Source: Streptosporangium carneum (GTDB taxonomy: Bacteria > Actinomycetota > Actinomycetes > Streptosporangiales > Streptosporangiaceae). From it: a DNA stretch of 64,000 bases. Position 1 is the stretch's first letter, and every line of letters starts with the position of its first letter. This document shows positions 1-64,000 of this stretch, piece after piece. Location: assembly GCF_027922005.1 (NCBI RefSeq), contig NZ_BSEV01000009.1, positions 208,860-272,859 of the forward strand. Reading direction: 5' to 3'. Position numbers and translations under genes: made by a program. Below the pieces are notes generated by a model. That model was not told the origin of the DNA. It searched no databases and worked only from the letters and a program-made list of their open reading frames with translations.

Positions 1-836
1 TCGCCGCCCATGCTCGGCCCCGCGTTCCCCAGCCCGGTCCCCGCCCCGTCGCGCGTCCCCAGCAGCCGTCCGAGGCCGTTGTAACCGACCACCAGATCCC
101 ACGCGCCGCCGTCCCTGCTGCCTCCCACGTACGGCCTGGCGCCCGGCCACACCTCGACCGCGACCACCCACGCCAGCGACGTCACCAGCATCACCGCCCC
201 CGCCGCGACGGCCGACCACAGCCGTCGCCACGAGAGCCCGGCCGCCAGCCAGGCTCCCAGCAGCGCCGGAGCGACCACCCACGCCTGCAGCATCTTCACC
301 GTGAACGCCAGCCCCACGAACGCCCCCGCCGTCACCAGCCAGCGAGCCCGGCCGCCCTGGACCGCCCGCGTCACCGCGTACGCCGCGCACACCAGCGACA
401 GCACCAGCAGCGTGTCGGGATTGTCGTTCCGGTTCACCGCCACCGTGATCGGTGTCAGCGCCAGTGCCAGCGCCGAGATCGACGCCGCGGCCGGGCCCGC
501 CCAGCGTCCCACCGCCCGGTGCAGCACGGCGACCGCCAGCACCCCCTCGACCGCCTGCGGCACGATCAGCGCCCAGCCGTGATATCCGAACACCCGCACC
601 GACAGCACCTGCGCCCACAACGCGCCCGGCGGCTTGTCCACCGTCGAGACCCCCAGCGGGTCGAACGCCCCGAAGAAGAAGTTCGACCAGCTCAGCGTCA
701 TGGACCTGACCGCCGCCGCATAGTAGGAGTTGCCGTATCCCACCGAGCTGAGCGCCCAGCCGTACAACACTCCCGCCAATCCGCACGCCGCGACCAGCAC
801 CCACCTCGACCACCGGGGTTCCCCGCGCACATCCAT
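1..836 (-). CDS. GT39/PMT-type membrane glycosyltransferase (partial, C-terminus beyond window)
   Basis: The reverse strand from ATG 836 translates as an open, strongly hydrophobic frame running off the left edge (about 278 codons). A first membrane segment (residues about 11-27) is followed by a loop containing STVDKPPGALW, the acidic/KPP loop of polyprenyl-phosphate-dependent mannosyl- and aminoarabinosyltransferases (PMT/ArnT superfamily), then VNRNDNPDTLLVL and further membrane helices. GAGGG lies 8 nt before the ATG and a stop lies in frame just upstream. Such proteins move a sugar from a lipid carrier to an outer-surface acceptor. The acceptor cannot be predicted. The gene is divergent from pyk across a 282-bp spacer. 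Confidence 0.8.
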   Translation of the reverse strand, partial: MDVRGEPRWSRWVLVAACGLAGVLYGWALSSVGYGNSYYAAAVRSMTLSWSNFFFGAFDPLGVSTVDKPPGALWAQVLSVRVFGYHGWALIVPQAVEGVLAVAVLHRAVGRWAGPAAASISALALALTPITVAVNRNDNPDTLLVLSLVCAAYAVTRAVQGGRARWLVTAGAFVGLAFTVKMLQAWVVAPALLGAWLAAGLSWRRLWSAVAAGAVMLVTSLAWVVAVEVWPGARPYVGGSRDGGAWDLVVGYNGLGRLLGTRDGAGTGLGNAGPSMGG

Positions 837-1102
837 GCGCCAAACCCTCGAACGGCCGCCTCAACACCCCCTTGGCGCTCCATGAAGATCCGATGAGAAC
901 GCCTCACTCGAATCACCGGTCGCCCGCGCACGCCTCGCACCCCGGGCGCCGCCTCAACCGTCCGTGGTGTCCCCACCCGCCGTGTCCTCGTCCGGGGCCG
1001 CCCCGCCCTGTCCGGCGAGGTGTCTGTTCACGACCATGGTGTGACGGCTGTAGCGTGATGTCACCGAGTTTTTCATCCCCGCTCCAGTCAACGTAACGAC
1101 CA

Positions 1103-1118
1103 AGTGGTCTGTACCAAT
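1103..1118 (+). promoter_or_regulatory. DasR-like (dre) operator in the pyk promoter
   Basis: AGTGGTCTGTACCAAT matches 13 of 16 positions of the DasR-responsive element as I recall it (AGTGGTCTAGACCACT). It ends directly before the pyk -10 hexamer, so a bound repressor would block RNA polymerase. DasR is the GntR-family repressor of N-acetylglucosamine utilisation in actinomycetes. The match is by eye only. Confidence 0.45.
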
Positions 1119-1124
1119 TAGGGT
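1119..1124 (+). promoter_or_regulatory. pyk -10 hexamer (leaderless mRNA)
   Basis: TAGGGT fits the actinobacterial TANNNT -10. Seven bases separate it from GTG 1132, so transcription should begin at or next to the start codon. No convincing -35 hexamer is visible. Confidence 0.5.
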
Positions 1125-1131
1125 GGGACCT

Positions 1132-2562
1132 GTGACTCGTCGCGCGAAAATCGTCTGCACCCTGGGCCCCGCCACCTCCTCTCCAGAACGCCTCCGCGAG
1201 CTCATCGCCGCAGGCATGGACGTGGCTCGTTTCAACCTCAGCCACGGCAGCCACGAGCTGCACAAGGAGGTCTACGACAGGGTGAGGGAGGCCGCCGCCG
1301 AACTCGGCCGCGGCGTAGGCGTGCTCGCGGACCTGCAGGGTCCCAAGATCCGCGTCGGCAAGTTCGAGGAAGGGCCCGTCCGCCTCGGTTTCGGCGACGT
1401 CTTCACCATCACCACGGAAGACGTTCCGGGAGACCGCGAACAGGTCTCGACCACCTATCTCGGCCTCCACAAGGACGTCCGCCCCGGCGACAGCATCCTC
1501 GTCGACGACGGACGCGTCCACCTGGAGGTCACCCGCATCGACGGCCCCCGCGTCACCACCCGCGTGATCATCGGCGGCATGATCTCCGACAACAAGGGCC
1601 TCAACCTGCCCGGCGTCAACGTCAGCGCCCCGGCCCTCACCGACAAGGACGAGACCGACCTCCGCTGGGCCCTGCGCACCGGATTCGACCTCATCGCCCT
1701 CTCCTTCGTGCGCCGCCCCTCGGACGCCGACGTCGTGCGCAACATCATGGAGCAGGAGGCCGTCCGGCTCCCGCTGCTGGCGAAGATCGAGAAGCCCCAG
1801 GCCGTCGAGCGGCTCCCCGAGATCATCGAGGCCTTCGACGGCATCATGGTCGCCCGTGGCGACCTCGGCGTCGAGCTGCCCCTCGAGGACGTGCCGATCG
1901 TCCAGAAGCGGGCCATCGAGCTCTGCAGGGAGAAGGCCCGTCCCGTCATCGTCGCCACCCAGATGCTCGACTCGATGATCTCCGCCCCGCGCCCGACCCG
2001 TGCCGAGGCCTCCGACGTCGCCTACGCCGTCATGGAGGGCGCCGACGCCGTCATGCTCTCCGGCGAGACCTCGGTGGGCAACTACCCCATCGAGACGGTC
2101 CAGACCATGAGCCGCATCGCCAGCGCGGCCGAGAAGACCTCGCTGCAGGCCACTCACAGCCTCGACCGGCTGCCGGAGACCACCGGCGGCGCCATCGCCC
2201 GCGCCGCCGCCGAGGTCGGCGCCATCGTCGGCGCCAAGGCCCTCGTCGCCTTCACCATGTCGGGTGAGACGGCCCGCCGCCTGGCCCGCTACCGCTCGCC
2301 GATCCCGCTGCTCGCCTTCACCTCCGCACCTCACGTTCGCAACCAGCTCGCGCTGACCTGGGGTGTCGAGACCTTCGAGGTGCCGTTCGTCCATCACACC
2401 GACGACATGGTCCGCCAGGTCGAAGCCTCCCTGCTGGCCCACGCCCGACTGGAGAAGGGCGACAAGGTCGTCATCGTCGCCGGTTCCCCTCCCGGCACCG
2501 CAGGCTCGACCAACGCCCTGCGCGTCCACACCATCGGCGCGGCCGTCGCCCACCCCGCCTGA
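1132..2562 (+). CDS. pyk: Pyruvate kinase
   Basis: Converts phosphoenolpyruvate and ADP to pyruvate and ATP at the end of glycolysis. The 476-residue protein opens TRRAKIVCTLGPATSS and shows the phosphate-binding FNLSHGS, the catalytic-lysine/metal region LLAKIEKPQAV, the ARGDLGVE and ATQMLDSM motifs, and the C-terminal domain beginning near ALVAFTMSGETA. Length is normal for a bacterial enzyme. GTG 1132 is preferred over GTG 1123 because the family starts at this point and a -10 hexamer sits 7 nt upstream. A DasR-like operator overlaps the promoter, suggesting a link to amino-sugar supply. Confidence 0.95.
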   Translation: MTRRAKIVCTLGPATSSPERLRELIAAGMDVARFNLSHGSHELHKEVYDRVREAAAELGRGVGVLADLQGPKIRVGKFEEGPVRLGFGDVFTITTEDVPGDREQVSTTYLGLHKDVRPGDSILVDDGRVHLEVTRIDGPRVTTRVIIGGMISDNKGLNLPGVNVSAPALTDKDETDLRWALRTGFDLIALSFVRRPSDADVVRNIMEQEAVRLPLLAKIEKPQAVERLPEIIEAFDGIMVARGDLGVELPLEDVPIVQKRAIELCREKARPVIVATQMLDSMISAPRPTRAEASDVAYAVMEGADAVMLSGETSVGNYPIETVQTMSRIASAAEKTSLQATHSLDRLPETTGGAIARAAAEVGAIVGAKALVAFTMSGETARRLARYRSPIPLLAFTSAPHVRNQLALTWGVETFEVPFVHHTDDMVRQVEASLLAHARLEKGDKVVIVAGSPPGTAGSTNALRVHTIGAAVAHPA

Positions 2563-2596
2563 CCCGCGTTCCGCCCGGCCTTCCCCGTTCCGCGCG

Positions 2597-2740
2597 CCTG
2601 GCCCAGGCCCAACCGTTTGGCTCACCCGGGCCAGGCCCAACCGTTTGATTCACCCGGGCCAGGCCCAACCGTTTGACATGCCCGAGCCAAGTCCAACCAC
2701 TTGACATGCTCGGGCCAGGCTCAACCAGGTGACTCACCTT
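2597..2740. repeat. Degenerate 28-bp tandem repeats downstream of pyk
   Basis: About five copies of a 28-bp unit of the type CACCCGGGCCAGGCCCAACC plus GTTTGATT. The AACC of successive copies falls at 2611, 2639, 2667, 2695 and 2723, exactly 28 bp apart, with divergence increasing downstream. The 444-bp spacer 2563-3006 lies between convergent pyk and the GNAT gene. Besides these repeats and the hairpin at 2742-2778 I see nothing coding in it. Confidence 0.75.
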
Positions 2741-2741
2741 G

Positions 2742-2778
2742 CCGGACCCAGCCAGGCGATTCACCTGGCTGGGTCCGG
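2742..2778. terminator. Perfect 15-bp hairpin between convergent genes
   Basis: CCGGACCCAGCCAGG, a 7-nt loop, then CCTGGCTGGGTCCGG, with no mismatch. There is no T-tract on either strand, so this would be a GC-rich bidirectional terminator or a processing hairpin for pyk and the opposing GNAT gene. Confidence 0.5.
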
Positions 2779-3006
2779 TCGCTTGACTCACCCGGGCCGG
2801 GCTCTGACGTTCCAGGCCGGACCCGTCCGTTCCGCCCGGCCGGGCCAGGCTTCACAGGCCCGGTCCGGGGCCCGCCATCCGCCCCCGCTCCGCCCGACTG
2901 TTTCCTTCGAACATGCTCTGCCGGGCTTCTGAACGCCCTCAGAACGAACAAGTGGGCTCATAGGGGATTTTCCTCCCGTGCCCTCGCTGTGGCCCTCCTG
3001 GCCTCG

Positions 3007-3552
3007 TTACCGCCCCCCGTACTCCCATGTCCGCAGCGACAGCGTCCTGCCCTTCTCCTCGGCCGTGATCGGCGGCGCGTCTGTCAGGTAGTAACCCGCG
3101 GTCCTCGCCACCGCCGCGCTCGCCGCGTTGTCCGCCTCGATCTCCAGCAGCAACCGCCCGATCCCCACCGTTTCGCGGGCGAACTCCGTCATCACCCGCA
3201 CCGCCCGCGCCGCCAGTCCCCGCCCCCGGTACGCCGCTCCCACGCTGTAGCCGATCTCCGCCACCTCCAGGCCGGGCCCGCTGCGCATCAGCAGCACCTC
3301 GCCCATGGCCTCGCCCCCGTCCAGAGTGATGGCCAGCTGAACCCGCTGCGCCGCCGCCCGCCTCTCTCTCGCCCGCTTCAGGTAGACCCTGGCCGCCTCC
3401 AGGTCGAACGGCGAGACCAACGGCGTCCAGTAGGCGACCTCCGAATCGTCGAACAGGCCGACCATCGCCGCCAGGTCGTCGTCCTCCCACTCCCGCAACA
3501 CCAGGCCGTGCCCGCTCAGGCGGAGCTCGCCGGGAACGACGTCACAAGTCAT
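3007..3552 (-). CDS. GNAT-family N-acetyltransferase (RimJ/RimL-like)
   Basis: A 181-residue cytoplasmic protein with the GNAT fold. A substrate-side N-terminus (LRLSGHGLVLREWEDDD) leads to the acetyl-CoA-binding motif A region EIGYSVGAAYRGRGLAARAV with its R/Q-x-x-G-x-G/A element, and to the C-terminal LEIEADNAASAAVARTAGY typical of RimJ/L-type enzymes. Likely transfers acetyl from acetyl-CoA to an amine of a protein or small molecule; the substrate cannot be told. It is convergent with pyk and starts at ATG 3552. No operon partner is evident. Confidence 0.85.
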   Translation of the reverse strand: MTCDVVPGELRLSGHGLVLREWEDDDLAAMVGLFDDSEVAYWTPLVSPFDLEAARVYLKRARERRAAAQRVQLAITLDGGEAMGEVLLMRSGPGLEVAEIGYSVGAAYRGRGLAARAVRVMTEFARETVGIGRLLLEIEADNAASAAVARTAGYYLTDAPPITAEEKGRTLSLRTWEYGGR

Positions 3553-3654
3553 GGCTGCCTCTCACTTCGAAGGACCCCGCAGGCCCGGGTGTCGCCGACT
3601 CTTCCCGATCCCTCCCCTCGCGGGCAACCCGCCCCGCTCTGTGCGCCCCGCCCC

Positions 3655-4425
3655 TCAGTGCTTCGGCCCGACGAACTCGTCCAGCCGCTCGACGGCCTCC
3701 CGCCGCGCGACGGAGATGGTGTCGGGCTTGGACCGGCGCCACGCCACCCCGAGGAGATCGAGGGTTTCCCCGCAGAGCTCCAGGATGTCCCGGGACTTGT
3801 TCACGAAGAGATAGCGAGGATATTCGTACCGGCGCGTTCCGCTGTGAAGTTCTCGCCGGACCCGGTTGCTCAGCCTGCATCCGTCGGAGTGGAACAGGCC
3901 GCGGACGAGACTGCCGGGATTCGCCTGGACGATCTGTCGCTGCCAGCTTTCCAGAATGATCGAACGGTTGTGCTTTTTCCCCGGCCCGTGCTGCGGGAAC
4001 AGGTGAGGCCAGTGCTTGGAGAAGGAGTTGATTTCCGTGCACCCCTGACGAGGAAGCCTGCGGACCTTGTTGCCGGGCCTGAGGGCGGCGAGTGCTTGGG
4101 CGCATTCCTCCTGCAGGCCCGGCCAGGCGTCCGCGCACATGATCCGCAATGACCAGACCCGCTTCCCGGGATCTCCGACGACGCTGATGCAACCGTCTCC
4201 GAGATAGAGACCCAGCAGGTAGGCGTAGGCGTCGGCCGGCTCGGGGGACTCCGGGACGTCCAGGCACCTGGGGCAGGAGGCCACACGTGAAGGGACACGA
4301 TCCGGTTGGTCTCGCCATTGTCTGATCGTCGAACGTGACACGCCGGTCTGGCGGCTGACCGAGCTGATCGTCTGGCCGGAGTCGAGAAGCCGACTCACTC
4401 TCTGACGGACGGTGGTGTCGTACAT
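3655..4425 (-). CDS. HTH plus LAGLIDADG homing-endonuclease-like protein
   Basis: A 256-residue protein. The N-terminus (VSRLLDSGQTISSVSRQTGV followed by SRSTIRQW) is a resolvase/Hin-type helix-turn-helix. A CPRC pair follows, then two LAGLIDADG-like helices: LLGLYLGDGC at about residues 70-79 and LVRGLFHSDGC at about 172-182. Each keeps its acidic residue, so a monomeric DNA-cutting core is plausible. ATG 4425 is chosen because a longer open frame to 4632 would run through the tRNA gene. The gene starts 62 nt downstream of tRNA-Leu on the same strand and has no clear ribosome-binding site. It could be a free-standing homing endonuclease or a domesticated DNA-binding protein of the WhiA type. 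Confidence 0.7.
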   Translation of the reverse strand: MYDTTVRQRVSRLLDSGQTISSVSRQTGVSRSTIRQWRDQPDRVPSRVASCPRCLDVPESPEPADAYAYLLGLYLGDGCISVVGDPGKRVWSLRIMCADAWPGLQEECAQALAALRPGNKVRRLPRQGCTEINSFSKHWPHLFPQHGPGKKHNRSIILESWQRQIVQANPGSLVRGLFHSDGCRLSNRVRRELHSGTRRYEYPRYLFVNKSRDILELCGETLDLLGVAWRRSKPDTISVARREAVERLDEFVGPKH

Positions 4426-4454
4426 ACGGAGAGTGTCGTCGACGGGTGTGACAG

Positions 4455-4488
4455 AAACCGCCTGGCGGTGCAAGGCCCGGCGGTTTTT
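4455..4488 (-). terminator. Hairpin downstream of tRNA-Leu
   Basis: AAACCGCC and GGCGGTTT form an 8-bp perfect stem around a 16-nt loop, immediately 3' of the tRNA CCA end. The best T-run (TTTTT, 4484-4488) reads on the plus strand; on the minus strand only TTTCTGT follows. It may end the tRNA transcript or be bidirectional. Confidence 0.4.
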
Positions 4489-4563
4489 GGTGCCCTGAGT
4501 GGGATTCGAACCCACACTAGATGGTGTTTGAGACCATTTCCTCTGCCGTTGGGATATCAGGGC
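4488..4563 (-). tRNA. tRNA-Leu (anticodon CAA), CCA encoded
   Basis: The reverse strand folds as a full cloverleaf. The acceptor pairs GCCCTGA with TCAGGGC and is followed by A73 and a genomically encoded CCA. The anticodon stem is ATGGT/ACCAT with loop CTCAAAC, giving anticodon CAA (reads UUG). The T arm is GTGGG-TTCGAAT-CCCAC, and the D arm is short with GG in its loop. The variable region is only 5 nt (CTAGT), unlike the long variable arm normal for leucine tRNAs. It is divergent from pdtaR. Confidence 0.9.
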
Positions 4564-4661
4564 ATATTTCCGGACTTGTCCGGATTGTGTGTCGGGACCG
4601 AGCTTACCCAGAACTGGATCAGCTGTGGACACCGGCGTGGTCCTAATCTAGCGGACATCGG

Positions 4662-4667
4662 TACTCT
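4662..4667 (+). promoter_or_regulatory. pdtaR -10 hexamer (leaderless mRNA)
   Basis: TACTCT fits TANNNT and stands 7 nt before GTG 4675. No ribosome-binding site precedes that start, so the transcript is probably leaderless. Confidence 0.45.
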
Positions 4668-4674
4668 CTTGCTC

Positions 4675-5274
4675 GTGAGTACGCAGCGGCGAGTGGTGAT
4701 CGCGGAAGACGAGGCCCTGATTCGCCTCGATCTCAAGGAGATGCTGGAAGAGGACGGATACGCCGTCGTCGCGGAGGCGGGCGACGGGGAGGCCGCGGTG
4801 GCGCTGGCGGCGGAGCACCGGCCCGATCTGGTGATCCTGGATGTGAAGATGCCCATCCTGGACGGGATCTCGGCCGCCGAGCAGATCGTGTCGCAGCGGA
4901 TCGCGCCGTGCCTGATCCTCACCGCGTTCTCGCAGCGTGATCTGGTGGAGCGGGCGAGGGACGCGGGGGCGATGGCCTATCTGGTGAAGCCGTTCACGAA
5001 GTCGGATCTGGTGCCCGCGATCGAGATGGCGGTGAGCAGGCACGAGGAGATCGCGGCGCTCGAGCGGGAGGTGGGGACGCTTTCCGAGCGGTTGGAGACG
5101 CGCAAGCTCGTCGAGCGGGCGAAGGGTCTGCTGATGTCGGAGCACGGCTGGAGTGAGCCGCAGGCGTTCCGGTGGATCCAGAAGGCGTCGATGGACCGCA
5201 GGCTGAGCATGCGTCAGGTGGCGCAGATCGTGGTCGACGGGATGTCGGGCTCCGGCGGGGGCGAGGGGGGCTGA
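4675..5274 (+). CDS. pdtaR: ANTAR-domain response regulator (PdtaR family)
   Basis: A 199-residue two-domain regulator. The N-terminal receiver has the acidic pair in VVIAEDEALIRLDL, the phospho-acceptor Asp in LVILDVKMPILDG, the switch Thr in LTAFSQRDLVERARDAG and the Lys in YLVKPF. The C-terminal ANTAR domain (LSERLETRKLVERAKGLLM to the end) binds paired hexaloop RNA hairpins and acts as an antiterminator when the receiver is phosphorylated by a histidine kinase such as PdtaS. Colinear with mycobacterial PdtaR throughout. GTG 4675 fits the family start and a -10 lies 7 nt upstream. The kinase is not in this window. Confidence 0.93.
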   Translation: MSTQRRVVIAEDEALIRLDLKEMLEEDGYAVVAEAGDGEAAVALAAEHRPDLVILDVKMPILDGISAAEQIVSQRIAPCLILTAFSQRDLVERARDAGAMAYLVKPFTKSDLVPAIEMAVSRHEEIAALEREVGTLSERLETRKLVERAKGLLMSEHGWSEPQAFRWIQKASMDRRLSMRQVAQIVVDGMSGSGGGEGG

Positions 5275-5376
5275 CGGGGCGTCGGCCGTGAGGGGCCGGG
5301 GCGGGGGAGTGGTCCCGCCAGGGAGGATCGAGGGATGGGCGACGGGATGAGCGGCCGGCCCCGGTCCTCTGTCCGT

Positions 5377-5391
5377 TAGGAAGGTTTCCTA
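5377..5391. promoter_or_regulatory. Short palindrome TAGGAA-GGT-TTCCTA
   Basis: A perfect 6-bp inverted repeat with a 3-bp centre just before the pdtaR terminator and about 280 bp before livJ. The symmetry looks operator-like, but it may be incidental. The 398-bp spacer 5275-5672 otherwise holds the terminator and an A/T-richer stretch (5490-5545) that probably contains the livJ promoter; I could not fix its -35 or -10. Confidence 0.3.
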
Positions 5392-5397
5392 TCTGTT

Positions 5398-5440
5398 AAG
5401 CCCGCGCGGCTCTGGGTTCCAGGGTGTCGCGCGGGCTTTC
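5398..5440 (+). terminator. Intrinsic terminator of pdtaR
   Basis: AAGCCCGCGCG and CGCGCGGGCTT form a perfect 11-bp stem with a 19-nt loop, followed by TTTCGCGTGTCTGT. It lies about 125 bp after the pdtaR stop and upstream of livJ. Confidence 0.7.
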
Positions 5441-5672
5441 GCGTGTCTGTAAGTGATCTATGTGAGGGGCGCGATGCTGCCAGTGACCATTGCTTTTGTC
5501 GCTTATAGCCGAAAAGGATCGGTGTAATAACGAAACGGTTACGGTGGCCTGTCCTGTATCGACCCGTGACATCCGCTGGCTGTACTAACCGACACAACCC
5601 CCTGGCCACTCCGTCAGGGAGGGCATCTGTGAACCCGCTCCCCATGAGGGGTCGGGTGAAAGGAAGGCAACC

Positions 5673-6881
5673 TTGCGGCCTAAGACTGCTCGCCTCGGTG
5701 GAGTGCTCGCTGCCGGTGTGGCGCTCACCCTCGGTCTCGCTGCCTGTGGTAACGGCGGCTCTGAGGACAAGCCGTCGGGCGGCGACCCCAGCGCTGCCGC
5801 TCCCGCTGGCGGCACCGTCAAGATCGGCTTCATGGGAGACCTGACCGGTCCCAGCGCGGGCATCGTCATTCCCCCGTGGAACGGCGCGAACCTCGTCATC
5901 AACGAGTACAACAAGACCAACCCGCCGGTGAAGATCGAGTTGGTCAAGTACGACAGCCAGGGCGACGCCTCCAAGGCCGTCGCGCTGGCCCAGCAGGCCA
6001 TCAAGAACGACAAGATCGTCGGTCTGATCGGCCCCGCTTTCTCCGGTGAGTCCGCACAGGTGGCCCCGGTGCTCGAGGAGGCGGAGATCCCCAGCATCAC
6101 CGCCTCGGCGACGAACACCAAGCTGGCCGAGAACGGCTGGAAGTTCTGGCACCGCCTGCTGCCGAACGACAGCGTCCAGGGTCCCGGCGTCGCCGACTTC
6201 ATCGCGGGTGCCGCGGGTGCGAAGAACGTGTTCGTGATCGACGACAAGTCGGAGTACGGCAAGCCGCTGGCCGACGCGGTCCGCACCCAGCTCGGCACCA
6301 AGGGCGTCAAGCTGACGAACGACTCGCTGGACCCGAGCGAGAGCGACTTCTCCTCGGTGGTGAACAAGGTCGCGGCGGCCAAGCCTGACGCGGTCTTCTT
6401 CGGCGGTTACTACGCCGCCGGCGGCAACCTGCTCAAGCAGCTTCGTGACAAGGGCGTGAAGGACGCGAAGTTCTTCTCCGGCGACGGTTCGCTGGACAAG
6501 GGCCTGATCGAGAGCGCGGGCAAGGACAACGCCGAGGGCGCCCTGATCGGCTGCCCGTGCTACCTCGCCACGCCGGATGTCACCGACGCCAAGGTGAAGG
6601 GCTTCGCCGAAGCCTACAAGGCGGCCTTCAACGCCGACCCGGCGATCTACGCGGCCGAGGGCTACGACGCCGCCACGGTCTTCACCGAAGCGGTCAAGGC
6701 GGGCAACACCACCACAGACAAGATCAACGAGTTCCTCAAGACCATTGACCTCGCGGGTGTCTCCAAGCAGGTGAAGTTCGCCGAGAACGGTGAGGTCGAG
6801 GCGAAGGACATCTACATCTACCAGGTCAAGGACGGCGCCATCACGCTGCTGGGCAAGGCCACAGAGGCCAAGCTGGGCTGA
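5673..6881 (+). CDS. livJ: Branched-chain amino-acid ABC transporter, substrate-binding lipoprotein
   Basis: A 402-residue periplasmic-binding-fold lipoprotein. Its lipoprotein signal peptide ends in the lipobox LAAC with Cys25 as lipidation site, followed by a flexible GGSEDKPSGG linker. The mature part begins VKIGFMGDLTGPSAG and carries YDSQGDASKAVALAQQAI, the family features of Leu/Ile/Val-binding proteins. It should be anchored outside the membrane and deliver substrate to LivHM. The start is TTG 5673 with GGAAGG about 6 nt before it. First gene of the liv operon; a hairpin after it probably raises its level over the membrane genes. Confidence 0.92.
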   Translation: MRPKTARLGGVLAAGVALTLGLAACGNGGSEDKPSGGDPSAAAPAGGTVKIGFMGDLTGPSAGIVIPPWNGANLVINEYNKTNPPVKIELVKYDSQGDASKAVALAQQAIKNDKIVGLIGPAFSGESAQVAPVLEEAEIPSITASATNTKLAENGWKFWHRLLPNDSVQGPGVADFIAGAAGAKNVFVIDDKSEYGKPLADAVRTQLGTKGVKLTNDSLDPSESDFSSVVNKVAAAKPDAVFFGGYYAAGGNLLKQLRDKGVKDAKFFSGDGSLDKGLIESAGKDNAEGALIGCPCYLATPDVTDAKVKGFAEAYKAAFNADPAIYAAEGYDAATVFTEAVKAGNTTTDKINEFLKTIDLAGVSKQVKFAENGEVEAKDIYIYQVKDGAITLLGKATEAKLG

Positions 6882-6920
6882 GTCGGGACCACGAGAAGAG
6901 AAGGTAGTTGACGCGCGGGG

Positions 6921-6948
6921 AGCGGGATCGCCGCAGTGCGGTCCCGCT
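6921..6948 (+). terminator. Intra-operon hairpin after livJ
   Basis: AGCGGGA and TCCCGCT enclose a second short stem (CCGC/GCGG), followed by TTTC. It lies in the 160-bp gap between livJ and livH, which suggests partial termination or a 3'-stabilising hairpin. Confidence 0.45.
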
Positions 6949-7041
6949 TTCGGCGTACTTCCACCAGAGTCCACGAGGTTCTGCTGGAAGCGGTGTGCTA
7001 CCGGCAGTGCAGGCGACCCCCGCTAGAAGTGGTAAACCCTA

Positions 7042-8010
7042 GTGCTCAATGACTTCGTCAATCAGTTCTGGCCGGCCACGATCGACGGCTTGGCCTTCGG
7101 ATCGATCTACGCCCTGATCGCGCTCGGTTACACCATGGTGTACGGCGTGCTGCGGCTGATCAACTTCGCGCACTCAGAAGTGTTCATGATCGGAACCTTC
7201 GGTGCGATGTTCGTCCCGTTCGCGCTCGGCGTCAGCGAGCCGCTGACCGGCCTCGCGCTCGTCGGCGTGATTCTGTTGATGATCGTAGCCGGGACGCTGG
7301 CCTCGGCCGGCACGGCGGTCGCGCTCGAGCAGATCGCCTACCGGCCGCTGCGCAAGCGCGGCGCCTCCCGGCTGGCGGCGCTGATCTCGGCCATCGGCGC
7401 CTCGATCTTCCTGCAGGAGCTGTTCGCGCTCCTGGTGATCCCCAACGTCTTCAACCGTCCCGAGAAGGGCCGCATCCAGATGGGCCTGCCCCGGCTGATG
7501 GAGAAGAGCGAGCTTTTCTCGATCTTCGGCCACTCCGTCAGGGTGGACCAGGTGCTCGTCATCGTGGCGGCGGTCGGCATGATGATCGCACTCGACGCTC
7601 TCGTCAACCGTACGAAGATCGGCCGGGGGATCCGCGCCACCGCGCAAAACCCCGAGGCGGCCGTCTTGATGGGCGTCGACATCAACAAGATCGTCCGGAT
7701 GACGTTCCTCATCGGCGGCGGCATGGCCGGTGTGGCCGGCGCGCTGTACCTGATCTCCTACGAGAACACGTACTACTACATCGGTTTCCTCTTCGGGATC
7801 AAGGCGTTCACCGCGGCGGTCCTGGGCGGCATCGGCAACCTGCGCGGCGCCCTGGTCGGCGGTGTCGCGCTGGGGCTGGTGGAGAACTACGGAGCGATCT
7901 TCGCGGGCTCCGACTGGAAGCACGTGATCTCCTTCAGCATCCTCGTCTTGGTCCTGATGTTCCGCCCCACCGGAATCCTCGGTGAATCACTCCAGCAGGC
8001 GCGCGCATGA
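7042..8010 (+). CDS. livH: Branched-chain amino-acid ABC transporter permease LivH
   Basis: A 322-residue integral membrane protein, hydrophobic throughout. It opens with the LivH signature (GLAFGSIYALIALGYTMVYG then VLRLINFAHSEVFM) and carries the cytoplasmic loop MGVDINKIVRMTFLIGGGMAG that couples to the ATPases. With LivM it forms the translocation pore. GTG 7042 is used with only a weak upstream Shine-Dalgarno. The stop overlaps the livM start (ATGA), indicating translational coupling. Confidence 0.93.
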   Translation: MLNDFVNQFWPATIDGLAFGSIYALIALGYTMVYGVLRLINFAHSEVFMIGTFGAMFVPFALGVSEPLTGLALVGVILLMIVAGTLASAGTAVALEQIAYRPLRKRGASRLAALISAIGASIFLQELFALLVIPNVFNRPEKGRIQMGLPRLMEKSELFSIFGHSVRVDQVLVIVAAVGMMIALDALVNRTKIGRGIRATAQNPEAAVLMGVDINKIVRMTFLIGGGMAGVAGALYLISYENTYYYIGFLFGIKAFTAAVLGGIGNLRGALVGGVALGLVENYGAIFAGSDWKHVISFSILVLVLMFRPTGILGESLQQARA

Positions 8011-9152
8011 AGCAGAAGAATTCCCTGGAAGATTTCCGTCATCGGCTCAGCCGCTACGGCGACGGCGTACACGATCGCTGGCTGAAGACGCCTGGCTGGC
8101 AGCGCTGGATCGTCTACGCGCTCCTGATCGTCGGGGCGCTGCTGCTGCCGTCGGAGAGCATCGGCTCCTTCATGTCGCCCTACACCGACTGGGCGAGCAT
8201 CCTGTTTTTCCCGATCGGCACCTATGTGGTGCTGGCGATCGGCCTGAACGTCGTCGTCGGCCAGGCGGGCCTGCTCGACCTGGGCTTCGTGGCCTTCTAC
8301 GCGGTCGGCGGCTACGCGATGGCGTTGATCGGCACCAGGCTCGGCTGGAACTTCTGGCTGATCCTGCTGGTGGGGATCGGGCTGTGCGCGCTGTCCGGCA
8401 TCACGCTGGGCGCCCCGACGCTGCGGTTGCGCGGCGACTACCTGGCGATCGTCACGCTGGGCTTCGGTGAGATCATCCGGATCACGGCGCGCAACACCGA
8501 CTCGATCGGCGGCCCGAACGGCATCCGCGCCATCCCGCACCCGCCGAGCTTCCCGGACGTCGAGCTGTTCGGAATCAAGATCTTCAAGTACGGCGTGCTG
8601 GACCCGCGGCCGTACTACTACCTGCTGGTCGCGCTGGCCGTCATCGTGATCATCCTGGTGAAGCGCTGGGAGAAGAGCCGCGTCGGGCGCGCCTGGGCGG
8701 CGATCCGCGAGGACGAGGACGCGGCCGAGGTCATGGGCGTGCCGACGTTCAGGTTCAAGATGCTCGCCTTCGCGATCGGCGCCTCCATCGGCGGTGCGAT
8801 GGGCGTGCTGTGGGCGGCCAAGGCCATCTCGATCAACCCGAACGACTTCCAGTTCCTGCTGTCGGCGACGATTCTGGCCGCGGTGGTCATGGGTGGCGCG
8901 GGCAACCTGCCGGGCGTCATATTGGGCGCGTTCGTGGTGGCGTGGCTGCCCGAGCGCTTCCGCGGCCTGCAGGACTACCGCATGCTGATCTTCGGCGCGG
9001 TGCTGGTGGCGCTGATGATCTTCCGCCCCGAGGGTCTGCTGCCGTCACGCCAGCGCAAGGCGGAGCTGCAGGAGGGATCAGGCGGGATGGGGGCCCTCGG
9101 CGCAGAGGTTCCCGGTCCCGAGTCGCACGGTGAGGAGGTGGCCTCCAAGTGA
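8007..9152 (+). CDS. livM: Branched-chain amino-acid ABC transporter permease LivM
   Basis: A 381-residue membrane permease with a longer hydrophilic N-terminus (about 25 residues) than LivH. It has the LivM core GLNVVVGQAGLLDLGFVAFY, the coupling region SRVGRAWAAIREDEDAAEVM, and conserved helices ending MIFRPEGLLPSRQRKAEL. Its last 30 residues are hydrophilic and Gly/Glu-rich. The start ATG 8007 overlaps the livH stop by 4 nt and its own stop overlaps livG (GTGA), so all four downstream genes are translated as a unit. Confidence 0.93.
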   Translation: MKQKNSLEDFRHRLSRYGDGVHDRWLKTPGWQRWIVYALLIVGALLLPSESIGSFMSPYTDWASILFFPIGTYVVLAIGLNVVVGQAGLLDLGFVAFYAVGGYAMALIGTRLGWNFWLILLVGIGLCALSGITLGAPTLRLRGDYLAIVTLGFGEIIRITARNTDSIGGPNGIRAIPHPPSFPDVELFGIKIFKYGVLDPRPYYYLLVALAVIVIILVKRWEKSRVGRAWAAIREDEDAAEVMGVPTFRFKMLAFAIGASIGGAMGVLWAAKAISINPNDFQFLLSATILAAVVMGGAGNLPGVILGAFVVAWLPERFRGLQDYRMLIFGAVLVALMIFRPEGLLPSRQRKAELQEGSGGMGALGAEVPGPESHGEEVASK

Positions 9153-9961
9153 GCGCCGAGGTGAGTGGGGCGGTCGGAGGGCCCGGCGGCCGGGCGATGC
9201 TGGAGCTGCAGGGTCTCGTCATGAGGTTCGGCGGAGTCACGGCACTGCGCGACGTCGACCTGACCATCAACGAGGGAGAGATCTTCGCCCTCATCGGTCC
9301 GAACGGCGCGGGCAAGACCACGGTCTTCAACGTGGTGACCGGGGTCTACCAGCCGACGGAGGGGCAGGTCCGCTTCCAGGGCGAGAAGATCAGCGGCGTC
9401 AAGCGCTTCAAGATCACAAAGCGTGGTGTCGCCCGCACCTTCCAGAACATCCGGCTGTTCCACAACATGACGGCCATCGAGAACGTCATGGTGGGCGCGG
9501 ACGCGCACCACAGGTCCGGCATGCTGAGCGTGGCGCTGGGCCTTCCCCTGCACCGTAAGGCCGAGCGCGAAGGGCGCGCGCTGGCGATGGAGCTGCTCGA
9601 CTTCGTCGGCATCTCGCATCGCGCGAACGACCACGCGAAGAACCTGCCCTACGGCGACCAGCGCAGGCTGGAGATCGCCCGCGCGCTGGCGACGAAGCCG
9701 AAGCTGCTGTTGCTCGACGAGCCCGCCGCCGGCATGAACCCGGCGGAGAAGATCGCGCTGCAGCAGCTGATCCGCGACATCCGTGACGCGGGCCGGACGA
9801 TTCTCATCATCGAGCACGACATGAGCCTCATCATGGGCATCAGCGACCGCATCGCGGTGCTGGACTTCGGCCAGAAGATCGCCGACGGTCTGCCGGACGA
9901 GGTGCGGAACGACCCCCGGGTCGTCGAGGCGTATTTGGGGGCTCCCGCAGATGCTTCTTGA
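9149..9961 (+). CDS. livG: Branched-chain amino-acid ABC transporter ATPase LivG
   Basis: A 270-residue ABC ATPase. Walker A is GPNGAGKTT, the Q-loop region is GVARTFQNIRLFHNMTAIEN, the signature is represented by the degenerate LPYGDQRRLEIARAL usual in LivG, and Walker B is LLLLDEPAAGMNP, with the switch His in IIEHDM. It powers uptake with LivF. The first 16 residues are a Gly-rich extension before the core start MLELQGLVMRFGG. GTG 9149 overlaps the livM stop. Confidence 0.93.
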   Translation: MSAEVSGAVGGPGGRAMLELQGLVMRFGGVTALRDVDLTINEGEIFALIGPNGAGKTTVFNVVTGVYQPTEGQVRFQGEKISGVKRFKITKRGVARTFQNIRLFHNMTAIENVMVGADAHHRSGMLSVALGLPLHRKAEREGRALAMELLDFVGISHRANDHAKNLPYGDQRRLEIARALATKPKLLLLDEPAAGMNPAEKIALQQLIRDIRDAGRTILIIEHDMSLIMGISDRIAVLDFGQKIADGLPDEVRNDPRVVEAYLGAPADAS

Positions 9962-10685
9962 GGTCAAGGACATCCACGTCCACTATGGCAAGATCGCGGC
10001 GATCAAGGGCATCTCGGTCGAGGTGAACGAGGGCGAGATCGTCACGCTCATCGGCGCGAACGGCGCCGGCAAGACCACGACCCTGAAGACGATCTCCGGC
10101 CTGCGCGGTCTGACATCGGGGAGCATCGTCTTCGACGGCCAGGACATCAGCAAGATGCCGGGACACAAACGGGTCATCGCGGGCCTGGGGCAGGCGCCCG
10201 AGGGCCGGGGAGTCTTCCCCGGCATGACGGTGCACGACAACCTGCTCATGGGCGCCTACACGCGCTCGGGCGACTTCGCCGCCGACCTGGCGGAGGTCTA
10301 CGAGCTGTTCCCCAGACTGGCCGAGCGCAGGACGCAGGCGGGCGGCACGATGTCCGGCGGCGAGCAGCAGATGCTGGCCATCGGGCGCGCGCTGATGGCC
10401 AAGCCGAAGGTGCTGCTGCTCGACGAGCCGTCGATGGGGCTGGCGCCGCTGATGGTACAGCAGATCTTCTCGATCATCGAGGAGATCAACCGCCGCGGCA
10501 CCACGGTGCTGCTGGTGGAGCAGAACGCCCAGCAGGCCCTGAAGCTCGCCCACAGGGCCTATGTCCTGGAGACCGGCAAGGTGGTCAAGAGCGCGCCCGC
10601 CGCGGAGCTGCTCGACGACCCCGACGTGCAGGCCGCCTACCTGGGCGGCGGTCTCGGGCATGAGGCGCCGGAGGCGCAGGCGTAG
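9951..10685 (+). CDS. livF: Branched-chain amino-acid ABC transporter ATPase LivF
   Basis: A 244-residue ABC ATPase. It has Walker A GANGAGKTT, the LivF-specific LGQAPEGRGVFPGMTVHDNL, signature MSGGEQQMLAIGRALM, Walker B VLLLDEPSMGLAP and LLVEQN. It overlaps the end of livG by 11 nt and closes the livJHMGF operon. A 14-bp hairpin lies 22 bp after its stop. Confidence 0.93.
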   Translation: MLLEVKDIHVHYGKIAAIKGISVEVNEGEIVTLIGANGAGKTTTLKTISGLRGLTSGSIVFDGQDISKMPGHKRVIAGLGQAPEGRGVFPGMTVHDNLLMGAYTRSGDFAADLAEVYELFPRLAERRTQAGGTMSGGEQQMLAIGRALMAKPKVLLLDEPSMGLAPLMVQQIFSIIEEINRRGTTVLLVEQNAQQALKLAHRAYVLETGKVVKSAPAAELLDDPDVQAAYLGGGLGHEAPEAQA

Positions 10686-10706
10686 TCCTTCGTCCGGTGG
10701 TTGCCC

Positions 10707-10738
10707 GCGTCCCCGTCGCGTCCGCGCGGCGGGGACGC
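10707..10738. terminator. Bidirectional hairpin terminator after livF
   Basis: GCGTCCCCGTCGCG pairs with CGCGGCGGGGACGC (14 bp with one T-G wobble) around a TCCG loop. It sits between convergent livF and the lipoprotein gene and has no T-tract. Confidence 0.6.
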
Positions 10739-10798
10739 GTGCTCTCCCGGCGCGGCCTTCGCGGGGGCGGGCGGACGTCAGCCTGTGAGGGCGGGCCG

Positions 10799-11350
10799 TC
10801 AGGGCAGGGGGACCGTGATGCCGTCGGTGGTGCCGCCGACGCCGAGGGGCGGGTCGCCGTACAACCGGATCGCGGTGACCTTCGCCGCCTTGGGCACGTC
10901 GAACCACAGGTCCATCTCGATCCTGACCTCGGCCCCGACCGGAAGAGTGTCCGGTTGGCGCTTGATGGCCTGGGTGAAGTTGTCGACGCCGTACGACCCG
11001 CCGTCCGAGGTGAGGAGCCTCTGCCGCCTGGCCTCGAAGCGGGAGTTGGTGCGGCCGGGGTTGTCGACGACGATCCGCACGACCACGTACTGTCCCTTGG
11101 CCTGCCACTCGGCGTGGCTGCCGAAGAAGCCGGCCAGGCCGGTCTGCAGGCCGATCACCTGGAAACGGGTGTCGCCGTCCGTCACCGGCGCGGCGGTGAC
11201 CGGGCGCTCGCCCGGCCGCACCGGGCGGGGTGTCAGCGGGTAGGTCGGGGTGGGAGAGGGGGTGGGTGCCGCGGGGGCGTTCTCCGAGCAGCCGGTGAGG
11301 AGCACGAGCGAGACGGCGGCACCGGTGAACAGCTTTGGGAGGTTGCGCAC
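10799..11350 (-). CDS. Small secreted lipoprotein, DUF4352-like
   Basis: From GTG 11350 the product is 183 residues: signal peptide with lipobox LLTGC, a Pro/Thr-rich linker, then a compact beta-rich domain (VVVRIVVDNPGRTNSRFEA, EVRIEMDLWFDVPKAAKVTA). The pattern, an N-terminal lipid anchor followed by an extracellular immunoglobulin-like domain, resembles DUF4352-type proteins of Gram-positives, but I cannot name a function. A TTG at 11386 would add 12 residues, but the promoter (-35 TTGAGG, 17-bp spacer, -10 TAACTT) would then lie inside the coding sequence. A leaderless GTG at 11350 explains the data better. Confidence 0.65.
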   Translation of the reverse strand: MRNLPKLFTGAAVSLVLLTGCSENAPAAPTPSPTPTYPLTPRPVRPGERPVTAAPVTDGDTRFQVIGLQTGLAGFFGSHAEWQAKGQYVVVRIVVDNPGRTNSRFEARRQRLLTSDGGSYGVDNFTQAIKRQPDTLPVGAEVRIEMDLWFDVPKAAKVTAIRLYGDPPLGVGGTTDGITVPLP

Positions 11351-11357
11351 ATCGGGC

Positions 11358-11386
11358 AAGTTAGCTGAAACGGACCCGGCCCTCAA
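11358..11386 (-). promoter_or_regulatory. Promoter of the lipoprotein gene
   Basis: -35 TTGAGG (11386-11381), 17-bp spacer, -10 TAACTT (11363-11358). The predicted start of transcription falls on the GTG at 11350. Confidence 0.6.
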
Positions 11387-11604
11387 TGCCTCTAGTGCTC
11401 CGGCCCCCGGGTTTTTCCGGCGTCCCCCGGCTTTCCCGGGGTGCGTGTGAGGTCGTTTTTCCCGAGGGTGCGGGGACGTTCCCCCGTCGAAGCCGCGAAA
11501 AGCCGGAACAAGGCGATTTCGTGATCAGGGGGGCGTTCGCGGGCCGTTTCCGCGGGTATGCTGCGGTCGCTTTCGAGGCGCGTCAGGTGTGCTCGGAGGG
11601 CATG

Positions 11605-11633
11605 TTCACCCATCTGAAGTGCGAATATAGAAT
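11605..11633 (+). promoter_or_regulatory. Candidate promoter of the polar amino-acid ABC operon
   Basis: TTCACC, 17 bp, TAGAAT on the plus strand inside an A/T-rich island. It would give a leader of about 240 nt before GTG 11883. The 532-bp region 11351-11882 contains this, the divergent lipoprotein promoter and a four-codon frame (ATG 11855 to TGA 11866) of doubtful meaning; nothing else coding is visible. Confidence 0.35.
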
Positions 11634-11882
11634 ATTTTCACAGTTTCTGGGCTTGACTTCGCCGGTCCGGGACCGCGCTGGTCGAATGAAGACCGAGAGG
11701 CTGACCGTCCGGTGAGCGGAGGCGTCAGGATCCGTGTTTGGGCACGATAGCGATCTTGGCGGCTCCGAAAGTGGTTGTTGTCCGAATTGTGTCGTAGCGG
11801 TGATCTATACGTCCTCGCAGGTGAGGCAGTATTACCCGGAGGTAACTGTCCACGATGCGACATTGACCGTAAGGAGGCCTCC

Positions 11883-12743
11883 GTGGGCCTGAGTTCTGTT
11901 TCCCGTCGTGCGTTGGCGGCGGGCGCGTTGGTGGTCGCCGGAACGCTCGGCCTCGCGGCCTGCGGCGGCGGCGACACCGGCGCGAGCACGAGTGACGGTG
12001 CCTCCTCCAGTGCCCCCGCAGCGGCGGGCGGCCCCAAGGTGATCCACCCCGGCAAGCTGACCACCTGCACGAACCTGCCCTACGAACCCTTCCAGTTCAA
12101 GCAGGGCGACAAGGTCGTCGGATTCGACGTGGACATCGTCGACCTGGCCGCGAAGAAGCTCGGCCTGACCCAGGACATCGTCGACATCGACTTCGCCGTC
12201 ATCAAGAGCGGCGCGGCGATGGCCGCGGGCAAGTGCGACGTCGCCGCGGCGGGCATGACCATCACGCCCGAGCGCCAGGCCAACATCGACTTCTCCGTCC
12301 CCTACTTCGACGCGACCCAGGCGCTTCTGGGCAAGAAGGGGGTCGGCGTCAAGACGCTCGAGGAGATCAAGGCCAAGAACCTGCCCTTCGGCGCCCAGGC
12401 GTCGACCACGGGCCTGGAGTACGCCAAGAAGAACGGCCTCAACCCCAAGGAGTTCGCCGACTCTCCCAAGGAGCTCCTCGGCCTGCAGTCCGGTCAGGTG
12501 GATGTGATCATCCAGGACCTGCCCGTCGTGCTCACCTGGCTCAAGAAGCCGGAGATCGCCGACAAGTTCGAGCTGCTGGCCAGTCTGAACACCGGCGAGC
12601 AGTACGGCATCGGCCTGAAGAAGAACGCCGACCCGGTGCTGCTCAAGGCCATCAACGACGCGATCACGACGGCCAAGTCCGACGGCACCTACGAGCAGAT
12701 CTACGTCAAGTGGTTCGGCAAGAAGCCCGGCGAGCTCGGCTGA
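11883..12743 (+). CDS. Polar amino-acid ABC transporter, substrate-binding lipoprotein
   Basis: A 286-residue extracellular binding protein. Signal peptide ends LAAC (lipobox), then a Gly/Ser linker. The mature domain is SBP family 3, with TCTNLPYEPFQFKQGDKVVG, DFAVIKSGAAMAAGKCDVAA, the motif MTITPERQANIDFSVPYFDA and a C-terminal YVKWFGKKP. Specificity for Glu, Gln, Arg or another polar amino acid cannot be resolved. GTG 11883 follows AAGGAGG at 6 nt; an ATG at 11775 lies upstream in frame but would displace the signal peptide. First gene of a three-gene operon with one permease and one ATPase. Confidence 0.88.
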   Translation: MGLSSVSRRALAAGALVVAGTLGLAACGGGDTGASTSDGASSSAPAAAGGPKVIHPGKLTTCTNLPYEPFQFKQGDKVVGFDVDIVDLAAKKLGLTQDIVDIDFAVIKSGAAMAAGKCDVAAAGMTITPERQANIDFSVPYFDATQALLGKKGVGVKTLEEIKAKNLPFGAQASTTGLEYAKKNGLNPKEFADSPKELLGLQSGQVDVIIQDLPVVLTWLKKPEIADKFELLASLNTGEQYGIGLKKNADPVLLKAINDAITTAKSDGTYEQIYVKWFGKKPGELG

Positions 12744-12746
12744 TCC

Positions 12747-13598
12747 ATGACCGAGAAGTCAACGGCGACTGAGCCGTCGGGCCCCGCCGGGACTCCTCCC
12801 GGCAGGGCCCGGCTCAGTCCGCGAAAGAAGCAGCAGATCAGCAGGGCCGTCCAGTACGTCGTGCTGGTGGCGGTCGTCGTCTTCCTCGTGCTGCGCATCG
12901 ACTGGGGCGGTCTCGCGCAGAACTTCGCCAAACCCGAGGTCGCGGCGGAGACGTGGCCGGAGGTGTTCACGGTCGCCCTGAAGAACACGATCATCTACTC
13001 CGTCGGCGGCTTCGTCTTCGCGTTCCTGTTCGGCCTGATCTTCGCGCTGATGAGACTGTCGTCGGTGCTGCCGTACCGGTGGATCGCGATCGCCTACATC
13101 GAGATCTTCCGTGGTCTGCCCGCGCTGCTCATCTTCCTGTTCATCCTGTTCCTGCCGTTGGCGCTGCGCGGTTTCGAGGTGCCGGGCGGCACCTACGGCC
13201 AGGGCATCCTGGGCCTGACCATCGTCGGGTCCGCCTACATGGCCGAGACGCTCCGCGCGGGGCTGCAGGCGGTTCCCAAGGGGCAGATGGAGGCGGCGCG
13301 CTCACTGGGCATGTCCCACTCGCGGGCCATGATCAGCATCGTCATCCCGCAGGCGGTCCGCATCGTCATCCCGCCGACGACCAACCAGTTCGTGTCCCTG
13401 CTCAAGGACTCGTCGCTGGTGCTCTTCCTCGGCGTCACGAGCGAGTACGTGGAGCTCACCAAGTTCGGCAACGACCTGGCCTCCACCTTCTCCAACGCCA
13501 CGCCCATCCTGGTCGTCGGCGTGACCTATCTGCTCGTCACGATCCCGCTCGGCTACCTCGCGAGCCGGTTGGAGAAGCGTCAGGGGAGGGGGCGGTGA
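12747..13598 (+). CDS. Polar amino-acid ABC transporter permease
   Basis: A 283-residue permease of the HisMQ/GluC family. After about 30 polar residues the first helix ([17 protein letters not shown]) leads to a periplasmic segment and the core opening [20 protein letters not shown]. The EAA coupling loop is [20 protein letters not shown] single permease in the operon implies a homodimeric pore. It starts 3 nt after the binding-protein stop and its TGA overlaps the ATPase ATG. Confidence 0.88.
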
Positions 13599-14389
13599 TG
13601 GCGACTCCGGCGAAGGAGGCGAAAGCGGTGACCCCGGCGGCCCACGCGGTCGAGATCAGGAACCTGCACAAGCACTTCGGCAAGCTCGAGGTGCTCAAGG
13701 GGATCGACTTCGCGGTCGACCCGGGACAGGTGGTCTGCGTCATCGGCCCCTCGGGGTCGGGCAAGTCGACGCTGTTGCGCTGCGTGAACCTGCTGGAGCA
13801 GCCCACCTCGGGCAGGGTCGTCCTCGAGGGCGTCGAGCTGACCGACCCCGACGTCGACATCGACGCGGCCCGCCGCCGCGTCGGCATGGTCTTCCAGCAG
13901 TTCAACCTCTTCCCGCACATGACCGTGCTGCAGAACGTGGTGATCGCCCAGCGGCGGGTGCTCGGGCGGAGCGCGGCTGAGGCCAGGCGGATCGCCAGGG
14001 AGAACCTGGAGAAGGTCGGCGTCGCGGCCAAGGCGGACGCCTACCCCGCCCAGCTGTCCGGCGGACAGCAGCAGCGCGTGGCCATCGCCAGGGCGCTGGC
14101 CATGAACCCGGCGCTGATGCTCTTCGACGAGCCCACCTCGGCGCTCGACCCCGAGCTGGTCGGCGACGTGCTCACGGTCATGCGCAAACTGGCGGAGGAG
14201 GGCATGACCATGCTCGTGGTCACCCACGAGATGGCCTTCGCCAGGGACGTGGCCGACCGCGTGGTCTTCATGGACGGCGGGGTGATCGTGGAGGACGGCC
14301 CCGCCGCCCAGGTGATCGGCGCCCCGCGGCACGAGCGCACCAAGAGCTTCCTGCGCCGGGTGCTGGACCCCACGCACACCGACGTCTGA
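13598..14389 (+). CDS. Polar amino-acid ABC transporter ATPase
   Basis: A 263-residue ATPase of the GlnQ/GluA family. Walker [11 protein letters not shown]-loop [14 protein letters not shown], signature [16 protein letters not shown], Walker [15 protein letters not shown], switch His VVTHEM. A 20-residue Ala-rich leader precedes the core [11 protein letters not shown]. Start ATG 13598 overlaps the permease stop (TGATG). A strong hairpin lies 30 bp after the stop. Confidence 0.9.
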
Positions 14390-14418
14390 GCTCCTCCCGT
14401 CCTGCGGCGCTCCCGCCC

Positions 14419-14448
14419 GGCGGCCGCCCGTGCGAGCGGGCGGCCGCC
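14419..14448 (+). terminator. Hairpin terminator of the polar amino-acid ABC operon
   Basis: GGCGGCCGCCCG and CGGGCGGCCGCC form a perfect 12-bp stem around TGCGAG, without a T-tract. The rest of the 494-bp spacer 14390-14883 shows only a possible 44-codon frame at 14828 that runs antisense into the thioesterase; I do not call it a gene. Confidence 0.55.
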
Positions 14449-14883
14449 TCGCCCTCGCCGGACGAGTCGCGCGCCCTTCCGGCGGTCCCGGGGGCCGCGC
14501 GTGGGCTCCTGCGAGGCTCCCAGCTCGTCTCAGCGGGGGCGGCGGGGCGTCGCCGTGCATTTGTCGGCCCGCCCGCCGTGCGGGCCGCAGGAGGCGACTG
14601 AGGGGGCCTGGGGGCCTTCTCGTGGAAGGCGTCTCCGCGCTGAGGTCCTCACACCCCGAACAGGGCGGACGCGGTGGACGCCGGGGATCACGAGCCCGGG
14701 GGAGACCTTTGGCGCCGCACAGAGCTTCCCCGACCCTGTGCGTTTTCTACTCGGTCCCCCCACGGGCATCGATGTCACCCACGGTAGCGACTCGTGTGGC
14801 AAGAGTGCAAAAAGGGGAGGTCCGATTATGATCGAAAACGTGCTGGATCGGGGCCCGCGGGCAGGCCGGAGGTCATCGGGAGG

Positions 14884-15312
14884 TCAGCGGTCGCGCAGCA
14901 CGCAGGTCAGGCGCGAGGTGCACACCCTGCGGCCCTGGTCGTCGGTGATCTCGATCTCGTAGGTGGCGATCGTCCCGCCGCCGTGCGCCCTGGTCGCGAC
15001 ACCGGTGACGTGGCCGGAGGTGGCCGAGCGGTGGTGGGTGGCGTTGATCTCGATGCCGACCGCTCCGCGCCCCTCGCCGGCGTGGAGGGCCGCGCCGATC
15101 GAGCCGAGGGTCTCGGCCAGCACGCACGAGGCGCCGCCGTGCAGCAGGCCGTACGGCTGGGTGTTGCCCTCGACCGGCATCCGGCCCACGACCCGCTCGG
15201 GGGTCGCCTCGACGATCTCGATGCCCATCCGCTCGACGAGCGTGCCGCTGTGGGTGCCGCCGAGGCGCTCCTCGATGACGCGGGCGACTTCCTCTGGGTC
15301 TGTCATGGTCAA
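14884..15312 (-). CDS. Hotdog-fold thioesterase (PaaI/YbdB-like)
   Basis: A 142-residue single hotdog domain. The central helix region QPYGLLHGGASCVLAETLGS matches the HGG motif of PaaI/EntH-type acyl-CoA thioesterases, followed by EINATHHRSATSGHVTGVAT. It probably hydrolyses an aromatic or acyl CoA thioester in the cytoplasm, releasing free CoA. TTG 15312 has GGAG at 7 nt; ATG 15306 is the alternative but 13 nt from that site. Divergent from polA over 61 bp. Confidence 0.8.
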   Translation of the reverse strand: MTMTDPEEVARVIEERLGGTHSGTLVERMGIEIVEATPERVVGRMPVEGNTQPYGLLHGGASCVLAETLGSIGAALHAGEGRGAVGIEINATHHRSATSGHVTGVATRAHGGGTIATYEIEITDDQGRRVCTSRLTCVLRDR

Positions 15313-15361
15313 GGGATGTCTCCTGTCGCGCTGTACCAGCTTTTCTGTCGCACCAGGAGAC

Positions 15362-15367
15362 TAGGCT
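15362..15367 (+). promoter_or_regulatory. polA -10 hexamer (leaderless mRNA)
   Basis: TAGGCT, six bases before GTG 15374; no ribosome-binding site precedes the GTG. Confidence 0.5.
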
Positions 15368-15373
15368 TCCGTT

Positions 15374-18082
15374 GTGCCGAAGAACGAAGCGACCCCCTCG
15401 CGTCCGTGTCTGCTGTTGCTGGATGGACATTCCCTGGCATACCGGGCTTTCTATGCCCTGCCCGAGGAAAACTTCTCCACCACGACAGGCCAGACGACCA
15501 ACGCGGTTTTCGGGTTCACCTCGATGCTGGTCAACGTGCTCAGAGACGAGCGGCCCACACACGTGGCCGTCTGCTTCGACCGTTCCGAGCCGACGTTCCG
15601 GCACGAGGAGTACCCCGAGTACAAGGCGAACCGCAGCGCGAGCCCCGACAGTTTCCGCAGCCAGATGAGCCTGATCCACGAGATGCTCGACGCCCTGCGC
15701 GTCCCGCACCTGTCGCTGGCGGGTTTCGAGGCCGACGACCTGATCGCCACGCTCGCCACCCGCGCCGCCGCCCAGGACATGAACGTGCTGATCGTCACCG
15801 GCGACCGCGACGCGCTGCAGCTGGTCGACGAGCGTGTCACGGTGCTGATGACCAGGGTCGGCATCAGCAACATGACCAGGTTCACCCCCGAGGCCGTGCT
15901 GGAGAAGTACGAGCTCACCCCGGCCCAGTACCCCGACTTCGCGGCCATCAGGGGCGACAGCAGCGACAACCTCAAGAACATCCCGGGCGTCGGGGAGAAG
16001 ACGGCCGCCAAGTGGATCCGCGAGTTCGGCTCGCTGGAGGAGCTGGTCAACCGGGTCGACGAGGTCAAGGGCAAGGTCGGCGACAAACTGCGCGACCACC
16101 TCGACCAGGTGCTGATGAACCGCCGTCTCACCCAGCTCACCCGCGACGTCCCGCTGGAGCTGGAGGTCTCCGGGCTGACGATCGGCCAGGGCGACCGCCA
16201 CGAGATCGACAAGATCCTCGACACGCTGGAGTTCAGGGGCGAGCTGCGCGACAGGCTGTTCAAGACGCTCTCCTCGGCCGAGCCGGAGACGGGGGAGGGC
16301 TTCGAGGTCGAGACCGTCGCGCTCGGCCCCGACGAGGTGGGCCCGTGGCTGCGGAGGCTGCCCGAGGGCAGGGCCGGGCTCGCCTTCAAGGGCGCGTACG
16401 GCAGCGGCACGGGGCGGATCGACAGCATCGCGATCGCCGCGCCCGACGGCGGCGCGGACGGCGGCCCCGGCGCCGCGTTCATCGACCCGACCACGCTGAC
16501 CGAGGCCGACGAGGCGGCCCTGCGCGACTGGCTGTGCGACGCCTCGAGGGCCAAGGCCGTGCACGACGCGAAGGGGCCGATGCTGGCGCTGTGGGCGCAG
16601 GGGATGGACCTGCGCGGCCTGACCTGCGACACCGCCCTGGCCGCCTATCTGGCGATGCCCGGGCAGCGCGCCTTCCCGCTGGAGGACCTCGTCCGGGCCT
16701 ACCTGCGGCGGGAGCTGCGCGGCGAGGCCGAGACCGACGGCCAGGCCAGCCTCTTCGACGACGAGGAGACCGACGCCGTCCGCGACCTCGGGCTGCGGGC
16801 CATGGCCGTGCGGGAGCTGGCCGACGCCCTCGAGGCCTTCCTGGAGCCGCGCGGCGGCACCCACCTGATGGGTGACGTCGAGCTGCCCCTGGTGACCGTC
16901 CTGGCCGAGCTGGAGCGGGCCGGGATCGCCGCCGACGGCGCGTATCTCAGCGGCCTCGAGGCCGAGTTCGGGGCCGCGGTCAAGCAGGCGGTCGACGCGG
17001 CGCACGCCTCCGTCGGCGAGCAGTTCAACCTGGGCTCGCCCAAGCAGCTGCAGGAGATCCTGTTCGTCAGGCTCGGGCTGCCCAGGACCAAGAAGATCAA
17101 GACCGGCTACAGCACGGACGCCGAGCAGCTGGCGTGGCTGGCCACGCAGACCGACCACGAGCTTCCGACCATCATGCTCAGGCACCGCGACCAGGCGAAG
17201 CTGCGCATCACGGTCGAGGGGTTGATCAAGGAGATCGCCGACGACGGGCGGATCCACACCACCTACAACCAGATCATGGCGGCCACGGGGCGGATCAGCT
17301 CGGAGAAGCCCAACCTGCAGAACATCCCGATCCGCACCGCGGAGGGCCGCAGGATCCGGCAGGGCTTCGTGGTCGGCCCCGGCTACGAGACCCTGCTGAC
17401 CGCCGACTACAGCCAGATCGAGCTGCGGATCATGGCGCACCTGTCCGGAGACGAGTCGCTGATCGCGGCCTTCGAGTCCGGGCACGACTTCCACCAGGCC
17501 ACCGCCGCGCGGGTCTTCGACATCGAGCCCCAGCAGGTCAACGGCGAGATGCGGGCCAAGATCAAGGCGATGAACTACGGCCTGGCCTACGGCCTGTCCG
17601 ACTTCGGTCTCTCCGGTCAGCTCGGCATCCCGGTGCAGGAGGCCAGGGCGCTCAAGGACGAATACTTCGAGGAGTTCGGCGGCGTCCGCGACTTCCTCAA
17701 CGCGATCGTCACGCAGGCCAGGCAGGACGGCTACACCGAGACCATCATGGGCCGTCGCCGCTATCTGCCCGACCTCAACAGCGACAACCGGCAGCGCAGG
17801 GAGATGGCCGAGCGGATGGCGCTGAACGCGCCGATCCAGGGTTCGGCGGCCGACATCATCAAGGTCGCCATGCTCAACGTGCAGAGCGCGCTCAAGGAGG
17901 TGGCGCTGGGCTCCCGGATGCTCCTGCAGGTCCACGACGAGCTCGTGTTCGAGGTGGCGCCCGGCGAGTTGGAGACGTTGCGAGAGCTGGTCGTCGACCG
18001 GATGAACGCCGCCTACTCCCTGCGCGTCCCGCTGGAGGTCTCCGTCGGCGTCGGCCGTACCTGGGAGGACGCGGGTCACTGA
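15374..18082 (+). CDS. polA: DNA polymerase I
   Basis: A 902-residue enzyme for Okazaki-fragment maturation and repair synthesis. The 5'-nuclease domain (about 1-300) shows LLDGHSLAYRAFYA, FDRSEPTFRHEEY, GFEADDLIATLA, TGDRDALQLV and the helix-hairpin-helix IPGVGEKTAAKWI. The middle exonuclease-like domain (about 310-490) lacks a clear DxE proofreading motif, as in many actinobacterial Pol I. The polymerase domain has motif A TADYSQIELRIMAHLSGD (about 676), motif B RAKIKAMNYGLAYG (about 725) and motif C QVHDELVFEV (about 851). GTG 15374 follows a -10 by 6 nt. Confidence 0.96.
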   Translation: MPKNEATPSRPCLLLLDGHSLAYRAFYALPEENFSTTTGQTTNAVFGFTSMLVNVLRDERPTHVAVCFDRSEPTFRHEEYPEYKANRSASPDSFRSQMSLIHEMLDALRVPHLSLAGFEADDLIATLATRAAAQDMNVLIVTGDRDALQLVDERVTVLMTRVGISNMTRFTPEAVLEKYELTPAQYPDFAAIRGDSSDNLKNIPGVGEKTAAKWIREFGSLEELVNRVDEVKGKVGDKLRDHLDQVLMNRRLTQLTRDVPLELEVSGLTIGQGDRHEIDKILDTLEFRGELRDRLFKTLSSAEPETGEGFEVETVALGPDEVGPWLRRLPEGRAGLAFKGAYGSGTGRIDSIAIAAPDGGADGGPGAAFIDPTTLTEADEAALRDWLCDASRAKAVHDAKGPMLALWAQGMDLRGLTCDTALAAYLAMPGQRAFPLEDLVRAYLRRELRGEAETDGQASLFDDEETDAVRDLGLRAMAVRELADALEAFLEPRGGTHLMGDVELPLVTVLAELERAGIAADGAYLSGLEAEFGAAVKQAVDAAHASVGEQFNLGSPKQLQEILFVRLGLPRTKKIKTGYSTDAEQLAWLATQTDHELPTIMLRHRDQAKLRITVEGLIKEIADDGRIHTTYNQIMAATGRISSEKPNLQNIPIRTAEGRRIRQGFVVGPGYETLLTADYSQIELRIMAHLSGDESLIAAFESGHDFHQATAARVFDIEPQQVNGEMRAKIKAMNYGLAYGLSDFGLSGQLGIPVQEARALKDEYFEEFGGVRDFLNAIVTQARQDGYTETIMGRRRYLPDLNSDNRQRREMAERMALNAPIQGSAADIIKVAMLNVQSALKEVALGSRMLLQVHDELVFEVAPGELETLRELVVDRMNAAYSLRVPLEVSVGVGRTWEDAGH

Positions 18083-18240
18083 GCCCGTCGCCGGGAGGTG
18101 GTCGCCGGGTGGTCGTCACCGGGCGGCCACCCCGCGGTCACCGGGCGGTGACTGTGTGGGTCACTGATCGATTGCCCGGCCTGCCCGAGTCTGTTCTAGG
18201 GTGGTAATCCAGCCAGGATCTCGATGGGTACGGGAGTTTT

Positions 18241-19371
18241 GTGCGGAGTTCAGCGCCACTCACGCAGATCATCATGCTCTCCAACGTGGTGGTCGTGATC
18301 GCCGCAGTGACGGTGCTTCTCATGCTCCCCACCGCGGCGCCCCCGACATCGGCCTCACTGGCGAACACGGCGACGCCCACCCCGGCGGGAACGGCGACGC
18401 CGCCCTCCTCGCCGTCGCCCTCGCCGACGGTCAGCCTGCCCTCCGCGGAGCTGCCGCCGCCCGTCGTGGCCTCCGCGGAGTTCGCGCGGCAGGTCAAGGC
18501 CAACGAGGCGGGGATGATCCCGGTGCTGATGTACCACCGGATCATGAAGAAGCGACTGGCCTCCATCGACCGCACCCCCTCCCAGGTGCGCAAGGAGATG
18601 GAGCGCCTGGCCAGGGACGGCTACGTGCCGATCACCGCGCAGGAGTTCGCCACCGGCAGGATCGACATCCCGGCGGGCAAGCACCCGGTGGTGCTGACCT
18701 TCGACGACGGGAGTCCGAGCCACTTCGCGCTGGACGACAGGGGCATGCCCGTCAAGGACACCGCGGTCGGGATCATCTACCAGGTCGCGAAGAAGTACCC
18801 CGACTTCCGTCCCGTCGCCACCTTCTGGGTCAACCGCGAGCCGTTCGGGCTGCGCGACCAGCGTGACCAGGCGCGCGCCGTGCAGTGGCTGACCTCGCGC
18901 GGTTTCGAGGTGGCCAACCACAGCTGGAGCCACGCCTACCTGCCGGGCCTGTCGAAGAAGAAGATCGCGGAACAGCTCGTCCGGACCGAGCGGATGCTCA
19001 AGAAACTCGGCACGGGGCCGTCGGACACGCTCGCGCTGCCCTTCGGCGCGATGCCCCGTAAGAGATCGACCGTCCAGTCGGGGAAGTGGGACGGCACCCG
19101 GTTCGCCTTCAAGGGAGTCTTCCTGGCCGGCGCGCAGCCGTCGTCCTCGCCCTTCACCAAGGACTACGACTGGCGGGCCATCCAGCGGGTGCAGAGCAAC
19201 GGCAAGAAGGGCGAGTGCCGCAAGTGGTGCTCGCAGTACTGGCTGGAGTGGCTGAACAAGCACCCGGACCGGCGATACACAGCGGACGGGGATCCCCAAC
19301 ACATCTCCGTTCCTGAGCGACTTCGGGGTACTATCAGCGCGCAGCGGAGACAGCAGATCAACGCCTACTGA
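18241..19371 (+). CDS. Secreted/membrane-anchored polysaccharide deacetylase (NodB domain)
   Basis: A 376-residue protein. One N-terminal membrane segment (about 10-30) and a Pro/Thr/Ser-rich stalk (to about 85) place the catalytic domain outside. The NodB domain opens IPVLMYHRIM, with the metal-binding TFDDGSPSHF and the HxxxH element in VANHSWSH, followed by the LALPFGAMPRKRS strand. Such enzymes remove acetyl groups from peptidoglycan or other cell-wall glycans. The C-terminus is short and basic. Start GTG 18241 with GGGAG just upstream. It stands alone between polA and rpsA. Confidence 0.85.
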   Translation: MRSSAPLTQIIMLSNVVVVIAAVTVLLMLPTAAPPTSASLANTATPTPAGTATPPSSPSPSPTVSLPSAELPPPVVASAEFARQVKANEAGMIPVLMYHRIMKKRLASIDRTPSQVRKEMERLARDGYVPITAQEFATGRIDIPAGKHPVVLTFDDGSPSHFALDDRGMPVKDTAVGIIYQVAKKYPDFRPVATFWVNREPFGLRDQRDQARAVQWLTSRGFEVANHSWSHAYLPGLSKKKIAEQLVRTERMLKKLGTGPSDTLALPFGAMPRKRSTVQSGKWDGTRFAFKGVFLAGAQPSSSPFTKDYDWRAIQRVQSNGKKGECRKWCSQYWLEWLNKHPDRRYTADGDPQHISVPERLRGTISAQRRQQINAY

Positions 19372-19587
19372 CGGCTTTCGCTCATGGTCATGCCGTCGGC
19401 GTGTCGTGCTACCGGATTGACCAGGCTCGTCTGTTCTCATATGCTGATCGCTGCGCTGTGGGCTCGCGTGTGTCTCGGACGGAGTGGGCTCGCGCTCGAC
19501 CAGGTCGGTGTCAATCGGCTTGGCGATAAGGGGCCTGCTGCGTGTTCGCCACATCGACATCTGTCCGCGTTCGGAGCAATTCCACAC

Positions 19588-21075
19588 ATGACGAGCAGCA
19601 CTGAGGCCACCTCGAGCACCCCGCAGGTAGCGGTCAACGACATCGGCTCCGAGGAAGAGTTCCTCGCAGCGATCGACCTGACCATCAAGTACTTCAACGA
19701 CGGCGACATCGTCGAGGGCACCGTCGTCAAGGTCGATCGAGACGAAGTTTTGCTCGACATCGGCTACAAGACCGAGGGCGTCATCCCCTCGCGTGAGCTC
19801 TCGATCAAGCACGATGTCGACCCGGCGGACGTCGTCGAGGTTGGCGAGCACGTCGAGGCCCTGGTTCTCCAGAAGGAGGACAAGGAGGGTCGCCTCATCC
19901 TGTCCAAGAAGCGCGCCCAGTACGAGCGCGCCTGGGGCACGATCGAGAAGATCAAGGACGAGGACGGCATCGTCACCGGCACCGTCATCGAGGTCGTCAA
20001 GGGCGGCCTGATCCTCGACATCGGCCTGCGCGGCTTCCTGCCCGCGTCGCTGGTCGAGATGCGCCGTGTCCGCGATCTGCAGCCCTACGTGGGCCGTGAG
20101 CTCGAGGCCAAGATCATCGAGCTGGACAAGAACCGCAACAACGTGGTCCTGTCCCGCCGCGCCTGGCTCGAGCAGACCCAGTCCGAGGTTCGCCAGACGT
20201 TCCTCAACACCCTGCAGAAGGGTCAGGTCCGCAAGGGCGTCGTCTCCTCGATCGTCAACTTCGGTGCGTTCGTGGACCTCGGCGGCGTCGACGGACTGGT
20301 TCACGTCTCCGAGCTGTCCTGGAAGCACATCGACCACCCCTCCGAGGTCGTCGAGGTCGGCCAGGAGGTCACCGTCGAGGTTCTCGACGTCGACATGGAG
20401 CGCGAGCGGGTCTCGCTGTCGCTCAAGGCGACGCAGGAGGACCCCTGGCAGCAGTTCGCCCGCACCCACCAGATCGGTCAGGTCGTCCCGGGTCGCGTCA
20501 CCAAGCTGGTGCCGTTCGGTGCGTTCGTCCGCGTCGAGGAGGGCATCGAGGGCCTGGTCCACATCTCCGAGCTGGCCGAGCGCCACGTCGAGATCCCCGA
20601 GCAGGTCGTCCAGGTCGGCGACGAGATCTTCGTGAAGATCATCGACATCGACCTCGACCGTCGCCGGATCTCGCTGTCGCTCAAGCAGGCGAACGAGGGC
20701 GCGATCGGCGCCGACGTCGAGTTCGACCCCACGCTGTACGGCATGGCGGCGACCTACGACGACTCGGGCAACTACATCTACCCCGAGGGCTTCGACTCCG
20801 AGACCGGCGAGTGGCTCGAGGGCTTCGACCGTCAGCGCGAGGAGTGGGAGCGGCAGTACGCCGAGGCCCAGACCCGCTTCGAGGCGCACAAGCGTCAGGT
20901 CGAGGAGGCCCGCAAGGCCGAGGCGGAGGCGGGCGAGGCTGCCCCCACCTCCTACTCCGGTGAGACCCCGGCGGCCGGCTCCAGCAGTGGCTCCTCCGCT
21001 CCGGCGGCGGGCGCCCTCGCCTCCGACGAGGCTCTCGCGGCTCTGCGCGAGAAGCTCGCCGGTGGTCAGAGCTGA
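19588..21075 (+). CDS. rpsA: 30S ribosomal protein S1
   Basis: A 495-residue RNA-binding protein with four S1 domains: about 35-105 ([20 protein letters not shown]), 120-190, 208-278 ([20 protein letters not shown]) and 293-365 ([20 protein letters not shown]). An acidic Ala/Glu-rich tail follows. The six-domain E. coli form is longer; four domains is usual in actinobacteria. ATG 19588 matches the family N-terminus; an upstream in-frame ATG at 19384 would prefix an unrelated basic stretch. The 216-bp interval 19372-19587 is likely promoter and leader. A strong terminator closes the gene. Confidence 0.95.
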
Positions 21076-21115
21076 CGCTTCGGCGGTGAATGTGGCGATC
21101 TGAGGATCGGAAGAA

Positions 21116-21147
21116 GGGCCCCGCTCAGGCGGGGTCCTTTTTCTTTT
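21116..21147 (+). terminator. Intrinsic terminator of rpsA
   Basis: GGGCCCCGC and GCGGGGTCC pair (9 bp, one wobble) around TCAG, followed by TTTTTCTTTT. The most classical rho-independent terminator in the window. The -10 of the next gene lies 9 bp downstream. Confidence 0.9.
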
Positions 21148-21167
21148 CCGCGCGCTAGGGTTGCCGC

Positions 21168-21623
21168 GTGACCGTGATCGAGCGGGCGGAGCCCGAAGAC
21201 GCAGGCGAGATCCTGACCGTGCAGCGGGCCGCCTATGTGAGCGAGGCCCAGCTCTACGGGGATCCGTTCATCCCGCCGCTGGTCGAGTCCGCCGAGCAGG
21301 TTCGCAGGGCGGTCGAGACGGGCGTCGTGCTCGTCGCCCGGGAGGGCGGGCGCGTCGTCGGCGCGGTCCGCGGGCGGATGTCCGGCACGACCTGCCTGGT
21401 CGGCCGTCTGGTGGTGGCGACCGACGTCCAGGGCGGGGGGATCGGGAGCTCCCTGCTGGCGGCCGTGCACGACGAGATGGTCTCCGCGACGGCGTTCGAC
21501 CTGTTCACCGGACACCTGTCGGAGGGCAACCTGCGGCTGTACCGGCGTCACGGCTACCAGGAGACCCACAGGGAGCGGATGAGCGACCACCTGACCCTCG
21601 TCCACATGCGCAGGCAGCCGTAA
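21168..21623 (+). CDS. GNAT-family N-acetyltransferase
   Basis: A 151-residue single GNAT domain. Motif A is VVATDVQGGGIGSSLLAAV (QGxGIG acetyl-CoA pyrophosphate loop) and the C-terminal part NLRLYRRHGYQETHRERM is typical of small-molecule or protein acetyltransferases. The substrate is not deducible. GTG 21168 is preceded at 6 nt by TAGGGT, a leaderless arrangement. It lies directly behind the rpsA terminator; coaE, about 200 bp further on, has its own -10. Confidence 0.82.
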   Translation: MTVIERAEPEDAGEILTVQRAAYVSEAQLYGDPFIPPLVESAEQVRRAVETGVVLVAREGGRVVGAVRGRMSGTTCLVGRLVVATDVQGGGIGSSLLAAVHDEMVSATAFDLFTGHLSEGNLRLYRRHGYQETHRERMSDHLTLVHMRRQP

Positions 21624-21818
21624 CCGGGATCGTTCCGCCGTGTGGAGGAGCACGCGGGACGTCGCGGGCCGTGCACCGTCGACCATCCGGCCCGTTTCCT
21701 GCCCGCCCCCGCCGTGGGCGTCCCTTGCCCGTGACGGAGCCGCGGAGGATCACGCGTCCCGTCCGGGGGCCGTGCCCCGAGACTCGAGGGCGCCGGTCCG
21801 GCGCGTATGCTGCGGCTC

Positions 21819-22418
21819 ATGCTGAAGGTGGGGCTTACCGGCGGGATCGGTTCCGGCAAGAGCGAGGTGTCGCGGCGGCTGAGCGCCAGGGGCGCCGTGG
21901 TGATCGACGCTGACAAGATCGCCCGAGAGGTGGTCGAGCCGGGGACCGGGGGACTGGCGCGGATCGTGGCCCTGTTCGGGCCCGGGGTGCTGCGCGAGGA
22001 CGGCTCGCTCGACCGGGAGGGGCTCGGCTCGATCGTCTTCGCCGACTCGGACAAGCTGGCCTCCCTCAACGCCGTCGTGCATCCGCTGGTCGGGGCGAGG
22101 GTCGCCGAGCTGCAGAGCCAGGCCGACAAGGACGCGATCGTCGTCTACGACGTGCCGTTGCTGGCGGAGAACAACCTCGCCCCCATGTACGACGTGGTGA
22201 TCGTGGTGGACGCGGCCGACGAGACGCGCCTCGATCGGCTGGTCAGGCTGCGGGGCATGGCCGAGGGGGACGCCAGGGCCAGGCTCGCCGCACAGGCGAG
22301 CCGCGAGGACCGGCTGAGGATCGCCGACGTCGTGGTGCCGAACGAGGGGTCGCTGAAGGAGCTGGAGGCCCGGGTGGACGAGGTCTGGGCCGAGCTGGTG
22401 GCCCGCGCGGACGCCTGA
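21819..22418 (+). CDS. coaE: Dephospho-CoA kinase
   Basis: Phosphorylates the 3'-OH of dephospho-CoA, the last step of coenzyme A synthesis. The protein of 199 residues opens [20 protein letters not shown] with the P-loop, then [16 protein letters not shown], the CoA-domain helices and [13 protein letters not shown]. It lacks the long C-terminal extension found in mycobacterial CoaE. ATG 21819 is preferred over ATG 21807 because TATGCT (21806-21811) forms a -10 seven nt upstream. Its place after rpsA is conserved in actinobacteria. Confidence 0.93.
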
Positions 22419-22529
22419 GAGGTCACAAGCCCGTCGCGTCCGCGGACACGACGGGAGAGACGGGGCGACAGCCCGGGAGCGTCCGGGAGAAGTCCGGGGC
22501 CGGGACGCCGGGCCGCGCGCCGGAGAGGG

Positions 22530-22705
22530 CGGCCGAGCCGCCGGTCCACGCGCGCGCCGAGAAGGCCGTCGGCTCATGCGTACGTTGAGAAGGCCGGGGC
22601 GTTCGCGTGTGCGTGGAGAGGACCGTCGGTTCGTGCGCGCGCTGAAAGACCGCGTCGGTCCACGTGCGCCCCGAGGACCGTGTGCGCTGAGAAGAGGGTC
22701 CGTGT
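22530..22705. repeat. Degenerate tandem repeats downstream of coaE
   Basis: Several imperfect units of about 30-45 bp built on GCTGAGAAGGCCGTCGGTTC-like and GTGCGCG elements. The full 504-bp spacer 22419-22922 has no credible gene: open frames on both strands are Arg/Pro/Thr-rich shadows. Confidence 0.4.
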
Positions 22706-22916
22706 TCCGGCCGGGCCCGTGCTGTCTCGTCGGTGTGGATCTCGCGCCCGCATACATCTCGCACGCGTTCCGCCTGTCTTCGTCCCGTTCGTGGAGCGGG
22801 CGGGACGGTTCCGGGAGCGAGGCGGGACCACACCCCGGTCGTACTCCGGGCTCCGCCTCCCGGATGAGTCCGCACAGGTCTCTCGAATGACTGCACCCGG
22901 TTAAAGATCATTCGCT

Positions 22917-22930
22917 CGGTTCATGAACCG
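22917..22930. promoter_or_regulatory. 14-bp perfect palindrome at the start of the PIG-L gene
   Basis: CGGTTCATGAACCG reads the same on both strands and contains the first possible ATG (22923). If translation begins at ATG 22965, the palindrome lies in the promoter or leader and could be an operator. Confidence 0.35.
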
Positions 22931-23894
22931 GACGATCCCGCCATCTACCGTCGAATTACTTTCGATGGCGACGGGGGTCGGCGTGCGGGGCGGGCGAGGC
23001 GTGAGCACGGTCATGGCGGTCGCGGTCGTCGTCGCCCTGGTGTTTCCCCTGGTGCTGCCGCTGGCCTGTGTCCCCGGGCCCGCGTTCCTGTCGGCAGGCG
23101 GGGCGCCGGACGGGCTGTACCTCCAGGTGGCCGCCCACCCGGACGACGACCTGCTTTTCATGAGCCCCGACCTGCTGGGTCTGGTCGCCCGTGGCGCGCG
23201 AACCGTCACGGTCTATCTCACGGCGGGGGAGTCGGTCGCGGGAGTGTCCGACGACCACCCTCCCCGGCGGTACGCCCTCGATCGGCAGAAGGGCGTCAGG
23301 GCGGCCTACGCCTGGGTCGCCGGAGCCCGCGACCGGTGGCGGCGCAGCTTCATGACGACGGGCCGGATATCGGTGGAGGTGGACACCCTGGAGGACCTGC
23401 CCGGTGTCCGGCTGGTCTTCGTCGGACTGCCCGACGGGGGCGACCCCCGGGCCGACGGCGGTCGCGGCGCGCTGACCAGGTTGTGGGCCGACCCCGAGGG
23501 CAGGACCTGTGTGCACGCCTTCCTGCGCCGTGCCGCCTGCCTGACCCACCGTGACGTGCTGGACATGATGCGCTCGCTGACGGACGTCTTCCGTCCCACG
23601 GTGCTGCGTGTCCTCGACCCCGACCCGCCGTCCGTCGGCGTCGAGCACCCCGACCACGTCGCCGCCGCCCGGTTCGCGCTCACGGCCGTGCCCGCCGACG
23701 TCGAGGTGATCGCCTACCGCGGGTACACGATCCAGCCTCTTCCGGTCAACCTCGACCCCGTCGCACGCGAGGTCAAGCGCAAGGCCTTCGCCATCTACCG
23801 GCAGCACGACTACAGGGCGGTCTCAGGCCACCGCTACGACGCCTGGGTCGAACGCATGTACCGCCGTTGGCCGGACGAGTCCATCGCTCCCTGA
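22923..23894 (+). CDS. PIG-L/LmbE-type N-deacetylase, secreted or membrane-anchored
   Basis: A protein of up to 323 residues. A long hydrophobic segment (VMAVAVVVALVFPLVLPLAC, about 30-50) suggests export or anchoring. The catalytic domain opens YLQVAAHPDDDLLFMSPDLL, the zinc-binding AHPDD motif of GlcNAc-PI de-N-acetylase/MshB-like enzymes, with VTVYLTAGES, FVGLPDGGD and a His-rich EHPDHVAAA later. It would deacetylate an N-acetylated sugar or conjugate outside the membrane; the substrate is unknown. The start is uncertain: ATG 22923 has no ribosome-binding site and overlaps a palindrome; ATG 22965 also keeps the signal. Convergent with spo0M. Confidence 0.8.
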   Translation: MNRTIPPSTVELLSMATGVGVRGGRGVSTVMAVAVVVALVFPLVLPLACVPGPAFLSAGGAPDGLYLQVAAHPDDDLLFMSPDLLGLVARGARTVTVYLTAGESVAGVSDDHPPRRYALDRQKGVRAAYAWVAGARDRWRRSFMTTGRISVEVDTLEDLPGVRLVFVGLPDGGDPRADGGRGALTRLWADPEGRTCVHAFLRRAACLTHRDVLDMMRSLTDVFRPTVLRVLDPDPPSVGVEHPDHVAAARFALTAVPADVEVIAYRGYTIQPLPVNLDPVAREVKRKAFAIYRQHDYRAVSGHRYDAWVERMYRRWPDESIAP

Positions 23895-24097
23895 TCCCTT
23901 TTCTCGCGATCATGAGCTACGACCGTGTCAGGGGAACTGCTCGCCTGCCACGAGCAGGACAGAGAGCACGACCGGCTCCGCGAGGACAGGGGCAGGCCGG
24001 AGTGTTCTGCCGACGGGCCCGCTCCCGCTGATCCACCGCCCACGACGGCCCCGGTCGGCGGGTGCGACGACCGGGGCGCGAGCCGTGCCGTGAGACG

Positions 24098-24871
24098 TCA
24101 GAACCAGCCGCGGTGCTGGGCCATCGAGTGGAGACCGGCGCGAAGCGACTGCTCCACCTGCCCCGGGTGGTCGTTGTAGCGGACCGTGAACCGGTTGTAG
24201 GTGTCGTGGCTGGAGCTCAGGAAGCCGCCGCGCTTGTCGGCCTCCAGGATGACGTCCATCGACTGCGGGCCCGAGATGAAGGTCAGTTCCAGCTCGCTGA
24301 AGTGCCGGCCGTACTCGTGGCCCGCGTAGTACTCGATCTCCTGGAAGAACGGCATCCGGGAACCGCGCAGCGTGCCGCGCTCAAGGTCGGCCTTCTTGAA
24401 GCGGAAGCCCATGTTGTCCAGCGCGCCCAGCACGTGGTCCTGGGCGGGCAGCGGGTTGACGAACAGCGGGTCGAGGTCGCCCTTGTCGAGGGCCCCGGCC
24501 AGGGACAACTCGGTGGAGACGCCCAGCTGCATGCCGCGCAGCGGGTGGCCGCCGATGGCGCTGATCGGGGTCTCCCACGGCACGGGGATCTCGAAGGGGG
24601 CCGTCTGCGGGGCGCCCGCCGCGAGGTGGAAGGGGCCGGTGATCTGCTGGCGCAGGAAGCTGTAGGTCGACCTGTACTCGTTGTCGCCGCTCTCGACCTC
24701 GACGACCGCGGTGAAGTCGATGAAGATGCCCTCCACCTTGTAGTCGGAGCCGCCGCCGCGGAAGTTGACCTGTCCGCGCAGGATCTCGCCGGGGCGGACA
24801 TTGGAGTTCTGCAGCACCGTGTCGACCTCGACACCGGCGCCGAAGGCGGCCATGAGTTTACGGAACACCAT
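24098..24871 (-). CDS. spo0M: Spo0M-family sporulation-control (arrestin-like) protein
   Basis: A 257-residue cytoplasmic protein. Residues 1-140 form the arrestin-like beta-sandwich (GAGVEVDTVLQNSNVRPGEI, VNFRGGGSDYKVEGIFIDF). The C-terminal half (FSELELTFISGPQSMDVILE) ends in a helix-rich FTVRYNDHPGQVEQSLRAGL typical of bacterial Spo0M. ATG 24871 with AGGAG at 6 nt is preferred over a longer frame from 24910. Spo0M affects sporulation in Bacillus and is membrane- or cytoskeleton-associated. It is the last gene of an apparent operon with two SPFH proteins, 25 nt behind the second. Confidence 0.85.
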   Translation of the reverse strand: MVFRKLMAAFGAGVEVDTVLQNSNVRPGEILRGQVNFRGGGSDYKVEGIFIDFTAVVEVESGDNEYRSTYSFLRQQITGPFHLAAGAPQTAPFEIPVPWETPISAIGGHPLRGMQLGVSTELSLAGALDKGDLDPLFVNPLPAQDHVLGALDNMGFRFKKADLERGTLRGSRMPFFQEIEYYAGHEYGRHFSELELTFISGPQSMDVILEADKRGGFLSSSHDTYNRFTVRYNDHPGQVEQSLRAGLHSMAQHRGWF

Positions 24872-24896
24872 TGGGGACTCCTGGAGTTGAGAGATT

Positions 24897-26144
24897 TCAG
24901 TTAGGTTCAACGGGCGGCTTGACCTGGTCGTTCCCCGCGCCGATCTGCGGCAGGAGCTGGGCCAGGAGCATAGTGGACAGTGTGGAGGTCTCGCCGGAGG
25001 CGCCGCCGGTGCGGACGACGACGGGACGCGGGGCGTTCTCGGCGAGCCTGGCGCCCACGTCCAGGCGGCGGCGGGCCAGCTCGTACTGGAGCACGGCGCG
25101 GTTGTCGCGGTAGGAGTCGGCCAGCCTGCGCAGCCCCTTGGCCTCGTTCTCCGCCGAGGTGAGCTCGGCCCTGCCCTTGGCCTCGATCTCCCAACGCACC
25201 CGCTGCGCCTCGGTCTCGTGCTCCTCCAGCATCCGGGCGACGTCCTTGCGCGCGGTGTTGGCGGCGGCCCTGACCTCGACGATGCGGGCGTCCCTCGTCT
25301 TCTTCGCCCGCTCGATCTCCATGAGCAGGGTGTCGATCCGGCGCTTGCGGGTCAGCTCCCACTCCCGCTCGAAGGCCGACAGTTCCTTGGCGACCTTCTC
25401 ACGGGTCGCCAGGTGCTGCTGGTACTGGTCGGGCAGCTGCACGTCGGGGATGTTGGCGCCGGTGATGCGCACGCCGTACCTGCCGAGCTGGCGGGTCAGC
25501 AGCTCCTGCATGTCGCCCACGTCGGAGCCGCGCAGGTCGTAGGCCCGCTCGGTGTGGACCCTGCGGCTGCGCTGACGGATGGCGTCCTGTACGGCGCTGC
25601 TGAGCACGAGGTCGAAGTTGCCCGCGCCGATCGTCCTGACGAAGGCGACCGGATCGACGATGCGGAACTTCAGGAAGAACTCGATCGACTTCAGCGGCAC
25701 GTTCTCCGCGGTCGGGCAGGCCACGATCGGGGCGGAGTAGGGGATCTCGGTCGAGGTGTCGACGACCGCGTCGACCCGGTCCCACGGCAGCCACAGGTAG
25801 TGGCGGCCAGGCGGCAGCGTGCCGACGATCGCCCCCCACCGGCTGCGCACGCCGGTCGTGCCCTCCTCGATCTCGATGATGGCCCGGCGCCACAGCCAGA
25901 CCAGCGCCGCGAGCAGCGACAGCACGGCGCCGACCGCGGCCAGGGCGGCCAGGGCCCCGCCGCCCAGCAGCGCCGTGCCCGCGAGGTAGAGCGCCAGCAG
26001 CAACAGCGCCACCCAGGCGAAACCCCTGCGGTCCTTGGGGATGACGACCGGGACGAGCTGGCCCGACTCCCCGCCGCGCAGCAGCTGGCGGATCTCCGAC
26101 CACGAGGCCAGGGATTCCTTGATCTTGGAGAACTCTCGGCTCAT
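24897..26144 (-). CDS. SPFH/Band-7 domain membrane protein (second of a pair)
   Basis: A 415-residue protein. About 45 cytosolic residues precede a long hydrophobic hairpin (about 45-88), then the SPFH domain (IEIEEGTTGVRSRWGAIVGT through IRITGANIPDVQLPDQYQQH-like region, about 90-270), a highly charged coiled coil (about 270-370, rich in Arg/Glu/Ala) and a tail with LSTMLLAQLLPQIG. The architecture is that of flotillin/stomatin-like microdomain scaffolds. ATG 26144 begins 1 nt after the upstream SPFH stop, so the two are coupled; Spo0M follows. Confidence 0.82.
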   Translation of the reverse strand: MSREFSKIKESLASWSEIRQLLRGGESGQLVPVVIPKDRRGFAWVALLLLALYLAGTALLGGGALAALAAVGAVLSLLAALVWLWRRAIIEIEEGTTGVRSRWGAIVGTLPPGRHYLWLPWDRVDAVVDTSTEIPYSAPIVACPTAENVPLKSIEFFLKFRIVDPVAFVRTIGAGNFDLVLSSAVQDAIRQRSRRVHTERAYDLRGSDVGDMQELLTRQLGRYGVRITGANIPDVQLPDQYQQHLATREKVAKELSAFEREWELTRKRRIDTLLMEIERAKKTRDARIVEVRAAANTARKDVARMLEEHETEAQRVRWEIEAKGRAELTSAENEAKGLRRLADSYRDNRAVLQYELARRRLDVGARLAENAPRPVVVRTGGASGETSTLSTMLLAQLLPQIGAGNDQVKPPVEPN

Positions 26145-26145
26145 C

Positions 26146-27816
26146 TCAGACGTCTTCCTGCGCGACGGGTGCGGCCGTTCCCGCGGGTTCCGCGGGTCGG
26201 ATGGTCCTGGTGGCCGAGGGGAGGCCGGCGACCGGGGCGTCCTGCCGGCCCCGTCCGGTCTCCGCGGTCTCGCCGCTGTCCGCGACGGGGTTGAGCAGGG
26301 CGGAGATCTCGGCCTCCCGGCCCTCGACCCGCCTGCCGATCTCGGTGATCCTGGCCCTGATCGCCGCCATGTCCGACTCGGAGAACAGCTGTGTCTCACG
26401 GCTGCCGACGAGCTGCCTGGCCAGGGCGAGCAGGTCGATGTCCGTGCTCTCGCCGACCTGCACCACGCGGGGCAGATGGGCGGCCACGGCCTCGAGCTTG
26501 TCGAGCAGGTCCTGCTGGAAGCGGTAGTCCAGGATCTCCGGCGCCTCGGCCGCGCTCAGCGCCCTGATGTCCAGAGCCTGGGCCTCCAGCAGCGCCGCGT
26601 TGGCCTTCGCGGTCGACTCCGCCTCGACCAGCCGCTGGCTCGCCTGGGCCTTGGCCTGGTGGGAGGCGCGCTCCAGCGCCGTGTCCATCCGCGCCTGGTA
26701 TCCGGCGATCTCGGCGTGGATGGCCGACAGCTGCTCCTGCAGCCCGGCGAGCTCCTTGACCAGGTCTCCCTCGTTCTGCTCCTTGCGCAGCAGCAACTCG
26801 TACTCGTAGGTGTACGCCTCCTTGGCGACCCGGATCATCTCCGGCGCGGCCAGGTCCATCCGGTACTCCTGGCTGGACGGCTCCGCGTGGGTGATGTTCA
26901 CGTCGGTGAGCCGTACCGCGGGCAGGAACTGCTGGTTGAGGCTGTCCAGCATGCCGAGGGTGCTCTCGCCGACCAGGTCGTAGATGTCCTCGGCGCGCTG
27001 GGCGTAGATGAGGGAGCGGGTCACCTCGCTGATCGCGTTCTGCAGCTTGGCCTGGAAACCGCTGACCGAGCCGAGCACGAAGATGAACTCCGCCGGGTCC
27101 TCGATCCGGAACTGCAGGAACAGGTCCACGCTGGCCTTGACGCCCTGCTGGGTCGGGGCTTCGCGGATGGGCGCGTTGAAGGGGTACTCGCGGGTGGTGT
27201 TGACGATGTAGCTGACCCGCTTCCACGGGTTCAGCAGCGTCACCCGCCCGGGCTCCGCGATCTGCACGAGCTTGCCGAACTTGGTGATCAGCGCCTTGCA
27301 GCCCTCCGGCACCATGACCACGCTCCGCCGCCACCACAGGAACGCCGCGGCCAGCACCAGAACGGCCCAGTAGTGCGGCCCGAAGAGCACCCGCGCGCTC
27401 TCGGGCAGGCCCGTGGCGACCAGGCCGACCAGGCCCAGTCCCGCCAGCACGACCAGGGGGACGACGATCCGCGCCGTGGTGCCCTTGGGGATCACCACGG
27501 GGGAGATGACGTGGACCGCCTCGCCGTTCTGGCCGTCACCGGTGAAACTGCGGTTGACGATCTCCCCGGCCTCGTTCAGCGAGGCGCTACGGGCCTCGAT
27601 GAGCGTGCCGACGGACACGCCCTGCTCGCGTGCGGCCAGGAAGTCCGCGGGGTTGAGCGCGAACCCCTTCTCACCCACCTGACCGGACACCTGATTGGCG
27701 ATCTGACCGGCGACCTGCCCAGCGACCTGTCCGGCGATCTGGCGTAGATCGCCGCCCTGGCCGTACGCCTGGGCGGCGGCCATCGCCGACTGGATGGCCT
27801 CTCTTGGGCGGGACAT
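26146..27816 (-). CDS. SPFH/Band-7 domain membrane protein with GQVA repeat N-terminus (first of a pair)
   Basis: A 556-residue relative of the next gene. The N-terminus has a short repeat (IAGQVAGQVAGQIANQVSGQ, about 27-46). Two hydrophobic segments (about 113-160) precede the SPFH domain (VVMVPEGCKALITKFGKLVQ onward), a coiled coil with KAQASQRLVEAESTAKANAA, and a disordered Pro/Ala tail. ATG 27816 has GGAGG 4 nt upstream; GTG 27819 would touch that site. First gene of the SPFH-SPFH-spo0M operon, transcribed away from uvrB; a BldD-like box lies 40 bp upstream. Confidence 0.8.
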   Translation of the reverse strand: MSRPREAIQSAMAAAQAYGQGGDLRQIAGQVAGQVAGQIANQVSGQVGEKGFALNPADFLAAREQGVSVGTLIEARSASLNEAGEIVNRSFTGDGQNGEAVHVISPVVIPKGTTARIVVPLVVLAGLGLVGLVATGLPESARVLFGPHYWAVLVLAAAFLWWRRSVVMVPEGCKALITKFGKLVQIAEPGRVTLLNPWKRVSYIVNTTREYPFNAPIREAPTQQGVKASVDLFLQFRIEDPAEFIFVLGSVSGFQAKLQNAISEVTRSLIYAQRAEDIYDLVGESTLGMLDSLNQQFLPAVRLTDVNITHAEPSSQEYRMDLAAPEMIRVAKEAYTYEYELLLRKEQNEGDLVKELAGLQEQLSAIHAEIAGYQARMDTALERASHQAKAQASQRLVEAESTAKANAALLEAQALDIRALSAAEAPEILDYRFQQDLLDKLEAVAAHLPRVVQVGESTDIDLLALARQLVGSRETQLFSESDMAAIRARITEIGRRVEGREAEISALLNPVADSGETAETGRGRQDAPVAGLPSATRTIRPAEPAGTAAPVAQEDV

Positions 27817-27855
27817 CACACCTCCGGTGGATCCGTTTGTCGAAAGCCCGATATA

Positions 27856-27868
27856 TCACGCTTGGTGA
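27856..27868. promoter_or_regulatory. BldD-like box upstream of the SPFH-spo0M operon
   Basis: TCACGCTTGGTGA fits 9 of 10 specified positions of the BldD consensus as I recall it (TNACNCWGNGTNA) and is flanked symmetrically (A...T). It is centred about 46 bp before the ATG, overlapping an A/T-rich -10-like TATATC on the minus strand. BldD represses developmental genes in vegetative streptomycetes. Confidence 0.4.
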
Positions 27869-28044
27869 TCGCATGCACGCAATGACAGTAAAGAACATGT
27901 GGCTTGCGGTCTGCTTGACATGCGGTTGAAGGACGTGCACGCCGGGGTGCGGGCGGGAGGCTGGGGCGGGCGGGAGAGAGAACGAGGGGCAGGGGTCGGT
28001 GATCGGGACCGGGAATGTCGGTGGCGCCGCCTACAGTGGTCAGA

Positions 28045-30156
<2,112 letters not shown>

Positions 30157-30211
30157 GCCGAGGTCCGTCGAAACGTCTTCGGGACGGCTCCGGGCGTACG
30201 ACCGTGGTGAT

Positions 30212-30235
30212 CCCCGTCCCCTCGCTGGGGCGGGG
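30212..30235 (+). terminator. Hairpin downstream of uvrB
   Basis: CCCCGTCCCC and GGGGCGGGG pair with one bulged T around TCGCT, about 55 bp after the uvrB stop, between convergent uvrB and the NRPS gene. No T-tract. Confidence 0.45.
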
Positions 30236-30238
30236 CAT

Positions 30239-30318
30239 CGGCGGGTTCCCGGTCCCGTCGGCGGGTTCTCGGCCACCGGTGGGTTCTTGGTCCCGCCGGT
30301 GGGTTCTCGGTCATCGTA
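30239..30318. repeat. Degenerate 20-bp tandem repeats downstream of uvrB
   Basis: Four imperfect copies of GGTGGGTTCTCGGTCCCGCC, with the core GGGTTC recurring at intervals of 20, 18 and 20 bp. They occupy most of the 189-bp gap between convergent uvrB and the NRPS gene. Confidence 0.65.
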
Positions 30319-30345
30319 GGGTCCGGTGCCGTCGGCGGGGGCCGG

Positions 30346-33300
30346 TCACCCGGTGGGGCCGTCCGGCTCCAGTTCGGCCAGCGCCTCCGCCACCAGGTCT
30401 TCCAGCGCCAGCGCCAGCGTCTCCACGGTGGCGTTGGCGAACAGCGTCCGGATCGGCACCTCCACGCCGGTCTCCGCCCGTAGCCGCGACACCAGCCGCA
30501 CGGCCAGCAGCGAGTGACCGCCCAGGGCGAAGAAGTCGTCCAGCGCGCCCACCCGCTCCAGCCCGAGCACCTCGGCCCAGACCTCCGCGACGAGTTCCTC
30601 GGTGTCGGTCCTGGGCGGGACGTGCCCGGCGCCGGCCTGCGGGCCGGGAGCCGGGAGCGCGGCGACGTCGACCTTGCCGGAGACGGTGAGCGGCAGGGTG
30701 TCGAGCCACACCCACGCGTCGGGCACCAGATGCCGGGGCAGGACGGAGGACAGGTGTGCGCGCAGTTCCTCGGCCGTCCCGCCGCCCACGACGTAGGCGG
30801 CCAGCACGTCGCCCCGCGCCACCACGGCCGCGCGGGACACCTTGGGATGGGCGAGCAGCCGTGTCTCGATCTCGCCGGGCTCGATCCGGTGCCCCCGGAC
30901 CTTCACCTGCGCGTCGAGCCGGCCCAGGAACTCGATCCGCCCGTCGGGTCGCAGGCGGGCGCGGTCGCCGCTGCGGTAGAGCCGGGACCCGGGCGGTCCC
31001 GAAGGGTCGGGGAGGAAGCGCTCGGCGGTCTGGCCCGGCCGCCGGTGGTAGCCCAGGGTGATCCCGGGGCCGCCGAGGCACAGCTCACCCGGGGCGCCCG
31101 GCGGGACCGGCCGCCCTGCGGGGTCCAGGATCCACGCCGTGGCACCGCCGATCGGGCGGCCGATGGGCGGCGTCTCGCCGTCCGTTCCGGCGGCGTCCCC
31201 CATGGCGGCGTTCTCCCTGGCCGAGCCGGTCGCGCCCGCCCCGGTCAGCTCGGCCGCCGTGGCGATGACGGTCGCCTCGGTCGGCCCGTAGGTGTTCACC
31301 AGCCGTACCCGGTCGCCGAACCGCTCCCGCCAGCGGGCGACGTGCGTCCCGTGCACCTGCTCCCCGCCGAGGACGACCAGTCGCAGCGACGCGGGCCAGG
31401 CCACCTCGTCGATCGTCTCGACGAGCCGGTGCCAGTAGGCGGTGGGCAGGTCCAGCACCGTGATTTCGTTCCCCCGGGGGGAGGCCAGCAGGTCGGGCAG
31501 GGTCGCGGCCCCGTCCGGCAGCATCACCACGCACGCCCCGGCGGCGAGCGCGGGATAGATCTCCTCGGCGTGGGTGTCGAAGCTCAGCGAGGCGAACTGC
31601 ACCACGCGGTCACCGGGGCCCAGGCCGTAGTGCTCGCGCATCCACGAGACCCGCGCGGCCAGGCCGCCGTGCGTGGCGACCACGCCCTTGGGGACCCCGG
31701 TGGAGCCCGAGGTGTAGATCAGGTAGGCGGCCTCTCCGGGCATGGGGACGCGACCGACGCCGGGGCCGTTCTCGCCGCCGCGGCCCTCCGCCCCGGCCTC
31801 GGCACCGGTTCCCCCGCCGAGCTCCCCGGTCTCCGCCTCGGTTTCCGCTTCAGCCTCGGGTTTCGCTCCGGTGCCGTTCTCCGCCCCGGTCTCCGCTCCG
31901 GCCTCGCTCTCCGTTCCGGCCCCGGTCTCCGCGCCGGTGTCGTCCTCCGTCCCGGCCCACGCTCCGGTCGCGGAACCGCCGTCACCGGCGTCGTCCAGGA
32001 CGACCGTCGGCACGCCGGGCGGAAGCCGTACGGCGTGTCCGGCGGTGGTCACCACGGCCGCCGCGCCGCTGTCGCCGACCAGGAACGCCAGCCGTTCGGC
32101 AGGGTATGCCGGGTCCAGCGGCAGGTAGGCGGCTCCGGCCCGCCACACGGCCAGCAGCGCGGGGACGGTGTCGGCGGTCCGGCCGAGGCAGACGCCCACC
32201 ACGTCGCCGGCGCTCACCCCGCGCTCCCGCAGGAGGGCCGCCAGGGCGGCGACGCGCGCGTCCAGGCCGGCGTAGCTCAGCGTTGACCCGCCGCACTCCA
32301 CCGCCGTCGCGCCGGGATGGAGTCGTACGGCCCGCGCCACCTCCTCGGGCACGCTCACCGTCCCGGCGGGACCGCCGTCGGCCGCGCGGGCGAGCAGGGC
32401 CTCGTCCTCGGCGGTCAGCACCGGCAGCGCCGAGACCGGCGTGTCCGCGAGGGACGGCAGGGCCCGCAGCAGGACCTCGAGACGGCCGGCCATCGCCGCG
32501 ACCGTGGCGGCGGTGAACAGGCCGGTGTCGTAGCCGAAGACCAGGCTCAGGCTGCCGGGACCGCGCCACGCCTCCAGCATCAGGTCGAACTTGGCCTGCG
32601 CGTACCCGTGCTCGAACGGCTCCGCGCTCAGCCCGCCGAACCGTCCGCCGGGGCCGGTGTCCGCGTCCTGGCTGTGCAGGATCATCATCGTCTGGAACAG
32701 CGGGGTCCTGGTCGGGTCGCGTTCGATCTCCAGCGCGGGCAGCAGCCGCTCGAACGGCACCTCCTGGTGCTCCATCGCGCCCAGCACGGTCGTCGCGGTC
32801 CGGGCGAGCAGGTCGCCGAAGGACGGGTCGCCGGAGAGGTCGGCGCGGAGCACGAGCGTGTTGGTGAAGTAGCCGACGACGGGCTCGAGCTCGACCCGGT
32901 CGCGGCCCGCGGTGGGGGAGCCCACCGCGAAGTCGTGCTGTCCCGAGTGGCGCGACAGCAGCACCTGGTAGGCGGCGAGCAACAGCATGAACAGGGTCGC
33001 GCCGCGCGAGCGGGCCAGTTCCTCCAGCCGGGCGGCGAGGTCGCCGGGGATCCGGAGCGGGTGGAAGGCGCCCCCGTGACCGGCCCCGGCCGACCGGGGC
33101 CGGTCGGTGGGCAGGTCCAGGGCGGGCACGCCGGCGAGCCGGTCCCGCCAGTAGGCCAGCGACTCCTCCCCGGCACCCAGCGCCTCCCGCCGCCGCTGCC
33201 ACAGCGCGAAGTCGCCGTACTGGACGGGCGGCTCGGGCAGACCCGCGTCCGTCCCCCGCACCCGCGCGTCGTAGAGCAGGGTCAGCTCCTCGAACATCAC

Positions 33301-36300
33301 GTTGAGCGACCAGCCGTCGCCCAGGATGTGGTGGACCACCCCGCACAGCACATGGTCCCCTGCGCCGAGCGTGAGAAGCGTCCAGCGCAGGGGCGGCGCC
33401 GCCTCCAGGTCCAGGGGGGCGTTGACCCGCGCGGCCGTCGCGGCGCGGGCTTCGGCCTCGCGCCGGTCGGCGGGCAGGTGCGACAGGTCCAGCTCCTCCA
33501 GCGGCACCGGGCCGGGGGGCTCGACCACGGTGCGCGGCAGGCCGTCCTCGTGCGGGAACCGGGTGCGCAGGCTCTCGTGCCGCGCGGCCAGGACGCCCAG
33601 AGCGCCGCGCAGCGCCTCGCGGTCGAGGGGGCCGCGCAGCCGCCGCACGAGGTACATGCTGTAGGAGGCGTCGGCCGGGTCGAGCCGGTGCAGGAACCAC
33701 AGGCGTTCCTGCGCGGCCGACAGCGGCACGACGGCGCCGGGCTCGCGGCGGCGCAGCGGCACGGCCCGCCGCCCGGTGAGCGTCTCGAGGACGGCGGCCA
33801 GGTCGGCCACGGCCGGGCGCAGGAACAGCTCGCGGACCGGCAGGTCGACGCCGAGGGCGTCGCCGAGGCGGGCCACCGTCTTGATGGCGAGCAGCGAGTG
33901 ACCGCCCAGGGTGAAGAAGTCGTCGAGCGCGTCGACGTCGTTCCGCCCGAGCACCTCGGCGAAGGTCGAGGCGACCAGCCGCTCGGCCGGCGTGCGGGGC
34001 GGGGTCGCGGCCCGCTCCCGCCGCGACGGGCCCGGGGCGGGCAGGGCGCGGCGGTCGATCTTGCCGTTGGGGGTCAGCGGCAGCGAGTCCAGCGTCACGA
34101 AGACGGTGGGCGTCATCCAGGACGGCAGCCGCTCGGCGACGGCGGCGCGCAGGTCCTCGGGGGCCGCGTCGCCGACGACGTAGGCGACCAGCAGCTCGTC
34201 ACGGACGGCCACCACGGCCTGGCGCACGCCGGGGTGCTCCTCGACGACGCTCTCGACCTCCCCCAGCTCGATGCGGTGGCCGCGGAGTTTGACCTGGTTG
34301 TCCGAACGGCCGAGGTACTCCAGGGTTCCGTCGGGGTGCCGCCGCACGACGTCGCCGGTCCGGTACAGCCGGGCGCCCGGCGGGCCGAACGGGTCGGGCA
34401 CGAACCGGTCGGCGGTCAGGCCGGGGCGGCGCAGGTAGCCGTCGGCGAGTCCGTCGCCCCCGATGAGCAGCTCACCGGGGGCTCCGGCCGGGGCGAGCTC
34501 GGCGTTGCGGCCCATGACGTGGACCCGGGTGTTGGCGATGGGGCGCCCGATGCGGACCCGGGTGGGGTTCTCCGGGACGTCCCAGGCGGTGGACCAGATG
34601 GTCGTCTCGGTCGGGCCGTACACGTTGATCAGGCGGCGGACCCGGGCGCGCAGCCGTACGGCCTGCGCGAGCGGGAGCGCCTCGCCGCCGACCAGGGCGG
34701 TCAGCCGCTCGTCGTCGAAACCCGCGTCGAGCAGCGGCCACCAGCCCGACGGGGTGGCCTGGACGTGGGTGACGCCGGTGTCGCGGATGAGGCGGGCCAG
34801 CCGGGCGCCGTCCCTGGCGGTCTCGCCGTCGGCGACGACCACGGTGCCGCCGGTGACCAGCGGCAGGTAGAGCTCCAGCGCGGAGATGTCGAAGGACAGT
34901 GAGGTGAGGGCGAGCCAGACCTCGTCGCGGCCCGTCCCGGGAGGAGCGGCGGGAGCGGCGTGTCCAGCGAGGCCGGGACGGTCCTCGTGGCCGGGGTGGT
35001 CCCCGGAGGCGGGACGGTCGCCGGAGGCGGGGAGGTCCCCGTGGCCGGGACGGTCGCCGGGGGCAGGGGTCCCGGGGTCGGCGTCGAGCAGGTCCCGCAT
35101 CGCGACCAGGAAGTTGACCAGCGCGCCGTTGGGCACGACGACGCCCTTCGGCCTGCCGGTGGAACCGGAGGTGTAGAGCACGTACGCGGGGTCGGCCGCC
35201 CGCCGCGCCCTCGCGGGGAATCCCTCCGGAGGCTCGGCGGCGGCGGTCTCCTGATCGACGTCCCCGGCGCCGCCCGGGGCGTCGACCAGGATCACCCGGG
35301 CCCGTCCCGCGGGCAGGTGCCCGGCCAGGGAGCCGTGGGTCAGCAGCAACGCGGGGTCGGCGTCCTGCAGGACCAGCGCGACGCGGGCCGGGGGGTAGTC
35401 GGCGTCGACCGGCAGGTAGGCGGCTCCGGTCTTCATGACCGCCAGCAGGCCGACCACCATGTCGGCCGACCTGGGCAGACTGACCGCCACCAGCTCGCCG
35501 AGGCCCGCGCCGCCCGCGCGCAGACGCGCGGCCAGCCGTTCGGCGGCGGCGTCCAACTCGGCGTAGCGCAGGACGGTGTCCCCGGCGACCACGGCGGGCG
35601 CGTCCGGCGTGGCGCGGGCCCGCTCCTCGAACATCGTCACCATGGCGGGCACGGCGGGAAGCGGCCGGCCGGTCCGGTTGAGGTCCTCGACCAGGACGCG
35701 CCGCTCCTCGCCGCGCGGGGCGAGCAGGTGCGACAGACGCGCCTCCGGCTCCTCCACGAGGCGTTCGAGCAACGTCTGGTAGTCGCGGGCGTACCCGGCG
35801 ACGGTCTCCGCGTCGAACAGGTCGGTGCTGTAGGTGAGCATCATCCGGTGGTCGTCGCCGGCGTTGAAGATCTGCAGCGCCAGGTCGTACGGCGAGGCGT
35901 GGAAACCCGAGTCGGCCATCTCCACGCGGACGCCGGGCAGCGCGAGGTCGGCGTCCCCCATGCTGTGCAGCACGAAGACGGTCTGGAACAGCGGGTTGCG
36001 GCTCAGGTCGCGTGCCGCGTCCGAGCCCTCCAGGGCCCGCTCGGCCGGCACCCGGCGGTGCTGGAAGGCGCCCATCACCTTCCGCCTGGTCTGCCGGAGC
36101 AGGGCCCGGAAGGCCGGGTCGCCCGACAGGTCGCCGCGGAAGACGAGAGTGGTGACGAAGTGGCCGATGACGGCTTCGTACTCCACGCGGTCCCGGGAGG
36201 CCGCCACCGAGCCGACGGACACGTCGTCCGCTCCGCTCCGCCCGGCCAGCAGGAGCTGGTAGGCGGCCAGGAACACCATGAACGGCGTGCAGCGCTCGGC

Positions 36301-37038
36301 GCGGGCGAAACGCTGCACCCCCTCGACGAGATCCCGCGGCAGGGGGACCTGGTGGGAGGCGCCCCGCGTGCCGCGGACCGCGGGGCGGGGCCGGTCGGTG
36401 GGCAGTTCCAGCGGGGCGGCGCCGGTGAGCTCCCGGCGCCAGTAGGCGAGGCTCTCGGCCGCCTCGTCGCCGTCGAGCATCAGGCGCTGCTCGGCGACGA
36501 AGTCGCCGTACCCGCAGGGCGGCGGGGGCAGCGGGGACGGCTTGCCGTCGAGGAAGGCGGTGTACAGGGCGGTGAGCTCGCCGATCAGGACGCCGAAGGA
36601 CCAGCCGTCGCAGACGATGTGGTGGGCGACGACGCACAGCACGTGGTCGCGGGGGCCGAAGGCGATCAGGCGGACCCGCAGCAGCGGCCCCTCCGCCAGG
36701 TCGAAGGAGCCGTTGGTCCATTCGGACAGCAGGGTCGCGGCCTCCTCGTCCCACCGGCCGGCCGGGATCGCGGTGCGGTCCACGACCTCCAGCCGGATCC
36801 GGCCCGGCGGATCGACGACCTGGACCGGCAGGCCGTCATGGGAGGGGAAGCGGGAGCGGAGCTGCTCGTGCCGGGCGACGACCTCGCCGAGCGCGCGGTC
36901 GAGCAGCCCGGCGTCGACCTCGCCGTACAGGCGGGAGGCGCTGAGGACGTTGTGGGAGGCGTCACCGGGATCGAGCCGGTCGAGGAACCACATGTGTTCC
37001 TGGCCGAATGAGAGGGACTGGTCCGGCATCGCGTTCAT
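30346..37038 (-). CDS. Two-module nonribosomal peptide synthetase (C-A-T-C-A-T)
   Basis: A 2230-residue enzyme. Module 1: condensation domain with HHIVCDG (about 139), adenylation domain (about 465-960; YTSGSTGRPKG, NVYGPTETT, YRTGD) and carrier LGGHSLLAI (about 1046). Module 2: HHILGDG (about 1234), adenylation (YTSGSTGVPKG about 1777; NTYGPTEAT) and carrier LGGHSLLAV (about 2174). Read against GrsA, the A1 pocket is DILQVGVIWK, close to the glycine code; A2 is DTEDLGTVIK, whose acidic residues suggest a basic side chain. There is no epimerase, thioesterase or reductase, so the chain must pass to another enzyme, presumably the divergent C-A-T-R protein. The leading C domain implies an acyl starter. 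ATG 37038 has AGGAG upstream. No MbtH gene is nearby. Confidence 0.93.
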   Translation of the reverse strand: MNAMPDQSLSFGQEHMWFLDRLDPGDASHNVLSASRLYGEVDAGLLDRALGEVVARHEQLRSRFPSHDGLPVQVVDPPGRIRLEVVDRTAIPAGRWDEEAATLLSEWTNGSFDLAEGPLLRVRLIAFGPRDHVLCVVAHHIVCDGWSFGVLIGELTALYTAFLDGKPSPLPPPPCGYGDFVAEQRLMLDGDEAAESLAYWRRELTGAAPLELPTDRPRPAVRGTRGASHQVPLPRDLVEGVQRFARAERCTPFMVFLAAYQLLLAGRSGADDVSVGSVAASRDRVEYEAVIGHFVTTLVFRGDLSGDPAFRALLRQTRRKVMGAFQHRRVPAERALEGSDAARDLSRNPLFQTVFVLHSMGDADLALPGVRVEMADSGFHASPYDLALQIFNAGDDHRMMLTYSTDLFDAETVAGYARDYQTLLERLVEEPEARLSHLLAPRGEERRVLVEDLNRTGRPLPAVPAMVTMFEERARATPDAPAVVAGDTVLRYAELDAAAERLAARLRAGGAGLGELVAVSLPRSADMVVGLLAVMKTGAAYLPVDADYPPARVALVLQDADPALLLTHGSLAGHLPAGRARVILVDAPGGAGDVDQETAAAEPPEGFPARARRAADPAYVLYTSGSTGRPKGVVVPNGALVNFLVAMRDLLDADPGTPAPGDRPGHGDLPASGDRPASGDHPGHEDRPGLAGHAAPAAPPGTGRDEVWLALTSLSFDISALELYLPLVTGGTVVVADGETARDGARLARLIRDTGVTHVQATPSGWWPLLDAGFDDERLTALVGGEALPLAQAVRLRARVRRLINVYGPTETTIWSTAWDVPENPTRVRIGRPIANTRVHVMGRNAELAPAGAPGELLIGGDGLADGYLRRPGLTADRFVPDPFGPPGARLYRTGDVVRRHPDGTLEYLGRSDNQVKLRGHRIELGEVESVVEEHPGVRQAVVAVRDELLVAYVVGDAAPEDLRAAVAERLPSWMTPTVFVTLDSLPLTPNGKIDRRALPAPGPSRRERAATPPRTPAERLVASTFAEVLGRNDVDALDDFFTLGGHSLLAIKTVARLGDALGVDLPVRELFLRPAVADLAAVLETLTGRRAVPLRRREPGAVVPLSAAQERLWFLHRLDPADASYSMYLVRRLRGPLDREALRGALGVLAARHESLRTRFPHEDGLPRTVVEPPGPVPLEELDLSHLPADRREAEARAATAARVNAPLDLEAAPPLRWTLLTLGAGDHVLCGVVHHILGDGWSLNVMFEELTLLYDARVRGTDAGLPEPPVQYGDFALWQRRREALGAGEESLAYWRDRLAGVPALDLPTDRPRSAGAGHGGAFHPLRIPGDLAARLEELARSRGATLFMLLLAAYQVLLSRHSGQHDFAVGSPTAGRDRVELEPVVGYFTNTLVLRADLSGDPSFGDLLARTATTVLGAMEHQEVPFERLLPALEIERDPTRTPLFQTMMILHSQDADTGPGGRFGGLSAEPFEHGYAQAKFDLMLEAWRGPGSLSLVFGYDTGLFTAATVAAMAGRLEVLLRALPSLADTPVSALPVLTAEDEALLARAADGGPAGTVSVPEEVARAVRLHPGATAVECGGSTLSYAGLDARVAALAALLRERGVSAGDVVGVCLGRTADTVPALLAVWRAGAAYLPLDPAYPAERLAFLVGDSGAAAVVTTAGHAVRLPPGVPTVVLDDAGDGGSATGAWAGTEDDTGAETGAGTESEAGAETGAENGTGAKPEAEAETEAETGELGGGTGAEAGAEGRGGENGPGVGRVPMPGEAAYLIYTSGSTGVPKGVVATHGGLAARVSWMREHYGLGPGDRVVQFASLSFDTHAEEIYPALAAGACVVMLPDGAATLPDLLASPRGNEITVLDLPTAYWHRLVETIDEVAWPASLRLVVLGGEQVHGTHVARWRERFGDRVRLVNTYGPTEATVIATAAELTGAGATGSARENAAMGDAAGTDGETPPIGRPIGGATAWILDPAGRPVPPGAPGELCLGGPGITLGYHRRPGQTAERFLPDPSGPPGSRLYRSGDRARLRPDGRIEFLGRLDAQVKVRGHRIEPGEIETRLLAHPKVSRAAVVARGDVLAAYVVGGGTAEELRAHLSSVLPRHLVPDAWVWLDTLPLTVSGKVDVAALPAPGPQAGAGHVPPRTDTEELVAEVWAEVLGLERVGALDDFFALGGHSLLAVRLVSRLRAETGVEVPIRTLFANATVETLALALEDLVAEALAELEPDGPTG
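31745..31985. repeat. Low-complexity insertion in NRPS adenylation domain A2
   Basis: About 80 residues made of Glu/Thr/Gly/Ala repeats (AETGA-type pentapeptides) inserted just before the nucleotide-binding YTSGSTG loop of A2. It keeps frame and has no counterpart in typical A domains. Confidence 0.75.
34930..35090. repeat. GDxPxx hexapeptide repeats inserted in adenylation domain A1
   Basis: About 50 extra residues between core motifs A3 and A4 of A1, including five tandem hexapeptides (GDRPGH, GDLPAS, GDRPAS, GDHPGH, EDRPGL) encoded by imperfect 18-bp DNA repeats. Confidence 0.75.
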
Positions 37039-37218
37039 GGGGAGGTTCTCCTGAAAGGCCCCGCGCCCGTCCCGGACCGCGAGGGGCGGACGGCGGATCG
37101 CGGGACGATCCCTGCTTCGGTCGTTTTATGCCACGTCGGACGAGCACGCGGCGATCAACAGATGAAACACTCCCGACGAGGATGATCCTGGACGTCGTCT
37201 CATCACGTCAACAGGTGA

Positions 37219-37240
37219 TTTTGTGGAGCGTTCCACAAAA
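37219..37240. promoter_or_regulatory. 22-bp inverted repeat in the divergent NRPS spacer
   Basis: TTTTGTGGA and TCCACAAAA are exact reverse complements around GCGT. The size and central GCGTTC look like an operator for a LacI- or TetR-type dimer. As RNA it would be a hairpin ending directly at the GGAGG before the small ORF at 37251. The 425-bp spacer 37039-37463 also holds a promoter (37334-37362) and a second GC-centred imperfect palindrome (TGGGGGCGCTCCCG near 37365). Confidence 0.55.
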
Positions 37241-37250
37241 GGAGGCCAGA

Positions 37251-37310
37251 ATGGGTGAAATTCGGAAAATAGCAGCTCAGTGCCTTGGGGGAGGAGTGGA
37301 GGGCAAGTAG
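37251..37310 (+). CDS. Possible 19-residue peptide between the divergent NRPS genes
   Basis: ATG 37251 to TAG 37310 would encode MGEIRKIAAQCLGGGVEGK. A strong Shine-Dalgarno (AAAAGGAGG) lies 5-6 nt upstream, directly after the 22-bp palindrome. Third positions are only about half G/C, unlike the strongly G/C-ending neighbours, so it is either not coding or under unusual constraint. A leader peptide, signalling peptide or plain chance are all possible. I recognise no family. Confidence 0.3.
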   Translation: MGEIRKIAAQCLGGGVEGK

Positions 37311-37333
37311 AAATCCCAGCTAATGAGCAAATG

Positions 37334-37362
37334 TTGACGCATATAGCCATAAACCCTAGCCT
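37334..37362 (+). promoter_or_regulatory. Promoter of the C-A-T-R NRPS and exporter operon
   Basis: -35 TTGACG, exactly 17 bp, -10 TAGCCT. Expected start of transcription near 37369, giving a leader of about 95 nt before ATG 37464. The best sigma-70-type promoter I see in the window. Confidence 0.65.
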
Positions 37363-37463
37363 TTGGGGGCGCTCCCGCATTCTTGTTCTCTTTTCCCTGC
37401 TCACGCCAGCCTGGTGTGAAAGCCATCAGGCCGATCGGCAGGCCGTACGAGGAGGAGGGTCGG

Positions 37464-40400
37464 ATGGCGGGCGAAGCGAGGCCGAGACCCCGGATGGACC
37501 GCGACACGCTGCGACGACTCGCCGCGCTGAGGTCGGCGGAGCGGACCGTTCCCGTCCGCGACCGTGCGAGGCCGGTGCCGCTCACCCCCTCCCAGGAACG
37601 CCTGTGGTTCCTCGACCGGGCGGGGTTCGACGGCTCCACCTACCTGCTCTGGGCCGGGCAGCGCCTGAAGGGCCCACTGGACGCGGAGCTCGCCGACACG
37701 GCGCTGAAGACGGTCGTCGCGCGGCACGAGGCGCTGCGCACCGGGATCGTGGAGACACCCGGCGGGCCTGTGCAGGTGGTGCACGACCGGATCGTCCCCC
37801 AGCCCCCGGCGCACGAGGGGGCGCTCCCGACGGCGCGGGGGCGGACGCCGTGCGATCCGCCCGGCGAGGCGGACCCCGGCCCCCTGCTGCCGCTGGTGGA
37901 CCTGCGCGACGCGCCCCCCGGCACGGCGGAGGCCGTAACCCGGGCGCTGACGGCGGCCCCCATGGACCTCGCCCGGCCGCCGCTGCTGCGCGCCGCGCTG
38001 CTGCGGCTCGCCCCCGACGATCACGTCCTGCTGCTGTGCATCCACCACATCGTCTCGGACGGCCCCTCCACCGAGGTCGTCGTCCAGGAGCTGTTCGCCG
38101 CCTACCGGGCACTGCTGGCAGGGGAGGACCCGGTCGCGGCGCTGCCCGAGGCGGGCGCCCAGTTCCCCGACTACGCCGTGTGGCTCGCCGACCGGGGGAC
38201 CGGGCGGTCCGAGGCGGCCCGCGCCCACTGGCGCGAGCATCTGCACGGCGCCCCCGCCCTGCTGGGCCTGCCGGCCGACCGGCCGCGTCCGGCCACCCCC
38301 ACCCTCCGCGGCGACCGCTGTGTCGCCGAGCTCGAGCCCGGCCTGTCGGAGGCGCTGCGCGACCTCGCGCGACGCGAGCAGTGCACCCTGTTCATGGTCT
38401 TCCTGGCGGCGTTCGCCGCGGTGCTGGCCCGGGTGTGCGACGAGGACGACGTCGTCGTCGGCACCCCCGTGGCCAACCGCGACCTCCAGCAGTTGCAGCG
38501 GTCGGTCGGCATGTACGTCAACACGCTGGCGCTGCGCGCGGACCTGAGCGGCGACCCGACGCTGGCAGGCCTGCTGGACCAGGTCAAGGAGACCGCCGTC
38601 GCGGGACTGGAGCACCAGATGCTCCCCTTCGACCAGGTGGTCGACCTCCTGCGGGTGCCCCGCGACCTCAGCTACAACCCGGTCTTCCAGGCCATGCTGG
38701 TGGTCGAGCCGGGCGCCCCGCCGGTCTGGGAGCCCGCGCCCGGCCTGACCGCCACCGGCTGGTCGCTGCCCACCCCCGGCGCCAGGTTCGACCTGACGCT
38801 GTGCGTCGTCACCGGGGAGCGGATCGGCCTGAACCTCGACTACGCCGCGGACCTGTTCGACGCCGCGACCGCCGAGCGGCTGACCGGCCACCTGGTGACC
38901 GTGCTGACCGCCATGGCCGAACGGCTCGCCACCCCCGTCTGGGAGGTGGACCTCGCCCCCCGCCCGGCGGACGGGATCCGGGGCGGGACGGGGAGCCGGG
39001 TCCCCGAGGTCCGAGGCGGACCGGACGGCTGGGCGGACGACGCCCCGGCGCGTACGGGGGCAGGAAGGACGGAGGCCGGGGAGGCAGAGGCCGGGCACAC
39101 GGGCGCCGGGGCGTCGGAGGCCGGAAGGACGGAGGCCGGGCACACGGGCGCCGGAGAGACGGAGGCCGGAAAAAAGACGGAGGCCGGGCACACGGGCGCC
39201 GGGGAGACGGAATCCGCCGGACGGCCGGTGCACGAGCTCGTCGCCGCGCAGGCGGCGCGGACGCCGGACGCCCCGGCGATCCTGTCCCGGGGCCGGACGC
39301 TCACCTACGGGGAGCTGGACCGGCGGGCCAACCACCTCGCCCACCTGCTGGCGGGCGTCCCCGTCGCGGGGCGGCCGGTCGGCGTGCTCGTCTCCGACGT
39401 GCCCGACGCCGTGGTGGCGATCCTCGCCGCGCTCAAGGCGGGCGGCTCCTACCTTCCGCTGGACCCCGCCCACCCGCCGGTCAGGCTCGCCGGCGTCCTG
39501 GACGAGACGGACGTCCCGGTCCTGCTGGCCTCCGAGGGGACCGCGGTCGACCCCGCACTGCTCGGCCACGGCTCCCGCACGCTCCTGCGGACCGGCCCCG
39601 GCGTCGCCGACACGCCGCCGCCGGTCCCCCCGGCCCGCCCTGCGGACCTCGCCTACACCATCTTCACGTCCGGCTCGACCGGCAGGCCCAAGGGGGTGAT
39701 GATCACCCACGGCACCCTCTCCCGGTTCAACCGCTCGTTCGTCGACGCCCACCGCTTCGGCCCGGCGGACCGCGTCCTCATGCTGCCACCGCTGACCTTC
39801 GACGCCTCCGTCGGCGACCTGTTCCCGGCGCTCACCTCGGGCGCGTCCCTGGCGCTGCACCCCGAGCCCGCCCTGCTCGACGGGCCCGAGCTGGTCCGCT
39901 TCTGCGCCGAGCTGGAGGTCACGGCCGTCGACGCCCCGGCCGCGCTCTGGCGGCGCTGGGGCGACGACCTGGCGGGGCACGCCGTGCCGGAGGACTGGCC
40001 GGTCCGGCTCATGATGATCGGCGGCGAGCGCGCCTCGACGGCGTCGGCCCGCGCGTGGGCGCGGGCCACCGGCGGCCGGATCGAGCTGGTCAACCACTAC
40101 GGCCCCACCGAGGCCACCGTCTGCGCGACCACCCATCACACGGTGGAGGGACCCGAGGACGCCGCCCACCTGCCCATCGGCCTCCCCCTGGACCACGTGC
40201 GCGCCTACGTGCTCGACCGGCGCGGCAGGCCGTCCCCGGCCGGCACGCCCGGGGAGCTCCACCTCGGGGGAGAGTGCCTGGCCCGGGGGTACGCGGGACA
40301 GGCGGGGCTGACCGCGGCCAGGTTCGTCCCCGACCCCCACTCGCCGACGCCCGGCGCCCGCATGTACCGCACCGGCGACCTGGCCCGCCTGCGCGCGGAC

Positions 40401-42401
40401 GGGACGCTGGAGTTCCTCGGCCGGGCCGACGGCCAGGTGAAGATCAACGGTTATCTGGTCGAACCCGCCGAGGTCGAGGCGGCCCTGTCGGAGCACCCGG
40501 AGGTCCTGGACTGCGCCGTCACCACCCGTCCCGACGCGGCGGGCCACCACCGTCTGATCGCCTACGTCGTCACGGGAGCCGGGGAGCCCGGACACGGGGG
40601 AGACGGGATGTCCGCATCCTCCGGCGGCGACGGTGGCGGTGACGGCCGCGACGGGACCGGAGCCGGGATCGGCGACCGTGCCCGGACGGGGGACGGCTCC
40701 GGCGGCCGCGACGCCGGGTCCCCGGTGGCCGGGCTCCGGCGCTGGCTGCGCGGGCGTCTCCCCGACTACCTGGTGCCCGCCGTGTTCGTCCCGCTGGAGC
40801 GGATCCCGCACACCGCGCACGGCAAGACCGACCTGGCGGCGCTGCCCGACCCGGCCGACCTCCCCGGGCCGTCCTCCCACGAGCCGCCGACCGGCCCGAC
40901 GGAGACCGCGCTGGCCGAGATCTGGGAGCGGGTCCTCGACGTCAAGCGGGTCGGCAGGTCCGACAACTTCTTCACCGCCGGGGGGCACTCCCTGCGGGTC
41001 GCCGAGGTCATCGCCGAGATCGACCGCTCGCTGGGCGTGCGGCTGCCGATGCGGGCCCTGTTCGAGGCCGCCGACCTGGCGGAGCTGGCCGAGCTGACCG
41101 ACGCGGCGGCCGCGGAGTCGGGAGCCGCGGGAACGGCAGGGGCGGGGGACGACGACGCCGACCTGCGGGCCGAGGCCGTCCTGCCCGCCGACGTCGTCGT
41201 GCGCGCCCGCGTGTCCGGGACCGGGGCCGGCGAGGGAGACGCGCCCGCCGCGCGCGCCCGGGGCGCCGAACGCGAGCCGTGGAGGAGCGGGCCGCCCGGC
41301 ACGGTCCTGCTGACCGGCGCCACCGGTTTCCTCGGCGCCCACCTGACCGCCGAGCTGCTGGCCCGCACCCCGGCCAGGCTGGTCTGCCTGGTCCGCGCCG
41401 ACTCGGCCGCCCACGCCCTGCGCCGCGTCCGCGACAACCTCACCCGGCACGGCCTGGACCCGGCCGTCCTGGGCGACCGGGTCACCGGCCTGCCCGGCGA
41501 CCTGGCCGCGCCGCGCCTGGGGCTGGACGACTCCGTGCTCGCCGAGCTGGCCGCCACGGTGGACGTCGTCTGCCACAACGGCGGGCTGGTCAACTTCGCG
41601 CAGCCGTACGCGATGCTCCGCCCGGCCAACGTGGCGGGCACCCTGGAGGTGCTCCGCCTGGCGGCGGCCGGCGGCGGTCTGCCCGTGCACCACGTCTCGA
41701 CCCTGGGCGTCTACCTGGGGTCGGCGTACCGGGATCTGCGCGTGACCGAGGCGGACCCGCCGGACGACCCCGACGGCCTGTACGGCGGCTACAACCGGAG
41801 CAAGTGGGTGGCCGACAGCCTGGTCCGGCAGGCGAGGTCGCGGGGGATCCCGGTCACCGTCCACCGGCCCGCCCGCGTCACCGGCGACAGCCGCAGCGGG
41901 GTGGGCGTCCCCGAGGACTACTTCACCCGCCTGCTCGTCACCTTCGCGCAGGTCGGCCTGGTGCCTGCCCTGTCCTACGAGGAGGACCTCTTCCCCGTCG
42001 ACCTCCTCGCGGCGGGCGTCGCCTCGGCCGTGGCCGAGCCCCCGGCCGGGCAGGGGGAGGACATCCACTACTTCAACCCGGCGACGATGGGCTACGACCG
42101 GATCGCCGAGGCGCTGCGCGAGCACGGCCATCCCGCGCGGACGGTCCCGTGGGAGGAGTGGCGCGACGAGGTCGCCGGACGGCTCGCCGCCGGGGACGAC
42201 CTGGCGATCGGCCCGTTCGCGGGCGTCGTCGCCGGGCCGGAGCCGACCTTCCCCCGTCCCCTGTTCGACTGCCGGGCGACGCACGGGCGCCTGGCGGCCC
42301 TCGGAATCGTCTGCCCGCCGGCGGACTCCGAGCTGCTCGGCCGGTACCTGGGCGCCCTGGTCGCCTCCGGCCACCTCCCATCCCCCCAAGGAGCGTCATG
42401 A
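37464..42401 (+). CDS. One-module NRPS with terminal thioester reductase (C-A-T-R)
   Basis: A 1645-residue enzyme. C domain with HHIVSDG (about 193); a repetitive linker (about 525-590); A domain (FTSGSTGRPKG about 735, NHYGPTEAT, YRTGD) whose pocket reads DAGDIGHVCK, matching no code I know; a Gly/Asp-rich insertion (about 1040-1088); carrier AGGHSLRVA (about 1175); and a reductase (from about 1278) with the NADPH motif LLTGATGFLGAHL and catalytic YNRSK. Such reductases release the chain as an aldehyde or alcohol, so this is the terminal module. ATG 37464 has GGAGG 5-7 nt upstream. The stop overlaps the exporter start (ATGA). Divergent from the two-module NRPS. Confidence 0.93.
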   Translation: MAGEARPRPRMDRDTLRRLAALRSAERTVPVRDRARPVPLTPSQERLWFLDRAGFDGSTYLLWAGQRLKGPLDAELADTALKTVVARHEALRTGIVETPGGPVQVVHDRIVPQPPAHEGALPTARGRTPCDPPGEADPGPLLPLVDLRDAPPGTAEAVTRALTAAPMDLARPPLLRAALLRLAPDDHVLLLCIHHIVSDGPSTEVVVQELFAAYRALLAGEDPVAALPEAGAQFPDYAVWLADRGTGRSEAARAHWREHLHGAPALLGLPADRPRPATPTLRGDRCVAELEPGLSEALRDLARREQCTLFMVFLAAFAAVLARVCDEDDVVVGTPVANRDLQQLQRSVGMYVNTLALRADLSGDPTLAGLLDQVKETAVAGLEHQMLPFDQVVDLLRVPRDLSYNPVFQAMLVVEPGAPPVWEPAPGLTATGWSLPTPGARFDLTLCVVTGERIGLNLDYAADLFDAATAERLTGHLVTVLTAMAERLATPVWEVDLAPRPADGIRGGTGSRVPEVRGGPDGWADDAPARTGAGRTEAGEAEAGHTGAGASEAGRTEAGHTGAGETEAGKKTEAGHTGAGETESAGRPVHELVAAQAARTPDAPAILSRGRTLTYGELDRRANHLAHLLAGVPVAGRPVGVLVSDVPDAVVAILAALKAGGSYLPLDPAHPPVRLAGVLDETDVPVLLASEGTAVDPALLGHGSRTLLRTGPGVADTPPPVPPARPADLAYTIFTSGSTGRPKGVMITHGTLSRFNRSFVDAHRFGPADRVLMLPPLTFDASVGDLFPALTSGASLALHPEPALLDGPELVRFCAELEVTAVDAPAALWRRWGDDLAGHAVPEDWPVRLMMIGGERASTASARAWARATGGRIELVNHYGPTEATVCATTHHTVEGPEDAAHLPIGLPLDHVRAYVLDRRGRPSPAGTPGELHLGGECLARGYAGQAGLTAARFVPDPHSPTPGARMYRTGDLARLRADGTLEFLGRADGQVKINGYLVEPAEVEAALSEHPEVLDCAVTTRPDAAGHHRLIAYVVTGAGEPGHGGDGMSASSGGDGGGDGRDGTGAGIGDRARTGDGSGGRDAGSPVAGLRRWLRGRLPDYLVPAVFVPLERIPHTAHGKTDLAALPDPADLPGPSSHEPPTGPTETALAEIWERVLDVKRVGRSDNFFTAGGHSLRVAEVIAEIDRSLGVRLPMRALFEAADLAELAELTDAAAAESGAAGTAGAGDDDADLRAEAVLPADVVVRARVSGTGAGEGDAPAARARGAEREPWRSGPPGTVLLTGATGFLGAHLTAELLARTPARLVCLVRADSAAHALRRVRDNLTRHGLDPAVLGDRVTGLPGDLAAPRLGLDDSVLAELAATVDVVCHNGGLVNFAQPYAMLRPANVAGTLEVLRLAAAGGGLPVHHVSTLGVYLGSAYRDLRVTEADPPDDPDGLYGGYNRSKWVADSLVRQARSRGIPVTVHRPARVTGDSRSGVGVPEDYFTRLLVTFAQVGLVPALSYEEDLFPVDLLAAGVASAVAEPPAGQGEDIHYFNPATMGYDRIAEALREHGHPARTVPWEEWRDEVAGRLAAGDDLAIGPFAGVVAGPEPTFPRPLFDCRATHGRLAALGIVCPPADSELLGRYLGALVASGHLPSPQGAS
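39040..39220. repeat. Tandem repeats in the C-A linker of the C-A-T-R NRPS
   Basis: The linker encodes repeated TEAGHTGAGE-type decapeptides, with about 30-bp DNA repeats built on ACGGAGGCCGGGCACACGGG. A run of six A (39170-39175) interrupts one copy and adds a Lys pair. Confidence 0.8.
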
Positions 42402-43882
42402 CGGAAACCCACGACCGCCGGGAGCTGGTCAGGTTCGGTGTCGTGTGGCTGGCGTCGCTGGCCTCCGGCATCGGCTCCAGCCTCACCTGGTTCGTGCTGG
42501 GGGTGTGGGTCTTCCAGCAGACCGGGTCCGCCAGCCAGTACGCCTTCGTCATGCTCAGCGGCATGCTGCCCAGCGTCCTGGTCGGCCCCTTCGCCGGGGT
42601 GGTGATCGACCGGTTCAACCGCCGCACGGTCATGGTGATCACCGACACGGTCGTGGCGCTGTCCACGGCCGGGATCGCGCTGCTGCTCGCCACCGGCGGG
42701 CTCCAGGTCTGGCACATCTACGTGGCCGCCGCGATCGGCTCGACCAGCGGGGTCTTCCACACCACCGCCTACAGCGCGATCATTCCGCTGCTCACCCCGA
42801 AACGGCACCTGGGCAGGGTCAACGGCCTGATGCAGACCGCCGGGGCGCTGCACATCGCCGCGCCGCTGGCGGCCGGCGCCCTGATCGGCGCGGTGGGCAT
42901 GGCCGGGGTGCTCGTCATCGACCTGACGACCTTCTTCGTCGCGGTCGGCACGCTGCTGCTCATGCGCCTGCCCGCGACGGTGCTGATCCCCCAGGAGCGG
43001 GCCGAGCCGCCGTCGTTCCGCTCCGACCTGGCGTACGGCTGGCGCTACCTCCGCGCCCGCCGCGGCCTGTTCAACCTCGCGCTCGTGCTGACCGCCTACA
43101 ACTTCGCGTTCGGCGTGGCCGGGGTGCTGGTCCAGCCGCTGATCCTCTCCTTCGCCTCGGCCGCCACGCTGGGCGTGCTGATGTTCGCCGGGGGATCGGG
43201 CCTGTTCGTGGGCGGTCTGGTCATGACCGCCTGGGGCGGCCCCAAGCGGCGGGTGCCCGGGGTGGCGCTGTTCGCCGCGCTGGGCGGGGTGGCGCTGATC
43301 CTGCACACGCTGCGGCCCTCGGCCCTGCTGGTGGGCGCGGCGGCGGCGGCGTTCCTGTTCACCCTGCCCGTGGTGCAGGGCAGCGTGGCGACGGTGTTCC
43401 AGACGAAGATCGAGCCGACGGCCCTCGGCCGGGTCATGGGCACCACGCACACGCTGGCCCAGCTCGCGATGCCGATCTCCTACCTGGTGGCGGGGCCGCT
43501 CGCGGAGAGCGTCCTCGGCCCCGCCCTGCGTCCCGGTGGTCCGCTGGCCGGCTCCCTCGGCGCGCTGGTCGGCGTCGGGGAGGAGCGCGGCATCGCGGCG
43601 ATGCTGCTGGCGGCGGGCCTGCTGCTGCTCGCGCTGGCGGCGGTGATGCTGCTCCTCCCGTCGCTGCGCCGGGTGGAGCACGACCTGCCCGACGCGGGGG
43701 ACCAGGACGCCGGCGGGGAGACGGGCGAGGGCGCGGAGCGCGAGGCCGCCCGGAACGGCGGCCCGGGGAACGGCGAGGACGCCGGGGCCCCGGGCGGGGA
43801 CACGGACAGGGAGACGGCCGGGAACACGGACACGGACGGGGACGCGCCCGCGCCCGGCCAGGTCACGGTGCCCGCCCCCTGA
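42398..43882 (+). CDS. MFS exporter coupled to the NRPS
   Basis: A 494-residue major facilitator. About 12 hydrophobic helices span residues 10-420; the motif-A loop is VIDRFNRRTVMVITD, and the overall pattern (FGVVWLASLASGIGSSLTW start, RARRGLFNLALVLTAYNF) is that of the EntS-like group that exports siderophores and peptides. The last 65 residues are a hydrophilic Glu/Gly/Asp/Thr tail like the NRPS insertions. ATG 42398 overlaps the NRPS stop and has AAGGAG upstream, so it is translated together with it. Most likely exports the peptide product. Confidence 0.87.
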   Translation: MTETHDRRELVRFGVVWLASLASGIGSSLTWFVLGVWVFQQTGSASQYAFVMLSGMLPSVLVGPFAGVVIDRFNRRTVMVITDTVVALSTAGIALLLATGGLQVWHIYVAAAIGSTSGVFHTTAYSAIIPLLTPKRHLGRVNGLMQTAGALHIAAPLAAGALIGAVGMAGVLVIDLTTFFVAVGTLLLMRLPATVLIPQERAEPPSFRSDLAYGWRYLRARRGLFNLALVLTAYNFAFGVAGVLVQPLILSFASAATLGVLMFAGGSGLFVGGLVMTAWGGPKRRVPGVALFAALGGVALILHTLRPSALLVGAAAAAFLFTLPVVQGSVATVFQTKIEPTALGRVMGTTHTLAQLAMPISYLVAGPLAESVLGPALRPGGPLAGSLGALVGVGEERGIAAMLLAAGLLLLALAAVMLLLPSLRRVEHDLPDAGDQDAGGETGEGAEREAARNGGPGNGEDAGAPGGDTDRETAGNTDTDGDAPAPGQVTVPAP

Positions 43883-44001
43883 GCCTCGCCGGTCCATCCC
43901 GTCCGTCCCCGGTCGTCCGTTCCGGCCGCCTGGTCCGGTGGTCCGTCCACCCCGATTCGGGGCTCATGGTTTCGCCGGGGCGGGGCGTCGCGCCTCTCCG
44001 G

Positions 44002-44616
44002 TCAGCGGTGGTCGTCGCGGTGGGAGCGGTGGATCTCCGTGCGCCGGTAGAGCTCGTCGATCTCGTCCAGCGGGTCGGGGGCGTGGCGGCGCGCCTCGAT
44101 CTCCAGGTCGGTGCGGCTCTGGATGTCGTCGATGCCGGTGGCCGAGTGCGCCATCTGGTCGCTGAGCAGGTCGGCGCGGATCCGGGCGCACGACGTGGTC
44201 AGCTTGGCGTGGTGCTCGCGCAGCCGGTTCATGGAGGCGTGGTCGACGTAGGCGGAGGTCCGGCTGTGCTGGGCGTAGAGGGCGAGCTGGCCGTCCAGCT
44301 GCTCCGCGTGCGCGCCGATCTCCGCCACCAGCTGGGGCAGGTCGCCCAGGCCCCACCCGTCACGCAGCGCCTGGTCCACGGCCTGCCGGGTCAGGGAGAC
44401 CTCCCGGCGCAGGTCCAGACGCATCCGCTCGGACTCGCCCGCGTCGCCCGGGCTCATCGCCGCCATGTGGGAGGCCACCCGGCCGGTCACCTTGCGAGCC
44501 TTCTTCGTCGCCTTCTTGCCGACCTTGACCAGGAGGTAGACGCCGGCGGCCCCCGCGAGGAGGAAGAGCAGCAGGATCACCAGCACGATGGTGAGGAAAG
44601 TGCCGATCGGAACCAC
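44002..44616 (-). CDS. Membrane-anchored coiled-coil protein of unknown function
   Basis: A 204-residue protein. One strong N-terminal membrane helix (FLTIVLVILLLFLLAGAAGV), a basic stop-transfer patch (KVGKKATKKARK), then about 150 residues of charged amphipathic helix, rich in Arg, Leu, Glu and His, probably cytoplasmic coiled coil. I recognise no family. GTG 44616 is taken, but AGGAG touches it, so the true start may lie elsewhere. It lies about 90 bp downstream of the DUF4126 gene on the same strand and may be co-transcribed. Confidence 0.65.
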   Translation of the reverse strand: MVPIGTFLTIVLVILLLFLLAGAAGVYLLVKVGKKATKKARKVTGRVASHMAAMSPGDAGESERMRLDLRREVSLTRQAVDQALRDGWGLGDLPQLVAEIGAHAEQLDGQLALYAQHSRTSAYVDHASMNRLREHHAKLTTSCARIRADLLSDQMAHSATGIDDIQSRTDLEIEARRHAPDPLDEIDELYRRTEIHRSHRDDHR

Positions 44617-44708
44617 CTCCTGACAGGGGGAAGAACAGGTGTTTTGAGCATAGCCCGCGCGTCCGCGGGCGCGCGGGCTCGCGCGGGGCGTCGGTCAGGG
44701 ACGCCGGT

Positions 44709-45299
44709 TCAGGCCGGGCTTCGCCGGAGGGCGCGGCGGCGCCGCACCTTGCGCAGGGCCCACCAGGCGAACAGCGCGAGCGCGGCCACCGCGATCACGA
44801 CGAGAAGCGGAAGGAAGATCGCGATCAGGCTCATGCCGAGCGATCCGGCGTCCTCCATCGTGCTCACCACGGGAGCGCCGACCCCGGCCGTCGTCGCGTT
44901 GACGACGGGCCTGGCGGTCGTCTTCATCACGTGCACGGCCAGCGCGATGCCGATGCCCAGCGCCCAGCCGACCCAGGGGTTGTGGCTCATCCAGCTGGAG
45001 CCGTCCAGGCGGGCGGCCGCCTCGGTCGCGCTGAACACCACGCCGCCGGAGGCGGGGCGGACCACGGTCTGGATCATGTCGTTGACGCTGTCGACCACCG
45101 GGACCTTGTCGAGGACGATCTCCGCGAGCAGCAGCACGCCGATGATCCCGAGCACCCACCCGTTGGACAGCCAGGCGAACTCCTGCGGCAGCCGTACGTA
45201 GTCGGTGAAGTTGGCGAGCAGACCGACGACGAGCAGGGGGATGTAGGCGTTCAAACCGGCCGCGGTGGAGAGGCCGAGACCTGTCAGTGCCGCGAGCAT
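44709..45299 (-). CDS. DUF4126-family membrane protein
   Basis: A 196-residue membrane protein of about five helices. The N-terminal LTGLGLSTAAGLNAYIPLLV and the loop EIVLDKVPVVDSVNDMIQTV followed by VRPASGG are hallmarks of DUF4126, a family of unknown function often found near transport or stress genes. The C-terminus is a basic cytosolic tail. ATG 45299 with GGAGG at 5 nt is preferred over GTG 45305. Confidence 0.8.
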   Translation of the reverse strand: MLAALTGLGLSTAAGLNAYIPLLVVGLLANFTDYVRLPQEFAWLSNGWVLGIIGVLLLAEIVLDKVPVVDSVNDMIQTVVRPASGGVVFSATEAAARLDGSSWMSHNPWVGWALGIGIALAVHVMKTTARPVVNATTAGVGAPVVSTMEDAGSLGMSLIAIFLPLLVVIAVAALALFAWWALRKVRRRRALRRSPA

Positions 45300-45436
45300 C
45301 CGCACCTCCGTTGTGTCGTGTCCCTCCCTACAACGATTCCCGGTCGAGGAACGATCCCGTCAGGCCTGGCCGATCGCCGGTGGCCGGTTCACACGGGCCA
45401 TGTTCCCGGATTCACCGGGGTGATGTTCGCGGACAC

Positions 45437-45479
45437 GAAAAACGAGGGGCGCACTCCGCAACAGGGTGCGCCCCTCGTT
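45437..45479 (-). terminator. Intrinsic terminator of the beta-propeller gene
   Basis: AACGAGGGGCGCA and TGCGCCCCTCGTT form a perfect 13-bp stem around a 13-nt loop; on the minus strand it runs into TTTTTCG. It starts 11 bp after the stop of the gene above it. Confidence 0.85.
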
Positions 45480-45489
45480 CTCCCGAGGG

Positions 45490-46665
45490 CTACTCCGAGA
45501 CGGGGACCCGGAGTATCTCGCCCTTGCCGGGCGCCATGGCCTGGTTGGCCACGTAGACGGCGCCGTCGGGGCCCACGGCCACGCCGAGCGGGGTGACCAG
45601 CGTGCCGGGCTTGAGGAGTTCGGTGCGGGTGCCGTCGCTCTCGATCCGGTAGACGGTGCTCTTGCTCATTCCCTCCGCGGGGAGCGGGCCGACGGAGCCG
45701 AGGACGATCATCCTGCCCTCGGCGTCGAAGGTCACGTCGGCGACCGTGGTGAAGCCCTTCGCGGCGGTGGTGACCTTGCCGTTCTTGAGGCGGAGGACCC
45801 GGGCGGCGCCCTCCGGGTTCGGGAAGCCTCCGTGCTCGGCCACGTAGTAGGCCCCGTCGGGGCCCTTGGCGATGCCCATCGGCACCGACTGCATCGGGAT
45901 CTTGCTGCCCTTGGGCAGCTTGAGCGCGGGGGGAGCCGCCACGGACCTGGCGTGGAGGACGGCCTCGGTGCTGACGCGGCCCTTCTTGTCCACCCGCAGC
46001 ACGGAGTTGCCGCCGGTGTCGGCGACCAGCGCGCCGCCGCCGGGCAGCGGGGCCACGCCGAACGGGTAGGAGTCGACGGCGCTGCCCTTGTCCTTGCGGT
46101 CGGGGTTGTGCTTGGTCTCGTAGGCGACCAGGTCTGCGACGGAGAGCCGCTTGCCCTTCTTGGAGAGCGTCAGCAGCGTGCCCAGCGTCCTGCCCTTGGG
46201 GCCCAGCTTGGCGCGGAAGGCGGTGTCACCGGTGAAGCCGATGGTCACCAGGAGGTCGCCCTTGTCGGTGAGCGCCACGTCGTGCGGTCCGAGCGCGAAC
46301 GGACCGCTGGCCGCGGAGGGCAGGCCGTCGACCAGCACGGAGGTCTTGCCGTCCTTGACGGTGCTGATGCGTCCCGTGAGGCCCAGGCAGATCTTCTCCG
46401 GCTTCTCGCCCTCCTGTGCCGGAGGCGTGGCGCACTTGACCTTGCCGCCGTGGCCTGACTCGGCGACGTACAGCGTGCCGTCGGGGCCGAACGACAGTCC
46501 GCGCGGGCTGTCGAGTCCCTTGGCGACGACCGTGGTCTCGCTGTCGGCCGCGTGCGCTGCGGCGACCTGACCGGTCGCCGCGGCCAGCAGCGCGATCCCC
46601 CCTGTGGCAGCCGCGAGCAGCCGGCGACCGATACGAACTCCGCTCAACGCAATCCCCTTCACCAT
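45490..46665 (-). CDS. Secreted ScyD/ScyE-like beta-propeller protein
   Basis: A protein of about 391 residues with a Sec signal peptide (IGRRLLAAATGGIALLAAAT to AHA) and no lipobox. The mature part has repeated beta-propeller blades: GLDSPRGLSFGPDGTLYVAE, GPHDVALTDKGDLLVTIGFT, GVAPLPGGGALVADTGGNSV, GIAKGPDGAYYVAEHGG and GVAVGPDGAVYVANQ, the NHL/SMP-30-like pattern annotated ScyD/ScyE in actinobacteria. No enzymatic role is established for these. The start is uncertain: ATG 46665 is used; ATG 46674 or TTG 46647 are equally compatible with the signal peptide. Confidence 0.75.
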   Translation of the reverse strand: MVKGIALSGVRIGRRLLAAATGGIALLAAATGQVAAAHAADSETTVVAKGLDSPRGLSFGPDGTLYVAESGHGGKVKCATPPAQEGEKPEKICLGLTGRISTVKDGKTSVLVDGLPSAASGPFALGPHDVALTDKGDLLVTIGFTGDTAFRAKLGPKGRTLGTLLTLSKKGKRLSVADLVAYETKHNPDRKDKGSAVDSYPFGVAPLPGGGALVADTGGNSVLRVDKKGRVSTEAVLHARSVAAPPALKLPKGSKIPMQSVPMGIAKGPDGAYYVAEHGGFPNPEGAARVLRLKNGKVTTAAKGFTTVADVTFDAEGRMIVLGSVGPLPAEGMSKSTVYRIESDGTRTELLKPGTLVTPLGVAVGPDGAVYVANQAMAPGKGEILRVPVSE

Positions 46666-46874
46666 CCCCGCCATATCCGTCGGCGGGAGCGAACATGGGA
46701 AAGCTATGAGCGGCGCTGAGCCGCTCACAAGGGAAAATCCCCGCAATCCACCCTGTCCTCGGACGATTTCCGTCCAGCGGGTGACGGCGCGTCCGTCCTC
46801 AGGGGGACGACGGAGCCGCAAGCCGATGGCGGGCTCCGGGCCAGGGGCTTGCGTACTTATCTCGTACTAAGAGC

Positions 46875-46880
46875 TAATAT
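46875..46880 (+). promoter_or_regulatory. -10 hexamer of the MarR gene (leaderless)
   Basis: TAATAT, six bases before ATG 46887. An imperfect dyad CTTA...TAAG (46856-46871) lies just upstream and could be an autoregulatory site. Confidence 0.5.
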
Positions 46881-46886
46881 TCCCCT

Positions 46887-47450
46887 ATGAGCACCACGGA
46901 CTTCCCCGAGGGGCTGGCCGACGTCCTGGCCGGCGTCCAACGGCTCGTCCGGCGCAGGCTGCGCCGAGGCATGACCGGGCCGAGGCTGCGAGGCGCGCAG
47001 GTCGAGTTGCTGCGTCTGGTCTCCGCCAATCCGGGCATCGGCGTCTCGGCGGCGGCCAGGGAGCTCTATCTGGCGGGGAACTCGGTGTCCACGCTGGTCA
47101 ACCAGCTCACGAAGGCCGGCCTGCTGCGCCGCGAGACCGCCCCGGACGATCGCAGGTCCGCGTTGCTGCTGCCGACCGCCGAGGCCGAGGCGCGGTTGCG
47201 GGCCTGGCAGGAGCGACGGGCCGAGCTCGTCCGCGCGCACGTGGAACGGCTCGGCGAGGACGACATGGCGGCGCTGGCCGCCGCCCTTCCCGCGCTGCGC
47301 AGGCTCGCCGAGAGCCTGCGGGAGGAGGCGGAGGGCGGCGAGGCGGTCAGGGGCGCGCGCGGGAAGGCGGAAGGCGCGCGCGGGGCGGTCGAGGACCCGC
47401 GCGAGAGGCCGGAGGAGGCATCCGGCCTGCTGGGGAGAACGGCGCGCTGA
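46887..47450 (+). CDS. MarR-family transcriptional regulator
   Basis: A 187-residue winged-helix regulator. The recognition region GVSAAARELYLAGNSVSTLV followed by NQLTKAGLLRRETAPDDRRS (wing with DDRR) is typical of MarR. The last 45 residues are a Glu/Arg/Gly-rich tail without homology. It starts without a ribosome-binding site, 6 nt after a -10. The flanking genes point away from it or towards it, so its target is not evident; self-control through the dyad upstream is plausible. Confidence 0.82.
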   Translation: MSTTDFPEGLADVLAGVQRLVRRRLRRGMTGPRLRGAQVELLRLVSANPGIGVSAAARELYLAGNSVSTLVNQLTKAGLLRRETAPDDRRSALLLPTAEAEARLRAWQERRAELVRAHVERLGEDDMAALAAALPALRRLAESLREEAEGGEAVRGARGKAEGARGAVEDPRERPEEASGLLGRTAR

Positions 47451-47493
47451 GGGGCCGGTGAGCCGGCGGCGGGGTGAGAACGCCCGGAAGGGG

Positions 47494-48225
47494 TCAGGCC
47501 GCGCCGACCGACCCCGCGGGCTCGGCGCGGACGCCGCCTGTCGCGGCGGGGGCGGAGCGGGTGCCGGCGGGCTCGGCGCGGCCGCCGCCGAGATGGGGAG
47601 GCAACCACCCCTCGCCGGGCACGTAGTGGCGGACGACCCGCGCGGGCACGCCGGCGATCACGCTGTGGTCGGGGAACTCCCCGCGGACCACCGCCCCGCC
47701 CGCGACCACGCACTGCCTGCCGATCCGGGTCCCCGGCAGGATGATCGCGCCGGCGCCGAGCCAGGAGCCCGAGCCGATGACCACGGGGTTGTTGCGCGGC
47801 CACTGACGGCCGATCGGCGTCTCGGGATCGTCGTAGACGTGGTTCTGGTCGGTGATGTAGACGTACGGCCCGGTGAACACGTGGTCGCCGATGTCGATCG
47901 ACTGGTGTCCGACGATGTGGCTGCCCCTGCCGATCGAGCAGCTCCCGCCGATCCGCACGATCGAGCCGGGGCCCAGGTCGACCCCCGGGCCCATGCCGGC
48001 GGAGATGGACACCCGCTCGCCGACCAGGGTGTGGTCGCCGATCTCGATCCACGCCTCGCCGAAGACGGCTCCGACGGGGAAGGCCAGGCACGCGCCCTGG
48101 CCGAGGCGGCGGAAGCCGTAGCCCGCCGGGCTGGCGGCGCTCACCGCGCCGGCGGCGCGGACCGTGGTCCAGAGGCGGTGAACGAGGCTGCCGACGGCAC
48201 GGCGTACCACACCACGAAGTGACAT
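47494..48225 (-). CDS. Left-handed beta-helix (hexapeptide-repeat) acyltransferase
   Basis: A 243-residue protein. The body is a series of [LIV]-G-x4 hexapeptides (IGDHTLVGERVSISAG, IGGSCSIGRGSHIVG, IGSGSWLGAGAIILPGTRIG), followed by VVAGGAVVRGEFPDHSVIAG with the CoA-binding end typical of O-acetyltransferases of the WbbJ/maltose-acetyltransferase type. YITDQNHVYDD provides the catalytic His region. The C-terminal 40 residues are Gly/Pro/Ala-rich. It probably acetylates a sugar or related hydroxyl. ATG 48225 has TAACTT 8 nt upstream. Confidence 0.82.
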   Translation of the reverse strand: MSLRGVVRRAVGSLVHRLWTTVRAAGAVSAASPAGYGFRRLGQGACLAFPVGAVFGEAWIEIGDHTLVGERVSISAGMGPGVDLGPGSIVRIGGSCSIGRGSHIVGHQSIDIGDHVFTGPYVYITDQNHVYDDPETPIGRQWPRNNPVVIGSGSWLGAGAIILPGTRIGRQCVVAGGAVVRGEFPDHSVIAGVPARVVRHYVPGEGWLPPHLGGGRAEPAGTRSAPAATGGVRAEPAGSVGAA

Positions 48226-48357
48226 AGCGGCCCAAGTTACCGCCTGGTCATATCCCGGCGAAATGCGGGTCAGGGGATGTACGGGCCGATCGCGGTAACC
48301 GTTTGATATTCTGAGAGCCCGTGGACATGTAGGCCGTCAGCAGGGCGCGCCGACTGA

Positions 48358-50741
<2,384 letters not shown>

Positions 50742-50753
50742 CAGGAGGAGACC

Positions 50754-51674
50754 CTGAGCGAGACGGAGGCCGTCCTGGCCAGCTACCTCGCCCATCTGGC
50801 GATGGAGCGGGGTCTGGCCGCCAACACACTGGCCTCCTACCGCCGTGACCTCCTGCGGTACCTGGAGCACCTGAAGGGTCGTGGCCACGTCACCTTCGAC
50901 GAGGTCGCCGAGGCCGACGTCACCGCCTTCCTCGCCGCGCTCAGGGAGGGCGACGAGGAGCACCAGGCCCTCGTCGCCAGCTCGGCGGCGCGTGCCGTCT
51001 CCGCGGTGCGCGGCCTGCACCGCTTCGCTCTCCGGGAGGGCGTGTGCGACCACGACCCCACCCACAAGGTGCGCCTGCCGCCCCGGCTCAGGCGGCTGCC
51101 CAAGGCGATCAGCGTGGACGACGTGGAACGGTTGATCGCCGCGTCGGGGCCGGAGGGGGCGCCGCTCACGATGCGCAACCGGGCGCTGCTCGAGCTGCTG
51201 TACGGCACGGGCGCCCGCATCTCCGAGGCCGTGGGGCTCGCGGTCGACGACATCGACCTGAGAAGCCGGCACGTGAGGCTCTGCGGCAAGGGCGGGCGTG
51301 CCCGCCTCGTGCCGCTGGGCCGCTTCGCCGGGGAGGCGCTGGGCGCCTACCTCACCAGGGCCAGGCCGGGCATCGCCGCCCAGGGCGGAGGCGGCTCGGG
51401 GCTGTTCCTCAACGCCAGGGGCGGGCGGCTCACCCGTCAGGGAGCCTGGGAGGTCCTCCAGGGCGCGGCCGAGCGAGGGGGGCTGGCGGGAATCTCGCCG
51501 CATATCTTGCGACATTCGTTCGCAACGCACCTCCTGGATGGGGGTGCGGACGTTAGGGTGGTTCAGGAATTACTCGGCCACGCTTCGGTGACCACCACCC
51601 AGGTGTATACCCTGGTCACGGTCGACAAGCTTCGGGAGGTCTATGCGGCCGCGCATCCGCGCGCGCGGCATTGA
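50754..51674 (+). CDS. xerD: Site-specific tyrosine recombinase XerD (probable CTG start)
   Basis: Resolves chromosome dimers with XerC at dif. The protein is 306 residues if it starts at CTG 50754: SAM-like N-terminal domain ([20 protein letters not shown]), then the catalytic domain with Arg in [13 protein letters not shown], HxxR in [17 protein letters not shown], His in [13 protein letters not shown] and the nucleophile Tyr in TTQVYTLV. Between the upstream stop (50741) and ATG 50802 there is no ATG, GTG or TTG in frame. CTG 50754 stands 5 nt after GGAGG and restores the first family helix, which a start at 50802 would remove. Confidence 0.9.
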
Positions 51675-51773
51675 CCTTCGTTGTGTCCGGGCGTGCCGCC
51701 TTGCCGCATACGTGTTGACGCCATAGTGTCCGTCCGGACGGTCCGGTTCGAGGCCGTCAGGGAGGTTCGACTG

Positions 51774-52721
51774 GTGACTGTGACCACCGACGGTTCTGTC
51801 CGGGCAACGACCCCCGGAACCCCCGAGAATCCCTGGGGGGACACCAAGACCGCCGGGACCCCTCATAGCGGGGGAGTCCTCGGCCCGACCGGGCGACCCC
51901 GCCCGGTGTTCCCCGACCCGCCCCCTCGCACCGTGCACGGACCGGCGCGCGTGGTCGCCATGGTCAACCAGAAGGGCGGGGTCGGCAAGACGACCACCAC
52001 CATCAACCTGGGCGCGGCGCTCGCCGAAGCCGGGCTGAAGGTGCTGCTGGTCGACTTCGACCCGCAGGGCGCCCTGTCCGTCGGCCTCGGCATCAACCCC
52101 CACCAGCTCGACCTGACGGTCTACAACCTCCTGATGGAGCGGCAGATCACCGCCAGGGACGTGCTGATGGAGACCGGCGTCGAGGGCATGGACCTGCTGC
52201 CCAGCAACATCGACCTGTCGGCGGCCGAGGTCCAGCTCGTCACGGAGGTCGCCCGCGAGCAGGTGCTCGGACGGGTGATCAAGCCGCTCCTGCCCGAATA
52301 CGACGTCTGCCTGATCGACTGCCAGCCCTCCCTGGGCCTGCTCACGATCAACGCGCTCGCGTGCGCGCACGGCGTCATGGTGCCGCTGGAATGCGAGTTC
52401 TTCGCGCTGCGCGGCGTCGCGCTGCTGATGGACACCATCATCAAGGTCCAGCAGCGCATCAACGAGGACCTCGTCATCGAGGGCCTGCTCGCCACCATGT
52501 ACGACGCGCGCACCCTGCACGGCCGTGAGGTGCTCGCCCGGGTGGTCGAGGCGTTCGACGACAAGGTGTACCACACGGTGATCAACCGAACGGTTCGCTT
52601 CCCCGACGCCACCGTGGCCGGAGAACCCATCACGAGTTTCGACTCCTCCTCGCTCGGCGCCAGCGCCTACCGGGAGCTGGCTCGCGAGGTCCTCGCCAGG
52701 TGGAGCTCCCAACAACCGTGA
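51774..52721 (+). CDS. ParA/Soj-family ATPase
   Basis: A 315-residue protein. A Pro/Thr-rich N-terminus (about 60 residues) precedes the deviant Walker A VNQKGGVGKTTTTINLGAAL, LLVDFDPQGALSVGLG, Walker B DVCLIDCQPSLGLL and VPLECEFFALRGVALL. These ATPases move or position DNA or protein complexes. No ParB partner or parS-like site is visible here; the position directly before scpAB is conserved in actinobacteria and suggests a link to condensin loading rather than to origin partition. GTG 51774 follows GGAGG by 8 nt; the longer frame to 51681 lacks support. Confidence 0.9.
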   Translation: MTVTTDGSVRATTPGTPENPWGDTKTAGTPHSGGVLGPTGRPRPVFPDPPPRTVHGPARVVAMVNQKGGVGKTTTTINLGAALAEAGLKVLLVDFDPQGALSVGLGINPHQLDLTVYNLLMERQITARDVLMETGVEGMDLLPSNIDLSAAEVQLVTEVAREQVLGRVIKPLLPEYDVCLIDCQPSLGLLTINALACAHGVMVPLECEFFALRGVALLMDTIIKVQQRINEDLVIEGLLATMYDARTLHGREVLARVVEAFDDKVYHTVINRTVRFPDATVAGEPITSFDSSSLGASAYRELAREVLARWSSQQP

Positions 52722-52765
52722 TCCGCCGGCCGTGACCACGGTCCCGGGTGCGGGACAATGACGGG

Positions 52766-53590
52766 ATGACCGAGCAGCCGCAGACGGCCGACGACACCTT
52801 CAGAGTGCATCTGGAGGTCTTCGAGGGCCCCTTCGACCTGCTGCTCGGTCTGATCTCCAAGCACAAGCTGGACATCACCGAGGTGTCCCTCAGCCAGGTC
52901 ACCGACGAGTTCATCGCCTACATCCGGGCCAGGGGCCCGGAGTGGGACCTGGACCAGACGAGCCACTTCCTGCTCGTCGCGGCGACTCTGCTCGACCTCA
53001 AGGCGGCCAGGCTGCTGCCCTCGGGCGAGGTCGACGACGAGGAGGACCTCGCCCTCCTCGAGGCCCGCGACCTGCTGTTCGCCCGCCTCCTGCAGTACCG
53101 CGCCTACAAGGAGGTCGTGAAGGTCTTCTCCGCGCGCATGGCGGACGAGGCCCTGCGCTTCCCCAGGACCGTGCCGATGGAGGCCCAGTTCGCCAACCTC
53201 CTGCCCACGCTGGTCCTGGGCATAGGCCCCGAGCGCCTCGCCGAGCTCGCCAGACGCGCCTTCGCGCCGAAGGCCCCGCCCTCGGTCTCGGTCGCCCACA
53301 TCTACCAACCGCTCGCCAACGTCCGCGATCAGGCGGCTATTCTGGTACAGCGGCTGCGGCGGATGCGCCGGGCGACCTTCCGAGCCCTCACCTCCGACTG
53401 CGCGGGCACCTTCGAGGTCGTCGCGCGCTTCCTGGCCGTCCTGGAGCTCTACCGGGAGGCGGCCGTCTCCTTCGAGCAGCTGGAGCCCCTCGGGGATCTG
53501 CACGTGACCTGGACCGGCAGCGACGACGGTGACGTCACCGTCGCCGACGACTACGACGCGAGCACGGGGAAAGAGCCTTCCGATGACTGA
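52766..53590 (+). CDS. scpA: Segregation and condensation protein A
   Basis: The kleisin subunit that bridges SMC heads. A 274-residue protein with the N-terminal FRVHLEVFEGPFDLLLGLIS, KLDITEVSLSQVTDEFIAYI, and the C-terminal winged helix TFRALTSDCAGTFEVVARFL followed by AVLELYREAAVSFEQ. ATG 52766 fits the family; an upstream ATG at 52748 is less likely. Its end overlaps the scpB start. Confidence 0.93.
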   Translation: MTEQPQTADDTFRVHLEVFEGPFDLLLGLISKHKLDITEVSLSQVTDEFIAYIRARGPEWDLDQTSHFLLVAATLLDLKAARLLPSGEVDDEEDLALLEARDLLFARLLQYRAYKEVVKVFSARMADEALRFPRTVPMEAQFANLLPTLVLGIGPERLAELARRAFAPKAPPSVSVAHIYQPLANVRDQAAILVQRLRRMRRATFRALTSDCAGTFEVVARFLAVLELYREAAVSFEQLEPLGDLHVTWTGSDDGDVTVADDYDASTGKEPSDD

Positions 53591-54140
53591 CGCGGCACTC
53601 GAGCCGGACCTGCGCGCCGGTCTGGAGGCGATCCTGCTCGTGGTCGACGAGCCGGTCGCCGAGACGACCCTCGCCCAGGTGCTCGAACGGCCGACCCACG
53701 AGGTCGCCAGCGCGCTTCGCGAGCTGTCGGAGGAATACACCGGCGCCGGCCGGGGTTTTGACCTCAGAGAGGTCGCGGGCGGCTGGCGGTTCTACACACG
53801 GGCCGAGTGCGCGGCCCTCGTGGAGCGGTTCGTCCGCGACGGCCAGCAGGCGCGGCTCACCCAGGCGGCCCTGGAGACACTGGCCGTGGTCGCCTACCGG
53901 CAACCGGTCAGCCGGGCCCGGGTGGCGGCCATCCGAGGAGTCAACAGCGACGGTGTCATGCGCACGCTGGTGGCGAGGGGGCTGGTCGAGGAGGCCGGCA
54001 CCGACCCGGAGAGCCAGGCTGTGCTCTACCGGACAAGTTCGTATTTTCTCGAGCGGATGGGCCTGCGGGATCTCGACGAGCTCCCCGAACTGGCGCCGTT
54101 CCTGCCCGACGACGTGGAAAACCTAGAGGAGCAGAAGTAG
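53583..54140 (+). CDS. scpB: Segregation and condensation protein B
   Basis: A 185-residue partner of ScpA with two winged-helix domains: LRAGLEAILLVVDEPVAETT, LRELSEEYTGAGRGFDLREV, and LTQAALETLAVVAYRQPVSR followed by ARVAAIRGVNSDGVMRTL. Dimeric ScpB wraps the kleisin. ATG 53583 overlaps scpA by 8 nt and its stop shares a base with the rluB start, so scpA-scpB-rluB are tightly coupled. Confidence 0.93.
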   Translation: MTDAALEPDLRAGLEAILLVVDEPVAETTLAQVLERPTHEVASALRELSEEYTGAGRGFDLREVAGGWRFYTRAECAALVERFVRDGQQARLTQAALETLAVVAYRQPVSRARVAAIRGVNSDGVMRTLVARGLVEEAGTDPESQAVLYRTSSYFLERMGLRDLDELPELAPFLPDDVENLEEQK

Positions 54141-55999
54141 TGAACAGCAGGCGTAGCACCCCGTCCGGTGATGGACGCGGTCGAGGCCGTGGCGGCGTCC
54201 CGCGCGGTGGCGCCCCTCGCAGGGGCAACGACTCCAGGGGCGGATCTCGCGGCGGGTCGCAGGGCGGCTTCCGCGCCGACCGCGGTGGCTCGCGCAGTCA
54301 GTCCGGCGGGTCGCAGGGCGGCGGCTTCCGCTCCGACGCTCCGCGCAGGGACGACCGAGGCGGGTTCCGTTCCGAGGGTCCGCGTCGCGATGACCGTGGC
54401 GGGTTCCGTTCCGAGGGTCCGCGTCGCGATGACCGTGGCGGGTTCCGTTCCGAGGGTCCGCGTCGTGACGATCGCGGTGGGTTCCGTTCGGAGGCTCCGC
54501 GCAGGGACGACCGTGACGGTTTCCGTTCTGCGGGTCCGCGCAGGGACGACCGTGACGGATACCGTTCGGAGGGTCCGCGTCGCGATGACCGCGGTGGGTT
54601 CCGCTCCGACGCTCCGCGTCGTGACGATCGCGGCGGGTTCCGTTCGGAGGCTCCGCGCAAGGACGACCGCGGCGGGTTCCGCGCCGAGCGCGGCGGCTCA
54701 CGCGGGCGGTTCGGCAGGTCCGACGGTGGCTCGCAGGGCGGTGGGTTCCGTTCCGACGCTCCGCGTCGTGACGACCGTGGTGGGTTCCGTTCGGAGGGTC
54801 CGCGTCGTGACGATCGAGGCGGGTTCCGTTCCGAGGGTCCGCGTCGCGATGACCGTGGCGGGTTCCGTTCCGACGCTCCGCGCAGGGACGATCGAGGCGG
54901 GTTCCGTTCCGAGGGTCCGCGTCGTGACGATCGCGGTGGGTTCCGTTCGGAGGCTCCGCGCAGGGACGACCGCGGCGGGTTCCGCGCCGAGCGCGGCCGG
55001 GGCGAGGCGCCCGGCGGTTCCCGCGCGCGGTTCGGCAGGACCGGAAAGCGCGACGAGGTCCAGACGATCGGCGGCAAGCGGGCGGGCTCGTACGGCGAGC
55101 GCCGTGCGACGGCCGGACGCGGCGCTCAGGGAAGCGGGCGCGGCCCCGCGGAGAAGGCCGAGCTCAGGCCGGGCGCGATCGAGAACGACCGTTTCAAGAC
55201 CGCCCGCCAGCCCCGGCGTGACTCCGACTTCTACGACAGCGACTACGTCGACGAGCGCGACACCACCGAGGTTCCCGGCGGCGTCCGGCTGCAGAAGGTC
55301 CTCGCCCAGGCGGGCGTCGCCAGCCGCAGGGCGTGCGAGGACATGATCGGTGACGGCAGGGTGACGGTCGACGGCCAGGTGGTCCGCCGTTTCGGCGCCA
55401 GGGTCGACCCCACCAAGCAGATCATCCACGTCGACGGCAAGCGTCTGCCCACGATGCCCGACCTCGTCTATCTCGCCATCAACAAGCCGATCGGCGTCGT
55501 CAGCACCATGTCCGACCCCGACGGCCGCCCCTCGCTGGCCGACTACGTGGCCGACCGCACCGAGCGGCTGTTCCACGTGGGCCGTCTGGACACCGAGACC
55601 GAAGGCCTCATCCTGCTCACCAACGACGGCGAGCTGGCCAACCGGCTCACCCACCCGAGCTACGGCGTGCAGAAGAAGTACTGGGCGAAGGTTCCCGGGA
55701 AGATCGAGCGTGACCTGGGCCGCCGCCTGAAGAAGGGCATCGAGCTGGAGGACGGCATCGCCAAGGCCGACTCCTTCACCATCGTCCAGGAGCACGGCCA
55801 GCAGGCCCTGGTGGAGATCGTCCTCCACGAGGGACGCAAGCACATCGTCCGGCGCATGCTGGAGGAGACCGGGCACCCGGTCATCGACCTGGCCCGCATC
55901 GAGTTCGGGCCGGTCAAGCTCGGCCGTCTCAAGCCGGGGACGGTCCGGGCGCTGACCGTCAAGGAAGTCGGCGACCTCTACGCCGCCGTCGGCCTGTAA
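54140..55999 (+). CDS. rluB: 23S rRNA pseudouridine synthase (RluB-type) with long repetitive N-terminal extension
   Basis: A 619-residue protein. Residues 1-375 are a low-complexity Arg/Gly/Asp-rich extension, including about 17 copies of the 13-residue unit DDRGGFRSEGPRR in two blocks. The conserved enzyme starts near 378: S4 RNA-binding domain (RLQKVLAQAGVASRRACEDM) and the RsuA/RluB catalytic domain with Asp in HVGRLDTETEGLILLTNDG and the closing EGRKHIVRRMLEETGHPV. It isomerises uridines in 23S rRNA. GTG 54140 shares a base with the scpB stop. The extension is far longer than in E. coli RluB and should be disordered and RNA-binding. Confidence 0.9.
   Translation: MNSRRSTPSGDGRGRGRGGVPRGGAPRRGNDSRGGSRGGSQGGFRADRGGSRSQSGGSQGGGFRSDAPRRDDRGGFRSEGPRRDDRGGFRSEGPRRDDRGGFRSEGPRRDDRGGFRSEAPRRDDRDGFRSAGPRRDDRDGYRSEGPRRDDRGGFRSDAPRRDDRGGFRSEAPRKDDRGGFRAERGGSRGRFGRSDGGSQGGGFRSDAPRRDDRGGFRSEGPRRDDRGGFRSEGPRRDDRGGFRSDAPRRDDRGGFRSEGPRRDDRGGFRSEAPRRDDRGGFRAERGRGEAPGGSRARFGRTGKRDEVQTIGGKRAGSYGERRATAGRGAQGSGRGPAEKAELRPGAIENDRFKTARQPRRDSDFYDSDYVDERDTTEVPGGVRLQKVLAQAGVASRRACEDMIGDGRVTVDGQVVRRFGARVDPTKQIIHVDGKRLPTMPDLVYLAINKPIGVVSTMSDPDGRPSLADYVADRTERLFHVGRLDTETEGLILLTNDGELANRLTHPSYGVQKKYWAKVPGKIERDLGRRLKKGIELEDGIAKADSFTIVQEHGQQALVEIVLHEGRKHIVRRMLEETGHPVIDLARIEFGPVKLGRLKPGTVRALTVKEVGDLYAAVGL
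54325..55001 (+). repeat. 39-bp coding tandem repeats in rluB
   Basis: About 10 units (54325-54698) and about 7 units (54740-55001) of a 39-bp repeat encoding DDRGGFRSEGPRR and close variants (EGP, EAP, DAP, AGP). The two blocks both end in FRAERGG/FRAERGR and both begin after GSQGGGF, so one looks like a duplication of the other. Confidence 0.92.
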
Positions 56000-56024
56000 C
56001 CTTCCTGGACACATACGTTCAGGA

Positions 56025-56056
56025 CACCCCGGGCCGCCTCAGGGCGGCCCGGGGTG
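56025..56056 (+). terminator. Perfect 14-bp hairpin between rluB and aroH
   Basis: CACCCCGGGCCGCC and GGCGGCCCGGGGTG pair without mismatch around TCAG; no T-tract follows. It may end or attenuate scpAB-rluB transcription ahead of aroH. Confidence 0.55.
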
Positions 56057-56076
56057 AACGATACGGAGGAACGACG

Positions 56077-56436
56077 ATGGTGCGGGCGATCCGCGGTGCG
56101 ATCCAGGTCGAGGGCAACGACAGGGACGCGATCCTGGCCGGGGTGACCGAGCTGGTCACCGAGGTGATGGGGCGCAACAGGCTCACCACCGACGACGTGA
56201 TCAGCGTGATCTTCACCGCGACGCCCGACCTGACCGCGGAGTTTCCCGCCCTGGCCGCCCGCAAGCTCGGCTTCCACGACGTCCCGCTGATCTGCGCGTC
56301 CGAGATCGACGTCCCGGGCGCGCTGCCCCACGTCGTGCGGCTGATGGCGCACGTGGAGACCGACCGGCCGCGCCAGGAGATCCAGCACGTCTACCTGCGC
56401 GGCGCCGCGGCCCTGCGCGTGGACATCGCCCAGTGA
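56077..56436 (+). CDS. aroH: Chorismate mutase, AroH class
   Basis: Rearranges chorismate to prephenate, the first step towards Phe and Tyr. A 119-residue protein of the Bacillus AroH type: VRAIRGAIQVEGNDRDAILA, ISVIFTATPDLTAEFPALAA, PLICASEIDVPGALPHVVRL and an end with HVYLRGAAALR containing the active-site Tyr and Arg. ATG 56077 follows GGAGG by 7 nt. tyrA follows 34 bp later, so the two Tyr-pathway steps are adjacent. Confidence 0.93.
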   Translation: MVRAIRGAIQVEGNDRDAILAGVTELVTEVMGRNRLTTDDVISVIFTATPDLTAEFPALAARKLGFHDVPLICASEIDVPGALPHVVRLMAHVETDRPRQEIQHVYLRGAAALRVDIAQ

Positions 56437-56470
56437 GCGCCTCGCGCGCGACCACCTCGGAGGAGCACGG

Positions 56471-57580
56471 GTGAGCGGCCTCGAGAGCGTCCTCGTCGTC
56501 GGCACGGGTCTGATCGGCACCTCGGTCGCCCTGGCCCTGCGGGAGCACGGCGTCACCGTCTACCTGTCCGACCGCGACGCGGCGGCCGTACGGCTGGCGC
56601 GGGAGCTGGGAGCGGGTATTGAGTGGAGCGCCGGGGACGGTGCGGACGGCGGTGCGGGTGACCGCGCGGACGGCAGGGTGGACGTCGCGGTCATCGCGGT
56701 CCCGCCGCACCTGGTCGCCGAGCAGCTCGCCGGCCTCCAGAAGGCGGGCGCGGCCCGGTTCTACACCGACGTGGCCAGCGTCAAGGCGCTCCCGCTCAGG
56801 CAGGCCGCCGACCTCGGCTGTGACCTGACCTCCTATGTCGCGGGGCACCCCCTGGCGGGCAGGGAGCGCTCGGGGCCGGCGGCGGCGCGCGCCGACCTGT
56901 TCCTGGGCAGGCCGTGGGCGCTGTGCCCGACGGAGCAGACCTCCCCGGACGCGGTCGAGGTCATGCGCGCTCTGATCAAGCTCTGCGGCGGCGAGGTGGT
57001 CGAGGTCGAGGCGGCCGAGCACGACAGGGCCGTCGCGGTCGTCTCGCACGCCCCGCACGTGGCCGCCTCCGCCGTGGCCGCCAGGCTCGCGGAGGCTCCG
57101 GCCACCGCGCTCGGCCTGGCCGGTCAGGGAGTCCGCGACGTCACGCGGATCGCGGCGGGGGACCCGGGTCTGTGGACCGGGATCCTGTCGGGCAACGCGC
57201 TGCCGGTCGCCGACGTGCTGGAGGCGGTCGCGGCCGACCTGGCCGCGGCGGCCGCCGCGCTGCGGGCCTCCGCCGACCCCGAGACGCTCGGCGACGTCAC
57301 CGACCTGTTGCGCCGCGGCGTCGCGGGCACGGGCAGGATTCCGGGCAAGCACGGCGGTCCCGCGCGCGCCTACGCCACCGTCCAGGTCATCATCGGCGAC
57401 CGTCCGGGCGAGCTGGCCCGGCTGTTCCAGGTGGCCCAGGCCGCGGGCGTCAACATCGAGGACGTCCGCCTCGAGCACGCCCCCGGCCTGCCGCTGGGCG
57501 CGGCGGACCTGTCGGTCCAGCCGGAGGCCGTGCCCGCCCTGTCGGAGGCGCTGCGGGCGCACGGCTGGCAGCTGCCCTGA
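56471..57580 (+). CDS. tyrA: Prephenate dehydrogenase with C-terminal ACT domain
   Basis: Oxidises and decarboxylates prephenate in tyrosine synthesis. A 369-residue protein: Rossmann domain VLVVGTGLIGTSVALALREH, the conserved YTDVASVKALPL and GHPLAGRERSGPAAARADLF, a helical dimerisation domain, and an ACT domain from about 302 (YATVQVIIGDRPGELARLFQ) that likely senses tyrosine. A short Gly/Asp insertion (DGADGGAGDRADGR) lies in the Rossmann domain. GTG 56471 follows GGAG by 6 nt. Confidence 0.92.
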   Translation: MSGLESVLVVGTGLIGTSVALALREHGVTVYLSDRDAAAVRLARELGAGIEWSAGDGADGGAGDRADGRVDVAVIAVPPHLVAEQLAGLQKAGAARFYTDVASVKALPLRQAADLGCDLTSYVAGHPLAGRERSGPAAARADLFLGRPWALCPTEQTSPDAVEVMRALIKLCGGEVVEVEAAEHDRAVAVVSHAPHVAASAVAARLAEAPATALGLAGQGVRDVTRIAAGDPGLWTGILSGNALPVADVLEAVAADLAAAAAALRASADPETLGDVTDLLRRGVAGTGRIPGKHGGPARAYATVQVIIGDRPGELARLFQVAQAAGVNIEDVRLEHAPGLPLGAADLSVQPEAVPALSEALRAHGWQLP

Positions 57581-57585
57581 GTTCC

Positions 57586-57623
57586 CCGCCCCCGTGGCCC
57601 GTCCAGGCGGGCCACGGGGGCGG
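57586..57623 (+). terminator. Perfect 16-bp hairpin after tyrA
   Basis: CCGCCCCCGTGGCCCG and CGGGCCACGGGGGCGG form an uninterrupted stem around TCCAGG, 5 bp after the tyrA stop and 84 bp before cmk. Very stable, but without a T-tract. Confidence 0.65.
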
Positions 57624-57707
57624 CGGGGGTCGTTCGATGCGTGAGTCCCCCGTCGTTCCCGGTAGCCTCGTACGGACAACTGAAGCGGGCTGCAAGGGAG
57701 AGGCGTC

Positions 57708-58364
57708 GTGACCGGACTGGTCGTCGCCATGGACGGTCCTTCGGGGTCGGGTAAGTCGAGCGCGTCGCGCGGAGTCGCGCGGGCGCTGGGGCTGCGTTAT
57801 CTCGACACCGGGGCGATGTACCGCGCGATCACGTGGTGGATGCTCCAGCGGGGCGTCGATCTCTCCGATCCCGAGGCGATCGCCGCCAGGGCGCTCGACC
57901 CCGTGCTCACGATCGGCACCGACCCCGACGCCCCCTCGGTGGCCGTCGACGGAGCCGACGCCCTCGCCCCCATCCGCACCTCCGAGGTCACCGCCGCCGT
58001 CTCGGCGGTCAGCGCGGTCGCCGAGGTCAGGCGCAGGCTGGTGGCGGAGCAGCGTGAGATCATCGGCGCGGGCGACATCGTCGTCGAGGGCCGGGACATC
58101 GGCACGGTGGTCGTGCCCGACGCCCCGGTCAAGATCTATCTGACCGCGAGCGCGGACGCCAGGGCGCTGCGCCGTACGGCGGAGCTGGAAGGCACCACGG
58201 TGCAGGCGCAGAAGGCCGCCATGGCCAGGCGCGACACCCTGGACTCGACGCGGAGGGCCGACCCGCTGACCATGGCGGCGGACGCCGTCGAACTCGACAC
58301 CACGGCGCTGAACCTCGAAGAGGTCGTCGCCGAGATACTGCGTTTGATTAAGGAAAAGGCGTGA
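57708..58364 (+). CDS. cmk: Cytidylate kinase
   Basis: Phosphorylates CMP and dCMP. A 218-residue P-loop kinase with [60 protein letters not shown] and the lid region [23 protein letters not shown] 57708 with GGGAGAGG upstream. Its TGA overlaps the der start (GTGA). Confidence 0.94.
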
Positions 58365-59800
58365 CGGAGGAATACGAGGAAGACAGCGGCTGGATCGACG
58401 CCGAGCTGGTCGATCCGGGTACCGAGGACAGCTCCTACGAGACGGAGCCCGACACCGGGCCCCAGCCGGTCGTCGCCGTGGTCGGCCGACCGAACGTCGG
58501 CAAGTCCACGCTGGTCAACCGGATGATCGGCCGCCGGGAGGCGGTCGTGGAGGACGTTCCCGGCGTGACCCGCGACCGGGTCACCTATGACGCCACCTGG
58601 CGTGGGCGACGGTTCACGGTCGTCGACACCGGCGGCTGGGATCCGGACGCGACCGGCATGGCGTTGAAGATCGCCGAGCAGGCGCAGGTGGCGGCCGAGC
58701 TGGCCGACGTGATCCTGTTCGTCGTGGACGCGGTCGTCGGTGTCACCGACGCCGACGAGATCGTCGGGCACGTGCTGCGCGGTTCCGGCAAGCCGGTCAT
58801 CCTGGCCGCGAACAAGGTCGACAACCAGCAGATGGAGATGGAGGCCGCCGGGCTGTGGTCCCTCGGCCTCGGCGAACCCCACCCGGTCTCCGCCCTGCAC
58901 GGCCGTTCGAGCGGCGACCTGCTCGACGTGATCCTCGACAAGCTGCCGGAGACGCCGCCCCAGCGTTTCGGCGCGGAGCGGGGCCCGCGCAGGGTCGCCC
59001 TGGTCGGCAAGCCGAACGTCGGCAAGTCGTCCCTGCTGAACAAGCTGGCCGGTGAGGAGCGCGTCCTCGTCGACCCGATGGCGGGCACGACCCGGGACCC
59101 GGTCGACGAGCTGATCCAGCTTGGCGGCAAGACCTGGCGTTTCGTCGACACCGCGGGCATCCGCAGGCGTGACCGCGAGCTGAAGGGCGCCGACTTCTAC
59201 GCCAGCATGCGCACCAGGGCGGCCCTGGAGCGCTCGGAGATCGCGGTCGTGCTCATCGACGCCAGCGAGGTGCTGACCGAGCAGGACCTGCGGATCATCT
59301 CCCTGGTGATCGAGTCGGGCCGTGCCATGGTGGTGGCCTTCAACAAGTGGGACCTCCTCGACGAGGACCGCCGCTACTACCTGGAGAAGGAGATCGACCG
59401 CCAGCTCGTCCGCGTGCCGTGGGCGTTGCGGGTCAACATCTCCGCCAAGACCGGCTGGCACGTCGACAGGCTCGTCCCGGCTCTGGAGAAGGCGCTGGAC
59501 TCCTGGTCGACCCGGGTTCCCACCTCCCGCCTCAACGCCTTCCTCACCGAGCTGGTCGCGGCGACCCCGCCTCCGGTCAGAGGAGGCAAGCAGCCCAAGA
59601 TCCTCTTCGCCACCCAGGCGACGACGGAGCCGCCCAGGTTCGTGCTGTTCACCTCGGGCTTCCTCGAGGAGACCTACCGCCGCTTCATCGAACGCAGGAT
59701 CAGGGAGGAGTTCGGCTTCGCCGGCTCCCCGATCGAGGTCACGATGAAGATCCGCGAGAAGCGGCAGGGCCAGAAGAAGCAGGTCCAGAAGAAGAAGTGA
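58361..59800 (+). CDS. der: Ribosome biogenesis GTPase Der (EngA)
   Basis: A 479-residue double GTPase needed for 50S assembly. After a 35-residue acidic N-terminus: G domain 1 with [26 protein letters not shown] and ANKVDN; G domain 2 with [26 protein letters not shown] and FNKWDL; C-terminal KH-like domain ([40 protein letters not shown]), ending in a Lys/Gln-rich tail. GTG 58361 overlaps cmk. Last gene of the housekeeping run. Confidence 0.95.
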
Positions 59801-59806
59801 CCGGTG

Positions 59807-59842
59807 CGGGCGGCCGGGGCCTCGCGGGGCCCCGGCCGCCCG
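59807..59842. terminator. 15-bp hairpin terminator between convergent der and the MFS gene
   Basis: CGGGCGGCCGGGGCC and GGCCCCGGCCGCCCG pair perfectly around TCGCGG; on the plus strand TCGCCTTTTC follows. It can serve both genes. Confidence 0.7.
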
Positions 59843-59936
59843 TCGCCTTTTCGGGCGAGGCGGGGCGGCGTCACCCCTCCGCCCCGCCGTCGCGTGATCC
59901 CGCCTTCCGCCGCCGGCGTGTCGGCCGAGGGCTGTC

Positions 59937-61481
59937 TCAGCGGGTCGCCGTGTCCTTCGCCCCGCGCGGCAGCAGCGACGCCACCAGCACGCCCACCGCG
60001 CACAGGGCCGCGGTGAGCAGGAAGATCTCGCTGTACTCGGTGTGCAGCGCGGCCCGGATCTCTCTCTCGTAGTCGGCGAGCCGCCGGGCGTACACCGCGG
60101 GGGCGACGCCGAACGGCAGCGGCGTGTCGAGATCGGCGGTGAGCGTCTGGAAGCGGTGGAAACCCCACGCGGAAAGACCTGCGACACCGAGCAGCATGCC
60201 CATCATCCGCGCCACGACCACCGCCGCGGACGCCACGCCGTGCCGGGCGGCGGGGGTGACGAGCAGTACGGCCGAGGAGACGGGCGCGATCACCGCGCCG
60301 AGGCCGAGCCCCGCGACGACCAGGTCGACGTCGAGCCGGTGTCCCGCCTCGGCCAGGGCGAGAGGCCACTGCCCGATGCGCACGTAGCCGATCGTGGCCA
60401 GCGCCAGCCCGGCCACCGCGACCGCCCGCTCGCCGTACCTGCGGGCGACGACCCCGCCGAGCAGCGCGGCCACGGAGAGCGCGAGGAGGAAGCGGGACAG
60501 CACCAGCGCCCCGTCAAGGCTTCCGAGCCCGAGGAGCGTCTGCGCGCAGAGCTGCACGTCGACCAGCGTGACGAGCAGCGCCGCCCCGCTGATGAGGCTC
60601 ACTCCGAGCGTGGCGAGGAACGGCGCGCGCCGTACCCCGGTCATGTCGATCAGCCGGGTCTTCGCCCTGGTCTCCCACACCGCGAACGCGGCGAGGGCCG
60701 CCGCGCCCGTTCCGACCATCACGGGGCCCCACGGGGGCAGGACCGACGTGCCGGGGTCCGGGTTGTACAACCCGGCGACCAGCAGGCCGAGCGCGAGCGC
60801 CAGCAGCAGCCCGCCCGGCACGTCGACCCGCGCCTTCCCGGTCGGGGCGCGTTCGGGCGCGGGCACGCAGCGTTGTACGGCGATCGCCGCGACGGCGACC
60901 AGCGGAACGTTCAGCCAGAAGATCGACCGCCAGCCGCCCAGCTGTGTCCCGCCGACCTCCAGGGCGGTGGGGACCAGGGTGGCCATGGCGGCGCCGTACA
61001 GGGGGCCGAGCACACTGCCGAGCTCCTGGGCCGCGCCGACCGCGCCGAGCGCGACGGGCCTGGCCCGCTCGTCCCACAGGTCTCCGACCAGGGCCATGGT
61101 GATGGGCAGCAGCGCGCCTCCCGCGACGCCCTGCAGGCCGCGCCCCGCGACCAGCCAGGGGACCGTCTCGGCCAGGGCGGTGACGACGGAGCCGGTCGCG
61201 AAGCCCGCGAGGCACAGGTGGATCAGCGGGCGCCTGCCGTACCGGTCGGAGAGCTGGCCCAGCAGCGGCATGGCCGCGATGTAGCCGAGCAGGAAGCCGC
61301 TGACGACGGGGGTGGCACGCTCCAGGTGGTTCAGCGGGACGTCGACGTCCCTGGCGATGTCGACGAGGACGGTGACCACGACGTAGGCGTCCAGCGCCGC
61401 GAGCAGCACCGCGGTGCCGCCGACGCCCAGGACGATCCGCCGCCGGGCCGCCGGGCCGAGTCCGGGAACGGGGTCGGTCAC
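59937..61481 (-). CDS. MFS exporter, P55 (Rv1410c)-like, partner of an LprG-like lipoprotein
   Basis: A 514-residue major facilitator of the DHA2 type with about 14 hydrophobic helices. TM1 [18 protein letters not shown], motif [39 protein letters not shown] and a long loop with [16 protein letters not shown]-like charged residues near the C-terminus. GTG 61481 begins 4 nt after the stop of the LppX/LprG-family lipoprotein, the arrangement of the mycobacterial lprG-p55 operon that moves triacylglycerol and lipoglycans to the outer envelope. Function by analogy is inferred from this pairing. Confidence 0.82.
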
Positions 61482-61485
61482 CGGC

Positions 61486-62154
61486 TCACTCCGCGGGCGC
61501 GGTGATCTGGACCGGCACGTCGTAGTCCCTGAAGGTGACGATCACCTTGCCGCCGGTCAGCGGCAGGTCGGCCTTGAGCAGGCGTCCCGTGACCTTGTCG
61601 ATCCAGAGGGTGGCGTCGACGTTCTGCTTGAGGCCGGGCACCATCACCGCGAGGACCTGTTGCGAGAGCGTGGCCGAGACCCGGTAGGCCTCCGTGCCCT
61701 CGATCTTCTCCTCCGCCTCCGTCCGGGGGTTCAGCGCGTTGGTCAGGAGCTGGACGACGCCCTTCCCCGGGTCGAGGATGGCCGACGGGTCGTAGATCGA
61801 GGCCAGCTGGCTCCGGGACATCCGCTGGAAGCCGCCCGTCACGCCCTTGAAGTGGACGGTGTCCCCGATCAGCACGAACGTGATCTCCTGCAGGGTGCCC
61901 ATCACCTCGAGCTGGATGGTGCCGTCGGCGTCGCCCGCGCCGCTGAGGCGACCGGTGGCCTTCCTGACCGGCACCGGCGGAGCTCCCTCCGTCTCCATGG
62001 CGAAGGCGGCGGATTTGACCGCCCGCATCGCCTCCGCGGCCCTCCTGACCAGCTCGGGGCCGTCAGGCGGAGCCCCGTCGGAGGCGCCGCCGCACGCTGT
62101 GACCAGGAAGAGCGCGGCGGCGACCGCCGCTGTGAGGATCCGGCGAGGAGACAT
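61486..62154 (-). CDS. LppX/LprAFG-family lipoprotein (LprG-like)
   Basis: A 222-residue lipoprotein. Signal peptide with lipobox LVTAC (Cys21). The mature domain matches the LppX/LprG shape: [20 protein letters not shown], strands such as [20 protein letters not shown], the segment [20 protein letters not shown] and [20 protein letters not shown]. In mycobacteria these proteins have a hydrophobic pocket that carries acylated lipids across the cell wall. First gene of the pair with the MFS exporter. Confidence 0.85.
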
Positions 62155-62214
62155 GGGCGGATCGTAGCGATCGCCCGGTCACCCAAGGGAGAACCGACCG
62201 GTATCGGTTTCGCT

Positions 62215-62769
62215 TCAGCGCAGGCTCTTGAGGTGGTTCACCACGGGGGTGTACGCGGCCTCCAGCTCGCGGAGCTGGTCGTCGGTCAGCAGGTCGATGA
62301 AGTGCTGCCGCACGCTGGCCACGTGATGCGGCGCGACCTGCTGGATCGTGGCCCATCCGTGCTCGGTGAGCACCGCGAAGGTGCCGCGCCGGTCGTCCAC
62401 GCAGGTCTCCCTGGCGACCAGCCCGGCCGCCTCCATCCGGGAGATCTGGTGGGACAGGCGGCTGCGGGACTGGATCGTGGCGTCGGCGAGGTCGCTCATG
62501 CGCATGCGGTGCTCGGAGCTCTCCGACAGGTTGACCAGGATCTCGTAGTCGTTCACCGACAGCCCGAAAGTCTGCAGATCGCGATCGAGGCGGTGCTCAA
62601 GGAGTTTGTGAGCGGCCAGGTGAGCACGCCAGGCCCGCTGCTCCATCGAGGTGAGCCAGCGGGGCTCCTCGTCGTTCACTGGTCGTATCACCCGTTCCTT
62701 GCTCGTCGGGCGGGAGACTGTCGCCGACCGGCCACTTCGTCCGCTGTGTCGTGCTCGCTCCCGGCTCAT
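62215..62769 (-). CDS. MarR-family transcriptional regulator
   Basis: A 184-residue winged helix. A polar N-terminus (about 35 residues) is followed by the MarR core FGLSVNDYEILVNLSESSEH, the recognition region MRMSDLADATIQSRSRLSHQ and the wing VARETCVDDRRGTFAVLTEH. ATG 62769 is preceded at 7 nt by TAGGTT, supporting a leaderless start; GTG 62691, with AAGGA upstream, is the alternative and would drop the extension. It follows the nitroreductase by 15 bp and may control it or the lprG pair. Confidence 0.83.
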   Translation of the reverse strand: MSRERARHSGRSGRSATVSRPTSKERVIRPVNDEEPRWLTSMEQRAWRAHLAAHKLLEHRLDRDLQTFGLSVNDYEILVNLSESSEHRMRMSDLADATIQSRSRLSHQISRMEAAGLVARETCVDDRRGTFAVLTEHGWATIQQVAPHHVASVRQHFIDLLTDDQLRELEAAYTPVVNHLKSLR

Positions 62770-62784
62770 AGAGCAGAACCTACC

Positions 62785-63375
62785 TCAGACGGTGCTCACG
62801 ACCTCCTCATAGGTCAGACGGGGAAGGCGGTCGAACCAGGCGTCCCTGCCCGGCTTGCCGATGTTGACGACCGCCAGCACGGTGTGGGCGTCGTCGAGGA
62901 ACTCCTTGTCGACGCCGTCGGCGTCGTAGCCCGCCATCGGGCCCGCGGCCAACCCGGCGGCCCGGACGCCCAGGATGAAGTAGCCGACCTGCAGGGTCGC
63001 GTTGAAAGCGGCGCTCCTGGCGCGCCGCGCCTCGTCGGAGGAGAACATGTCCCTGGCCTCCGGCCTGTGCGGGAAGACCTTGGGAAGCTCCTCGTGGAAG
63101 TCGAGGTCGGCGGCGAGGATCGCGACCAGAGGGGCGGCGGCGGTCTTGGCGCGGTTGCCCGGAGACATGAGCTCGACCAGACGGGCGCGGGCCTCGGGGG
63201 AGCGCACCAGGACGACCCGCAGCGGCTGCTGGTTCATCGCCGTCGGGGCGTACTTGACCAGATCGTAGATCGCCCGCACCTGCTCGTCGTCGACAGGCTC
63301 GTCGGTGAAGGTGTTGGCGGTGCGCGCCTCACGGAAGAGCAGGTCCTGGGCGTCCACGGAAAGAGCGAGAGTCAT
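62785..63375 (-). CDS. Nitroreductase-family protein (RutE/malonic-semialdehyde-reductase-like)
   Basis: A 196-residue FMN enzyme. The N-terminal FREARTANTFTDEPVDDEQV followed by IYDLVKYAPTAMNQQPLRVV, with the FMN-contacting NQQP, and the closing GKPGRDAWFDRLPRLTYEEV are those of the RutE-type branch, which reduces malonic semialdehyde or related aldehydes with NAD(P)H. Physiological substrate unknown; no rut genes are nearby. ATG 63375 has AGGGG at 5 nt and is preferred over the longer frame to 63447. MarR follows. Confidence 0.85.
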   Translation of the reverse strand: MTLALSVDAQDLLFREARTANTFTDEPVDDEQVRAIYDLVKYAPTAMNQQPLRVVLVRSPEARARLVELMSPGNRAKTAAAPLVAILAADLDFHEELPKVFPHRPEARDMFSSDEARRARSAAFNATLQVGYFILGVRAAGLAAGPMAGYDADGVDKEFLDDAHTVLAVVNIGKPGRDAWFDRLPRLTYEEVVSTV

Positions 63376-63482
63376 TTGATCCCCTATATGGCTATACGTG
63401 TGTTTTTTCAGCTCCTTGCCGGTCAACATAGATGAAGATTCAATCATTCCGGCAGGGGAGGGAGACGTGAATCACGGTCGCA

Positions 63483-63488
63483 TAGGGT
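63483..63488 (+). promoter_or_regulatory. -10 hexamer of the CDF transporter gene (leaderless)
   Basis: TAGGGT, six bases before GTG 63495, with no ribosome-binding site. Confidence 0.45.
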
Positions 63489-63494
63489 GGCCGG

Positions 63495-64000
63495 GTGGAG
63501 GAGGAAGCGACGGGCAGGGTGACGAACGGGGCAGTGGGCAGGGCGGCGAACGGGACGCCCGACGAGGCGGCGGACGAGCTCGCGGGCCGGGCGACGAGTG
63601 ACGCGACCAGCACGGAGAGCGGCGGGGCGGCGGCCGACGGGGCGGCGAACGGGTCCGCGGAGAGCCTCGGCACCGTGGTCGTCGCGGGACTGGCCAACCT
63701 CGCCATCGCGGTGGCCAAGCTGGTCGCCGGTCTGATCAGCGGCTCGTCGGCCATGCTGTCCGAGGCCATGCACTCCGCGGCCGACACGGTCACCGAGATC
63801 CTGCTGTTCGTCGCGGTGCGCAGGGCCGGCCATCCGCCGGACGCGCGGCACCCGTTCGGACACGGCAAGGCGGGGTTCTTCTGGGCCCTGATGGCGGCCT
63901 TCGCCACCCTCATCGGCGGCGCCGGATTCTCGATCACCCACGGAGTCCACGAGATCGCCCACGGCGAGGAGCTCGCCGACCTCAGGATCTCCTACGCCGT
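63495..64000 (+). CDS. CDF-family cation efflux transporter (partial, C-terminus beyond window)
   Basis: GTG 63495 opens a frame still open at the window edge (168 codons). An Ala/Gly/Thr-rich hydrophilic N-terminus of about 60 residues precedes the CDF core: TM1 VVVAGLANLAIAVAKLVAGL, the metal-site helix SEAMHSAADTVTEILLF (Asp/His ligands in the H-x3-D pattern), the loop PDARHPFGHGKAGFF and TM3. CDF proteins export Zn, Co, Fe or Mn against protons; the metal is not deducible. Divergent from the nitroreductase gene. Confidence 0.85.
   Translation, partial: MEEEATGRVTNGAVGRAANGTPDEAADELAGRATSDATSTESGGAAADGAANGSAESLGTVVVAGLANLAIAVAKLVAGLISGSSAMLSEAMHSAADTVTEILLFVAVRRAGHPPDARHPFGHGKAGFFWALMAAFATLIGGAGFSITHGVHEIAHGEELADLRISYA

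Follow-up and report, generated by a model that had tools for sequence, protein, structure and literature searches.

Layout and domains of the cluster

The window analysed here is a 64-kb stretch (positions 208860–272859 of contig C9) of a 9.84-Mb genome in 184 contigs. It contains a 13.5-kb cluster of three genes, with two divergent NRPS genes, NRPS1 and NRPS2, and a predicted exporter gene behind the latter. The features are as follows, in window positions.

30346..37038, minus strand: NRPS1, 2230 aa, C-A-T-C-A-T without a release domain (Pfam and motifs)
35689..37011, minus strand: C1 domain of NRPS1, HHIVCDG; groups with C1 of the G083, G235 and G229 bimodules
34039..35631, minus strand: A1 domain of NRPS1, pocket letters DILQLGVIW
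33784..33996, minus strand: T1 carrier domain of NRPS1, FTLGGHS
32395..33732, minus strand: C2 domain of NRPS1, HHILGDG
30655..32337, minus strand: A2 domain of NRPS1, pocket letters DTEDVGTVI, acidic
30409..30594, minus strand: T2 carrier domain of NRPS1, FALGGHS
37039..37493, no strand: intergenic region between divergent NRPS1 and NRPS2, GC 0.60; both promoters presumed to lie inside
37494..42401, plus strand: NRPS2, 1635 aa, C-A-T-R (Pfam and motifs)
37575..38963, plus strand: C3 domain of NRPS2, HHIVSDG; groups with C domains of the L160, L161 and L162 C-A-T-R proteins
39228..40838, plus strand: A3 domain of NRPS2, pocket letters DAGDMGHVC, a type common to C-A-T-R relatives
40908..41096, plus strand: T3 carrier domain of NRPS2, FTAGGHS
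41301..42374, plus strand: R domain (thioester reductase) of NRPS2, GATGFLG and YNRSK; closest solved structure MxaA (4u7w)
42398..43882, plus strand: predicted MFS exporter, 494 aa; overlaps the NRPS2 stop (ends 42401)

By Pfam, NRPS1 comprises Condensation, AMP-binding and carrier domains, two of each by motif, with neither a thioesterase nor a reductase, and NRPS2 comprises Condensation, AMP-binding, carrier and NAD_binding_4 (reductase) domains. The likely start of NRPS2 is the ATG at 37494, with a TTG at 37383 as a possible alternative. Sequence motifs are intact throughout: each of the three C domains has HHxxxDG, every A domain has TSGSTGxPK, YGPTE, YRT/SGD and GKxD, each carrier has GGHS, and the R domain has GATGFLG and YNRSK. 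These data bear out a preliminary description of the locus, which had set a C-A-T-C-A-T synthetase lacking a release domain against a divergent C-A-T-R synthetase whose stop overlaps the exporter gene, with condensation, carrier and YxxxK reductase sites intact. That description was also correct in finding no thioesterase and no MbtH. The TE, O-methyltransferase (O-MT), FAD-enzyme, DUF6875 and E1/E2 proteins of relatives, used as queries, went unmatched in the 64-kb window (tblastn, E ≤ 1e-3), and MbtH matches eight places in the genome, all of them off the window's contig (of 188 first-look candidates, 150 were scored). That contig has no C domains beyond those of the two synthetases.

The R domain scores 289.4 bits against TIGR01746, above the cut-off of 213.35, and its closest PDB structure is MxaA (E 3.2e-71). 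The MFS protein had been called EntS-like, a label that proved too specific: it reaches 37 bits against the NCBIfam EntS model, where the cut-off is 324, and its best match is TIGR00900 (H+ antiporter; 197.7 bits, cut-off 319.6). By model score, the protein appears closest to a drug/H+ antiporter type, and the EntS label is weak. EntS does figure among its weaker matches, and the best NCBIfam match of NRPS2 is MxcG at 727.8 bits, as might be expected if the cluster made a siderophore that is released reductively in the manner of myxochelin and leaves through an EntS-type exporter. However, the equivalog cut-off for MxcG is 2300 bits, and the 20 flanking proteins include no siderophore-type gene by Pfam. 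The window has no iron-box-like site at up to three mismatches from a consensus, a weak test; the chance expectation is also zero. We consider a siderophore pathway highly improbable.

Genomic setting

The cluster sits between uvrB and a conserved gene, g44002, and its flanks are of housekeeping character (uvrB, CTP synthase, an XerD-like recombinase, a ParA-like protein, ScpA and ScpB). uvrB is present in all 16 genomes of the genus, this one included, and none of the eight others whose uvrB-adjacent stretch was examined has NRPS1, NRPS2 or the MFS gene beside it. In all eight, uvrB is followed by g44002 and a DUF4126 gene, with a uvrB–g44002 spacer of 89 bp in the closest relative (G010) and 409–3662 bp in the others. 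Because the junction is empty in every one of these relatives, the three genes look like a single insertion, and we infer that the cluster was apparently acquired. Its genes have a GC content of 74–77%, higher than the 69.6% of the window outside them; since four further NRPS genes in this genome are at 73–74%, the GC of the cluster tells little about its origin. A megablast comparison with plasmid records returned only short matches, and no record covered 80% of the query at a single site.

Lineages of the two synthetases

NRPS1 is 54% and 52% identical over nearly its full length to orthologues in G229 and G235, respectively, and 56% identical to one in G083 over residues 16–1688. The next gene to each of the three encodes a C-A-T-TE-MFS fusion. 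In a C-domain tree, C1 groups with its counterparts from G083, G235 and G229 (support 100/100), as does C2 (100/96); a second tree agrees (100/99 for C1, and a lower 93/93 for C2). The G229 and G235 orthologues end in a C-terminal tail of the SDEEA type, present in G083 in a shorter form and missing from NRPS1. The absence of this tail, and the TE-MFS rather than R partners of the lineage, count against a hand-over to NRPS2.

Two more bimodules of this type lie in the same genome, on contigs C10 and C5, each transcribed divergently from a gene or operon that encodes a C-A-T-TE-MFS protein; C34 carries another. At least 8 of 35 TE-MFS loci of the genus show such a bimodule, several of these loci stopping at a locus or contig end. 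All 13 bimodules with a seen partner are paired with C-A-T-TE-MFS and none with R, a count biased by the fact that ten of them were found with a TE-MFS query; the three orthologues were found with C1 of NRPS1. Against 341 genomes of the family, with four candidates scored per genome, C1 gave three rows at 53–55% identity and many general C domains at 45–51%, and it missed the paralogues on C5 and C10, so that this search misses relatives. NRPS1 carries the DILQ and DxED pockets of the bimodule family; the family's partner fusion was not found in the 64-kb window, nor was a bimodule of this type paired with an R domain seen outside it among the loci fetched. On this sequence comparison, NRPS1 looks like a member of a Gly-(basic) bimodule lineage whose partner, where examined, is a C-A-T-TE-MFS fusion.

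The relatives of NRPS2 are of another kind. We examined 27 C-A-T-R loci, 20 in other genera of the family and seven in the genus itself (C5 of this genome included), drawn from 47 non-window rows of a family-genome search limited to five scored candidates per genome. Four loci of the genus whose R domains are weaker (L044–L047, R 31–42%) were left out. In 26 of the 27, the C-A-T-R gene has an MFS gene as its neighbour, which in 22 cases overlaps its stop according to the gene caller. The same loci usually hold a DUF6875 gene (26/27), an O-MT gene (25/27) and an FAD enzyme gene (25/27), and one locus, L177, lacks all four. NRPS2 shares with these cassettes the A pocket DAGxxGHVC, the C-domain phylogeny and an MFS gene directly after it, and their DUF6875, FAD and O-MT genes were not found in the 64-kb window.

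Among the best 80 of 532 confirmed stretches from genome contigs, NRPS2 had one relative, in Planomonospora (53% over 1–1630), and a near-full-length match at 34% in Calothrix (L094). L160 and L161, two of its three nearest C-A-T-R relatives, are 48–71% identical to it by domain. Its C domain groups with those of L160, L161 and L162 (97/87) and lies within a C-A-T-R group of seven rows (100/100), a placement that recurs in the second tree (98/98); L038, a C-A-T-R protein of the same genome, falls outside the seven-row group in the first tree. NRPS2 and the MFS gene thus look to derive from a C-A-T-R/MFS lineage in which DUF6875, FAD and O-MT genes are usual, and the cluster as a whole looks like a mosaic of two older gene families.

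Proposed hand-over, substrates and release

In five of the 27 C-A-T-R loci, a Gly-like pocket is followed on one strand by a DAEDIGTVI pocket and then by a DAGxxGHVC C-A-T-R module. Three of these loci (L167, L168 and L176) are near-copies from one genus and two (L169 and L171) come from a second; all five reach the module order predicted for the window by separate genes. That NRPS1 hands its chain to NRPS2, as proposed in the preliminary description, gains support from this collinear order and from the shared insertion, and because of the two together we take hand-over to be the best reading.

The two synthetases might instead serve separate pathways. NRPS2 and the exporter would then form a one-module line to an N-acyl amino aldehyde or alcohol, as they may in the relatives without a partner, and the chain of NRPS1 would go to a TE-MFS synthetase on C5 or C10. 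Neither L160 (36 kb examined) nor L161 (34 kb) shows a further NRPS domain, and a lone C-A-T-R line is therefore possible; in L162, C- and carrier-like genes stand at the edge of the 20-kb stretch. The typical partners of the NRPS1 lineage and the differing C-terminal tail of NRPS1 point the same way, and the genome does offer two C-A-T-TE-MFS proteins beside bimodules of the NRPS1 type. However, each of the two already adjoins a bimodule of its own, NRPS1 and NRPS2 share one intergenic region at the junction that is empty in the eight relatives, and their module order recurs in the five collinear loci. Separate pathways seem to us unlikely, if worth keeping in mind.

If NRPS1 does hand over to NRPS2, the pockets suggest what is joined. 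DILQLGVIW (A1) would specify Gly and DTEDVGTVI (A2) probably a basic, Arg- or Lys-like residue; a search of the open-access literature found nothing relevant on the pocket code letters. For A3, the argument is indirect and comes from the relatives. PMC13307353, citing a preprint, reports DUF6875 proteins to be Trp oxidases that bind haem, and because a DUF6875 gene adjoins nearly all of the C-A-T-R genes with the same pocket, the A3 residue is likely Trp or oxidised Trp. DUF6875 has no PDB match at E ≤ 1 and so no sequence link to SfmD. The open-access search found no paper on tryptophanol from an NRPS with a reductase domain and none on NRPS-MFS fusions in Streptosporangiales.

The start of the chain is less constrained. 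The solved structures closest to C1 are Txo2 (265 bits) and Txo1 (258 bits), and the CDA starter C domain scores 44 bits; by sequence, C1 is unlike the lipo-starter C domain of CDA. Some relatives have an ACP or carrier with 2-oxoacid-dehydrogenase-like genes upstream. Genes resembling E1a, E1b and E2 precede two of the five same-order lines (L284 for L171 and L285 for L169, by Pfam for L284), and such genes occur also in G229 and on C5 of this genome. A comparable loader has been described for naphthyridinomycin-type compounds (PMC7570522 and PMC9268379). The window is without a loader, so that the product may or may not carry an N-terminal cap. For the same reason, with E1/E2 proteins of relatives rather than Nap proteins as queries, we rejected for the window a membership of the tetrahydroisoquinoline family, which the loader-like genes of some relatives had suggested.

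The line could, alternatively, be a reduced one that needs parts in trans, namely the starter-loader genes and MbtH of C5 and perhaps the DUF6875, FAD and O-MT genes of a second C-A-T-R cluster on C5. The window lacks loader, MbtH and DUF6875 alike, a loader lies beside the C5 bimodule with MbtH adjoining, the genome has one DUF6875 gene, and the two same-order relatives with E1/E2-like genes fit such a scheme. Yet no such gene occurs in the 13 kb upstream of the other three (L281–L283), the bimodule pair on C10 is likewise without a loader in its 35 kb, and the C5 genes belong to clusters that have synthetases of their own, with no sign of cross-talk. We doubt this explanation. A bolder and rather improbable reading would make the genome a combinatorial set, in which three Gly-(basic) bimodules (C5, C10 and the window) are fed by one shared starter loader and end in exchangeable exporter-bearing terminal modules (Asp-like-TE-MFS, Ser-TE-MFS, and Trp-like-R plus MFS), giving acid and aldehyde or alcohol versions of one scaffold.

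Overall, the cluster is complete-looking and an unusual combination of known parts. We read it, with a probability of roughly 0.6, as a compact, apparently acquired mosaic assembly line of three genes that combines hand-over, reductive release and export. In the proposed mechanism, A1 of NRPS1 would load Gly and A2 probably a basic residue, and the two would be joined; the dipeptidyl chain would pass to NRPS2, whose C domain would add a bulky, probably Trp-like residue selected by A3; the R domain would release the three-residue chain in aldehyde or alcohol form; and the product of the overlapping MFS gene would export the peptide. The reductive release of the preliminary description is supported by the intact R domain nearest to MxaA; by sequence, either an aldehyde or an alcohol may result, and the N-acyl cap is conjectural. 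The predicted product is a Gly-(Arg/Lys-like)-(Trp-like) aldehyde or alcohol, perhaps capped.

The locus looks like a natural example of an exchange that took the terminal module, its release chemistry and its exporter as one piece. If the hand-over works, it marks a tolerated joint between TE-type and R-type lineages, and would aid the study of how short peptide aldehydes evolve.

Among known systems, myxalamid MxaA and myxochelin MxcG share with the window a terminal R domain; unlike that type, NRPS2 lies far under the MxcG cut-off, and no polyketide synthase was present among the genes scanned. The naphthyridinomycin, dnacin and quinocarcin lines, as described in PMC7570522 and PMC9268379 (NapB/C/D loader, C-A-PCP-RE), likewise end in a C-A-T-R synthetase. 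Their loader has E1/E2-like counterparts in some relatives and not in the window, which differs from them further in that its contig lacks MbtH and additional C domains. The families of the two halves resemble the cluster as well. The C-A-T-R/MFS cassettes of Streptosporangiaceae, with Planomonospora sp. ID82291 (NZ_JABTEX010000002.1; L056) as a named member, have the same A pocket type and an MFS gene overlapping the stop, and the window is 66% identical to L056/L160 in the R domain and 71% in the MFS protein; unlike them, it is without the DUF6875, FAD and O-MT genes. With the Gly-(DxEDxGT) bimodule family, NRPS1 shares domain order, pockets and the divergent layout of C5 and C10, whereas the window's terminal module is C-A-T-R, its MFS protein is separate and it has no loader. 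By sequence, then, both halves of the cluster are known in larger families, and it is their combination that seems unusual.

Low-complexity stretches and other genes of the window

Two low-complexity stretches rich in Glu, Thr, Gly and Ala lie within the synthetases, at approximate positions read from the translations:
window ~31770–31990, inside A2 of NRPS1
window ~39040–39215, C-A linker of NRPS2

Elsewhere in the window are a gene whose product scores 333 bits against a family cut-off of 80, and a three-gene group:
45490–46665, minus strand, ScyD/ScyE family protein
24098–27816, minus strand, Spo0M gene adjoining two Band_7 genes

NRPS1-like bimodule and C-A-T-TE-MFS fusions

The S. carneum genome carries an NRPS1-like bimodule on contig C34, for which no partner was identified; its first pocket reads DIVQVAGIY, unlike that of NRPS1.
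L217:5092–11136, NRPS1-like bimodule

NRPS proteins with an MFS exporter joined behind the thioesterase (C-A-T-TE-MFS, ~1800–2300 aa) are common in the genus, and at E ≤ 1e-100 the TE-MFS query found matches in 13 of its 16 genomes, S. carneum included. A narrow search of the open-access literature returned no matching paper on NRPS-MFS fusion in Streptosporangiales.
L200:4383–10163, minus strand, C-A-T-TE-MFS protein
L214:1945–7398, minus strand, C-A-T-TE-MFS protein
L246–L280, C-A-T-TE-MFS loci

Other C-A-T-R loci

A second C-A-T-R/MFS/O-MT/FAD/DUF6875 cluster was observed in S. carneum, on contig C5. Genome G226 holds both a full cluster (L170) and an orphan C-A-T-R gene, whose 19-kb locus lacks MFS and tailoring genes. 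In the cyanobacterium Calothrix sp. PCC 7103, a related MFS gene comes after a C-A-T-R gene (R 36%, MFS 38%).
L038:8104–18575, second cluster, contig C5
L177:4246–8610, minus strand, orphan C-A-T-R gene, G226
L094:11908–17947, C-A-T-R and MFS genes, Calothrix
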